This document shows positions 1 through 42,378 of a stretch of 42,378 nucleotides of DNA, one piece after another; positions within the stretch are counted from its first letter, which is position 1, and each line of letters starts with the position of its first letter. The position numbers were made by a program, and so were the translations under genes. This stretch comes from Candidatus Angelobacter sp. Gp1-AA117 (lineage in GTDB: Bacteria > Acidobacteriota > Terriglobia > Terriglobales > Acidobacteriaceae), in the NCBI GenBank assembly GCA_003223515.1, contig QHVI01000104.1, positions 1 to 42,378 of the forward strand, written 5' to 3'. A model generated the notes under the pieces. The model saw nothing but the letters and a program-made list of their open reading frames with translations, was not told the DNA's origin and did no database searches.

Positions 1-191
1 GGAATGCCCAGCGCATGGTTCGCACGAGATAAAATAACATGCCCTTCTCCGAAAGAATTCGTTCCTAATGTCAGATCTCCATTGACTCTAATAGAAATAT
101 TACTACAGCCATGATGCTCCGCCCAGGCGGAAGCGCAGCTTTACAAAAAAACACGGATCTGGTTGATTCTCTCAGCCGGTCTTAGTCGCCA

Positions 192-1376
192 TCACGGACC
201 GTAGCTGCGGACCGTCAGCAACACTGCAGGTCGCGCTTCTGTGTCCATGTTCACCGGCCCCAGGCGCACGGCAAAGAGGCACTGGAAGCAGGGTGGCAGA
301 GGCTCATCAGGAGACCAGCCTACCTGTGAACTCATGCCGGCGAAGCGGTGTTCACTGGTCAGGGTGTGGGCAATCTGTTCGACGGCGCGGGTGTAATCGG
401 AGCTGATCATGGTGATGGCCCCTTCATCTTCATAAGGGTTGGGAATGCGCGTCACAATGCCATAGACATCCTGATTGGCATCAGAGGTGGTTTCGAGGTG
501 CAGGTCGTTTTTCTGTTTGCTTCGTTTGCGGTTCCCGGCCGTCAGTTCCAGTTCCTTTGCAGTTGCCTCCGTGATTGCAACGGTGCCGAACTTTTCCGGA
601 TGCAGGTTGTAGGCGAGCTGTTCGCAGTGCGCTGACTGGAGAATATTACGCATGAAGCTGTTGGTGCGCAGGTTTCCCACCAGGATCGGCGACGACTGTG
701 CGATCTCGGCGGTGGTAATGCGGCGGGCAATTCTGGCTTGGGCCTTCACCCCGGCAACCGAGGCGAACCACTCTTCGATATAGTCGCGCGCCGCCACCTC
801 GCCGCTGAGCAGATAAAGAAATGAAGGATAAAGGCCTTCCCTGTGGTCCTCAGGACGTTGCGACTTCAACTCCTGCAGCGCGGTCTCGCGGCTGAACTGT
901 GTCTGGTCATGATTGATGTCGAGATAGCGGGTGATGGTCTGGTCGCTTCCGTCACGGTAGAACAGCGGCTCGTTATAGACAACGAGTACGTTGCGCGCCG
1001 GAGAAAGATGCGCCTGCCAGAACGCGCCTGTTGCTCCGGGCGCCGCCACCCGGTTGATGAAATGCAGCCGGTAACCTTCTGAAGGGACGGCCGGAGGAAG
1101 TTCGCAGCGCCACTTCTGCACCTGGCCCGGTCCGGACTCGGCGTATTCTTTGAGCGCATTGCGCAGGTCAAGACAGCGCTCGCCCACAGCGCCTTCATCA
1201 TACTGCGTGCTCTTGAATACCTCTGTGGCTATGATCTTGCGGCTCACGCCCTGGGGTTTATGGAGGCGCTCAAAGAGATAGCGCAGCAACTCGGTGCGCA
1301 GCGGCGCCCGCTTGAATTCAGGGGTGCGCAGGATGGTTTTGACCAGCGCCGACCATTGCTCATGGTGCTCAGGCAT
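192..1376 (-). CDS. Hypothetical protein with putative N-terminal winged-helix-like domain
   Basis: This is a 394-residue protein starting at an ATG preceded by AAGGTC at suitable spacing. I do not recognise the whole protein. Residues about 25-105 (LLRYLFERL, then TEVFKSTQYDEGAVGERCLDLR, then LPPAVPSEGYRLHF) resemble the winged-helix-like N-terminal domain found on many acidobacterial and proteobacterial adenylate-cyclase-like or TPR regulators, where a conserved block precedes an LPxGxYxPxF-type strand. The middle part contains LVGNLRTNSFMRNIL, reminiscent of the GSPRSNPW-type segment in related Acidobacteria proteins. There is no signal peptide or membrane segment. It is divergent from the Gly/Cys-rich operon, separated by 148 bp, so it could regulate that operon, but nothing in the sequence proves it. 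The coding call is solid; the domain assignment is tentative. Confidence 0.7.
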   Translation of the reverse strand: MPEHHEQWSALVKTILRTPEFKRAPLRTELLRYLFERLHKPQGVSRKIIATEVFKSTQYDEGAVGERCLDLRNALKEYAESGPGQVQKWRCELPPAVPSEGYRLHFINRVAAPGATGAFWQAHLSPARNVLVVYNEPLFYRDGSDQTITRYLDINHDQTQFSRETALQELKSQRPEDHREGLYPSFLYLLSGEVAARDYIEEWFASVAGVKAQARIARRITTAEIAQSSPILVGNLRTNSFMRNILQSAHCEQLAYNLHPEKFGTVAITEATAKELELTAGNRKRSKQKNDLHLETTSDANQDVYGIVTRIPNPYEDEGAITMISSDYTRAVEQIAHTLTSEHRFAGMSSQVGWSPDEPLPPCFQCLFAVRLGPVNMDTEARPAVLLTVRSYGP

Positions 1377-1524
1377 GATGTGACCTTACGTGAACTCACG
1401 AGAGTTTACGGGGCTCCATTCGGGCTTGTCAAATCAAGCGCCGGCTTCCCGGAACCCCATTTCAAGTCCACTCCCCCGCCGGCATAATGGGCTTGCAAGC
1501 AGCAATGGCACCCGAGGAGGCGAG

Positions 1525-2433
1525 ATGAATCCTTTTGATCTTCGCGGCCCCGAGTTTCTGGTCTTCTATCTGCTGTTCACGCTTTTAACCCTGCTGGCGC
1601 TGCATCTGTGGCGGCGCGCTGCCGAAGCAGGCCCATTTCCTCCACAAGATGTAACTGACCCATATCTTTACGCCTGTCTCCAGGGCGGTTCCAGGGAAGC
1701 AATCAAAGCAGCCGTCATGACATTGATTGACCGCAATGCTCTGGCTGTGGATGACATAAGGATCAAGCTGTCAGACAATCCGGCGTTGCACACCAGCTCC
1801 GTAGCCATGGAGCAGGATCTCCTGAATCACTTCGCCATCAGCCCGGACAAGCTCTATGAACTCCTGAAAGAGGCGGAGTATCGCAACCCGTGCATTCAAT
1901 ACCAAGCCAGGCTGCGCGAACAGAAGCTTCTTCCTGATGATGCAATCATCGAAGCAAGACGCTGGCGAATAGCAGCGGCCATTCTCGTCCTTGCTGGAGT
2001 GGCAATCATCAAGATCTGTGTTGCTCTGGCGCGTGGTCATACCAACATCGGATTTCTGGTTCTTCTCACCATCATTGCGATCGTGCTTGCGTTCAAAGTT
2101 GGGGCTCCCCGGCGCACGCAGCTTGGAGATGCATACCTCGACAATGCGCGTGCGCTCTTTTCGGGTCTACGCGAAAAGGTCAATCCAGCGGACGCCGACC
2201 TGCTGTGGATGGCGGCTCTGTTCGGCATCGCGGCTGTGCCCTCGGCCTATTACCTTCGTGAGTTAGCCCGGCCTCCGGCAGGACAAGGGATAGGCTACGA
2301 TTGGTTGGACTGGGGAGGAGGTGGGGGCGACAGCGGTGGAGGAGGTGACAGCAGCGGATGTAGTGGAGGATGCGGGGGCGGTGGTGGCTGCGGCGGCGGT
2401 TGTGGTGGCGGTTGCGGTGGATGTGGAGGATGA
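1525..2433 (+). CDS. TIGR04222-like membrane protein with Gly/Cys-rich C-terminal tail (paralog A)
   Basis: The 302-residue product starts at the ATG at 1525, chosen because GGAGG lies 4 nt upstream and because the paralog downstream begins with the same MNPFDLRGPEFLVFYLL; the longer open frame upstream lacks such support. Residues about 10-30 form a membrane segment, followed by a soluble helical region of about 120 residues, two adjacent membrane segments (about 150-195) and a fourth hydrophobic stretch (about 230-248). The last 40 residues are almost pure Gly with six Cys spaced by two to five Gly and ending CGGCGG. This architecture matches what I recall of the TIGR04222 'near uncomplexed Cys motif' family. 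It is the first gene of an operon with a paralog, a DUF692 oxidase and a small protein. Inference: the Cys-rich tail is a substrate or metal-binding appendage modified by the DUF692 enzyme. Confidence 0.85.
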   Translation: MNPFDLRGPEFLVFYLLFTLLTLLALHLWRRAAEAGPFPPQDVTDPYLYACLQGGSREAIKAAVMTLIDRNALAVDDIRIKLSDNPALHTSSVAMEQDLLNHFAISPDKLYELLKEAEYRNPCIQYQARLREQKLLPDDAIIEARRWRIAAAILVLAGVAIIKICVALARGHTNIGFLVLLTIIAIVLAFKVGAPRRTQLGDAYLDNARALFSGLREKVNPADADLLWMAALFGIAAVPSAYYLRELARPPAGQGIGYDWLDWGGGGGDSGGGGDSSGCSGGCGGGGGCGGGCGGGCGGCGG

Positions 2434-2478
2434 TGCATTTGAACTGCAGCAGGAAATCTAGAAATCTAAGGAGGCGAG

Positions 2479-3321
2479 ATGAACCCGTTTGATCTTCGCG
2501 GCCCCGAATTCCTGGTTTTCTACCTGCTGTTGCTGGCAGCTACGCTGCTGGCAGTGGTTTTCCTGCGGCGCTCCAGAGAATCTGGCCTGCTGCCGCCCCA
2601 GGAGCTGAATGATCCTTATCTTTATGCATTTCTCGCGGGTGGTCCAGGGGCGGCGGTGAACGCAGCCACCATGGCGTTGGTCGACCGTGGCGCACTGAAG
2701 GTAGAAAAGAAGACGCTCACCATCTCACAAGACCCGGCGCTGCAAACCAGTCCTGTGCAAATCGAGAGAGAGGTGCTGGACTACTTCAAGCGCAACTTCA
2801 GCACACCGCGCGAACTGCTGAACCTGGCGCCCAAGCTCAATTCGTGCGTGGAGTATGACAACCGGTTGCGCAGGCAGAAGCTTCTTCCCGATACTGCCAT
2901 CAAACAGGAGCGTCGTTCCCGGGTTGTGAAAGCGGTACTGCTGCTTTTGGGCGTCTCCATCATCAAGCTCTTTGTGGCCATCGCGCGGGGACACAAGAAT
3001 ATTGGCTTTCTGATCATTCTCACCGTGGTTGGTTCACTCGTCGCGATCGTGGTTGGGAACCCGCGGCGTACCACCGTGGGCAATGATTATCTTAAGAATG
3101 CGCAGTCGCTCTTCTCCCGCTTGAAAGGTTCGCCCCGCAGGAAAGACAAGCCGGCTGGAGCCGACCTGCTGTGGGCGGCCGCCTTGTTCGGTGTTGCCAC
3201 TGTGCCCCAGGTGCAGTATCTCCGCGACCTTGGAATGATCGACACCAGCTCCAGCGGCGGCGGAGATAGTGGAGGTGGAGGCGGCTGCGGAGGAGGTGGC
3301 TGTGGTGGTTGTGGAGGATAA
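2479..3321 (+). CDS. TIGR04222-like membrane protein with Gly/Cys-rich C-terminal tail (paralog B)
   Basis: This 280-residue paralog of the preceding gene has the same N-terminus, the same order of membrane segments, the ALFG(I/V)A hydrophobic stretch and a Gly-rich tail, here with three Cys and the same final CGGCGG. The ribosome-binding region AAGGAGGCGAG-ATG is nearly identical to that of paralog A, so the duplication included the translation start. The 45-bp spacer between the genes holds no obvious promoter or terminator, consistent with one transcript. The tail is shorter than in paralog A, so number and spacing of Cys vary while the end is conserved. The last Gly codons (GGT GGT TGT GGA GGA) supply a GGAGG sequence 4-5 nt before the start of the DUF692 gene, pointing to translational coupling. 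The molecular function is unknown. Confidence 0.85.
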   Translation: MNPFDLRGPEFLVFYLLLLAATLLAVVFLRRSRESGLLPPQELNDPYLYAFLAGGPGAAVNAATMALVDRGALKVEKKTLTISQDPALQTSPVQIEREVLDYFKRNFSTPRELLNLAPKLNSCVEYDNRLRRQKLLPDTAIKQERRSRVVKAVLLLLGVSIIKLFVAIARGHKNIGFLIILTVVGSLVAIVVGNPRRTTVGNDYLKNAQSLFSRLKGSPRRKDKPAGADLLWAAALFGVATVPQVQYLRDLGMIDTSSSGGGDSGGGGGCGGGGCGGCGG

Positions 3322-3322
3322 G

Positions 3323-4183
3323 ATGAAGAAAGATCGAGTTGGTCTCGGCTGGCGGCCGGAATTGGCCGGCAGCATCTTCGCCTCGCTCGACAAGATCGAT
3401 GTGCTGGAGGTGCTGGGCAACGATCGCCTCACCGGCGACGATCAGCAGAAACGCGCCTTGAAGTCGCTGGCCAGAGAGGTTCCAATCCATATTCATGGAG
3501 TCGATCTCGGCCTGGCCGGCGCTGAAAAAGTGGACGGCAATCGGCTGGATCGGTTTGCGCGGCTGGTGAACTACGTACAGCCGGAAGCCTGGTCAGAACA
3601 TCTGGCCTTCGTGCGCGCCGGTGGCCGCGAAATTGGACATCTTGCCGCCCCGCCGCGTACCCAGGAGTCAGTGGACTGTGCCGTATGGAACGTGACCAGG
3701 GCTGCAAAGATGGTGGGCGCCGCTCCCTGCATGGAAAACATTGCCACCTTGATACAGCCGCCCTGCAGTTCACTCACGGAGCCACAATGGATTTCACAGA
3801 TCATCGCTGACAGCGAATGCGGGCTGCTGCTGGATCTTCATAACGTCCATGCAAATGCCACCAACTTTGGATTTGATCCGCTGCAGTTTCTGGCGGAGAT
3901 TCCGCTCGAAAGAGTTCGTTGCATTCACATCGCGGGTGGCAAGTGGATCAGCTCTCCGGATGGCAGCAGGCAGTACCTGCTCGACGATCACCTGCACGAA
4001 ACGCCGCAACCAGTTTATGAGCTTCTCTCGGAAGTTGCAGCGAGGACCGAACAACCGCTGACGGTAATTCTCGAACGCGATGGCGCTTATCCGGAGATGT
4101 CGTTGCTGCTGCGTGAAGTGGAGATGGCACGCGCAGCAATGGCGATAGGAAGAAAGAGAAAGGTCCGGCAACATGCAAGCTGA
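3323..4183 (+). CDS. DUF692 (MbnB/TglH-like) multinuclear iron oxidase family protein
   Basis: The start at 3323 lies one base beyond the stop of paralog B, with GGAGG inside that gene's last codons; the product is 286 residues, a usual length. It shows the metal-site pattern of the DUF692 TIM-barrel family: HGV around His58, SEHL around His93, EN at 138-139, LLLDLHNVHANA at 168-179 (Asp171, Asn174), IHIAGG with His202, LDDHLHETP with Asp221/His223 and ERD at 251-253. Characterised members (MbnB, TglH, BufB-type enzymes) are iron enzymes that oxidise Cys residues of ribosomal peptides, usually with a partner protein. The motif position usually written DVNNVY is DLHNVH here. Neighbouring genes encode Cys-rich tails, which would be natural substrates. 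The family call is firm; the reaction and substrate are inferred. Confidence 0.88.
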   Translation: MKKDRVGLGWRPELAGSIFASLDKIDVLEVLGNDRLTGDDQQKRALKSLAREVPIHIHGVDLGLAGAEKVDGNRLDRFARLVNYVQPEAWSEHLAFVRAGGREIGHLAAPPRTQESVDCAVWNVTRAAKMVGAAPCMENIATLIQPPCSSLTEPQWISQIIADSECGLLLDLHNVHANATNFGFDPLQFLAEIPLERVRCIHIAGGKWISSPDGSRQYLLDDHLHETPQPVYELLSEVAARTEQPLTVILERDGAYPEMSLLLREVEMARAAMAIGRKRKVRQHAS

Positions 4184-4424
4184 TGTAGAACGCTTCCTGG
4201 CACTGCTTTATACAGATGGAAAAGTGCGTAGCAGCTTTTTTGCCGATCCTGCTGCAGTTGCCATGGCACATGGATTGTCAGTGGAAGAATCACAGGCCAT
4301 GGCTGCAGTTCCTATGCAGGATCTGGAGACCGCTTCGCGTGGGTTTGAAAGAAAGCGGTTTCTGAAAGCAAGAGCAAGGTTCTCGTGGGTTCATTTCCTG
4401 AAACGAGTATTTGGAAGTCATTGA
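4173..4424 (+). CDS. Small helical protein, likely partner of the DUF692 enzyme
   Basis: The 83-residue product overlaps the end of the DUF692 gene by 11 bp, so it is probably translationally coupled to it. The N-terminal 50 residues (VERFLALLYTDGKVRSSFFADP then HGLSVEESQAMAAV) resemble a short helical domain that I recall being fused to the C-terminus of actinobacterial DUF692 proteins (SCO6045-like) and also resemble LigA-type small subunits. The basic C-terminus (ERKRFLKARARF) follows. DUF692 enzymes generally work with a partner protein that presents the substrate peptide; this gene is the best candidate in the locus, although it could instead be structural. It has no Cys. The stop codon is immediately followed by the inverted repeat of an inserted RAYT element, so the operon's original 3' end may have been altered. 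Confidence 0.75.
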   Translation: MQADVERFLALLYTDGKVRSSFFADPAAVAMAHGLSVEESQAMAAVPMQDLETASRGFERKRFLKARARFSWVHFLKRVFGSH

Positions 4425-4922
4425 GGCTCGTGTGGCACAGCCGCCCTCGGCTGTGCGGGGAGACTCTTGCCACAGCCACTTGTAATCCTCGGCTCTGTAA
4501 ACCAATCTCTTTCGAACCGGATTCTCCCGCACATATTGGATCTTCTCATTCAATTGCTCTGCACAACGAAGTACATGATCAAATGATTCATCCTGCCAAA
4601 CATGTCCATGCCTTTTGAGAGCTCTGTTGATCGAGTGAGCAGAGGCACCCTTAATACATCCAATCACCTCTTCGAAGCTGAAGGGCTCGAACTTGTGGGC
4701 AGACAAGGGTGTGAAGATCATATGCACGTGATCAGGCATGACGACCACACTATGGAGATGCATCTTTAAGCCGTTGTCATGCAGGCAGTGCTTAAGGACA
4801 AGGTCGCGAGCGATGGGTGGAAGTCTCCACCGGTTGTAAGTCACAAAAGTTATGTAGTGTTCACGTCCGGTTTTCTCAATGTGAGGGAGGTTGCGGCGAT
4901 AAATATATTGTCTTTCTTCCAT
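4290..4922 (-). CDS. REP-associated tyrosine transposase (RAYT, IS200-like Y1 family)
   Basis: The 210-residue open frame contains the Y1 transposase signature: VVMPDHVHMIF with the HVH (HUH) metal-binding pair near residues 65-67, the segment EVIGCIKGASAHSINR typical of RAYTs, and EKIQYVRENPVRKRLV carrying the catalytic Tyr near residue 129. RAYTs are single-strand endonucleases that cut and join DNA at REP hairpins. The gene sits between perfect 34-bp inverted repeats that contain a REP-like hairpin. After DYKWLWQESP the frame reads through the left repeat (TAEGGCATRA is the repeat translated) and then antisense into the small gene at 4173-4424, so the last 60 or so residues are not family sequence. 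The native C-terminus probably lay near residue 160. Confidence 0.88.
   Translation of the reverse strand: MEERQYIYRRNLPHIEKTGREHYITFVTYNRWRLPPIARDLVLKHCLHDNGLKMHLHSVVVMPDHVHMIFTPLSAHKFEPFSFEEVIGCIKGASAHSINRALKRHGHVWQDESFDHVLRCAEQLNEKIQYVRENPVRKRLVYRAEDYKWLWQESPRTAEGGCATRASMTSKYSFQEMNPREPCSCFQKPLSFKPTRSGLQILHRNCSHGL
4425..4458. repeat. Left 34-bp inverted repeat of RAYT element (REP)
   Basis: This sequence is the exact reverse complement of 4937-4970. It contains the hairpin GCACAGCCG-loop-CGGCTGTGC, with core AGCCGAGGGCGGCT on the opposite strand. It starts directly after the stop of the small gene at 4173-4424. Confidence 0.9.
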
Positions 4923-4936
4923 TCTTACAGTTCATT

Positions 4937-4970
4937 CCGCACAGCCGAGGGCGGCTGTGCCACACGAGCC
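4937..4970. repeat. Right 34-bp inverted repeat of RAYT element (REP)
   Basis: This is the exact reverse complement of 4425-4458, located just upstream of the RAYT start codon. The core AGCCGAGGGCGGCT recurs at 19063-19076 and, with one change, at 19264-19277. Confidence 0.9.
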
Positions 4971-5051
4971 TTTCTGTATTCAAACATTCACTAAGGCTTA
5001 GAACGAATTCCAACACAGATTTTGCATGAGCTTCTGGTATTGTTTTGCAGG

Positions 5052-6146
5052 ATGATCAAGCACATCCACATTGCCGGGTACCGGTCGGTTCGAGAGTTGA
5101 GTCTTGAGCTACAGCCCATCAATGTTTTGACTGGGCCCAATGGGTGCGGCAAGTCGAATCTCTACAACTCTCTGGTGCTGATCGGGCGGGCTGCCCAGGG
5201 ACAGTTTGCGCTGGCCATAGCTGAGGAAGGCGGCACACCCAGTGTTTTCTGGGCGGGTGGCGAGCGCATCCGGTACCAGCGCAAGAAGCCTCCGAAAAGA
5301 ATCATTCTGGAATTCGAGGGCGAAGATTTTGGCTATGAGTTACAGGCTGGCTTGCCGGCCCCGAATGAACTTGCCTTGCAGACCATGTTTACGCTCGATC
5401 CGCGCGTAAAAGAAGAGTACATCTGGCCGGCAGGAACCAGGCGGCGGGTGCTGATGCTGAAACGCGATGAACCTTCCGCCTGGCTGCGCAATGCGGAAGG
5501 CAACATGGTCGTCTATCCATTCCAGATTCTGAAACAGGAGTCGGTGCTTTCGCAGATCATCGATCCTCACCTGTATCCGGAAATCTCCTCCGTGCGCCAT
5601 GAAATTCTGGGCTGGCGTTTTTATCATCACTTCCGCACTGACCTGGAGTCGCCCTTGCGCCAGCCGCAGATTGGAGTGCAGACTCCGGTGCTGGGCACAG
5701 ATGGCCACGACTTGGCCGCCGCATTGCAGACCATCCTTGAAGTTGGTGAAGACAGCGCGTTGAAAGAGGCGATTGCCGAGGCGTTCGGCGGAGCTGAGTT
5801 GCTCATCGAGTCCATTGAGACATCCTTCAGCATGAAGCTGCGGATTCCAGGACTGTTGCGTCCGCTGCAGGCGCGGGAGTTTTCTGATGGACAACTGCGC
5901 TTCCTGTGCTTGTGCGCCGCGCTTCTCAGTCCGCGTCCGCCGGCACTGCTGGCTTTGAATGAGCCGGAGACCAGCCTGCATCCCGATCTCATCGGCGCAC
6001 TGGCGCGGCTGATTGTTCATGCTTCAAAGTACACGCAGTTGTGGATCACAACTCACTCCACGGCCCTGGCGGAAAGAATCGAAGAGCATTCCGGGCTGCC
6101 GCGTGTGCGGCTGGCACTCATGAATGGTGAGACGAAAGTCGAGTAA
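5052..6146 (+). CDS. ABC-type/SMC-like AAA ATPase (COG4637 family)
   Basis: The product is 364 residues from the ATG at 5052; ten further residues are possible from 5022, but homologues begin with a sequence like MIKHIxIxGYRSLRxL. Walker A is GPNGCGKSN (about residues 28-36), the signature-like helix is EFSDGQLRFLCLCAAL, Walker B is ALLALNEPETSLHPD (about 305-319), and the H-loop is WITTHSTALAERI. This is the RecF/OLD-like ATPase fold (AAA_21) in its COG4637 form. There is no fused TOPRIM or nuclease domain, so it is not a complete OLD enzyme. It stands alone between the RAYT element and a repeat-filled spacer. Its biological role is unknown; related ATPases act in DNA repair or defence, but nothing next to it indicates a partner. 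Confidence 0.85.
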   Translation: MIKHIHIAGYRSVRELSLELQPINVLTGPNGCGKSNLYNSLVLIGRAAQGQFALAIAEEGGTPSVFWAGGERIRYQRKKPPKRIILEFEGEDFGYELQAGLPAPNELALQTMFTLDPRVKEEYIWPAGTRRRVLMLKRDEPSAWLRNAEGNMVVYPFQILKQESVLSQIIDPHLYPEISSVRHEILGWRFYHHFRTDLESPLRQPQIGVQTPVLGTDGHDLAAALQTILEVGEDSALKEAIAEAFGGAELLIESIETSFSMKLRIPGLLRPLQAREFSDGQLRFLCLCAALLSPRPPALLALNEPETSLHPDLIGALARLIVHASKYTQLWITTHSTALAERIEEHSGLPRVRLALMNGETKVE

Positions 6147-6152
6147 CGACTC

Positions 6153-6183
6153 TTACCGCAGAGGACGCAGAGAGCGCAGAGGA
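6153..6183 (+). repeat. CTCTGCG-type intergenic repeat, copy 1 (forward orientation)
   Basis: The sequence reads CCGCAGAGGACGCAGAG followed by AGCGCAGAGG. It begins 6 bp after the stop of the COG4637-like gene. It is inverted relative to copy 2 at 6346-6379; ten copies occur in the window. Confidence 0.8.
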
Positions 6184-6221
6184 TTAGAGAAAATCGACAC
6201 ACCGGATCCAGCTCTCGAAAA

Positions 6222-6416
6222 ATCTGTATTACTAACGATCGAATTCTTCTTTGCTTGCGACGAATTCTCCCGCGCAGCCAAGGGCGCGTGCGGTCCATAG
6301 GGAGCAACACACCGCCAAATTCAATACACATCAACTACTTTTGTTACCTTTGCGTCCTCTGCGTCCTCTGCGGTTAAAAGGTTTTGGTTGTGGCTTCGCT
6401 ACGCTGTGTTCATCAG
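6222..6416 (+). repeat. Three-copy dispersed element of about 190 bp, copy A
   Basis: This non-coding segment is closely repeated at 31865-32057 and, truncated at the left, at 39376-39505. A 29-bp block (6289-6317) is identical in all three. The element includes an inner CTCTGCG-type repeat (6346-6379) and ends with GGTTTTGGTTGTGGC-like sequence. It occupies most of the 368-bp gap between the ATPase and the permease; the open frame of the permease extends through it only because no stop occurs there. Confidence 0.85.
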
Positions 6417-6514
6417 TGTTGATCTGTGGTGAGTTCACTAAAATCAGCGTAATCAGCGTTGATCAGCGGCAAAAATTTGTTCTGTCCCGCCTGCGCTGTG
6501 TTAGTTTGTTGGCA

Positions 6515-7936
6515 ATGCCTGCAGCCTCGCATCCGGAAAAAGACGCCAAACTTATCCGCGGCCTGTCATTGCTTGATTCCATCATGCTGCTGTCGGGCGG
6601 GATCATCGGTTCCGGCATTTTTCTTACCGCCAGGGATATCGCCATCAACACCCGCACGCCGCTGCTGTTTCTCTCCATCTGGGCCATCGGCATGGTCATT
6701 ACCATGCTGGCCTGCTTTGCGTTCGCGGAGATGGGAGCGATGTTCCCGGAAGCGGGAGGGCAGTATGTCTACGTCCGCGAGGCGTATGGAGAGTTCGTCG
6801 CTTTCCTTTATGGCTGGATGATCTTTACCGTCAGCGTTGCCGGAACCATTGCCGCCCTGGGCGCGGGATTTGCCACGTACATCGGCAGCATTTTCCCCGC
6901 GCTCAATGCCAGCCGGGCAGTACTTTCGCTCGGCGCGTTGACACTCACCCGCGGGCACCTGGTTGCGGTTGCGGCCATTGCCGTGCAGACCATCATCAAT
7001 ATCTTTGGCGTACGTCGTGGCGCTATTCTGCAGAACATCGCCACATGGGCGAAGTTTGCGGCCATCGCGGCGTTCGTGGTTTTAGGGTTGGCAATCGGCA
7101 AAGGATCATGGGGCCACTACTCAGCCGCGCTGCCCAGGCCCGAAAATGCGCCTCCCCTGTTCAGCGCCATGGGAGTGGCCTTGATTGCGGTTTTCTGGGC
7201 CTATGATGGCTGGGTCTACATCACATGGTCAGCGGGTGAAGTAAAGGACCCGCAGCGCAATCTTCCCCGCGCCCTGATCCTGGGACTCACGATTGTGGGC
7301 GTGGTTTATCTGGCCATCAATGCGGTCTATCTCTATGCGCTGCCCATGACCGAGATCGGGTCGCAGGAGGCGGTAGCGCAGGGCGCTGCGGTGGCCATGT
7401 TCTCACCTAGGGCTGCGAACTGGCTGGCGGCGATGATCGCGCTTTCCTGCTTTGGGGCCATGGCCTCATGCATCAATAGCGGCGCGCGCGTTTATTATGC
7501 CATGGCGGAAGATGGTGTCTTCTTTCGTGCCCTGGCCAAAGTAAATCCGCGCTGGCACACTCCGGTATGGAGTCTGATCCTGCAGGGGGTATGGTCCGTG
7601 ATCCTGGTGCTCAGCGGACGCTACGACCAGCTCTTTACCTACGTGATGTTCATGATGGTGCTGAGCTATGTGCTGACGGTGTTCGCGGTGTTCATCCTAC
7701 GGCGCAAGCTGCCCGACGCGCCCCGGCCTTACCGCTGCACCGGGTATCCATGGTTTCCGGCACTTTATGTAATCCTGGGCACCATCTGGGCTGTGAATGC
7801 CATGCTGGAAAAACCGCGCGAAGCCGGAGCAGGAATCGGGATTGTGCTTTTAGGCGCTCCTCTGTATCTCTTCTGGCGCAGGAAGAAAGATATGGCTACA
7901 GTGCAGATGAGTACCATCGAGACAAATCCGAAATAA
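6515..7936 (+). CDS. APC-family amino acid permease
   Basis: The start at 6515 was chosen because the frame upstream runs through a dispersed repeat and the family begins shortly before the first helix; this gives 473 residues, typical for the family. The glycine-rich motif of helix 1, SGGIIGSGIF, sits near residues 28-37, and about twelve hydrophobic segments follow. FWAYDGWVYITWSAGEVKDPQRNLPRALI-type sequence in the middle is characteristic of the LAT/SteT-like branch of amino acid/polyamine exchangers, as is SCFGAMASCINSGARVYYAMAEDG later. It would act in the inner membrane as an amino-acid antiporter or symporter; the substrate cannot be read from sequence. It is convergent with the S9 peptidase gene, and with that neighbour it fits use of peptides and amino acids. 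Confidence 0.88.
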   Translation: MPAASHPEKDAKLIRGLSLLDSIMLLSGGIIGSGIFLTARDIAINTRTPLLFLSIWAIGMVITMLACFAFAEMGAMFPEAGGQYVYVREAYGEFVAFLYGWMIFTVSVAGTIAALGAGFATYIGSIFPALNASRAVLSLGALTLTRGHLVAVAAIAVQTIINIFGVRRGAILQNIATWAKFAAIAAFVVLGLAIGKGSWGHYSAALPRPENAPPLFSAMGVALIAVFWAYDGWVYITWSAGEVKDPQRNLPRALILGLTIVGVVYLAINAVYLYALPMTEIGSQEAVAQGAAVAMFSPRAANWLAAMIALSCFGAMASCINSGARVYYAMAEDGVFFRALAKVNPRWHTPVWSLILQGVWSVILVLSGRYDQLFTYVMFMMVLSYVLTVFAVFILRRKLPDAPRPYRCTGYPWFPALYVILGTIWAVNAMLEKPREAGAGIGIVLLGAPLYLFWRRKKDMATVQMSTIETNPK

Positions 7937-7944
7937 CCGCAGAG

Positions 7945-8105
7945 CAATGTCGCTCGCTTCGCGGGCTCAGCGTTCTTTTCTTCCGCGTACCCGACAGCTT
8001 GCGTTGTGGGCTAGAAGAATAGCGCCAGCTTCGCTGGCTCGGTGCTCCCTGCCTCATTCTTTTCCCGACTTGGTGCTCCCTGGCTCATTGTCTTTCCAAC
8101 TCGGC
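7945..8105. repeat. Convergent intergenic spacer with hairpin and imperfect tandem repeats
   Basis: The 228-bp gap between the stops of the permease and the S9 peptidase contains a short hairpin GCCAGC-TTC-GCTGGC at 8024-8038 and two imperfect direct copies of GGTGCTCCCTG(G)CTCATT at about 8040-8090. No poly-T follows the hairpin, so it is not a classical terminator. I see no gene here. Confidence 0.5.
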
Positions 8106-8164
8106 TCTTCCCAGTCCGCAATTTCTCCCCTACATAATTCGATTTTGCATTGGTGAGTAACCCT

Positions 8165-10264
8165 TCAGTGCACGCCGAATTTGCGGTTGAAGAAATCTGC
8201 GGTGGCTGTGTAGCCGCGCACCCAGCTTCGCCATAGCAGGAGATCGTGAATCTCATCAGGAAAGATGATCTCTTCGAATTCCACATTCTGGGCCTTCAGG
8301 CGCTGGGCCAGATCGGTGGTCTCCTGGAAGGGAACGTTACGGTCATCATCGCCATGAATCAGCAACACCGGTGATTTCCATTGCGAGACCGTGGCCACAG
8401 GTGACGAGTCATAGGCCAGTTTCGCAGCCTGCTGAGTATCGGGCGGGCCATTGGGACCTTCCACAAAGAAACGAAGCTGGGTTGACCAGTCATGCACGCC
8501 GTGAAAGTCCACGCCGGCAGCGAAGATGTCTGAATTGCGCGAAAGTCCCAGTGCGGTGAGCAGTCCACCGTAAGAACCGCCCCAGATGCCGATGCGCTTT
8601 ACATCGACATACGGGAGCGTTTGGAGATACTTCGCGCCCGCCACTACGTCCTTATATTCACTGGAGCCGCGCCACGAACTGTTTGGGGCCTCACGGAAGG
8701 CGCGCCCGTACATAATGCCCAGGCGATAGTTCACCGAGAGCACTACATAGCCCAGGCCGGCAAGATACTGATTCTCGGCATAGGCGTTGTGGTAGTAGTA
8801 CATGTAATGGAAGCCGAGGAGCATCTGGCGGGGCGGGCCTCCGTGGACGAAGATCAGCGCCGGGGCTTTTTGCGGGTGATTGCGCGGGACGAAGAGCTGC
8901 CCATGAATCTCCAGCCCATCATCGCTGCGGAAGGTGACCTGCTGCGGCTCCACCAGTTGTGCTGATGGAAAATCAGGAGGCAGCACATTCCCGGCAATCA
9001 TCTCTCTGCCATGAGCAGTCAACTGGTACGGCATGGCCGGAGAAGTCGCGGTAGAGCCCAGGCAAACAATGGTCTTCCCGTCTGCAAGCATGTGTGGCTG
9101 CCACTCAATGGTCTTCCCCCGGGTCACCGCCTGCTGCGGCCCACCGGAAACACCCACGCGCCAGACGTGGCGGCGGTCTACATCATCTTCATTCGAGGTA
9201 TAGAGCAGGGCCGTTCCATCGGGCGTGAGCTCCACATCTTCCACATCAAAGTTGCCCGGCGTCAGCAGCACTGGGTTGCCGCCCTCGGTAGAGACTGAAT
9301 AGAGATGATTTCTTCCATCCTGCTCCGAACAGAAAACGATCCTTCCGCCAGCGGCAAACTTCAGCGACTCCAGGGCAAATGGAGGGAAAGAGCCATTCAG
9401 ATCGTTGCTGCTGTGCCACACCTGGTGCGCCTCCATGGTTGTGGCATCGGCCAGCCAGATGGCCCAGGGACGCGGGCGCTGCGGAATAAGAGGAAGATGA
9501 TTCTGCTGGCCTCCGGTGCGGATGAAGACAAGCTGCTTGCCATCTGCTGACCAGCGCACTACCAGATCGCGGTCAGCGCTGGGCGCGACATAATGCACGC
9601 GCTCGGGAGAAAGATCGTAAATCACCACCAGGCTGTGGTCGTGGCGGTCAGAGATGTAGGCGATGTGTTTGCTGTCGGGCGACCATTGCGCACCGCTTTC
9701 ATCGCCGCGCAACTCGGTAAGCTGGCGCGCAGGTTTATCTGCGGCAACCGGCGCAAGCCACAAATGATGTTTTGCCGTCCACACGGCCCATTGTGCATCG
9801 GGAGAAATCTGGATGTCGGCGCAGTCCTCCTGCTCGCAACCCATGTCGCCCAGCAGGCGGGGTTTGCCGGTCTCGACATCGGCGGCCCACACCTGCTGCT
9901 TCGGCTCCTTGAGTTCGCTGGTGGGGTTGGCTACATGGCCTTCCCTGCCGGTTTCTGAACCACGGGCATAAACGACCGCGCGTCCATCCGGAGTAAGACG
10001 CAGGCTGAGAATCTGCTGGCCATCATCACCCTGGTAATGCGTGACCTGGCGCGCCTGAAAGCCGGGCGCATCCGCCGCCCAGACATTGCGTTCGCCTTTC
10101 AGGTTGAAGACCCAGCCCATACGGGGCGACTGCTTTGCAGTGGTGAGATCGGTGGGAAAAGGCGAACTCATCACCTGCTCCACGGTGAATGGACGCGTTT
10201 GAGCAAAGGTCGATACAGCACAGAAGACAATCAGCGATAGAAACATCAGCCTGGCGGTTTTCAT
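8165..10264 (-). CDS. Exported S9 prolyl-oligopeptidase-family peptidase
   Basis: The start at 10264 gives a good Sec signal peptide (MKTARLMFLSLIVFCAVSTFA) and 699 residues; the open frame extends 29 residues further upstream without such a feature. Residues about 30-420 contain WD40/PD40-like propeller repeats (SPDAQWAVW, WSPDSKHIAYISD, WSADGKQLVFIR, TPDGTALLYTS). The C-terminal alpha/beta-hydrolase domain has HGGPP, the nucleophile elbow GIWGGSYGG, the acid in HGDDDRNVPF and the catalytic His in FPDEIHDLL, so the Ser-Asp-His triad is complete. Family members are dipeptidyl or acylaminoacyl peptidases acting on short peptides. The signal places it outside the cytoplasm. It is transcribed divergently from an exported M16 pair, consistent with a peptide-degrading locus. 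Confidence 0.92.
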   Translation of the reverse strand: MKTARLMFLSLIVFCAVSTFAQTRPFTVEQVMSSPFPTDLTTAKQSPRMGWVFNLKGERNVWAADAPGFQARQVTHYQGDDGQQILSLRLTPDGRAVVYARGSETGREGHVANPTSELKEPKQQVWAADVETGKPRLLGDMGCEQEDCADIQISPDAQWAVWTAKHHLWLAPVAADKPARQLTELRGDESGAQWSPDSKHIAYISDRHDHSLVVIYDLSPERVHYVAPSADRDLVVRWSADGKQLVFIRTGGQQNHLPLIPQRPRPWAIWLADATTMEAHQVWHSSNDLNGSFPPFALESLKFAAGGRIVFCSEQDGRNHLYSVSTEGGNPVLLTPGNFDVEDVELTPDGTALLYTSNEDDVDRRHVWRVGVSGGPQQAVTRGKTIEWQPHMLADGKTIVCLGSTATSPAMPYQLTAHGREMIAGNVLPPDFPSAQLVEPQQVTFRSDDGLEIHGQLFVPRNHPQKAPALIFVHGGPPRQMLLGFHYMYYYHNAYAENQYLAGLGYVVLSVNYRLGIMYGRAFREAPNSSWRGSSEYKDVVAGAKYLQTLPYVDVKRIGIWGGSYGGLLTALGLSRNSDIFAAGVDFHGVHDWSTQLRFFVEGPNGPPDTQQAAKLAYDSSPVATVSQWKSPVLLIHGDDDRNVPFQETTDLAQRLKAQNVEFEEIIFPDEIHDLLLWRSWVRGYTATADFFNRKFGVH

Positions 10265-10416
10265 AAGCGGACAATGATAAACCAAGCGGAAGAATCGGGG
10301 GATCGGGAGATCGCCGTGATCGGGCGATCGGAAGTCGCGATGGAAGGTCATGCCTGACTTGGCCGAGTGCTATCCAAGGGCTACAGCCAACCTAAGTTCC
10401 TGCGGTATCCTAATAT

Positions 10417-11961
10417 ATGACTCCTATGAGAAATGTGTTTTTACGCTCCATTGCAAGTGTTTTTCTGTTTCTGTTCTTTGCTGCCACACTTCAAGCCCAG
10501 GATCTGGCTTCTTTTGAAAAAAGAACCACGGTGAAAAAACTGCCCAACGGCTTGACCGTGGTGATTGTTGAACGGCCTGAGGCTCCGGTCTTCTCCTTCT
10601 ATACGCACGTTGACGCCGGCGCGGCGCAGGAAGTGCTGGGCATCACCGGCCTGGCGCACATGTTCGAGCACATGGCATTTAAGGGCACAGACAAGATCGG
10701 CACCAGGGACTATGCCGCTGAGAAAGTAGCGCTTGCAAAAGTAGAAGTGGCCTACGCTGCTTACCTGAAAGAAAACTTGAAAGAAACCGGGCGCGATCCT
10801 AAAAAACTGGCGGAACTGGAAAAAGCCTGGAAGGACGCTGTTGCAGCCGCCAATCAATACGTTAAGCCGAATGAGTTCTCGCAGATTATCGAGAGCCAGG
10901 GTGGCGTGGGCATCAACGCTTTTACCAACTGGGATGAAACCGGGTACTTCTATTCGTTCCCGGAAAACCGTCTGGAATTGTGGGCCTATCTTGAGTCAGA
11001 ACGGTTCCTGCATCCGGTAATGCGCGAGTTCTATAAAGAGCGTGACGTGGTCTATGAAGAGCGTCGCCTGCGCACTGACAGCTCTCCGCAAGGACGATTG
11101 ATTGAACAATTCCTGGGCTCGGCGTACTTTGCGCACCCTTATGGACGCCCGGTGGTTGGCTATCCTTCCGATCTTCGCGCCTTCTCGGCCACCGACGCGC
11201 TTAACTTCTATCACAAGTATTACGTTCCGGCGAACATCGTCATTACCGTGGTCGGAGACCTGAAAGCCTCGGAGGCGATGCCGGTCATCGAGAAATATTT
11301 TGGGCGCATCCCTGCCGCACCTGCGCCGGAACCGCTGCGCACCAGCGAGCCGCCACAGCGCGCGACCCGCGAGGCCATCCTGCACGAACACAGCCAGCCT
11401 TTGTATATCGAGGGCTATCATCGTCCGGATTTTCGCGATCCCGATGACGCCGTGTATGACGTGCTCTCAGACCTGCTCTCAAAAGGACGTACCTCTCGCC
11501 TCTACCGCTCGCTGGTGCGCGACAAGCAAATTGCGGTTGCCGCCGAGGGAGGCAGTTTTCCCGGCAGCAAGTATCCGAGCCTTTTCTACTTCTTCGCCGT
11601 TCCTTCTGAAGGACACCCGGCCAAAGAGATGGAGAAGCCCATTCACGATGAAATTGAACATTTGAAAACTCAGGATGTCAGCGATGAAGAGCTGCAATCG
11701 GTGAAGACCCGCGCCAAGGCCGATCTCATACGCGGGCTTGCAGACAATCAGGGTCTGGCTTCACAACTGGGAACCGCCCAGGCCCGCTATGGCGACTGGC
11801 GCGAACTGTTCCGTGACATTGACCGTATCGAGCACGTCACAAAGGCGGACATCCGCCGTGTAGCCAACAAGACGTTCAGTGACGAGAACCGGACAATCGC
11901 GATGATCGAAACCGAGCAGCCACAAGCCCCGGCAGCCGCGGATAAAGGAGCACAGCAATAA
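10417..11961 (+). CDS. Exported M16 zinc peptidase, catalytic subunit
   Basis: The 514-residue protein has an N-terminal signal peptide (LRSIASVFLFLFFAATLQAQ); an alternative ATG nine bases downstream would also keep it. The inverted zinc motif HxxEH is present as HMFEHMAFKGT near residues 88-98, preceded by GLA as is usual, and a C-terminal M16_C domain follows (YHKYYVPANIVITVVGDL, then SDLLSKGRTSRLYRSLV). The two-domain layout of about 500 residues is the M16B type, which works as a heterodimer with a catalytically inactive partner. The next gene overlaps by one base (TAATG) and encodes just such a partner. The likely role is degradation of peptides in the periplasm. The relevant promoter region is the 152-bp gap shared with the divergent S9 gene, which contains GATCGGG-type short repeats. 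Confidence 0.93.
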   Translation: MTPMRNVFLRSIASVFLFLFFAATLQAQDLASFEKRTTVKKLPNGLTVVIVERPEAPVFSFYTHVDAGAAQEVLGITGLAHMFEHMAFKGTDKIGTRDYAAEKVALAKVEVAYAAYLKENLKETGRDPKKLAELEKAWKDAVAAANQYVKPNEFSQIIESQGGVGINAFTNWDETGYFYSFPENRLELWAYLESERFLHPVMREFYKERDVVYEERRLRTDSSPQGRLIEQFLGSAYFAHPYGRPVVGYPSDLRAFSATDALNFYHKYYVPANIVITVVGDLKASEAMPVIEKYFGRIPAAPAPEPLRTSEPPQRATREAILHEHSQPLYIEGYHRPDFRDPDDAVYDVLSDLLSKGRTSRLYRSLVRDKQIAVAAEGGSFPGSKYPSLFYFFAVPSEGHPAKEMEKPIHDEIEHLKTQDVSDEELQSVKTRAKADLIRGLADNQGLASQLGTAQARYGDWRELFRDIDRIEHVTKADIRRVANKTFSDENRTIAMIETEQPQAPAAADKGAQQ

Positions 11962-13475
11962 TGACGAAGACCTGCCGGATTTCAGCTTTCCTTCTTCTGC
12001 TGGCCTGCTCCCTCTCTTTGTCTATGGCCCAGACGACCGCAAAGAAGCCTTCGTCGGGCAAGCCGGAGAAAACATCGTCTTCAAATGCGAACGGGGCCAC
12101 CTCGTGGAAACAGATACCCATACCTCCATTGCACCAGTTCCATCCGCAGGAGCCGAAACGGGTGGAATTGCCCAACGGACTAATCGTGTTTCTGCAGGAA
12201 GACCATGAGCTGCCGTTGATCGATGGAACCTTTCGTATCCGCGGCGGCTCACGTGATGAATCTGCCGATAAAACCGGGCTGATGGACATCTACTCTGAGG
12301 TTTGGCGCACGGGCGGCACTAAGAGCAAGACCGGTGATCAGCTTGACGATGAACTGGAGATGAAGGCGGCCCGGGTCGAGACCTTCGACGGCGCCGATTC
12401 AACCTTTCTTAGCTGGTCATCCTTGAAAGAAGACTTTGACCAGGTATTGCCGGCGGTGCTGGACATTCTGGAGAACCCGGAGTTCCGCCAGGAGAAGATT
12501 GATCTGGCCAAACAGGAAGTCGCCAGCTTCATTTCGCGGCGCAACGATGACGTGAACCAGATCGCCCAGCGCGAATCCACGCGGCTGGCTTATGGTGCGG
12601 ATAATCCTTATGCCCGCATCGCGGAGTATGACACCGTTGCCGCGATCACCCGTGATGATCTTGTGAAATGGCACAAGCGCACCGTAGCGCCCAATAACAT
12701 GATCCTGGGCGTTACCGGAGACTTTGATGCAGCAGTGATGGAGCGCAAGCTGCGCGATATGTTTGGCAAGCTTCCCCAGGGCGAGCCATTCCCCAAGAGT
12801 CAGATTTCCTTCCATGACCCCACACCCGGAATTTACTTCATTGAAAAAGATGATGTGAATCAAAGCGCGATCGAAATAGTGGATCTAGGCATCGAACGCC
12901 GCAATCCTGACTTCTACGCTGTGGAAGTCATGAACGAACTATTCGGTGGAGGCTTTTCTTCCCGGCTGGTCTCGAACATCCGCACCAAAGAAGGGCTCGC
13001 TTACAGTGTGGGCGGAGGCGTAGGCGCTGCTTATGATCATCCTGGTGTGCTCCGTATCAGTATGGGTACCAAGAGCGGCAGTACGGCGGCAGCCATTGAT
13101 GCGCTGAACAAGCAGATTGCCGACTTGGTCAATGGCGGCGTCAAAGAGGAAGAAATCCACAAGGCTAAAGATTCCATTCTCAACTCGTTCATCTTCTCGT
13201 TCGATTCCAAAGAGAAGGTGCTGGGCGAGCGCATGTCGTACGAGTTCTATGGTTACCCGCAGGATTCGCTGGAACGCTACCGCGCCGGAATCGAGAAAGT
13301 AACTCCTGAGGATGTGAACCGCGTCGCCAAAAAATACGTCCATCCGGAAAAACTGGCGGTGCTGGTGGTGGGGAATGCCAGGGACTTTGACCGCGATCTG
13401 GCCACCTTCGGGAAGGTAACCCCCATCGACATCAGGATTCCGGCGCCGAAGAAGGCTACTGAAAATAGCCGCTAG
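11961..13475 (+). CDS. Exported M16-family protein, non-catalytic subunit
   Basis: The 504-residue protein overlaps the stop of the catalytic gene by one base, so translation is coupled. It begins with a signal peptide (ISAFLLLLACSLSLSMAQ) and a low-complexity Lys/Ser/Thr linker. It has the M16 fold (VELPNGLIVFLQEDHELPLID; later EVMNELFGGGFSSRLVSNIR and RTKEGLAYSVGGG), including the RxxxGLAYS region typical of the inactive partner that completes the substrate site. At the position of HxxEH it reads LMDIYSEVWRTGG, so the zinc ligands are lost. This active/inactive pairing is established for M16B heterodimers and mitochondrial processing peptidase. It probably forms one enzyme with the preceding product in the periplasm. 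Confidence 0.92.
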   Translation: MTKTCRISAFLLLLACSLSLSMAQTTAKKPSSGKPEKTSSSNANGATSWKQIPIPPLHQFHPQEPKRVELPNGLIVFLQEDHELPLIDGTFRIRGGSRDESADKTGLMDIYSEVWRTGGTKSKTGDQLDDELEMKAARVETFDGADSTFLSWSSLKEDFDQVLPAVLDILENPEFRQEKIDLAKQEVASFISRRNDDVNQIAQRESTRLAYGADNPYARIAEYDTVAAITRDDLVKWHKRTVAPNNMILGVTGDFDAAVMERKLRDMFGKLPQGEPFPKSQISFHDPTPGIYFIEKDDVNQSAIEIVDLGIERRNPDFYAVEVMNELFGGGFSSRLVSNIRTKEGLAYSVGGGVGAAYDHPGVLRISMGTKSGSTAAAIDALNKQIADLVNGGVKEEEIHKAKDSILNSFIFSFDSKEKVLGERMSYEFYGYPQDSLERYRAGIEKVTPEDVNRVAKKYVHPEKLAVLVVGNARDFDRDLATFGKVTPIDIRIPAPKKATENSR

Positions 13476-13533
13476 GCGTTGGCTGTTAGCCTTGACTCCA
13501 ATGCCCTTAGGACAAGACAGCCAACAACATCGC

Positions 13534-13561
13534 TGTGCCGCCCCTACGGAGCTTGTCTCTG
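13534..13561. repeat. CCGCCCCTACGG-type palindromic repeat
   Basis: This short repeat in the spacer after the M16 genes closely matches the reverse complement of part of the hairpin cluster at 19212-19235 (GCCCC-GTA-GGGGC core followed by GACACAGC). The rest of the 185-bp spacer has no gene that I can support. Confidence 0.55.
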
Positions 13562-13660
13562 TTGCTTCTTTCATTTCCCAGCGCTTAACTACCCCGCATT
13601 TTCGCTTTACTTTCGCCCTATCGCCTGCTATGGTTATGGGTGAACAAAAAGCGAAAGTAG

Positions 13661-14683
13661 ATGCTGAACATGTCCTCCTGCTCTCTTTTCCCTCAACTCC
13701 AGCCCGGTGAACGGCTGGTAGGTATTGCCAAACTGGCGGCTGAAGGCGAAGCCGTAGACGAAGGCCACAACGTCGAGTACATCACCCTGGAAAATCGCTC
13801 GGTGCTCACCCGCTGCCTTGCCCCGCGCATGCCCTTTGTCTGGATGATCAATCCCTACCGCGGCTGTGAATTCGCCTGCAAGTATTGTTATGCCCGATAC
13901 ACGCACGAGTTCATGGAGTTGCGTGACGGCCTGGACTTCGAGCGCAAAATCTACGTGAAGCAGAACACTGCCTGGGTGCTGCGGCAGGAGTTGAAGAAAG
14001 TACGGGCCGGTGAAGACATCGCCATTGGCACCGCGACTGACCCGTATCAACCCGCCGAGCGCCGCTTTGGCATCACCCGCGCGATTCTCGAGGAGTTTGC
14101 CCGCCACCAGGGATTCGATATCGGCCTGGTCACCAAATCCAATCTCATCCTGCGCGATATTGAGGTTCTGAAGAGAATCGCGGAAAACAACCTGCTCTCT
14201 ATTCACATCACGGTCACCACCACCAACACGGACCTGGCTCGTATCCTGGAGCCGCGTGCTCCCCGCCCCGATCTGCGCCTGCTGGCGGTGCAGAAACTCA
14301 CCGAGGCCGGCATCCGCACCGGGGTAAACGTCTGCCCGGTGCTGCCTGGGATCACCGATCAGCCGCTGGAACTGGAGAAAACCATCAAAGCTGCTGCGGA
14401 GGCCGGGGCCGCGTATGTCCATGCCAACCCGCTGTTTTTGAAGCCCTGCTCGGAAAAAGTCTTCATGCCATGTCTGGAAGAAAAGTTCCCGCAGCTTGTT
14501 CCTCTTTATAAGAAGCGCTACGAAGGCAGGGCTTACCTGCCTGAGGAGTATCACAAGCGGATTTCCACGCTGGTGAAGAAGTACGGCGAAAAGTACAGGC
14601 TGGGGCTGCGCAACCTGGTGAAAACCCGCAAACCCAGTATGCCGCAACCCTCTGAGCAGCAACTGCAGATGTTTGGCACGTAA
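13661..14683 (+). CDS. SplB-like radical SAM protein (COG1533)
   Basis: The 340-residue protein carries the radical SAM cluster motif CEFACKYC (CxxxCxxC) near residues 72-79 within NPYRGCEFACKYCYARYTHE, followed by the SAM-binding TIM-barrel segments AIGTATDPYQPAE and GLVTKSNLILRD. This NPYRGCxHxCxYCxAR pattern is that of the COG1533/Rv2578c-like group related to spore photoproduct lyase. Further Cys residues (VNVCPVLPG, KPCSEKVFMPC) lie in the C-terminal half but do not form a clear auxiliary-cluster motif. The alternative ATG at 13670 is possible. It appears to be a single-gene unit. The substrate is unknown, and no peptide-modification partner is next to it. Confidence 0.88.
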   Translation: MLNMSSCSLFPQLQPGERLVGIAKLAAEGEAVDEGHNVEYITLENRSVLTRCLAPRMPFVWMINPYRGCEFACKYCYARYTHEFMELRDGLDFERKIYVKQNTAWVLRQELKKVRAGEDIAIGTATDPYQPAERRFGITRAILEEFARHQGFDIGLVTKSNLILRDIEVLKRIAENNLLSIHITVTTTNTDLARILEPRAPRPDLRLLAVQKLTEAGIRTGVNVCPVLPGITDQPLELEKTIKAAAEAGAAYVHANPLFLKPCSEKVFMPCLEEKFPQLVPLYKKRYEGRAYLPEEYHKRISTLVKKYGEKYRLGLRNLVKTRKPSMPQPSEQQLQMFGT

Positions 14684-14841
14684 TATCAAATCGCCACGGA
14701 GATCAGACAAAAACCTTACCACTGATGAAAAACGGAGGAACGCTGATTCAGGGTGGGAGCAACAGCGCATAAATCTGTGGGATGTCTTTTACTTCTGGGG
14801 TAAAATCTAGCCGCATTTCCTGATTTATTGAACGGACACTT

Positions 14842-15963
14842 ATGCTGGCAGGCCCCGAGATCACCCAAGTCGGAAAATATCTTTTCACTCTCAAGGAATT
14901 CAAAGAGCAGATCCAGATCATTGTCGTGGTATTCGGTTCCGTGCTGGCCCTGACCAGGAGCCTCATTCAATACACCCATAGCCGCGTCAACGTGATAGCG
15001 CGAAGAAACAAGGAGCTGCACCGGGCCGGCGAACTGGTGGGATTCCTGTCACAGCTTTCTACGGCCAAGCTGCCGGAAGAGCAGAATCTTGCTCTGCATA
15101 AGGAAGTGCAGGTCTCTCTTGAGCATGCCCTGCAGGATATTGACAAGCTGAATCTCAAGCTCCTGGCGTTGGAAAAAGATCCCAACTCCCATCTGAATCC
15201 GGCGCAAAAGATATTTCTGTTTTTCCGTCCTAAAGGCTGGCGCAGTGTTACGTTTGTATTGCTTACTTATGCCTGTGTGATCGGCGCTGTGGCCATAGCC
15301 ATGGTGAAACACGCATCAGTGCACCTGGGATACCTTCTTGAAGTCGGCACGCCTTTCCTGTTGGGCTTCCTGTTTCACCACTGGGCTCTGGAAGAGCGCC
15401 GGCGTGTCCTGGGAGCGGCCCACCGCCGCAACACCCGCTTCTTTTTCTTTCACATGCCGGAGCAACTGCGGGTATTCCTGGCGCAAATTGTGTTTCTGCT
15501 GAATTGCATGCTGATCGTGGCCATGGGATCTATCCAGGTATTCAAGCATCCATTTACCAACGTGCTCGGCTTCATCATTCCCTTTTGTTTCTTCTCATTC
15601 TCAGCATTCGTCTTCTACAGCTGGGGACGCGCGGAACTCCAATGGCAAGACAGCCCGGCGCAACTGCAGCCCTTCCATGTTGCTCTGGGCAAACTGCGGC
15701 GCAGCCTGGTTGGCACTCTTTCACTCCTGCTGGCCTTCCCCGTAAGTGGTCTTTCGTTTTTTCTTGCTTTCGGATCTGCCATGAACGTATTTTTGAACCC
15801 ACAATCCAAAACGGTCTTTCTTTCTCTGCTGCTCATATTCATTACCATGACCTCGCTGCCTGCGTACGGCGCAATCCGCATTGCCAGAATCGAAGGTTCG
15901 CGAAGGTATGCCTCTGAACCCGCACAGGAAACTGCCGCAGAGGCGCTTGCAACTTCAGCCTGA
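14842..15963 (+). CDS. Polytopic membrane protein of unknown function
   Basis: I do not recognise this 373-residue protein. An N-terminal hydrophobic stretch (FKEQIQIIVVVFGSVLALTRSLI, residues about 16-38, too polar at the start for a signal peptide) is followed by a charged helical region of about 90 residues with Leu/Glu/Lys periodicity that may be coiled coil. Six further hydrophobic segments follow (about residues 132-152, 155-177, 215-235, 238-258, 290-318 and 320-345). The C-terminus is short and cytoplasmic-looking. It lacks motifs for transport or catalysis. The upstream 158 bp hold no recognisable gene. The gene is not obviously part of an operon with its neighbours. Confidence 0.75.
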   Translation: MLAGPEITQVGKYLFTLKEFKEQIQIIVVVFGSVLALTRSLIQYTHSRVNVIARRNKELHRAGELVGFLSQLSTAKLPEEQNLALHKEVQVSLEHALQDIDKLNLKLLALEKDPNSHLNPAQKIFLFFRPKGWRSVTFVLLTYACVIGAVAIAMVKHASVHLGYLLEVGTPFLLGFLFHHWALEERRRVLGAAHRRNTRFFFFHMPEQLRVFLAQIVFLLNCMLIVAMGSIQVFKHPFTNVLGFIIPFCFFSFSAFVFYSWGRAELQWQDSPAQLQPFHVALGKLRRSLVGTLSLLLAFPVSGLSFFLAFGSAMNVFLNPQSKTVFLSLLLIFITMTSLPAYGAIRIARIEGSRRYASEPAQETAAEALATSA

Positions 15964-16017
15964 AGACATCTGGCAAATGGGTAATTTGGTAGATGAGTAA
16001 ATGAAAACCGTTTCTCT

Positions 16018-16048
16018 CACCCCAAAGAACGCGAAGGGCGCAAAGGAA
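16018..16048 (+). repeat. CTCTGCG-type intergenic repeat, divergent copy 3
   Basis: The sequence CAAAGAACGCGAAGGGCGCAAAG is a diverged relative of the CCGCAGAGGACGCAGAG repeats elsewhere in the window. No matching inverted copy is evident nearby. Confidence 0.55.
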
Positions 16049-16119
16049 CCGCTGTAAATTTCTAAGGTAATTTTCTTCTCTCAGCACTCTATTGCCGGCA
16101 CCTTAGAACGTGCATCCCT

Positions 16120-16222
16120 GCTGAAATTCAGCGGCATCTCACCCAGCAATTCAAAGTACCTGACTGTACAACGGCACCTTACCAGTTCCCCTGAAGGAAC
16201 CGCATTGTACAGAGACAGGTTA
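16120..16222. other. Inverted repeats upstream of YVTN propeller gene
   Basis: Within the 273-bp gap before the propeller gene I see a perfect palindrome GCTGAA-A-TTCAGC (16120-16132) and an inverted pair CTGTACAA/TTGTACAG about 32 nt apart just upstream of the start codon. They could be operator or leader structures; there is no direct evidence. Confidence 0.4.
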
Positions 16223-16236
16223 AAGAAAGGTGCCAC

Positions 16237-17250
16237 ATGAAGTTGTCCACGCGTCTGCTTTCATTCGCAATTCTGTTTTCAGCCCTGTCATTTACAGGCC
16301 AATGTGCAGCGGAGTCGGCAATCGCCACCATACCGTCTTCCGTTCCGGAGGGTGTAGACGTGAATCCTCTCACCCGTCTGGTTTATGTTGCCAATTTCTT
16401 TACCCCGACCATCTCTGTCATCAACGAAAGGACCAATACGATTGTTGACACCATCACTTTTCCTCCTGATGCCGGCGGGAACAACCCCGAGTTCGGAGCG
16501 GTCGCGGTCAACCCGGTTACTTCAAGGCTGTATGCATCCGATCCCCGCGCTGGCCGCGTTTACGTGGTGGATATAAGGACAAAACAGATCCTGACCAGTA
16601 TTCCGGTTTGCAATGCCGGACGGCTCACAGTGAATCCCCGAACCAACAAAATTTATGTCAGCGAATTCTTCTGCAACACGGTGCAGATCATTGACGGCAA
16701 GACAAACACCATCACCGCGACGATTTCTGTTCCTCTGGCGCAGAGGGCAGCCGTAGATATCTTTGCCAATCGCGTTTACGTGCCTTCGCAGAATTTTAAC
16801 GGCGCCGTTTTTGTGCTGGATGGCACCACCAATGCCGTACTGGCGCAGATTCCGAGTGGCCGGTTTACCACCGGCATAGGGGTGGACTTCGTCCGCCATC
16901 TCGCTTATGCGTCCAATGAAGGCTTTACGCCGGATACCAACAACCTTGCCGTAATCGATACCAATACGAACACCGTCATTGCCACGATCCAGACGGACCA
17001 GAACCCTGCGCCTGTAGTGGTGAATCCGTTCACAAACCGCATCTATGTGGCCACAGCCTTCCAGAGCCAGAATGTGGTGGATGTGATTGACGGCAACACC
17101 CGGCAGATCATCGATCGCCTGAACATCGATCCAAATCCGTCAGATGCGGCCATCGATCTCATCCATGGATTGCTGTACATTACCAGTCCCAACTTCACCG
17201 CCGGTGCTGCTGGAGGTAATGTGACAACAGTCATCGACACCAGACCGTGA
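16237..17250 (+). CDS. Exported YVTN-family beta-propeller protein
   Basis: The 337-residue product starts at an ATG with AAAGGTG upstream and carries a signal peptide (LLSFAILFSALSFTGQCAA). The rest consists of seven or so repeats of about 40 residues with the YVTN signature: NPLTRLVYVANFF, NPVTSRLYASDP, NPRTNKIYVSEFF, DIFANRVYVPSQN, DFVRHLAYASNEG, NPFTNRIYVATAF and DLIHGLLYITSPN, each followed by a VxxID/NTxTNTVxxTI strand pair. This predicts a seven-bladed propeller in the periplasm or at the cell surface. Such proteins bind other proteins or ligands; no catalytic residues are known. It stands alone. The Cys at the end of the signal region (GQCAAES) is not a convincing lipobox. Confidence 0.88.
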   Translation: MKLSTRLLSFAILFSALSFTGQCAAESAIATIPSSVPEGVDVNPLTRLVYVANFFTPTISVINERTNTIVDTITFPPDAGGNNPEFGAVAVNPVTSRLYASDPRAGRVYVVDIRTKQILTSIPVCNAGRLTVNPRTNKIYVSEFFCNTVQIIDGKTNTITATISVPLAQRAAVDIFANRVYVPSQNFNGAVFVLDGTTNAVLAQIPSGRFTTGIGVDFVRHLAYASNEGFTPDTNNLAVIDTNTNTVIATIQTDQNPAPVVVNPFTNRIYVATAFQSQNVVDVIDGNTRQIIDRLNIDPNPSDAAIDLIHGLLYITSPNFTAGAAGGNVTTVIDTRP

Positions 17251-17637
17251 TGGAGACCGGGAGACTGGGTGATCTGAAAATCAGGTCATCCGGTCATCCG
17301 AACATCAGCCCTGATGCAAGATCGTCGTCGGAGAAAAAGAGAGTTCCTGATTTTCAAGTCTTTGATTTTATCTGCGTGAATCAGTCAAACCAGAGCATTT
17401 CCGGTTAATGTGTAGGGAATTTACTCACCCCCTGTCATTCAATCAACCGGAGGCCGACCGACGTAGGAGCGGGGACGGAGCGGAGAGCCTGTCCTGAGCG
17501 AAGCCGAAGGAAACCCCGAGGATATTTATTCAAATCATGCTGCATCGAGGCGTTCTCACGAAACTGTTTGAGCACGATCAAGAACCCTACAGCATTTCGA
17601 AAATTGCTATAGCGTCATCAGCGGTAAGGTTTCAGTT
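17251..17637. other. Gene-free spacer with several short repeats
   Basis: This 387-bp gap between two convergent genes holds no supported gene. It contains short GGTCATCCG/GGGAGACTGG-type repeats (17254-17303), a sequence CTGTCCTGAGCGAAGCCGAA (17489-17508) of a type that recurs between genes in many bacteria, and an imperfect palindrome CTACAGCA...TGCTATAG centred on TTTCGAAA (17587-17612). Confidence 0.5.
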
Positions 17638-17898
17638 TTACGCCGCGACTTCGAACGGCGAGTCTGGCAACGGATATTCCTTCAGATGAGCCGTATCTCG
17701 GAACGCCGGTACCTGTGAACTTTTGACCTGCCGCCGCAGTTCAAAGCGTACACGTTGTCCACAGTGCCTGCACAGCGGGAACAGTGTTTCGCGTAGAAGT
17801 GTGGCGGTGTGCATCAGGCGATGCGAATCGTGCTGGACTTTGTAGATACCGCTTTCCGGTACCACGTCGCCGGGTTTGTAACTGTTGGACACTCGCAC
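17638..17898 (-). CDS. Small YjzC-like protein with single CxxC
   Basis: This is an 86-residue protein. The pattern YKPGDVVPESGIYKVQHDSHR, a central histidine (HTATLLRETLFPLC) and RHCGQRVRFEL match the small YjzC-like proteins that I recall as common in Acidobacteria and Firmicutes: a PG.x.VPxSGIY start and a Cys pair (CRHC) before RFxL. The Cys pair could bind zinc, perhaps as a dimer, since only two Cys are present. The C-terminal 25 residues are not conserved in the family as I know it. Function is unknown. The opposite strand also has open frames here, but they show no recognisable pattern. Confidence 0.7.
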   Translation of the reverse strand: MRVSNSYKPGDVVPESGIYKVQHDSHRLMHTATLLRETLFPLCRHCGQRVRFELRRQVKSSQVPAFRDTAHLKEYPLPDSPFEVAA

Positions 17899-18011
17899 TC
17901 CAATCAGGGGAACAGTTCTGCACCGGCAGATACACTAAGAAAGATGCTTCCCGAAAGCGTGCAGGTTGGATTGGTTCTGCGCAGCTTTGCCGGATCGAAT
18001 GCTTCTCGGGC

Positions 18012-19001
18012 TTACATCTTTGCAGCATCAATTCGCCAAAGATCGCCCTTGCCGTGGTCTGAAACCCAGGCCGATCCAAACCCAAAGCGGATGGCGTCTG
18101 CTCCCTTGTAGTTGCCGTACTGGTCGATCACCCTGTTGCGCCTGGGATCAATTCTGGTTACGGGCGTTCCGGCCGCAGCCACCCAGATGATACCGCCGCC
18201 ACATGCGATATCGCCACCTGTCCCGGGAACATGAGCCTGAATTGTAGCGGCAACCCTGTTTCGGGTTGGGTCAATGCGAGCGACGCTTCCGTCGGATTGG
18301 CTGAGCACCCACAGCGAACCTTCTCCTGCCGTGGTAAAACGCGGCATCGCCGCTATGCTGATGGTGGCTATCACCTTCCGGCTCACAGGATTCACGCGGT
18401 AAATCTTCGCTTCACCGGAACTTGTAATCCAGATGGAACCGAATGCCGCAGTTACAACAGAAGACTCGGTCCCGATATTGATTCTGGACTTCACTTTTCC
18501 GCGCAAGTCCATTTGCACCAGAGTGGAGGAGTGTCCATCTTCATTGCTCACAAACCACACCGAACTTCGAGTCACCGCGATACTGCCCTCTCCATGCGGC
18601 GCGATGTTGACCGGGACGCTCAAATCCACTCTTCCCTTCCACGGATTGATACGCGTAAGAGTCTGGCTCTTGCAGTTCAGCACCCAGAGACGCGTCGTTC
18701 CAACTCCAATGCCGTAACAAGGCTCGAGACCTGCCTGAATTCGCGCGCGAACCTTGTTATTTGCGGGATTGATGCGCACGATCTGGTTAAGCTTGGGCAC
18801 GGAAACCCATAGGGACCCAAAGCCCGAGGCCAGCCAATCCGGGTCGCCATCTGTGTGCACTTTAGCCCGAACAGGCAGGGTGGAAAAATCACGCCTGGCG
18901 AAGTCCGCAGGTGGAGTCTGCGGGTTGCAACTGGCGTTCTGCAGAGCAAGGAATAGCAGAATCGCGCCGTGGGTGTACCAGAGTGTGAAGTGATTCCTCA
19001 T
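18012..19001 (-). CDS. Exported Vgb-like (virginiamycin B lyase-type) beta-propeller
   Basis: The 329-residue protein has a hydrophobic N-terminus ending in LALQNASC, possibly a signal peptide or a weak lipobox. The body consists of repeats of the form GSLWVSVPKLNQIVRINPANNKV, TTRLWVLNCKSQTLTRINP, SSVWFVSNE, GSIWITSSGEAKIYRVNP, GSLWVLSQSDGSVARIDP and GIIWVAAAGTPVTRIDP, which is the Vgb/YncE-type propeller signature. True virginiamycin B lyases use a specific His/Glu site that I cannot confirm here, so enzymatic activity should not be assumed. It is convergent with the YjzC-like gene's region and next to a REP cluster. It probably acts in the cell envelope. Confidence 0.85.
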   Translation of the reverse strand: MRNHFTLWYTHGAILLFLALQNASCNPQTPPADFARRDFSTLPVRAKVHTDGDPDWLASGFGSLWVSVPKLNQIVRINPANNKVRARIQAGLEPCYGIGVGTTRLWVLNCKSQTLTRINPWKGRVDLSVPVNIAPHGEGSIAVTRSSVWFVSNEDGHSSTLVQMDLRGKVKSRINIGTESSVVTAAFGSIWITSSGEAKIYRVNPVSRKVIATISIAAMPRFTTAGEGSLWVLSQSDGSVARIDPTRNRVAATIQAHVPGTGGDIACGGGIIWVAAAGTPVTRIDPRRNRVIDQYGNYKGADAIRFGFGSAWVSDHGKGDLWRIDAAKM

Positions 19002-19037
19002 CGCTGAACGGGAAACAATAACAGATATTTTAGAAAC

Positions 19038-19277
19038 GCAGCCGATGGGCTGCCTTCAGCGCAGCCGAGGGCGGCTAATGCCACTTACGTTAGCTTCGAG
19101 TGCTCATCCAGCTTGGGAGCCGAGGGCGTGAAGGTCACCATGAGCCAAGCGCCGGAGGCGCGTAATTATTGAGCCCACGTCGGCAGACGTGGGTAAAGGG
19201 TGGGGATAAGCCAGAGCCCCGTAGGGGCGACACAGCTTTTACGCACGGTATGTAAGTGACATCAGCCGGGGGCGGCT
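19038..19277. repeat. Cluster of six REP-like hairpins
   Basis: This 240-bp stretch in the 341-bp gap upstream of the Vgb-like gene and downstream of glgC holds six short hairpins: GCAGCC-GATG-GGCTGC (19038-19053), AGCCG-AGGG-CGGCT (19063-19076), GCGCC-GGA-GGCGC (19149-19161), CCCACGT-CGGCAG-ACGTGGG (19174-19193), GCCCC-GTA-GGGGC (19216-19228) and AGCCG-GGGG-CGGCT (19264-19277). The second is identical to the core of the RAYT terminal repeats at 4425 and 4937. No gene is visible in the gap. Confidence 0.85.
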
Positions 19278-19342
19278 GCGCTCCATTCATTATTCGTAAT
19301 CCCGATATGAGTTTCTTCGCTGCGCTCGGGAATAAGGTGAAA

Positions 19343-20593
19343 CTATTCCGATGTGAAATAGTCTACGGCAACCGGATTCTCGAACAGCGAGTAATCGCGC
19401 GTCACTATGGTGATTCCGCCTTCGACCATGTAGTTCTTGGCGTCATCTATCGGGTCAAAACCGATGACGGCGCCTTCGGGAATGTGGACGTCGCGGTCAA
19501 TAATGGCGTTGCGAATGCGGCAGTGGCGGCCGATGTTCACGTGAGAAAAGATGATGCTGGAATCCACTTCTGAATAGGAGTTCACGCGGACATTCGGGGA
19601 GAGCACGCTGTTGCGGACTGCACCGCCGGAGAGGATGCATCCGACAGAGACAATCGAGTCGATGGCCATGCCGGTGCGTCCCGGCTCGCCAAAGACAAAC
19701 TTGGCCGGAGGATACTGGCGGTGGTGCGTGCGGATAGGCCACTTGTTGTCATACAGGTTGAACACCGGCGACACCGACACCAGGTCCATATTGGCTTCGT
19801 AGTAGGCCTCGATGGTCCCTACATCGCGCCAGTAGAGTGCTTCCTTCTTGTTCTCGTCAATAAAGTTGTAGGAATAGATTTTGTACTGGTCGAGTATCCT
19901 GGGCAGAATGTCTTTGCCGAAATCGTGGGAAGAATCGGGATCTTCGGCATCTTTCAGCAGCACCGGCAGCAGCACGTCGGTGTTGAACAGGTAGACGCCC
20001 ATCGAGCCGGAGACCATCTCCGGGTTGTAAGGAGAGCGCAGCCTGGTGACTTTCGGCTTCTCTTCAAAACCGATGATGCGTCCGTCGCGGTCGATATCCA
20101 TTACGCCAAAACGGTACGATTCGCTCGGATCAATCAGGATGGTCGCCAGGGTAACGTCGGCCCCGGCGGCGCAGTGCTGATCCAGCATGAGCTGGTAATT
20201 CATCTTGTAGATGTGATCACCGGAAAGAATGAGCACGTACCTGGGCTGCTCGCTGCCAATGGAGTAGATGTTCTGGTATACGGCGTCAGCGGTGCCCAGA
20301 TACCAGTTATCGCTCACGCGCTTCATGGGCGGCATGATCTCCACAAATTCGCCCAGCTCACGCGCCACTACCGTGCCCCAGCCTTCGCGGATGTGGCGAT
20401 TGAGCGAGAGCGCCTTGTACTGCGTGAGAATGTAGATCCTGCGCAGGTCTGAATTGATGCAGTTCGAGAGGGTGACATCGATGATGCGGTACGTGCCGCC
20501 CCATGTAACTGCTGGTTTTGCGCGATCGCGGGTAAGAGGATAGAGACGTTCTCCGGCGCCACCCGCCAACAACACTCCCAAAGTGTCCTTCAT
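19343..20593 (-). CDS. glgC: Glucose-1-phosphate adenylyltransferase
   Basis: The 416-residue protein is a clear GlgC (EC 2.7.7.27), which makes ADP-glucose from ATP and glucose-1-phosphate, the committed step of bacterial glycogen synthesis. Visible signatures are the nucleotide-binding loop LLAGGAGERLYPLTRDRAKPA (residues 8-28 or so), LSNCINSDLRRIYILTQYK, the SGDHIYKMNY catalytic segment, GFEEKP and YWRDVGTIEAYYEANMDL, and a C-terminal left-handed beta-helix with the hexapeptide-like series VGCILSGGAVRNSVLSP and HCRIRNAIIDRDVHIPEG. Allosteric control is typical for the family. No other glycogen gene is adjacent, so it is a stand-alone unit here. Confidence 0.97.
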   Translation of the reverse strand: MKDTLGVLLAGGAGERLYPLTRDRAKPAVTWGGTYRIIDVTLSNCINSDLRRIYILTQYKALSLNRHIREGWGTVVARELGEFVEIMPPMKRVSDNWYLGTADAVYQNIYSIGSEQPRYVLILSGDHIYKMNYQLMLDQHCAAGADVTLATILIDPSESYRFGVMDIDRDGRIIGFEEKPKVTRLRSPYNPEMVSGSMGVYLFNTDVLLPVLLKDAEDPDSSHDFGKDILPRILDQYKIYSYNFIDENKKEALYWRDVGTIEAYYEANMDLVSVSPVFNLYDNKWPIRTHHRQYPPAKFVFGEPGRTGMAIDSIVSVGCILSGGAVRNSVLSPNVRVNSYSEVDSSIIFSHVNIGRHCRIRNAIIDRDVHIPEGAVIGFDPIDDAKNYMVEGGITIVTRDYSLFENPVAVDYFTSE

Positions 20594-20663
20594 TGCTGGA
20601 CTCCCCTATGCTGCTGCTGCGCGAGATTAGGAAAGCACGGGGGCAGTACCATGCTTTGAACCC

Positions 20664-20691
20664 CTATTATGATGCTAAATTATGATGTTAA
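20664..20691 (-). promoter_or_regulatory. Possible sigma70-like promoter of glgC
   Basis: Read on the minus strand, TTAACA (20686-20691) and TAATAG (20664-20669) are separated by 16 nt, about 70 bp upstream of the glgC start. The match is moderate and AT-rich sequence here makes chance likely. Confidence 0.35.
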
Positions 20692-20750
20692 CAGGAAAAA
20701 AAATAAAGTCCGGCGTCTGTGCATAACGCGGGCCGATGAACGGATAAAAA

Positions 20751-21044
20751 TTATGCGGCTTCATCTACGCTGATGCGCAATGATTTCAGGAAGCGTATAT
20801 CGTTCGCATTGACTGAAAACTCCGGCTCGGCATTCTTCCTGCGGGTGCTTACCAGTTCAGGCGAAATCTGGCCTCCCTCTTCGTCACGGCGGTTGAAGCC
20901 AATGGTGGCTTCCAGAACCAGGAAAATATCGAAGCCTTCTTCCTTGATCTTGGCGATGACTTGCGCAATCTGCTCTGATTCAGAGAGCGAGCCGTTGATG
21001 GCTTCTCCCAATTCTTTCATCAGTTTTTTAAGCCGCGTATTCAC
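20751..21044 (-). CDS. Small hypothetical protein
   Basis: This is a 97-residue charged protein beginning at a GTG. I do not recognise it. The N-terminal half is helical (LKKLMKELGEAI, then ESEQIAQVIAKIKEEGFDIFLVLEATIGF), and the C-terminal half contains a segment ending in FSVNANDIRFLKSLRISVDEAA. There is no signal, membrane segment or Cys. It is divergent from the small membrane protein gene at 21153 with a 108-bp gap. Codon pattern and acidic/basic balance look coding, but family membership is unknown. Confidence 0.65.
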   Translation of the reverse strand: MNTRLKKLMKELGEAINGSLSESEQIAQVIAKIKEEGFDIFLVLEATIGFNRRDEEGGQISPELVSTRRKNAEPEFSVNANDIRFLKSLRISVDEAA

Positions 21045-21152
21045 GTGACAATCCCTTTCTGGCAGCCCTCAGGTACCATTACTTATCTTGGATGCCATTC
21101 CCGGGAGGGCAGTTTTACTTCTTTGGCAGCGTCTCGCGATTTTCAGGGTAGA

Positions 21153-21470
21153 ATGGTTGGAATGCTCTCATCCGCCGTTAAAGCTATCAAGGCACAGGGA
21201 CAAAACCGTCTCACCCACGCGCTTTTCAGCGGTTTTAAGGCCATGCTTTGGTCGTTTGGCCGTACCTTTTACGTGCTCTGGCTGGAGATGACCGGCTTTG
21301 TCTTTGCCGCATTCACGTTTATCAGTGCTTCTGCCCTGGTGAAGCAGATTCGCATTCATGGCTGGGTCCATGACAAGCAGCATTTCTGGGCTGCAGTGGG
21401 ATTTACCACCGTTTGCCTCTGGCTGACGGTGACTTCATTCACGCGGGCGAAGAAGACCAGCAAGAAGTAA
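21153..21470 (+). CDS. Small membrane protein of unknown function
   Basis: The frame is open from 21045, but AGGGT just upstream of the ATG at 21153 (or the ATG at 21162) favours a product of about 105 residues. It has a basic N-terminus and two hydrophobic segments (FYVLWLEMTGFVFAAFTFIS and FWAAVGFTTVCLWLTVTSF) joined by a short charged loop, and a Lys-rich end. It looks like a two-helix inner-membrane protein. I do not recognise the family. It ends 7 bp before a CTCTGCG-type repeat that flanks the DUF2442 gene. Confidence 0.7.
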   Translation: MVGMLSSAVKAIKAQGQNRLTHALFSGFKAMLWSFGRTFYVLWLEMTGFVFAAFTFISASALVKQIRIHGWVHDKQHFWAAVGFTTVCLWLTVTSFTRAKKTSKK

Positions 21471-21477
21471 TCCGAAT

Positions 21478-21510
21478 TTACCGCCAGGGACGCGAAGGAC
21501 GCAAAGGAAA
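21478..21510 (+). repeat. CTCTGCG-type repeat, copy 4 (left flank of DUF2442 gene)
   Basis: TTACCGCCAGGGACGCGAAG continued by GACGCAAAGG; it is the approximate reverse complement of the copy at 21778-21811. The two enclose the DUF2442 gene with 11 and 19 bp to spare. Confidence 0.8.
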
Positions 21511-21521
21511 CGTTTGAAATT

Positions 21522-21758
21522 ATGGTTTCCGAAGTAGATATCACTGATGAATCCCTTAGCGTCACCATGAGAGATGGACGCACCATTACCGTGCCTCTGG
21601 CTTGGTATCCTCGTCTATTGAATGCCTCGCCTGCACAGAGAAAAAACTGGAGAATTGCCGGTGGTGGTTATGGCATTCACTGGCCTGATCTCGACGAGGA
21701 TCTAAGCACAGAAGGATTGCTGCGTGGTGCTCCGTCACCTCACGTGAAAAATCCTTAG
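21522..21758 (+). CDS. DUF2442 domain protein
   Basis: The 78-residue protein matches DUF2442: VTMRDGRTITVPLAWYPRL in the first half and the terminal GIHWPDLDEDLSTEGLL. Such proteins are small, often next to DUF4160 toxin-like genes and thought to belong to toxin-antitoxin-like pairs, but no DUF4160 gene is present here. It lies alone between inverted copies of the CTCTGCG-type repeat, so it looks like a cassette that moved as a unit. There is no clear ribosome-binding site (GAAATT upstream). Whether it does anything in this host is not known. Confidence 0.85.
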   Translation: MVSEVDITDESLSVTMRDGRTITVPLAWYPRLLNASPAQRKNWRIAGGGYGIHWPDLDEDLSTEGLLRGAPSPHVKNP

Positions 21759-21777
21759 GATCTACCCTCTGTCTCGG

Positions 21778-21811
21778 CCCTTTGCGTCCTTCGCGTCCTT
21801 TGCGGTAAAAA
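21778..21811 (-). repeat. CTCTGCG-type repeat, copy 5 (right flank of DUF2442 gene)
   Basis: CCTTTGCGTCCTTCGCGTCC continued by TTTGCGGTAAAAA; inverted relative to 21478-21510. The next gene's ATG (21826) lies 14 bp further on. Confidence 0.8.
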
Positions 21812-21825
21812 TGACGTGAGCACTC

Positions 21826-23254
21826 ATGGCTCACGATCTCAAAGCCGAGCCCGACACAAAGCAACTCAAGGACATTGAGCCCCAGCCGCTCTATACGCCT
21901 GCCAATCTCGAAGGCTGGTGCCTTCGATCTGCCGACACAGATCGGCATGGACTCTGACCATTCCATGGCCATGGGCGAAGTCGGCAAGGTCGGAGTTGCC
22001 ATCGATTCCATAGAAGACATGCAGCGGCTGCTGGAGGGCATTGACCTGGAGAAGATCTCCACCTCCATGACTATTAACGCCACGGCAAGCATCCTGCTGG
22101 CCTTATATGTGGCGGTGGCGAAGCGCTCCGGGGCAGACATCCGTAAGCTCAATGGCACCGTGCAGAACGACATCCTGAAGGAATACATCGCGCGCGGCAC
22201 CTATATCTATCCGCCCAAGCAGGCCATGCGCATCATCACCGACATGTTCGCCTACGCCAATGAGCATGTGCCTGAGTGGAACACCATCTCCATCTCCGGC
22301 TACCACATGCGTGAAGCGGGTAGCACTGCGGTGCAGGAAGTAGCGTTTACGCTGGCCAATGCCATTGCCTATGTGGAAGCGGCTATCAATGCCGGACTCG
22401 ATGTCGACAAGTTTGCACCGCGCCTCTCGTTTTTCTTCAATGCACACAACAATTTTATTGAAGAGGTTTCGAAATTTCGTGCTGCGCGCCGCCTGTGGGC
22501 GCGGATCATGAAAGAGCGCTTTCAGACGCGTAATTCCCGCTCGATGATGCTGCGCTTCCACACGCAGACCGCCGGATCGACGCTCACTGCACAGCAGCCC
22601 GAGAACAACATTGTGCGCACAGCCATTCAGGCGATGGCAGCGGTGCTGGGCGGCACACAATCACTGCATACCAACTCGTTTGATGAAGCCCTGGGATTGC
22701 CGACAGAAGAATCCGCGCGCATCGCGTTGCGTACGCAGCAGATCATCGCCCATGAAACCGGCGCGCCGAACACCATCGATCCCCTGGCAGGCTCGTATTA
22801 CATCGAGACTTTGACCAATGAGATTGAGTCCCGCGCCCGGCTGTATCTGGAGAAGATCGAATCTATGGGCGGCACCCTGCGCGCCATCGAGCTGGGTTAC
22901 GTGCAACAGGAAATCCAGAACGCCGCTTATGATTTTCAGCAGGCGGTAGACCGGCTGGAAACTGTTGTCGTGGGCGTGAACCGCTTTCAGACGGAGCAGG
23001 AAAAACTCATTCCCATTCAGCGTATCGATGAAGCTCTGGAACGCCGCCAGGTGGAGCGCCTGCGTGCGTTGCGCAGTAAACGCGACAAAGGCGTTTGGGA
23101 CGCAGCGATCCAAAACGTGGAGGATGCCGCCCGCTCAGGCGAGAATCTGATGCCCCATATCATTCATGCCGTGGAGAGCTACTGCACAGTAGGCGAGATT
23201 TCAGACACCATGCGGCGAGTTTTCGGGGAGTACCAGGAAACCGTAATTATTTAG
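21826..23254 (+). pseudogene. Methylmalonyl-CoA mutase family large subunit, broken by internal deletion and frameshift
   Basis: The ATG at 21826 opens a frame (MAHDLKAEP...[14 protein letters not shown]) that is the normal N-terminus of a mutase large subunit, but right after LEGW (about 21918) the homology jumps to [14 protein letters not shown] in the next frame; the first frame stops at 21957. From memory of the family about 58 residues are missing, including the substrate-binding PTMYRGRLWTMRQYAGF-like segment. From there the frame continues intact to 23254 with [20 protein letters not shown], the [17 protein letters not shown] segment and [16 protein letters not shown]. No B12-binding domain follows, as in split mutases. 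The Arg in YPPKQAMR suggests a methylmalonyl-CoA-like rather than isobutyryl-CoA type, tentatively. Without the missing segment it should be inactive; an assembly error cannot be ruled out. Confidence 0.8.
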
Positions 23255-23435
23255 CGACGCGCTGTGGCGTTGCGGTGATGGGCGGCGGAACCGGTAGTTG
23301 CTGATGGCTGGGCCTGTCCCGATCGAACAGCACATGTATGTCGCCGACAAAAGCCCAGATTGCCACCACCAGCGATCCCGCCATTCCCACAAAGAACAGC
23401 GTCTCAAGCACCAATATCAGGTAATGGAGAATCAT
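23247..23435 (-). CDS. Small single-pass membrane protein
   Basis: The 62-residue product (ATG at 23435) has a long hydrophobic helix, [24 protein letters not shown], followed by an acidic DIHVLFDRD and a Pro-rich tail. Similar small proteins with [13 protein letters not shown]...DLxxLFE patterns are, as I recall, common in Acidobacteria; their function is unknown. The stop overlaps the end of the convergent mutase gene by 8 bp. The start lacks a strong Shine-Dalgarno sequence. Confidence 0.65.
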
Positions 23436-23822
23436 ACAGATCGAGGCTATCTGGGCGGGTATAAAAAGGGCGTAAGCGATTTATAAATAAAGCGTAAAGG
23501 AATCTCTGTTCATACAGTGAACCACTCTGCTCGTCATCCTCACGGGTGTAGCCTCCTACGGTCCCTACAATGATCTTTCGTGGACTCCACTTCTCCAAGC
23601 CACTCACAAACGTTCCACGTAACAGAGCGGCAGCAGCTATCAGCACGCAACCCAAGCATGAGAACGAAGCGTCCAGTTGTCTGGTGTAATGCCTGCCATG
23701 CTGGCAATTCCCGCAACCAGGCAGCAAAGCGCGAGCGTCCCCCACCAGAAAGACCAGCCGAACTGGATTTCCCTCCATGATTGGGCGGCTTTCCGAACAG
23801 GAATTCCTGCGCCTGCAATCAA
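23404..23822 (-). pseudogene. Possible frameshifted two-helix membrane protein gene
   Basis: On the minus strand a 60-residue frame starting at 23822 contains a clear membrane segment (WSFWWGTLALCCLVAGIASMAGI) and stops after SHAWVAC. A second, shifted frame takes over at that point with another hydrophobic stretch (CVLIAAAALLRGTF) followed by a soluble part (SPRKIIVGTVGGYTREDDE). A single-base indel near 23640-23660 would join them into one small membrane protein. I do not recognise a family, and the case rests on the pattern of hydrophobicity only. Confidence 0.35.
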
Positions 23823-23983
23823 AGTAGAGGCATCACCTTAGTGGCAATCTCTGTCTGTCAGCGTGGTTCGCCGCCCAGAACCGGCAAGGCACTATCAATT
23901 CAGCAGGATACAAAAGACTTTAGACACCAGAGGTACATGACCTAACAGATTGAAAATGCTACTGGTTAAGCAATAATTCCGGA

Positions 23984-24012
23984 TTGACAATTTCTGTCAC
24001 CCATCATATTTT
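23984..24012 (+). promoter_or_regulatory. Strong sigma70-like promoter upstream of pilB
   Basis: A perfect TTGACA (23984-23989) is followed after 17 nt by TATTTT (24007-24012), about 97 bp before the pilB start. This lies in the 286-bp gap between the small membrane-protein genes and the pil cluster, the right place to drive pilB-pilT-pilC-pilS-pilR. The surrounding 23823-24108 has no gene that I can support. Confidence 0.6.
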
Positions 24013-24108
24013 TTGAGATACTCACATTTTTGTACGTGATGTGGCTCCTCCCCCGAAGCCTTCCGAACAGCAATTTGAGTTAATCCAAACCAGGAACCAG
24101 CGGGACTT

Positions 24109-25827
24109 ATGTCGCAACGATTAGGCGATCTTCTTGTGCGGGAGAAGATCATCACGCAAGACCAGCTAGATAAGGCCGTGAAGACCCAGCGCGAGGGCGG
24201 TACCAGTACTCGTTTGAGTTCCACTCTGGTCAAGCTGGGGTTTGTGACAGATGAAGAGGTCACGAATTTCCTTTCCCGCCAGTACGGTGTTCCTGCCATC
24301 AATCTGCAATATTTCGAAATTGATTCCTCGGTGGTAAAGCTGGTTCCCGAGGAGACCGCCAAGCGCTACCAGATCCTGCCGCTCAGCCGCGTGGGCGCCT
24401 CGCTGACCATCGCCATGGTCGATCCGACCAACGTCTTCGCCATGGACGATATCAAGTTCATGACCGGCTTCAACATTGAGCCGGTAGTGGCCTCTGAATC
24501 GGCCATCATGGAGGCCATCGACAAGGCTTACGGCCAGCCTCGCGAAGGTGAAAACGTCGATGAACTGCTGGCCTCCATGGGTGATGAAGCCGACGTCGAA
24601 CTCCAGGCCGAGCAGGAGGAGATGAACCTCAACGAGCTGGAGAAATCCGCCGATGAGGCTCCCATCGTCAAGCTGGTCAACATCATCCTCACGGACGCGG
24701 TGAAGCGCGGCGCCAGCGACATCCACATTGAGCCTTACGAGAAGGAATACCGGGTGCGCTTCCGCATTGATGGTGTTCTTCAGCACATCATGTCACCGCC
24801 CATGAAACTGAAAGACGCGATCACCTCGCGCGTCAAGATCATGGCCAAGCTCGACATCAGCGAAAAGCGCCTCCCGCAGGACGGCCGCATCATGCTCAAG
24901 ATGCAGATCGGTGGCAAGAAAAAGCAGTTGGATTACCGCGTGAACTGCCTGCCTACGCTGTGGGGAGAGAAGATCGTCCTCCGGCTGCTCGATAAAGAAA
25001 ACCTGCGGCTCGACATGACCAAGCTGGGTTTCGAACAGGAATCGCTGGAAAAATTCCAGCACGCAGTGCTCAAGCCTTACGGCATGGTGCTGGTCACCGG
25101 CCCCACGGGTTCCGGCAAAACCAACACTCTGTACTCCTCGATTTCGCTGCTCAACAAACCCGATACCAACATCATGACCGCCGAAGACCCGGTGGAGTTC
25201 CAGTTGCACGGCGTGAACCAGGTGCAGATGAAGGAATCCATCGGTCTGAATTTCGCCGCTGCTCTGCGCGCCTTTCTGCGGCAGGACCCCAACATCATCC
25301 TGGTGGGCGAGATTCGCGACTTCGAAACGGCAGAAATCGCCATTAAGGCCGCTCTTACCGGACACCTTGTGTTGTCCACGCTGCACACCAACGGCGCTCC
25401 GGAAACGATCAGCCGTTTGATGAACATGGGCATTGAGCCGTTCCTGGTGGCTACCGCTGTTCACCTGATCTGCGCGCAGCGCCTCATCCGGCGCATCTGC
25501 GGGGAATGCAAAGAAGAAGTACCCATGTCGCCCCAGGCGCTGCTGGAAGCCGGTTTTACCGCCGAAGAATCGCGCACCGTGAAGGTCTACAAAGGCAAGG
25601 GTTGCGCCACCTGTAATGGCAGCGGCTATAAAGGCCGCGCTGGATTGTACGAGGTCATGGAAGTAGACGATGAAGTTCGCGAGTTGATCCTGATAGGCGC
25701 ATCAGCCGTGGAGTTGAAGAAGAAGGCGATTGAGCGGGGCATGATCACTTTGCGCCGCAGCGGTTTGAGAAAAGTAATGGATGGCGTGACCACGCTGGAA
25801 GAAGTCGCGCGCGAGACCCTGCACTAA
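24109..25827 (+). CDS. pilB: Type IV pilus assembly ATPase PilB
   Basis: The 572-residue protein has the N-terminal MshEN domain (RLGDLLVREKIITQDQLDKAV; then VPAINLQYFEID...LVPEETAKRYQILPL) and the GspE/PilB ATPase core. Walker A is GPTGSGKTNT at about 329-338, the Asp box is MTAEDPVEFQ, Walker B is NIILVGEIRD and the His box is TGHLVLSTLHTN. The zinc-binding tetracysteine CGEC...CATC at about 463-505 is intact, separating PilB from PilT. It powers pilus extension at the inner membrane with PilC. It is the first gene in pilB-pilT-pilC-pilS-pilR; pilT follows after 31 bp. Confidence 0.97.
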   Translation: MSQRLGDLLVREKIITQDQLDKAVKTQREGGTSTRLSSTLVKLGFVTDEEVTNFLSRQYGVPAINLQYFEIDSSVVKLVPEETAKRYQILPLSRVGASLTIAMVDPTNVFAMDDIKFMTGFNIEPVVASESAIMEAIDKAYGQPREGENVDELLASMGDEADVELQAEQEEMNLNELEKSADEAPIVKLVNIILTDAVKRGASDIHIEPYEKEYRVRFRIDGVLQHIMSPPMKLKDAITSRVKIMAKLDISEKRLPQDGRIMLKMQIGGKKKQLDYRVNCLPTLWGEKIVLRLLDKENLRLDMTKLGFEQESLEKFQHAVLKPYGMVLVTGPTGSGKTNTLYSSISLLNKPDTNIMTAEDPVEFQLHGVNQVQMKESIGLNFAAALRAFLRQDPNIILVGEIRDFETAEIAIKAALTGHLVLSTLHTNGAPETISRLMNMGIEPFLVATAVHLICAQRLIRRICGECKEEVPMSPQALLEAGFTAEESRTVKVYKGKGCATCNGSGYKGRAGLYEVMEVDDEVRELILIGASAVELKKKAIERGMITLRRSGLRKVMDGVTTLEEVARETLH

Positions 25828-25858
25828 GCAATGAACCTCGGAGAAGGAAAACGGAACT

Positions 25859-26962
25859 ATGAATGTAACGTTAAGTGATCTGCTGAAACGAATGCTGGAG
25901 ATGGCCGGAAGCGACCTCCACATCACCACCAATTCACCGCCACAGGTGCGGGTGCACGGACATCTGACTCCGCTCGACATGCCGCCCATGACTCCGGCGG
26001 AAACCAAGCAGCTTGCTTACAGCGTGCTGACCGATGCGCAGAAGCATCGCTTTGAAGAAAACCTGGAACTGGACTTCTCTTTTGGCCTGAAGGGGCTGGC
26101 CCGCTTCCGTGGCAACTGCTTCAACCAGCGCGGCGCGGTTGGCGCTGTCTATCGCGTGATCCCTTTCGAAATCAAGTCATTCCAGCAGTTGAACCTGCCC
26201 GCGATCGTTTCCAAGCTGTGCGAAAAGCCCCGCGGGCTGATCCTGGTGACCGGTCCTACCGGTTCCGGCAAATCAACTACGTTGGCGGCCATGCTCGACA
26301 AGATCAACATCGAGCGGCACGACCACATCATCACCATTGAAGATCCCATCGAGTTCGTGCACCAGAACAAGAGCTGCCTGGTCAACCAGCGCGAGGTGCA
26401 CTCTGACACCAAGTCGTTCTCCAACGCCCTGCGCGCCGCGCTGCGTGAAGATCCTGACGTGGTGCTGATCGGCGAAATGCGCGATCTGGAAACCATCGAG
26501 GCCGCCCTGCGTATTGCCGAAACCGGACACCTTACTTTCGGCACCTTGCATACGAACTCGGCGGCTTCCACTATCAATCGTGTGATTGACGTGTTCCCCT
26601 CCCACCAGCAGTCGCAGATTCGCGCGCAGCTCTCGCTGGTGCTGGAAGGAGTCCTTTGTCAAACACTGCTGCCCAAGGTAGGCGGCCAGGGCCGGTGCAT
26701 GGCGATGGAAATTCTGGTTCCCAACGCTGCAGTTCGCAACCTGATTCGTGAAGATAAGATTCACCAGGTTTATTCGGCCATGCAGTCCGGCCAGGATAAG
26801 TTTGGAATGCAGACATTCAATCAATCTCTGGCGACCTTATATACCCAGAAACAGATCACGATGGAAACCGCGATCCAGCGTTCATCTATGCCAGACGAAT
26901 TGCAGGACATTATCAACCGCGGCGTAGTTGCAGCCAAGATGGCGGCTACCGCGAAACGATAG
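25859..26962 (+). CDS. pilT: Type IV pilus retraction ATPase PilT
   Basis: The 367-residue protein lacks the PilB N-terminal and zinc domains and has the PilT pattern: LLKRMLEMAGSDLHITTNSPP at the start, Walker A GPTGSGKSTT at about 131-140, TIEDPIEFVH, Walker B DPDVVLIGEMRD, the His box TGHLTFGTLHTNSA, and the family-specific C-terminal AVRNLIRE (AIRNLIRE motif), followed by a helix ending in MQTFNQSL. It drives retraction of pili and hence twitching. It is 31 bp downstream of pilB; GGAGAAGG precedes its start codon. Confidence 0.97.
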   Translation: MNVTLSDLLKRMLEMAGSDLHITTNSPPQVRVHGHLTPLDMPPMTPAETKQLAYSVLTDAQKHRFEENLELDFSFGLKGLARFRGNCFNQRGAVGAVYRVIPFEIKSFQQLNLPAIVSKLCEKPRGLILVTGPTGSGKSTTLAAMLDKINIERHDHIITIEDPIEFVHQNKSCLVNQREVHSDTKSFSNALRAALREDPDVVLIGEMRDLETIEAALRIAETGHLTFGTLHTNSAASTINRVIDVFPSHQQSQIRAQLSLVLEGVLCQTLLPKVGGQGRCMAMEILVPNAAVRNLIREDKIHQVYSAMQSGQDKFGMQTFNQSLATLYTQKQITMETAIQRSSMPDELQDIINRGVVAAKMAATAKR

Positions 26963-26986
26963 CAGCAGTATCAGCGCCTGGCGATT

Positions 26987-27037
26987 TCCGCCGCGGCGGA
27001 CGAATCGCGGGCCCAACCCAGGGCTTTAGTCCTGGGT
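26987..27037. repeat. Two palindromes in the pilT-pilC spacer
   Basis: The 151-bp gap contains a perfect 14-bp palindrome TCCGCCG-CGGCGGA (26987-27000) and a hairpin ACCCAGG-GCTTTAGT-CCTGGGT (27016-27037), the latter like REP sequences common in Acidobacteria. There is no U-tract, so they are not obvious terminators; they could stabilise or process the transcript. Confidence 0.6.
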
Positions 27038-27113
27038 GAGCGAAGCGAATTAGACGGGAGCAACGCTCCCACAAAAACTCTGGTAGGCGACAAGGACGAG
27101 AGGAGTCTTCAGT

Positions 27114-28322
27114 ATGCCGGTATTTACATTTAAAGGAACTGACGCGCTGGGGAAAAGAATCTCCGGCGAACGTGTGGCGGAGAGCAAATCCGCGGTGCAG
27201 CACCAGTTGCGGCGCGAGCGCATTGTCCCTAAAGCCATCAAGGAAAAAGGCAAGGAATTTACCCTGCCCAAGCTGGGCACCAGCAAGGTAGCGACTAAAG
27301 ACATTGCTATCTTCTTCCGCCAGTTCTCGGTCATGATCGATGCCGGATTGCCGCTGGTGCAGTGCCTTGAGATTCTGGCTGGGAACCAGGAGAATCCTGC
27401 CTTCCAGAAATGCCTTACCGGCGTCCGCACCAGCGTTGAAGGCGGCTCCACGCTCTCCAATGCCATGCGCCAGTTTCCCAAGATCTTTGACGATCTCACC
27501 ACCAATATGATCGAAGCGGGCGAGGCCGGCGGTATTCTCGACACCATTTTGCAGCGCCTTGCCACCTATTTGGAAAAGATCGTCAAGCTGCGTTCGGCGG
27601 TCAAATCGGCGTTGATCTACCCGGTTTCGGTCATCAGCATAGCGGCCCTGGTCGTGGGCGCGCTGCTCAAGTTCGTGGTGCCCATCTTCGCCAACATGTT
27701 CAGCAGCATGGGAGCTACCCTGCCGCTGCCCACGCAGATCGTTATCAGCCTCAGCAACTTCGTTGGCCGGTTCTGGTGGGTCTTCTTCGTGCTGGGGATC
27801 GTTGGCTTCCTGGTGCTCCGTTATGTCCGCCAGCAGCCTGAAGGACGTTATGCCACCGACAAGATCCTGCTGAATTCACCGGTACTTGGAATTGTGCTGC
27901 GCAAGATCGCCGTGGCCCGCTTTACCCGCACCCTGGGAACTCTGATCACCTCTGGCGTGCCCATTCTCGAAGGCCTGGCCATTACCGCCCGCACCTCAGG
28001 CAATGCGGTTTTAGAGCGCGCCCTCATGAAAGTGCGCAAGTCTGTGGAAGAAGGCCGTACTATAGTTGACCCCCTGCGCGAAAGCGGGGTCTTCCCCAAC
28101 ATGGTCACCCAGATGATCGGTGTTGGTGAAGCCACGGGCGCTATGGATGCCATGCTCCAGAAGATCGCTGACTTCTACGAAGACGAAGTAGACGCTGCTA
28201 CCAAGAACCTGCTCACCCTGATGGAACCGATCATGATCGCGTTCCTCGGCATAGTCGTCGGCGGTATCGTGATCTCGCTGTATCTGCCGATGTTCTCGAT
28301 GATCGCCAAACTCTCAGGCTAA
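27114..28322 (+). CDS. pilC: Type IV pilus inner-membrane platform protein PilC
   Basis: The 402-residue protein starts with the typical PVFTFKGTDALGKRISGERVAESK and carries two T2SF (GspF) domains: first domain FFRQFSVMIDAGLPLVQCLEIL through MIEAGEAGGILDTIL, and second ARFTRTLGTLITSGVPILEGL through MIGVGEATGAMDAML. Three main membrane segments are visible, at about 170-195, 220-240 and 375-398. It anchors the assembly ATPases in the inner membrane. GGACGAGAGGAG lies upstream of its start. It is followed by the histidine kinase gene after 21 bp, so it is likely cotranscribed with it. Confidence 0.97.
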   Translation: MPVFTFKGTDALGKRISGERVAESKSAVQHQLRRERIVPKAIKEKGKEFTLPKLGTSKVATKDIAIFFRQFSVMIDAGLPLVQCLEILAGNQENPAFQKCLTGVRTSVEGGSTLSNAMRQFPKIFDDLTTNMIEAGEAGGILDTILQRLATYLEKIVKLRSAVKSALIYPVSVISIAALVVGALLKFVVPIFANMFSSMGATLPLPTQIVISLSNFVGRFWWVFFVLGIVGFLVLRYVRQQPEGRYATDKILLNSPVLGIVLRKIAVARFTRTLGTLITSGVPILEGLAITARTSGNAVLERALMKVRKSVEEGRTIVDPLRESGVFPNMVTQMIGVGEATGAMDAMLQKIADFYEDEVDAATKNLLTLMEPIMIAFLGIVVGGIVISLYLPMFSMIAKLSG

Positions 28323-28343
28323 CCTGGAAGTAGGGATTTGCAG

Positions 28344-29999
28344 ATGGCGGATACGAAATTTAACGAGCGATCGTGGCTGGCGTGGCTTGTCAAAGTCCGT
28401 GTCCTCATCATTTCGTTCCTGCTGGCCGTTGAGCTGCTGATTGTCAATCTCACGCCCAGCAATGTTCCGGTACGCGATTTCATCACCCTGGTGGTGGTCT
28501 GGTTCACCGTCTCTGTATTCTTTTCCCTGCTGCTCACACTCTGGGACGAATACAAGCTCCAGGCCATCACCCAGATCTTTACTGACCTCGCGTTCATTAC
28601 CGCCATCGTGCACGTCACGGGCGATATTGATACGTTCTTCAATTTCCTTTACCCGCTGCTCATCATTGTGGCCGCCATCCTGCTGCCCCGCTATTGGGCA
28701 TATCTCACAGCCGCGGTCTGCTTCATTCTTTTTGGCGGCCTGCTGGAACTTGCCTACTTCGGCAAAATTCACTCCTTCCAGACCTCCCCACGCGGTGACC
28801 TGAAATCGCTTCAGGTGGTGGTGCTGCTGAACTTTTTCGCCTACCTGGCTGTAGCCCATCTCGCCAGCGCACTGGCAGCCAAGTTGCGGCAGGCCGGACG
28901 CGCTCTGGAACATAAGAGCGGCGAACTCGTCAGCCTGCAGGCGCTGCACGAAAACGTGATTCACTCCATCCGCAGTGGTTTGATCACTACTGATCTTCGC
29001 GGACGCATCACCCTGCTCAACGCTCCGGGTCAGAAGCTGCTGCAGCGTCCGGCTTCGGCTGTTTACGGAAGGCACATTGCAGAGTTGTTTCTCGACCGCC
29101 TGCCCAAGCTGGAAGTGGGAGTGGCACAGAGTGAAGTGCGTGTGATGACGCCTACGGGTGAAGAAAACATTTTCGGCATTACCGTCACGCCTTTGAGTGT
29201 TCCCGAGCGGGGCATCATCGGTTATGTCTACACGTTTGAAGATCACACCGAGATTCGCCGCCTGGAACGCGAAGTGCGTATGCGTGACCGGCTGGCGGCT
29301 GTCGGACGCCTCTCCGCCGGCATCGCTCATGAAATCCGCAATCCGCTGGCCTCCATTGCCGGCTCCATCCAGATGCTCTCCAGGGGCGGTAACTTCAATG
29401 ACGAACAGAACCTGCTGATAGAGATCACGTTGCGGGAATCGAAGCGGCTCAACAATATCATTACTGATTTTCTGGCGTACTCGCGCGAGAAGAGCTATAA
29501 ATTCGCCTCCACCAACCTGGTCTCCCTGCTGGAAGACGCTCTGGTGCTGTTGGAACACCGCTCACAATCGAGCGATCTCAAAATTGTTCGCAAGTTTGAC
29601 GCAACCCAGGCATTTGCCATGGTTGATGGCGATAAGTTGAAGCAGGTGTTCTGGAACCTGCTGGAAAACGCCGTTCGCGCCATGAACCAGGCGGGCACCA
29701 TCACTGTTTCACTCCAGGCAGCGAGCAACAAATGGCGCTTAGGTTTCTGCGATACCGGCTCTGGAATCGCGCCGGAGCTGCTGGAAAAAATCTTTGAACC
29801 ATTCCAATCGCACTTTGAAGGCGGCACCGGGCTAGGGCTGGCGCTTGTCTATCAGATTGTCCAGGCACACGGAGGAAAGATTTCCGTGCAATCTCAGCCC
29901 GGAAAAGGGGCTGAATTCATCCTGGAGCTTCCGCAGGCCAAGCCGGCAGAAGAGCCTGAACCTTCAATCGCGGCCGGAGCGGGAGTTTCTCATGGCTAG
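28344..29999 (+). CDS. pilS: PilS-like membrane sensor histidine kinase
   Basis: The ATG at 28344 is preferred over an in-frame TTG six bases upstream; the product has 551 residues. The N-terminal half has about six membrane segments (residues about 15-190), as in PilS, followed by a PAS domain (about 205-300; [19 protein letters not shown]). HisKA contains the phospho-acceptor His in [18 protein letters not shown] and HATPase_c has [10 protein letters not shown], the G1 box [13 protein letters not shown] and [12 protein letters not shown]. The adjacent regulator is a sigma54 activator, so this is the PilS/PilR pair that in other bacteria adjusts pilin gene transcription. The pilin gene is not in the window. 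Its last 8 bp overlap the start of pilR. Confidence 0.92.
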
Positions 30000-31365
30000 T
30001 ATTCTTGTATGTGACGATCAGCGCTCCATCTGCGAGATGCTCGACATCTCCATGCGTAAAGACGGCCACAAAGTCGAGACCGTCAACGCGGGTGAAGCTG
30101 CCAAGAAAAAACTGAGTTCAGCGAACTACGAAGTTCTAATCACCGACATCAAGATGCCGCAGACCGATGGCATCGAAGTGCTGCGCCACGCCCGGCAGGT
30201 TTCTCCGGAAACCTCCGTCATCCTGATCACCGCCGTAGAAGATTATGAGGCGGCCGTGCAGGCGGTAAAAGGCGGGGCCTTCGATTACATCCACAAAGGC
30301 CCGGGCATGCTCGATGAGTTGAAGATTGCCGTGGCCCGCTCCGTGGAAGCCATTACCCTGCGCCGCCAGAACTTCGCCTACAAGCGCGATGCGGCTACCC
30401 GCAACTCCCTCGATAACATCATCGGCACCAGCGCTGCGATCGAGAAGCTGAAGCAGACCATTCGCACCATCGCGGTTACCGGCAGCACAGTATTGATCTA
30501 CGGTGAAAGCGGCACCGGCAAAGAGCTTGTGGCTCGCGCCGTACATGCCTGCTCACCCCGCGCCTCTGAGCCATTTGTCTCCATCAACTGCGGCGCATTC
30601 CCTGAGACGCTGCTGGAGAGCGAACTCTTCGGTTATGTGAAAGGCGCATTCACCGGGGCCAACCAGAATAAACGCGGGCTGTTTGAGGTGGCCGATAGCG
30701 GGACCATCTTCCTGGATGAAATCGGTGAGATGACCCTGCCCATGCAGGTGAAGCTGCTGCGCGTCTTGCAGGAGCGCTGCATCCGTCCTGTGGGAAGCAC
30801 GCAGGAGACGTCCATCGACGTCCGCGTGATCGCCGCCACCAATCGTGATCTGCAGGACATGGTGGCCAACAATACCTTCCGGGAAGATCTTTATTATCGG
30901 GTCAGCGTGATTCCCATCTCTGTGCCACCCTTGCGCGAACGGCGCGATGACGTGGAACTGCTCGCCAGCCACTTCCTGAAGAAATACTCCGCTGCGGCGC
31001 AAAAGAATATCTCCCGCATCGGTTCCAATGCGCTCGGCGCGTTGCGCAACTTTGAGTGGCCGGGAAATGTACGCCAGTTGGAAAATGCAATCGAGAGGGC
31101 CGTGGCTATGGAGCCCACCGAAGAACTCCACATTGAACTCGATTCCGATCGTCCCAAGGCCCGCGCTGCCGCTGCCGGCGGCAATGGGAATGGAAACAGC
31201 GTGCCCGCGGAAGGAATCGATTTCGACCGCTATGTGGCCGGCATTGAGCGTTCGCTGATCGAATCAGCGCTGCAGCAGGCTGGGGGCGTCCAGACCCGCG
31301 CCGCCGAACTGCTGAAGGTGTCCTACCGGTCATTCAGGCATCTGCTGAAGAAGTATGACATCTAG
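29992..31365 (+). CDS. pilR: PilR-like sigma54-dependent response regulator
   Basis: The start at 29992 overlaps the pilS stop by 8 bp; the frame upstream is unused coding shadow. The 457 residues comprise a receiver domain ([15 protein letters not shown], phospho-acceptor Asp in [12 protein letters not shown], Thr in LITAVEDYE, Lys in FDYIHKG), an AAA+ sigma54 interaction domain with Walker [16 protein letters not shown], the sigma54-contacting loop GAFTGAN, and Walker B FLDEIGEM, and a Fis-type HTH at the end ([22 protein letters not shown]). It is the partner of the preceding kinase. Its target promoters must be elsewhere; I saw no convincing -24/-12 promoter close by. Confidence 0.93.
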
Positions 31366-31448
31366 CGCATCTGGTAATTGGGTCATTGAATCAGGAACTG
31401 GGGCTGCAAATTCCTCAATTACCAAATTATTCATTTACCCGATCTTGT

Positions 31449-31790
31449 TTATGCCGCCTCGTCGTCCTCTCTTCTCTGGGGCGGCACGTCATCGGGGCGT
31501 CCATAATCAAGATGCGTGTGGGTTGGCCGCTCCGGATGATCCGCGGCATCTTCCACGCCCTCGACTGCTGACGCCTCATAGCCCTGGTTGTCGGTTGCGA
31601 GCGAGGTCACTGATTCCTCTTCCGCATCTTCAACGGTTGAGAGCCGCTGCGCATCACCGGCGCGCCCTGCGCTCATATCGCCTACTTGTCTGGGATCGGT
31701 GCCGAGTTCATCTGGCCGCGCTTCTAAATCGCCCTTTCGCTCTGGTGAGCGTTCATCCCGGTCATCATCTCTTCTGGGTTTCTTTGCCAT
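31449..31790 (-). CDS. Highly charged, probably disordered protein
   Basis: The 113-residue protein is almost all Asp/Glu/Arg/Pro/Gly/Ser with no hydrophobic core (MAKKPRRDDDRDERSPERKG start; ERPTHTHLDYGRPDDVPPQ near the end). It is preceded by AGGAGA at good spacing, supporting translation. It is predicted from composition to be intrinsically disordered and acidic overall. I recognise no domain. It sits convergently after pilR. Confidence 0.65.
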   Translation of the reverse strand: MAKKPRRDDDRDERSPERKGDLEARPDELGTDPRQVGDMSAGRAGDAQRLSTVEDAEEESVTSLATDNQGYEASAVEGVEDAADHPERPTHTHLDYGRPDDVPPQRREDDEAA

Positions 31791-31864
31791 GCGGGTCTCC
31801 TGTTTAGCATCTCTATTACCTCTTGGATGCTAAACAGAACGCAGGCAGAGCTGCACGATTGGTT

Positions 31865-32057
31865 ATCTGTATTACTAAGGATCGAATTCTTCTCTGCTTG
31901 CGACGAATTCTCCCGCGCAGCGAAGGATGGGTGCGGTCCATAGGGAGCAACACACCGCCAGATTCAATACACATCAATTACTTTTGTTACCTCTGCGTCC
32001 TCTGCGCCCTCTGCGGTAAAAGGCTTTGGTTGTGGCTCGCCACGCTGTGTAGATCAG
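31865..32057 (+). repeat. Three-copy dispersed element of about 190 bp, copy B
   Basis: This segment matches 6222-6416 along its length with scattered substitutions, and 39376-39505 over its right two thirds. The invariant 29-bp block is at 31932-31960 and the inner CTCTGCG-type repeat at 31989-32023. It fills most of the 296-bp gap between the disordered-protein gene and the TldE-like gene. Confidence 0.85.
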
Positions 32058-32086
32058 TTAAATCTGTGTCATCTGTGTTGAGGTCT

Positions 32087-33760
32087 CTACTTTGCCGAAG
32101 TAATCGGCGGGGCCGGATACTGTGGCAGCGTCTCCCGCGCGCGGTTGGCCCGCTGGATTTCCAGTTCATCAAAGAGCAATGAGGGCGCCACAATCGTGCT
32201 GGGCACCGGCTCAGAACGGTTATAGACGTATTGGTCATTGCCTGCGGCCAGAATGTCACTGCGCAGGCTGCGCGTATCAAGCTGGTTGAACACTGCGCCA
32301 CGCACCAGTTCCATGTGGCCATCGTTCACGTAGACACGCCAGAGCAGCCGCGGAGCCAGGCGCACGCCAGTGGTCTCCACGTAATAGCCATAGGGACGGC
32401 CCTGGTCGCGGCACATCTGAATCAGCTTTTTCTTCAAGTCGTCGAATGACATGGCATTCGACGCCTTGAAGATCAGGTTCGATATGCTCGGACGCGGCGG
32501 ACCTGCCAGCCCGGTGCGGCCATGCCCGTTGGAATGAATGAAGTCGCGGATGGGTTCGCGTCCCAGCAGGTAATTCACCAGCACGCCTTTTTCAATCACT
32601 GTGACCGGCTCGACTTTTACGCCTTCATCATCCACGTCATAGCTGCCAATCAGGCTCTGGTCGTCAATCTTCTTGGAACGCGGATCATCCACCACCGTGA
32701 AGAAATCAGGCAGGACACGGCTCTTGTAATATGAGGCAAAATCACCGCTGGTACGGGCAGGATTGCCCAGGTCAGGCCGTGTACCCACAATGTTGCGGAC
32801 AATCAACTGCTCGAACATTGCCGTGGCAGCATCGGCCGAAAACAGCACCGGGCCGTGGTAATCGTCTTCCACCACAGGAGCCTTGCGCAACTCGGCAAAG
32901 GTGGCAATGAGTTTCTGCACGTCTTTCTGGATCTGCTCCGATGTAGGCAGTTCCTCCGGTTTGGTCACGGTGTAGCCGTGGCTGCGGTCAAGCCGCATGC
33001 CATCAGCAGCCTGCGTGCCTCCGGAAAACGACAGGCTATAGACTGCCCTGCCGCTGCGCGTGACTGTGCCTTCTGTGTTGACAAAGAAGCGGTTCAGAAG
33101 CCGGAAATGCAGCGTTGCATCAGAGCTTTGCAGATCAGGATCGACGCGGAAAAGATTGGAGGTGGAGCGGAGCACCTCTTTCCACTTGTTCAGATCGACA
33201 TCCAGCTTGGCCACGTCGCGAACTGAGTCTGCCGGCTTCTCCTCAGAGAAGTCGGGCACCTCATGCTCGACCACAACGTTCTTGAGTGCCGCCTGCTTCT
33301 CGGTAAGTCCACCAAGGGCCGCCTTATATGCTTTATCTGTGGCCAGCCAGAGCTGGTGGCGCAGAGCAGTCTCGTTGTTGTCCATGGGCATGACTTCAAC
33401 TGTGCCCTGGCCTTCGCCGAAATAGCTGTCCTGCTTGTAGTCGCCAATACGTACTACCACGCGGACGAACCGGCCCACGTTGGCCTGATCGCTGCGCAGG
33501 GCTCCGAGCGTGGCATCCGCCGCGTAATCCTGCAGCTCGGTGACTTGGTAATCAATGTAATAGGGACGCTGTAGCTGCCCGAGTTGCAGCTTTTCCTGCG
33601 AGCGCTTCAGCTCCGTGAGCATGGCCTTCAATACCGGATCGCCATGATCGTTGGAAGAAACATCGGCTGCCGGAACCTTGTCGTCCTTGTCATCCGCCAA
33701 GAGAGAGGTTGCAGCTAGCAGCGGCAACAGCAGGAGTGCGAATATCAGAAGTTTGCGCAT
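32087..33760 (-). CDS. Exported TldD/PmbA-family protein without the metal motif (TldE-like)
   Basis: The 557-residue protein begins with a Sec signal peptide (MRKLLIFALLLLPLLAATSLL). It has the TldD/PmbA fold pattern: a beta-rich N-terminal domain with RPYYIDYQVTELQD, then RVLPDFFTVVDDPR, GSYDVDDEGVKVEPVTVIEKGVL-type segment and FIHSNGHGRTG. At the position of the HExxxH zinc motif it has FEQLIVRNIVG, so it is a non-catalytic paralog, like TldE beside TldD in E. coli. The start codon overlaps the stop of the catalytic gene by one base (TAATG), so the two are coupled. The signal peptide implies action outside the cytoplasm, unlike the E. coli enzyme. Confidence 0.85.
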   Translation of the reverse strand: MRKLLIFALLLLPLLAATSLLADDKDDKVPAADVSSNDHGDPVLKAMLTELKRSQEKLQLGQLQRPYYIDYQVTELQDYAADATLGALRSDQANVGRFVRVVVRIGDYKQDSYFGEGQGTVEVMPMDNNETALRHQLWLATDKAYKAALGGLTEKQAALKNVVVEHEVPDFSEEKPADSVRDVAKLDVDLNKWKEVLRSTSNLFRVDPDLQSSDATLHFRLLNRFFVNTEGTVTRSGRAVYSLSFSGGTQAADGMRLDRSHGYTVTKPEELPTSEQIQKDVQKLIATFAELRKAPVVEDDYHGPVLFSADAATAMFEQLIVRNIVGTRPDLGNPARTSGDFASYYKSRVLPDFFTVVDDPRSKKIDDQSLIGSYDVDDEGVKVEPVTVIEKGVLVNYLLGREPIRDFIHSNGHGRTGLAGPPRPSISNLIFKASNAMSFDDLKKKLIQMCRDQGRPYGYYVETTGVRLAPRLLWRVYVNDGHMELVRGAVFNQLDTRSLRSDILAAGNDQYVYNRSEPVPSTIVAPSLLFDELEIQRANRARETLPQYPAPPITSAK

Positions 33761-35334
33761 TAGCGGCCCCCCTGCTTTGCAGTCTGGGTCTGGGTCTTCT
33801 CAAACCCTGGCGGCGGCAGCACCGGCGGACGATCATGCCCTTGCGCCACCTTCTGTACTTCAATTTCGGAGAAAAGCATTGCGGGAGCGGCTGCGGAGAC
33901 TGGAACCGATCCTGATTCCGCGCCACACTCGCCGTTGAATACATCCATCTTGGTACCCGTAAGAATAATTCGGTTCAGCGCCGCCAGCGGCGTGCCGATG
34001 ATGTCTACGCCCCGCACAAGTTCATCGGGGCGTCCATCCGGATAAACTTTCCAAACCATCAGCGGCATGATCTGGAATGCCTGCGGCATGTTGCGCAAAG
34101 TCAGCGTGAAGCCCCCGGCAATATCTTCGAAGTAGAGGCCGTAAGGCTTCTTTTCCTTCTTGATTTGTTCAATCAGCTTGGCCCGCAGTTCTGAATCGGG
34201 CACGGACTTGGAGGAACGCACAATCAAATTGCCCTGTCGCCCCACCGGCATCAAGCCATCCTGTGCGCGCCCGTGGCCGTTGGAGTGTAGAAAACCCTTT
34301 ACCGGCATGCGCGACATCAGGAACTGCTTGAGAATGCCGTTGCTGATCAACTGCACTTTACTGCTCTTCTGGCCTTCATCGTCATAGGCATATCTGCCGC
34401 TCAGCTCGATGCCTTCCAGCGAGGACAGCGTGGGATCATCTTCAACACTCAGGAACGGCGGCAGCACCGCCTGGTTGATCATCTTGGTGAAGGTCTGTCC
34501 TTCATTCTCGCCGCGCTGTCTCTGTCCTTCCAGGCGGTGGCCCACAACTTCATGGAAGAACACGGCAGCCGCCCGGCCTGAAAGCAGGGCCGGTCCGCTG
34601 AACGGCTCGACCACCGGAGCAGTCTTCAGTTTGTGCAGGTCGTCTGCAATCTTGGCAATCTTTGTAGTAATGATCTGCTCACTCGGCAGCTTGTCAAACG
34701 ATGTAGCGTCAAACGTCTCCGAGCGCGCCAGTTCCATGCCATCCACAGCGCGGGTGCTTCCCAGGGCCAGAACGCGAATCAGCGGTTTGGAGGTGACGAT
34801 ACGCGAACCCTCGCTGGATACGAAGTACTGCGTGGGATTATCCACCAGCAGCATCACCGTGGAGTTCTCGATTTCAGGGAACTTGTTGAAGATCGCAGAG
34901 TAGCGGCGAATCTTGTCTTCCCACTCCTTCTGGTCGAACTTCGGCGGCAGGGTGGCGTTTCCGATGGAGACCTGCGGCTCCTCCTGCGAAAAGTCCGCAG
35001 AAGAATCCTCTTCTTCCGCGTGCGTATTATCAAGATCGCGATTGCCGACACGGACAGAAATATCGGCATTGCGCTCATGCCGGTTGATGCTGGCCACAAT
35101 CGCGCCGTTGCTGGCGACCACGACCGTCCCGAACTCTTCATCGACCGAATAGCTCATGAAGTACGGATGAGGATCAGCCTTACTCAGCGCCGTCATGGCG
35201 CGTTCCATCTCCTGCTGCATGGTGCGCAGCAGTACCGGATCGGGGTTGCTGGATTGGCTGGATTGTCCCGCCGCGGCGGGCAAAAAGGCGCAGGCCAGAA
35301 ATAGCCCTGAAATCAAAGACCTGGATAATGACAT
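33760..35334 (-). CDS. Exported TldD-family metalloprotease (catalytic subunit)
   Basis: Starting at the ATG at 35334 gives 524 residues with a signal peptide (MSLSRSLISGLFLACAFLPA); the frame reaches further upstream without support. The TldD motif HEVVGHRLEGQ (HExxxH) lies near residues 264-274 and is followed by the typical LSVEDDPT, GRYAYDDEGQKSS and GFLHSNGHGRAQDG segments. TldD/TldE heterodimers are zinc proteases that degrade or trim unfolded peptides. Here both partners are exported. It follows an 83-residue gene on the same strand by 60 bp and may be in one operon with it. Confidence 0.9.
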   Translation of the reverse strand: MSLSRSLISGLFLACAFLPAAAGQSSQSSNPDPVLLRTMQQEMERAMTALSKADPHPYFMSYSVDEEFGTVVVASNGAIVASINRHERNADISVRVGNRDLDNTHAEEEDSSADFSQEEPQVSIGNATLPPKFDQKEWEDKIRRYSAIFNKFPEIENSTVMLLVDNPTQYFVSSEGSRIVTSKPLIRVLALGSTRAVDGMELARSETFDATSFDKLPSEQIITTKIAKIADDLHKLKTAPVVEPFSGPALLSGRAAAVFFHEVVGHRLEGQRQRGENEGQTFTKMINQAVLPPFLSVEDDPTLSSLEGIELSGRYAYDDEGQKSSKVQLISNGILKQFLMSRMPVKGFLHSNGHGRAQDGLMPVGRQGNLIVRSSKSVPDSELRAKLIEQIKKEKKPYGLYFEDIAGGFTLTLRNMPQAFQIMPLMVWKVYPDGRPDELVRGVDIIGTPLAALNRIILTGTKMDVFNGECGAESGSVPVSAAAPAMLFSEIEVQKVAQGHDRPPVLPPPGFEKTQTQTAKQGGR

Positions 35335-35394
35335 GATATTGTTCAGTTTACCTGAACCGTTAGACACCACAAAATTACCTTTGGGTAGCAACTG

Positions 35395-35646
35395 TTAACT
35401 TTTCTTAAGTTCTTCCATGGCGCTGCTGATGAGTTCCTTGGAGGAATTGATCGCATCAAGAATGATTTGCAAGTCCATGGCCGGCTTGCCCGGCTGGCGA
35501 TTGCTCTGGCAATAGACCCCATGCTGCCCTACAAGGATAAGCGCATCGGTGAGCAGGTCGAGGGCAACGGCCAGGCGTCCCCGCGGCACGCCCATCATGA
35601 ACTCGTATTTCTCCAGGTCGTCGCGCTTGTCGTCCAACAATCCCAT
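35395..35646 (-). CDS. Small hypothetical helical protein
   Basis: The 83-residue protein is mainly helical (RLAVALDLLTDALILVGQHG, then LQIILDAINSSKELISSAMEELKKS), with one Cys and no signal or membrane segment. I do not recognise a family. It precedes the TldD-like gene on the same strand with a 60-bp gap, so it may be cotranscribed. CGGTGA lies upstream of its start as a weak ribosome-binding site. Confidence 0.65.
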   Translation of the reverse strand: MGLLDDKRDDLEKYEFMMGVPRGRLAVALDLLTDALILVGQHGVYCQSNRQPGKPAMDLQIILDAINSSKELISSAMEELKKS

Positions 35647-35745
35647 TTTTCACCGCAGTCGGACATGGGACTAACGTCCCACCCAGAAAACATGAAAATT
35701 GCGCTTCGGGTTAAGGTATCCACCGTAAGCACCCAGCTATTTTTA

Positions 35746-35772
35746 GGGCAGAGGACGCAGAGAGCGCAGAGA
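35746..35772 (+). repeat. CTCTGCG-type repeat, copy 7 (left flank of GxxExxY gene)
   Basis: GGGCAGAGGACGCAGAGAGC followed by GCAGAGA; inverted relative to 36364-36397. It is 9 bp from the stop codon of the GxxExxY gene. Confidence 0.8.
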
Positions 35773-35781
35773 AAAAATAGG

Positions 35782-36207
35782 CTAAAGGCCATTCACAATG
35801 CGCTTGAACCCGTCCTTAAGACGTAATACGTGGAAATTGATTAATAGTCCAAGTCTCTTGTTGCTGAGCTTCAGATAAGAGAGCAATTGAGCATCGAACA
35901 CAGGTACAAGCTTTTCAACCGCTTTGAGTTCAATCACCACCATGCCTTCCACGACTATGTCCATCTTGTAACCTACATCTATCCTGACGGAATGATACTG
36001 AACAGGAATCGGGACCTGAGCCTCACATATGAATCCTCTTGATCTCAACTCATAGAGAAGACATGCCTCATAGGCACTTTCAAGTAATCCCGGGCCAAGC
36101 GCATTGTGCACTGTAATCGCCGCATCCAGGATAATCCCGCTGATCTGGTTTTCTCTAACATCCAAATTATGTGATCCTGGGCCCTGCTTCGTACCGAACC
36201 CGTTCAT
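35782..36207 (-). CDS. GxxExxY protein (PDDEXK_3 nuclease-like family)
   Basis: The 141-residue protein has the family signature GLLESAYE (GxxExxY) at residues 39-46 within VHNALGPGLLESAYEACL, followed by the PD-(D/E)xK-like core KMDIVVEGMVVIELKAVEKL with Asp and ExK, and the terminal LSYLKLSNKRLGLLINF. The family is predicted to have a nuclease fold; its function in the cell has not, to my knowledge, been established. It is flanked by inverted copies of the CTCTGCG-type repeat (35746-35772 and 36364-36397), the same setting as the DUF2442 gene, indicating that it was acquired as a small repeat-bounded cassette. The key residues are all present. Confidence 0.88.
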   Translation of the reverse strand: MNGFGTKQGPGSHNLDVRENQISGIILDAAITVHNALGPGLLESAYEACLLYELRSRGFICEAQVPIPVQYHSVRIDVGYKMDIVVEGMVVIELKAVEKLVPVFDAQLLSYLKLSNKRLGLLINFHVLRLKDGFKRIVNGL

Positions 36208-36363
36208 TAGGTCCCTCCGGTCCAGCTACGTTTCAGACCTGCTGGCCCGCAATAGTAGATTGCGGAGGAACAGATTTCTTGCATGCAAACTTGATCTCTT
36301 CGCATTTATTTGCAGCTTGTTTCGGGACCCAAGAAGCTGATAACCGGAAGACCTGCCCCAATT

Positions 36364-36397
36364 CCTCTGCGCGCTCTGCGTTCTCTGCGGTTAAAGG
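36364..36397 (-). repeat. CTCTGCG-type repeat, copy 8 (right flank of GxxExxY gene)
   Basis: CCTCTGCGCGCTCTGCGTTC followed by TCTGCGGTTAAAGG; inverted relative to 35746-35772. It abuts the gcvPB stop codon at 36400. Confidence 0.8.
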
Positions 36398-36399
36398 GG

Positions 36400-37911
36400 T
36401 TACTCCGAAGCTGACTGCGCCTGCGCGGGTCTCCACCTCAATACAGGCTTTCTTGCCGCAGCCGTTTCGTCCAATCGTGAAACCCTTGTCATGTACGGAG
36501 CATTCTTCACCATCTCCGGATCTTCCTCTGCTTCGCGTGCGATCGACTTCATCGCATCCACCAGCAAATTCAATTCTTCCAGCGATTCGCTCTCCGTCGG
36601 CTCGATCATCAATGCTCCATGCACCACCAGCGGAAACGAGACTGTATAAGGATGGAAACCGTAATCGATCAGGCGCTTGGCGATGTCGCCGGTCTTCACG
36701 CCTTTTTGTGCCTGAATGCGATCGCTGAAGACTACTTCATGCATCGAGGCGCTCTTGTATGGCAGTTCGTAATCACCTTCGAGCTTCTTGCGAATATAAT
36801 TCGCGTTGAGCACCGCGTCTTCCGTGGTCTGGCGCAAACCATCCGGGCCATTGGCCAGGATGTATGCCAGCGCGCGCACGTGCATGCCAAAGTTGCCGTA
36901 GAACATGCGCACCCGTCCCACGGATTGAGGACGGTTGTAATCGAAACCTAATGTGCCGTCGGCTTTCTCAACCATGACCGGCTGCGGCAGGAATGGCTCC
37001 AGAAACTTCTTGCAGGCCACCGGGCCGCATCCCGGGCCACCGCCACCGTGCGGCGTAGAGAAGGTCTTGTGCAGGTTGAGGTGCATCACGTCCACACCGA
37101 AATCGCCCGGACGCGTCTTCCCTACCAGCGCGTTCATGTTCGCGCCGTCCATGTAGAGCAGGCCACCCTTCTCATGCAGAATGTCGGCGATCTTGTGAAT
37201 CTCCTGCTCGAAGATGCCCAGCGTGTTGGGATTGGTGAGCATCAGCCCGGCAACATCTTCATTCATCTGTGCCGCCAGGGCGCTGATGTCCACCATGCCA
37301 TGCGCGTTGGACTTCAGGTTCTCCACCGCATAGCCGCAGATGGCGGCAGTGGCCGGATTGGTGCCGTGGGCGGAATCAGGAATGAGAATCTTCTTGCGCG
37401 GGTTGCCTTTCGACTGCAGAAAGGCCCGCATCAACAGGATTCCAGTCATTTCGCCGTGCGCCCCGGCTGCGGGCTGGAGCGTGATCGCATCCATGCCGGT
37501 GATCTCGATCAACGCCTCTGACAAAGTCTTCATGATGCGCAGAGCGCCCTGCGAAATCTTTTCCGGCTGGTAAGGATGCGCCTCCGCCAATCCGTAGAGG
37601 CGCGCCACTACTTCATTCACGCGCGGGTTGTACTTCATGGTGCAGGAGCCCAGCGGATACATGCCCAGATCGATGGCGTAATTCCAGGTGGAAAGGCGGG
37701 TGAAGTGGCGGATGATCTCCATCTCGCTCACCTCCGGCATGTTGCCCAGGTCTTCACGCGCAGCCGCGCCCAATACCTTCTTATAGTCAACCTCAGGGAC
37801 ATCGAGTGGCGCCAGCCGGTATGCCTTTTTGCCCGGCGATGAGCGCTCAAAGATCAGCCCTTCATTCTGGTTGACGTGCCGTGTTGCCTTCTTGATGTCT
37901 TTGTCGCTCAT
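36400..37911 (-). CDS. gcvPB: Glycine dehydrogenase (decarboxylating) subunit 2
   Basis: The 503-residue product is the C-terminal half of the P-protein, carrying pyridoxal phosphate. The PLP-binding Lys is in [20 protein letters not shown], preceded by [20 protein letters not shown] and [12 protein letters not shown], and [15 protein letters not shown] lies upstream of these. With GcvPA it decarboxylates glycine and passes the aminomethyl group to lipoylated GcvH. It overlaps gcvPA by 4 bp (ATGA). It is the last gene of the gcvT-gcvH-gcvPA-gcvPB operon. Its N-terminus begins with [20 protein letters not shown], normal for the family. A CTCTGCG-type repeat directly follows its stop codon. Confidence 0.97.
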
Positions 37912-39233
37912 TGGCCCACCGCCTGTACCGCCGCATCAATCTGCTCTTTGGTATTGAGTTCGGTGCAGCACCACACCGCGGCATTGCCCAACTCCGGATA
38001 GAAGCGCTTCAGCGGAAATCCGCCAATCACTTTTTTCTCCAGCAGGCGGTTGTTGGCTTCATGCGGGTCTTTTTCCGTCTGCACCACAAATTCATTGAAG
38101 CGCGGTGCGCCCTCAAACAGAATCTTGCTTTTCCTGCCAAACTGGCCGGCAGCATAGGCGGCTTTGGCGAGATTCTGCTTTGCCAATTCCTTCAGCCCTT
38201 CACGGCCATAGACGGTCATATAGATGGTGGCCATGGTGGCGATCAACGCCTGGTTGGTGCAGATGTTGGAGGTGGCCTTTTCACGGCGGATATGCTGCTC
38301 GCGCGTCGAGAGGGTCAGCACGAAGCCGCGCTTGCCATTTTTGTCTTTAGTCTCGCCCACCAGACGGCCGGGAATCTGCCGGACGAATTTTTCTTTGGTG
38401 GCCAGCACTCCCGCGTAGGGCCCACCGAATCCGAGAGGCACGCCGAACGACTGCGATTCCATGGAGACAATATCGGCTTCACTGGGCGGCTTCACGATAC
38501 CCAGCGAAAGCGCTTCGGCAATCGAGACCACCAGCAGCGCACCTTTGCTGTGCACCAGATCGGCAACTGCCGTAACGTCTTCAATCGTGCCAAAGAAGTT
38601 CGGCGACTGAATCAAGACACAAGCGGTATCAGCGCTGATCTTCTTCTCCAGATCGCGCATGTCCACGCGGCCATTTTCGAGGAAATTGAATTCGGCAATC
38701 GGCAAACCCTGATGCTGCGAATAGGTATGCATCACCTCGCGGTATTCAGGGTGTACGCTGCGCGCCACCAGGGCCGATTTTCTTCCGGTAATGCGGACCG
38801 CCATCATGATGGCCTCGGCCGCACCGGTTGATCCGTCATACATGGAGGCGTTGGCCACTTCCATGCCGGTGAGTTCCGAAATCATCGTCTGGAATTCGAA
38901 GATGGCCTGGAGCGTGCCCTGGGAAATCTCAGCTTGGTAAGGCGTGTAGGCGGTAAGAAACTCGCCGCGTGAGATCAGCGAATCGATAATCACCGGACGG
39001 TAATGGTGATATGCGCCCGCGCCCAGGAAAACTGCGTAACCGGCGGCATTGGTCTCGGCGCGCTGGCGAAAGTAATCGATGATCTCTGATTCCGCCATCT
39101 GCCGGGGCACCTTCAGGTCGCGGTTCAGCCGGTACTCGGCAGGAATCGGCGCAAACAGATCATCGATGGAACGAATACCGATCTCGCGAACCATCTGTTC
39201 GCGGTCAGCAGGAGATTTAGGGAGATAGCGCAT
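37908..39233 (-). CDS. gcvPA: Glycine dehydrogenase (decarboxylating) subunit 1
   Basis: The 441-residue product is the N-terminal half of the split P-protein. It begins [20 protein letters not shown] and contains the family segments [41 protein letters not shown] (Q..ISQG), [16 protein letters not shown] and [19 protein letters not shown]. It forms the alpha2beta2 P-protein with GcvPB. The split form is usual in Firmicutes, Thermotoga, Archaea and Acidobacteria. Upstream, a tandem repeat array and a dispersed repeat separate it from gcvH by 276 bp, unusual for adjacent genes of one operon. Confidence 0.97.
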
Positions 39234-39244
39234 GTGTCAGTAGT

Positions 39245-39328
39245 TAGTATTTAGTACTTAGTATTTAGTACTTAGTATTTAGTACTTAGTATTTAGTACT
39301 TAGTATTTAGTACTTAGTATTTAGTACT
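39245..39328 (+). repeat. Tandem 14-bp repeat array upstream of gcvPA
   Basis: Six perfect copies of TAGTATTTAGTACT (39245-39328), each made of two heptamers TAGTATT/TAGTACT, with a partial copy at 39241. Similar CTTCTAG/CTATTAG heptad-like sequence continues to about 39364. The array ends 12 bp before the gcvPA start codon. Confidence 0.95.
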
Positions 39329-39375
39329 TAGCAAAAGCTTCTAGCTTCTAGCTATTAGCTGCTAGAAAGTGATTA

Positions 39376-39505
39376 GCGACGGATTCTCCCGCTCAGCGAC
39401 GACGGCTGCGGTCCATAGGGAGCAACACACCGCCAAATTCAATACACATTAAATATTTTTGTTACCTCTGCGCTCTCTGCGTTCTCTGCGGTAAAAGCTT
39501 TTGGT
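39376..39505 (+). repeat. Three-copy dispersed element, truncated copy C, in gcvH-gcvPA spacer
   Basis: This matches the right part of the elements at 6222-6416 and 31865-32057, with the shared 29-bp block at 39407-39435 and a CTCTGCG-type repeat at 39464-39497. It ends 4 bp before the gcvH stop codon on the complementary strand. Confidence 0.85.
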
Positions 39506-39509
39506 GTCT

Positions 39510-39893
39510 TTACTGCTCTTCCTTGATATAAGTTTCGTAGTCCGCAGAAGAGAGCAACGAGTCTGCTTCCTTTGCATCCGCCAGTTCCAGCTTGACCATC
39601 CAGGAGCCATGGGCATCCTTATTAATGTTCTCCGGCGACTGGGTCAGGTCGCCGTTTATTTCGACCACCTTGCCGGACGCCGGGGCATAAAGGTCAGAAA
39701 CCGCCTTCACCGATTCCACTGTGCCAAACGTGTCGCCCTTTTTGAGTTGCGCTCCGACTTTGGGCAGTTCCACGAAAACAATGTCGCCAAGAGATTCCTG
39801 GGCATGATCGGTAATGCCTACCAAGGCAGTATTGCCCTTGACCTGAATCCACTCATGCTCTTTGGTGTATCTATAGTCGTTCGGATATGCCAT
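39510..39893 (-). CDS. gcvH: Glycine cleavage system H protein
   Basis: The start at 39893 (MAYPNDYRYTKEHEW) matches the family; the frame extends 20 residues upstream without need. The product has 127 residues, the usual length. The lipoyl-lysine is in GTVESVKAVSDLYAP near residue 64, with the framing GITDHAQESLGDIVFVELP and the C-terminal NKDAHGSWMVKLEL region. GcvH shuttles the aminomethyl group between the P- and T-proteins. A 90-bp gap to gcvT includes a CTCTGCG-type repeat. No lpd gene is nearby, so the L-protein must come from elsewhere. Confidence 0.97.
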   Translation of the reverse strand: MAYPNDYRYTKEHEWIQVKGNTALVGITDHAQESLGDIVFVELPKVGAQLKKGDTFGTVESVKAVSDLYAPASGKVVEINGDLTQSPENINKDAHGSWMVKLELADAKEADSLLSSADYETYIKEEQ

Positions 39894-39955
39894 TTTTTCT
39901 TTCCCTCTGTCGGACTGCTGATTAGCGGTAACGTTTAAAACCCATTTTCCCAACC

Positions 39956-39990
39956 CACTCTGCGTTCTCTGCGCCCTCTGCGGCTAAGGG
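39956..39990 (-). repeat. CTCTGCG-type repeat in gcvT-gcvH spacer, copy 10
   Basis: CTCTGCGTTCTCTGCGCCCT continued by CTGCGGCTAAGGG. It overlaps the last bases of gcvT, so the repeat sequence forms the gcvT stop region. Confidence 0.75.
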
Positions 39991-41129
39991 TTTTTCTTTG
40001 GCCGCTTATAGAAGGGTGTCGGCACTACTTTGCACTTCACCTTCTGGCCGCGTATCTCCACGAACAGCTCTGTTCCGATCTCTGATTGCGCCGGAGGCAC
40101 ATAGGCCAGCGCAATGTTCTTTTTCAGAAAGGGCGCATAAGAGCCGCTGGTCACGTAGCCGATCTCCTGGCCGGAGGCGTCAAAAACTTTGTAGTCATCG
40201 CGGGGAATGCCCCGTTCCACTGCTTCCAGGCCTACGAGGATGCGCTTCAGCCCTTCAGCCTGCGCCTTTTCCAACGCCGCGCGCCCGATGAAATCTCCTT
40301 TATCCATCTTGCAGAAACGGTCCAGCGCGGCTTCCCATACGTTAATCGTGTCAGAAATTTCGTGGCCGTAGAGCGCCATCTTTCCTTCCAGCCTCAGCGT
40401 ATTGCGCGCACCCAGCCCGCAGGGAACGATACCGAATTCTTTGCCCGCCTCCGTCACCTCGTTCCACACGCGCTCGCTGGTAGGCACGTCTGACGGGACG
40501 TAGATTTCAAAGCCATCTTCAGCGGTGTAGCCGGTGCGGGCAATCAGCGTGTTAGGCAGTCCGCAGACAGTTCCATGCTTAAACCAGTAATTCTTGATCT
40601 GCGAGAGATCGACGTTGGTAAGTTTTTGCAGTGTGGCTTCTGCCTTGGGGCCCTGAATGGCAATCTGGGTGTAATAGTTGCCTACATCGTCGGCATGGCA
40701 GCGGAAACGGCTGACGTTCTTTTTTACCCAGCCATAATCCTTTTCGCGGGTTCCGGCATTGATGACCAGCAGGTAATCGTTCTGCCCCAGCTTGTGGACT
40801 ATGACATCGTCAACAAAAGTGCCCTCTGGATACAGCAACGCGGAATAATGGGCTTGGCCCTCCTGCAGCTTGGAGGCGTCATTCATGCTGACATGCTGGG
40901 TCGCGTCGAGGGCTTGCGGGCCGCGGATCAGGATGTCTCCCATATGCGAGACATCAAACATGCCCACCCCGGTACGGACGGCGAGGTGCTCTTTCATCAG
41001 CCCGCCACTGGAAGGATATTCCACCGGCATGTCCCAGCCGCCGAAATCGACCATTTTCGCGCCCAGCCGCCGGTGCAACTCGTTGAGCGCAGTTTTCCGC
41101 AGTGATTTGGTGTCTACGGTAGAGGACAA
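39984..41129 (-). CDS. gcvT: Aminomethyltransferase (glycine cleavage T protein)
   Basis: The 381-residue protein begins at a TTG (41129) with AAAGGA 8 nt upstream; a nearby ATG is out of frame. Family segments are LHRRLGAKMVDFGGWDMPVEY, FDVSHMGDILIRG, IQGPKAEATLQKL, ARTGYTAEDGFEIYVP and the C-terminal GYVTSGSYAPFLKKNIALAYV. It transfers the methylene group from GcvH-bound aminomethyl to tetrahydrofolate, releasing ammonia. It is the first gene of the operon gcvT-gcvH-gcvPA-gcvPB. The 216-bp upstream region contains no recognisable glycine riboswitch. Confidence 0.96.
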   Translation of the reverse strand: MSSTVDTKSLRKTALNELHRRLGAKMVDFGGWDMPVEYPSSGGLMKEHLAVRTGVGMFDVSHMGDILIRGPQALDATQHVSMNDASKLQEGQAHYSALLYPEGTFVDDVIVHKLGQNDYLLVINAGTREKDYGWVKKNVSRFRCHADDVGNYYTQIAIQGPKAEATLQKLTNVDLSQIKNYWFKHGTVCGLPNTLIARTGYTAEDGFEIYVPSDVPTSERVWNEVTEAGKEFGIVPCGLGARNTLRLEGKMALYGHEISDTINVWEAALDRFCKMDKGDFIGRAALEKAQAEGLKRILVGLEAVERGIPRDDYKVFDASGQEIGYVTSGSYAPFLKKNIALAYVPPAQSEIGTELFVEIRGQKVKCKVVPTPFYKRPKKNP

Positions 41130-41187
41130 TCCATTGTTCCTTTGAATCTGGTGTCAGGGCAACAGAACTCGTCGCCGGTGTGCGGGC

Positions 41188-41200
41188 AACCTTCAAGGTT
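41188..41200. promoter_or_regulatory. Palindrome upstream of gcvT
   Basis: AACCTT-C-AAGGTT is a perfect 13-bp palindrome about 60 bp upstream of the gcvT start. It could be a regulator's operator; it is followed by AGCACTCAGCACTCAGCA, a short direct repeat. No binding protein can be named. Confidence 0.3.
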
Positions 41201-41345
41201 ATCAGAAGCACTCAGCACTCAGCAATTCGCGTCTGAACGGCATTGAGGAAGACGGATGCAAGAGCTCATCGAAGCACGATTTAGCCGGCGCGAATTGGTT
41301 CGGCTGAGAAAGCGGTAGACTAGAGAGAGCCCTTTCGGAGAAACA

Positions 41346-42209
41346 ATGACCTATTGGCGAATGAAGTTGCGAGATGGAACTCATGGGGAGGACATGTGGG
41401 GTCCGTGCAGGAATGCAGGACTTGCAGCAATTACATACCCCGGGATTACATGGGTTGATCTTCGACTGTATTCTAAACAAAAGCGTCCGCCTGAGTGGAA
41501 CCAAATTGGATCTCCCGCGGGAAAGGGCAGCATCGCGCATTTCGCATGGGAAATCCGGGGCGGGGATGCTATCTATATAGGAGATTCAGCTACTCATCAG
41601 ATTGTCGGTATGGGATACGCCACGGCCAAAATCGGGGAACTCGCCTACAGATTTGATGCACACTCCCCAATTGTTCCGCTCAGGGGCGATCCGTGGTGCC
41701 ACCTGATTGATGTGGACTGGGATACTAGCTTCACGCCTTTTGGCTATAAAGACCGGGCTCCCCAAACGACCGTTCTTGAGTTGAAGAAAAATGAAATTCA
41801 GGATTTTGAGCAAGCTTCGCACACAGCCGAACATCGTAATAAAGGACTCGGCGACAAAGATATACGGAAAACATTTTTATTAGAGACTGCCTACCCACGT
41901 TACACTCCTGCCGCCCAGCGATTGATCCTACGTAAACATTCGATCCTGTCCAACTGCTTCAGGCGCTGGTTAGAGAACAAACCTGTGGCTGAAGTTTCAC
42001 AGGAGCGCCAACAAATGGATATCACTTTTAAGGCAAACCGGCGAAGGTATTAGGCAGAGTTCAAAATCGCATATCAAGGCGATACTAAGCGAGCAATCCG
42101 CGAGGCTCTAGGGTAGGTTCTTGAGTACAATCATTATCCGTCGAGAACAAGTCATGATTACTGGCTTCTTATCCTCGACGCTATTCCTTCCGGCTCTGCG
42201 CGAGAATTA
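41346..42209 (+). pseudogene. Nuclease-like gene broken by two in-frame TAG codons
   Basis: The open frame (41346-42053, 235 residues) starts after GGAGAAAC. Residues 1-150 (WRMKLRDGTHGEDMWGPC; IRGGDAIYIGDSATHQIVGMGYA) resemble a PUA/EVE-like reader domain seen on restriction-type enzymes. The C-terminal part (TPAAQRLILRKHSILSNCFRRWL; QERQQMDITFKA) leads into a PD-(D/E)xK-type core, but the ExK step AEFK lies just after a TAG at 42051-42053. Translation in the same frame continues recognisably (AEFKIAYQGDTKRAIREALG, then a second TAG at 42114-42116, then VLEYNHYP and YWLLILDAIPSG). TAG is a normal stop for other genes here (pilT, pilS, pilR), so suppression is unlikely and the gene is probably dead. 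The reader and nuclease assignments are from memory and tentative. Confidence 0.65.
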
Positions 42210-42224
42210 GTGGGAATAGGCATT

Positions 42225-42378
42225 TTAGGCTGCTTTCCTGAAAGCTACGAATTCCGTCCTGGTAACCGCCATACGCTGGGCCTTGAGCAGCAGATAGTGC
42301 AGATTCTTGTAACCGCGCCCGCGCCGTAGCAAATTCTTGATGTTTCCATTCACAGCTTCGACCACGCCCATCGGAACT
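42225..42378 (-). mobile_element. Transposase C-terminus, ISL3-like, cut by window edge
   Basis: On the minus strand the last 50 codons of a gene are visible, ending at a TAA at 42225-42227. The sequence GVVEAVNGNIKNLLRRGRGY followed by KNLHYLLLKAQRM matches the end of ISL3-type transposases (xVExVNGxIKxLxRRGRGY), where the final catalytic Glu lies. The 5' part is beyond the window. It lies 15-20 bp from the degraded nuclease gene, suggesting a region prone to insertion. Confidence 0.75.

Follow-up and report, generated by a model that had tools for sequence, protein, structure and literature searches.

MNIO (DUF692) enzymes are known for acting on peptides, and the larger such peptide families carry export signals. 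In oxazolin, HvfB and HvfC convert the Cys of AEGKCGEGKCG motifs to copper-binding 5-thiooxazole; HvfB requires its partner, and an engineered HvfBC fusion is active (PMC13419390; this and the other papers cited are drawn on here in extract). Subsets of TIGR04222 proteins have likewise been proposed as MNIO substrates (Antoine et al. 2025, PMC12452194), so the suspicion of the first-pass annotation that this pairing might already be known proved right; the extracts of that paper give no reaction chemistry for it.

Operon layout

The window, that is, the whole stretch of DNA analysed here (42,378 nucleotides of contig QHVI01000104.1 from Candidatus Angelobacter sp. Gp1-AA117), contains four adjoining genes that invite comparison with these systems:

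1525..2433, + strand: TIGR04222 membrane protein 1, 302 aa; TIGR04222 103.6 bits (cut-off 43)
2479..3321, + strand: TIGR04222 membrane protein 2, 280 aa; TIGR04222 109 bits (cut-off 43)
3323..4183, + strand: MNIO/DUF692 enzyme, 286 aa; PF05114 224.1 bits (cut-off 25)
4173..4424, + strand: LigA/NHLP(Os1348)-like domain protein, probable enzyme partner, 83 aa

A GGAGG-type site lies upstream of the ATG in both TIGR04222 genes. One base separates membrane protein 2 from the enzyme gene, which overlaps the 83-residue gene by 11 bases; the conserved start of the enzyme is the ATG at 3323, the GTG at 3269 being only the start of the longest open reading frame. The first-pass annotation had described two neighbouring paralogous membrane proteins with Gly-rich tails, a DUF692 gene with an apparently complete metal site and an overlapping 83-residue gene, and each of these elements stands: the membrane proteins both belong to TIGR04222 (near_uncomplex) and are 57% identical, their tails contain six (protein 1) and three Cys (protein 2) and finish in CGGCGG, the conserved metal-site residues of the PF05114 enzyme are all there, and the small gene is real and also conserved in relatives. 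We read the operon, at a probability of about 0.6, as a four-gene modification system, wherein the MNIO enzyme and its partner would oxidise Cys of TIGR04222 tails that lie in the cytoplasm, yielding a metal-ligand product.

The enzyme and its probable partner

Across the aligned MNIO domains, H58, H93, E138, N139, D171 and N174 are identical in all 92 rows, and H202, D221, H223 and E251 in 91 of the 92, the exception being a gap. These ten conserved His/Asp/Glu/Asn positions, which we take to be the metal ligands of the enzyme, align to solved DUF692, TglH and MbnB chains. By analogy, the enzyme would be an MNIO that oxidises a ribosomal substrate with multinuclear iron. Its score against BufB (NF050167) is 185.6 bits, below the cut-off of 310, and the HvfB cut-off is not reached either. 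In a FastTree phylogeny with local support values and long branches, covering 92 of the 104 MNIO loci (the remaining 12 were too short or scored too low), the twelve enzymes with a short partner and the enzyme of locus L030, which is fused to its partner domain, form one clade of 13 with a local support of 100. All 22 tail loci in this tree fall inside a single group of 24 rows (support 90).

What is the role of the 83-residue protein? We compared 19 TIGR04222-MNIO loci, 15 from the phylum sample described below and four named ones. The partner domain is present in 18 of them, reduced to the LigA/NHLP-like domain in 13 of these 18; in 17 of the 19 it comes after the enzyme, and in one more (L030) the two are fused. 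Because of this position and this natural fusion, the 83-residue protein is best read as the partner of the enzyme, as the first-pass annotation had surmised. A profile of the short partners returned 15 matches over 45 bits in 396 genomes, every one adjoining an MNIO; 12 of these are rows of the profile itself and one (G165) is a near copy of such a row, leaving G116 and G368 as independent instances. The partners of L027 and L079-L081 gave no match to the short-partner profile.

As to its family, the protein is probably a LigA/NHLP(Os1348)-like domain, judging from its sequence. The Os1348/NHLP clan model NF038399 is matched at an E-value of 0.01 or better by 15 of 16 partner sequences (best member, 1.4e-12), with the window partner at 28.2 bits, below the cut-off of 40; its LigA likeness is sub-cut-off as well. 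In Foldseek, the best 16 rows for the partner are all SonA or Os1348, at E-values of 0.15 or higher, and neither NGO1945 (3dee) nor TglI (8hi7) is among the 35 rows at E-values up to 10. Nor does the 83-residue protein match DUF2063 at E-values up to 10. It displays traits of the PME-type 2 proteins: encoded 3′ of the MNIO, free of a DUF2063 signature and with an N-terminal helical domain.

The match to NHLP-type precursor families (NF038399, TIGR04509) raises an alternative, namely that the small gene encodes a RiPP precursor, an NHLP leader followed by a basic core, which would be the true substrate, with the TIGR04222 proteins serving export or immunity. The C-terminal segments are indeed basic and aromatic, as in cationic peptides; in the window partner, the last 23 residues carry a net charge of +7. 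However, in L030 the domain and the enzyme form a single protein, the segment behind the domain comprises only six residues in L078 and lacks Cys in all 14 partners listed (with starts assigned manually from conserved residues), and the same domain opens partners of 159-194 residues in five TIGR04222 loci, as it does in L094 and L095. Together, this renders the precursor reading very improbable, and we return to the 83-residue protein as a partner.

Co-occurrence and tail conservation

Among 396 sampled genomes of the phylum Acidobacteriota, 19 encode a TIGR04222 protein above the cut-off and 107 have an MNIO match. An MNIO directly adjoins the TIGR04222 gene in 15 of the 19, the other four having no MNIO match; in the genomes without an above-cut-off TIGR04222 protein, an MNIO occurs anywhere in the genome in 92 of 377. 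A gene-neighbourhood survey of the kind called for by the first-pass annotation finds, in this sample, the two families together above chance. The MNIO census covered 97 of 123 rows, the window included, 30 of the 97 with only 1500 bases per side.

The tails themselves are kept in composition: of 161 Cys in 27 tails, 159 are preceded by Gly or Ser and 133 are followed by Gly. A search for a Cys-Gly-Gly-Cys DNA pattern was uninformative, as it ignored the reading frame and matched 275 of the 396 genomes, with the reversed control also matching widely. In L094, an otherwise unrelated membrane protein has the same kind of Gly/Cys tail and adjoins an MNIO and a partner. In L079, an MNIO adjoins a TIGR04222-like protein without tail Cys. 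Adjacency, the conserved composition of the tails and the L094 tail on its different scaffold all support the earlier proposal that the tails are DUF692 substrates. Strict dependence of the tail on the enzyme, in contrast, is unsupported, because Cys-tailed TIGR04222 proteins occur in two genomes that have no MNIO match: G062 (L029), 99% complete and spread over many contigs, and G059 (L039), a single contig.

These two genomes would fit a tail that needs no modification and serves as an assembly tag or as a sink for metal through its thiols, with the MNIO acting on some other target. The membrane part could also have a role of its own, since it is related to DUF2207_C (PF20990), against which the two window proteins score 30.6 and 29.5 bits singly and exceed the cut-off of 33 only when an adjoining in-frame stretch is added. 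This explanation appears unlikely to us, given the adjacency in 15 of 19 genomes, and with one enzyme group, and given that an MNIO still adjoins the tail when the scaffold is a different one, as in L094. Further searches concerning the membrane part returned little: no Foldseek row at an E-value of 0.001 or better for the TIGR04222 model, only weak phmmer rows against solved structures (E-values of 0.13 and higher), no tblastn match of the TIGR04222 core in plasmids, and nothing useful on DUF2207/YciQ topology among the 5 papers listed of 224.

If the tails are indeed the substrates, the MNIO and its 83-residue partner would oxidise Cys in the Gly/Ser-Cys-Gly tails of both TIGR04222 proteins. 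The partner resembles the leader domain of RiPP precursors, but is a separate protein; since it is not part of the substrate, and in one relative belongs to the enzyme, its role would be one in trans, that of activating the enzyme or of positioning it. The basic ends of the short partners could dock the enzyme-partner pair on the membrane, although such ends are not peculiar to them: in nine of ten longer partners the last 30 residues have a net charge of +4 to +8. Modification would then take place on the cytoplasmic side, beside the enzyme, and would leave a metal ligand made from Cys, for instance 5-thiooxazole, that stays anchored in the membrane. In its broader form, the system would modify proteins and would not make a peptide natural product: a portable Gly/Cys tail on unrelated scaffolds would be oxidised at the cytoplasmic face by an MNIO tethered by a leader-type partner in trans, leaving a metal ligand on the inner side; we offer this picture tentatively, as one possibility.

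Side of the membrane

The fourth hydrophobic segment of the TIGR04222 proteins bears on the side of the tail. A Kyte-Doolittle mean of 1.6 is a usual limit for membrane helices, and this segment reaches it in 16 of 23 proteins, which speaks against a cytoplasmic tail; a Pro within the segment, present in 16 of the 23, speaks for one. A model of membrane protein 2, built on seven sequences and with block pLDDT values of 57-74 in the fourth segment, shows long helices at 9-34, 139-170 and 175-193, a broken fourth one (228-237, 243-250) and a disordered tail. The charges flanking the fourth segment point to neither side. In L094, seven Arg and three Asp lie between the last hydrophobic segment and the tail.

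Alternatively, the fourth segment may cross the membrane, so that the modified tail would be exported and bind periplasmic metal, as with bufferins, the enzyme-substrate pair remaining the same. The hydrophobicity of that segment speaks for such an arrangement, as do the published prediction of a periplasmic TIGR04222 tail from AlphaFold2 models and the Sec signal peptides on bufferin and oxazolin precursors (Antoine et al. 2025, PMC12452194). Against it stand the broken fourth helix in our model and the seven Arg ahead of the tail on the other scaffold of L094; besides, a cytoplasmic enzyme would presumably have to modify the extreme C-terminus before translocation. We regard export as possible but rather doubtful and, contrary to the published prediction, favour a cytoplasmic tail on the basis of the model and the charges, though not decisively. 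The two placements make differing predictions.

Comparison with known systems

The TIGR04222-MNIO pairing itself has already been published; new are the LigA/NHLP-like partner, the single clade of enzymes with short partners, the tail on an unrelated scaffold, the arguments for a cytoplasmic tail and the basic ends of the short partners. If our reading is true, integral membrane proteins, modified where they stand, join the targets of the MNIO family, and many published clusters that seem to have no partner may encode one in the form of a domain resembling a RiPP leader gone astray. The fusion of enzyme and partner that occurs naturally in L030 would then be a single-chain enzyme, paralleling the engineered HvfBC fusion for oxazolin (PMC13419390).

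As in the published clusters, a Gly/Ser-rich, Cys-tailed TIGR04222 protein adjoins an MNIO here; PME-type 2 partners were reported in at least 10% of those clusters, many of which are apparently partnerless, whereas the partner domain occurs in 18 of our 19 loci (PMC12452194). The very small 'adjamnio-V' or short PME-type 2 proteins described in that paper may include the present partner. With Os1348 and SonA, the partner shares matches to NF038399 and the best-ranking folds in Foldseek; yet in SonA, going by the entry titles, the domain is built into the substrate peptide, while here it has no Cys core and either comes after the enzyme or forms one chain with it. Similarly, PflA/PflD combine NHLP-type and MNIO domains in one pathway, but there the NHLP leader sits on the substrate peptide (PMC12636437). 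The bufferin and oxazolin systems (BufBC, HvfBC) share with the present locus the MNIO superfamily, a partner gene 3′ of the enzyme and Cys-Gly in the target; the 5-thiooxazole of oxazolin (PMC13419390) is the analogy for the chemistry proposed on TIGR04222 tails. They differ in that their precursors carry Sec signal peptides and their partners are of the DUF2063-RRE type, whereas here the putative substrates are multi-helix membrane proteins and the partner gives no DUF2063 match.

Operon and published pairing

The Cys-tailed membrane proteins, DUF692 (MNIO) enzyme and small gene noticed by the first-pass annotation are confirmed, as four tightly packed genes in a genome of 6.48 Mb.

Genes of the operon
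1525-2433, +, TIGR04222 protein 1 (TIGR04222, 103.6 bits)
2479-3321, +, TIGR04222 protein 2 (TIGR04222, 109 bits)
3323-4183, +, MNIO/DUF692 enzyme (PF05114, 224.1 bits)
4173-4424, +, 83-residue gene, the last of the four

The two TIGR04222 proteins share 57% identity. For the enzyme, the best NCBIfam models are BufB and HvfB, both with scores under cut-off, and in an alignment of 92 MNIO sequences including the window's, ten His/Asp/Glu/Asn positions are identical in 91 or all 92. On the opposite strand, the end of the 83-residue gene is overlapped by a REP-associated tyrosine transposase gene (4290-4922, -; NF047646, 86.2 bits).

Is the pairing new? This central idea of the annotation is already in print: the accessible part of Antoine et al. 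2025 (PMC12452194) counts more than 3,500 TIGR04222 proteins, most in Actinomycetota, often but not always with MNIO genes nearby, and proposes their Cys-containing C-terminal Ser/Gly-rich regions, predicted to be periplasmic, as MNIO substrates. At least 10% of the TIGR04222-MNIO clusters have PME-type 2 partners (encoded after the MNIO, without the DUF2063 signature), and many seemingly have no partner (PMC12452194). Of 5.39 million open papers, this one and one other mention TIGR04222. We found no experiments on the idea in the accessible part of Antoine et al., and no further literature on the pairing among the matches listed in broader searches. Relative to the literature found, some of it accessible in part, the partner domain type, a natural fusion, a change of scaffold and a topology argument are additions.

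Co-occurrence and the Gly/Cys tail

Among 396 genomes of the phylum, TIGR04222 is matched in 23 at E 0.001 and in 19 above cut-off, and MNIO in 107. The neighbourhood survey that the annotation had proposed as a check, made by comparing coordinates, places an MNIO directly beside the TIGR04222 gene in 15 of the 19; the other four (G062, G059, G377, G144) gave no MNIO match. TIGR04222 proteins of G062 and G059 nonetheless carry Cys tails, which argues against a strict dependence of the tail on MNIO. These proteins lie at 6767-7702 (-) in locus L029 (G062) and 6200-7747 (+) in L039 (G059). The operon is patchy, since the other sampled genomes of the window's family gave no TIGR04222 match.

The tail census took in 97 of the 123 MNIO rows counted in the same search. 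A Gly/Cys tail (last 30 residues with at least 20 Gly/Ser/Cys, 3 Cys and 8 Gly) adjoins 16 of these, the window's included, and 15 of the carriers are TIGR04222 proteins. The remaining one (L094, genome G116) has 182 residues and four hydrophobic segments, matches neither the TIGR04222 profile nor Pfam, and is followed by an MNIO and then a 176-residue partner carrying the partner domain; in this single case, the tail is kept and the scaffold changed. Across 27 tails, two of them from loci without MNIO, Gly or Ser precedes 159 of 161 Cys and Gly follows 133, the commonest Cys spacings being 4 and 3 residues. TIGR04222 proteins of L034 (6424-7656) and L041 (6090-7274) bear an additional N-terminal CxxC...CxxC stretch and an additional hydrophobic segment ahead of the usual first one.

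Membrane side of the tail

In most of 23 proteins, Arg/Lys residues stand after the first membrane helix, before the second and after the third. Under the positive-inside rule, this puts the large domain inside, together with the stretch that follows the third helix. The side of the tail then hangs on the fourth hydrophobic segment. This segment contains Pro in 16 of the 23 proteins and breaks up in the model into two helices, 10 and 8 residues long; both features argue against a membrane-spanning helix. Its mean hydropathy, reaching 1.6 in 16 of 23, counts for spanning, and the flanking charges do not decide. In the L094 protein, 7 Arg and 3 Asp separate the last hydrophobic segment from the tail. 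Contrary to the published periplasmic prediction, we put the probability of a cytoplasmic tail at about two in three.

The probable partner and the enzyme tree

The TIGR04222-MNIO loci number 19: 15 of the phylum and four from named relatives (two Acidobacteria MAGs, one Xanthobacteraceae and one Leptospirales MAG; MAG labels can err). With the window's 83-residue protein alone as query, phmmer detects a relative after the enzyme in 17 of them, the window counted. A profile search also brings in L030, a natural fusion of 388 residues in a single open frame with the domain at the enzyme's C-terminus (351-1517, -; linker rich in Pro, Ile and Arg); L027 has a different, longer ORF at this position. 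Partners measure 69-101 residues in 12 loci and 159-194 in five, the latter with the same domain at their start.

Above 45 bits, all 15 matches of the partner profile in the 396 genomes adjoin an MNIO; 12 are rows of the profile itself, and G165 nearly duplicates one of these. Two are independent: the partner match follows the MNIO match by about 20 bases in G116 and precedes it by about 950 in G368. A further 35 matches score 36 bits or less, among them the fused copy of G042 and an MNIO-adjoining match in G267. At E 0.01, NF038399 (Os1348/NHLP) is matched by 15 of 16 partner members and LigA by 8, the window partner's own scores falling under the curated cut-offs. Its model is all helical (mean pLDDT 79.8), and SonA or Os1348 entries fill the top 16 rows of a Foldseek search, at E values of at least 0.15.

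The last segment of the 14 short partners listed, including the fused one and one from L081, has a net charge of +2 to +11 and at most 8 aromatic residues. That this basic end docks on the membrane is only a suggestion, because the last 30 residues of longer partners are basic too (9 of 10, +4 to +8; L095, -2). L095, another MNIO cluster (4031-6023), encodes a 279-residue partner that opens with the partner domain, a small protein of 79 residues that contains Cys and has no Pfam match, and then the MNIO.

When 92 MNIO domains are placed in a tree, the 12 short-partner enzymes group with the fused one in a single clade of 13 (support 100), to which the sequences from Xanthobacteraceae and Leptospirales also belong. 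The 22 tail loci of this tree all fall in a group of 24 rows (support 90) completed by L079 and L095, and 64 rows of other MNIO types are separate (support 99); supports are local, and long branches call for caution.

Actinomycetota loci and the rest of the window

TIGR04222-like genes adjoin MNIO in three plasmid-collection loci from Actinomycetota (L079-L081), with Cys tails in two and none in the third. The short-partner profile does not match the ORFs downstream of these MNIO genes, although by eye the ORFs look similar. In Tsukamurella (L081, 3034-4965), an annotated 643-residue TIGR04222 gene contains two copies of the helix pattern, with a Cys-rich tail in a different frame in between; this may represent two tandem genes merged into one.

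Elsewhere in the window, an AAA_21-type ATPase (5022-6146, +; PF13304, 107.3 bits) weakly resembles the anti-phage protein MAD3 (61.3 bits against a cut-off of 420). Two T2SSE proteins and one T2SSF protein, with a PilS-like kinase and then a sigma-54 response regulator after them (24109-31365, +), look like a type IV pilus block. A PmbA/TldD-type metallopeptidase gene pair (32087-35391, -) lies ~28 kb from the operon; some modified peptides are processed by relatives of these enzymes.

Comparison with known systems

According to the accessible part of the HvfB-HvfC paper (PMC13419390), Cys of AEGKCGEGKCG motifs are converted to copper-binding 5-thiooxazole, HvfB requires its partner HvfC for the active iron state, and an engineered HvfB-HvfC fusion works. 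By analogy, the tail Cys would be oxidised in a four-electron reaction, likely the one to be expected here, and the modified tail would likely serve to bind metal at the membrane. SonA is a precursor peptide. The partner domain here lacks a Cys core and goes together with the enzyme, and on our reading it is a leader-type domain that works in trans.
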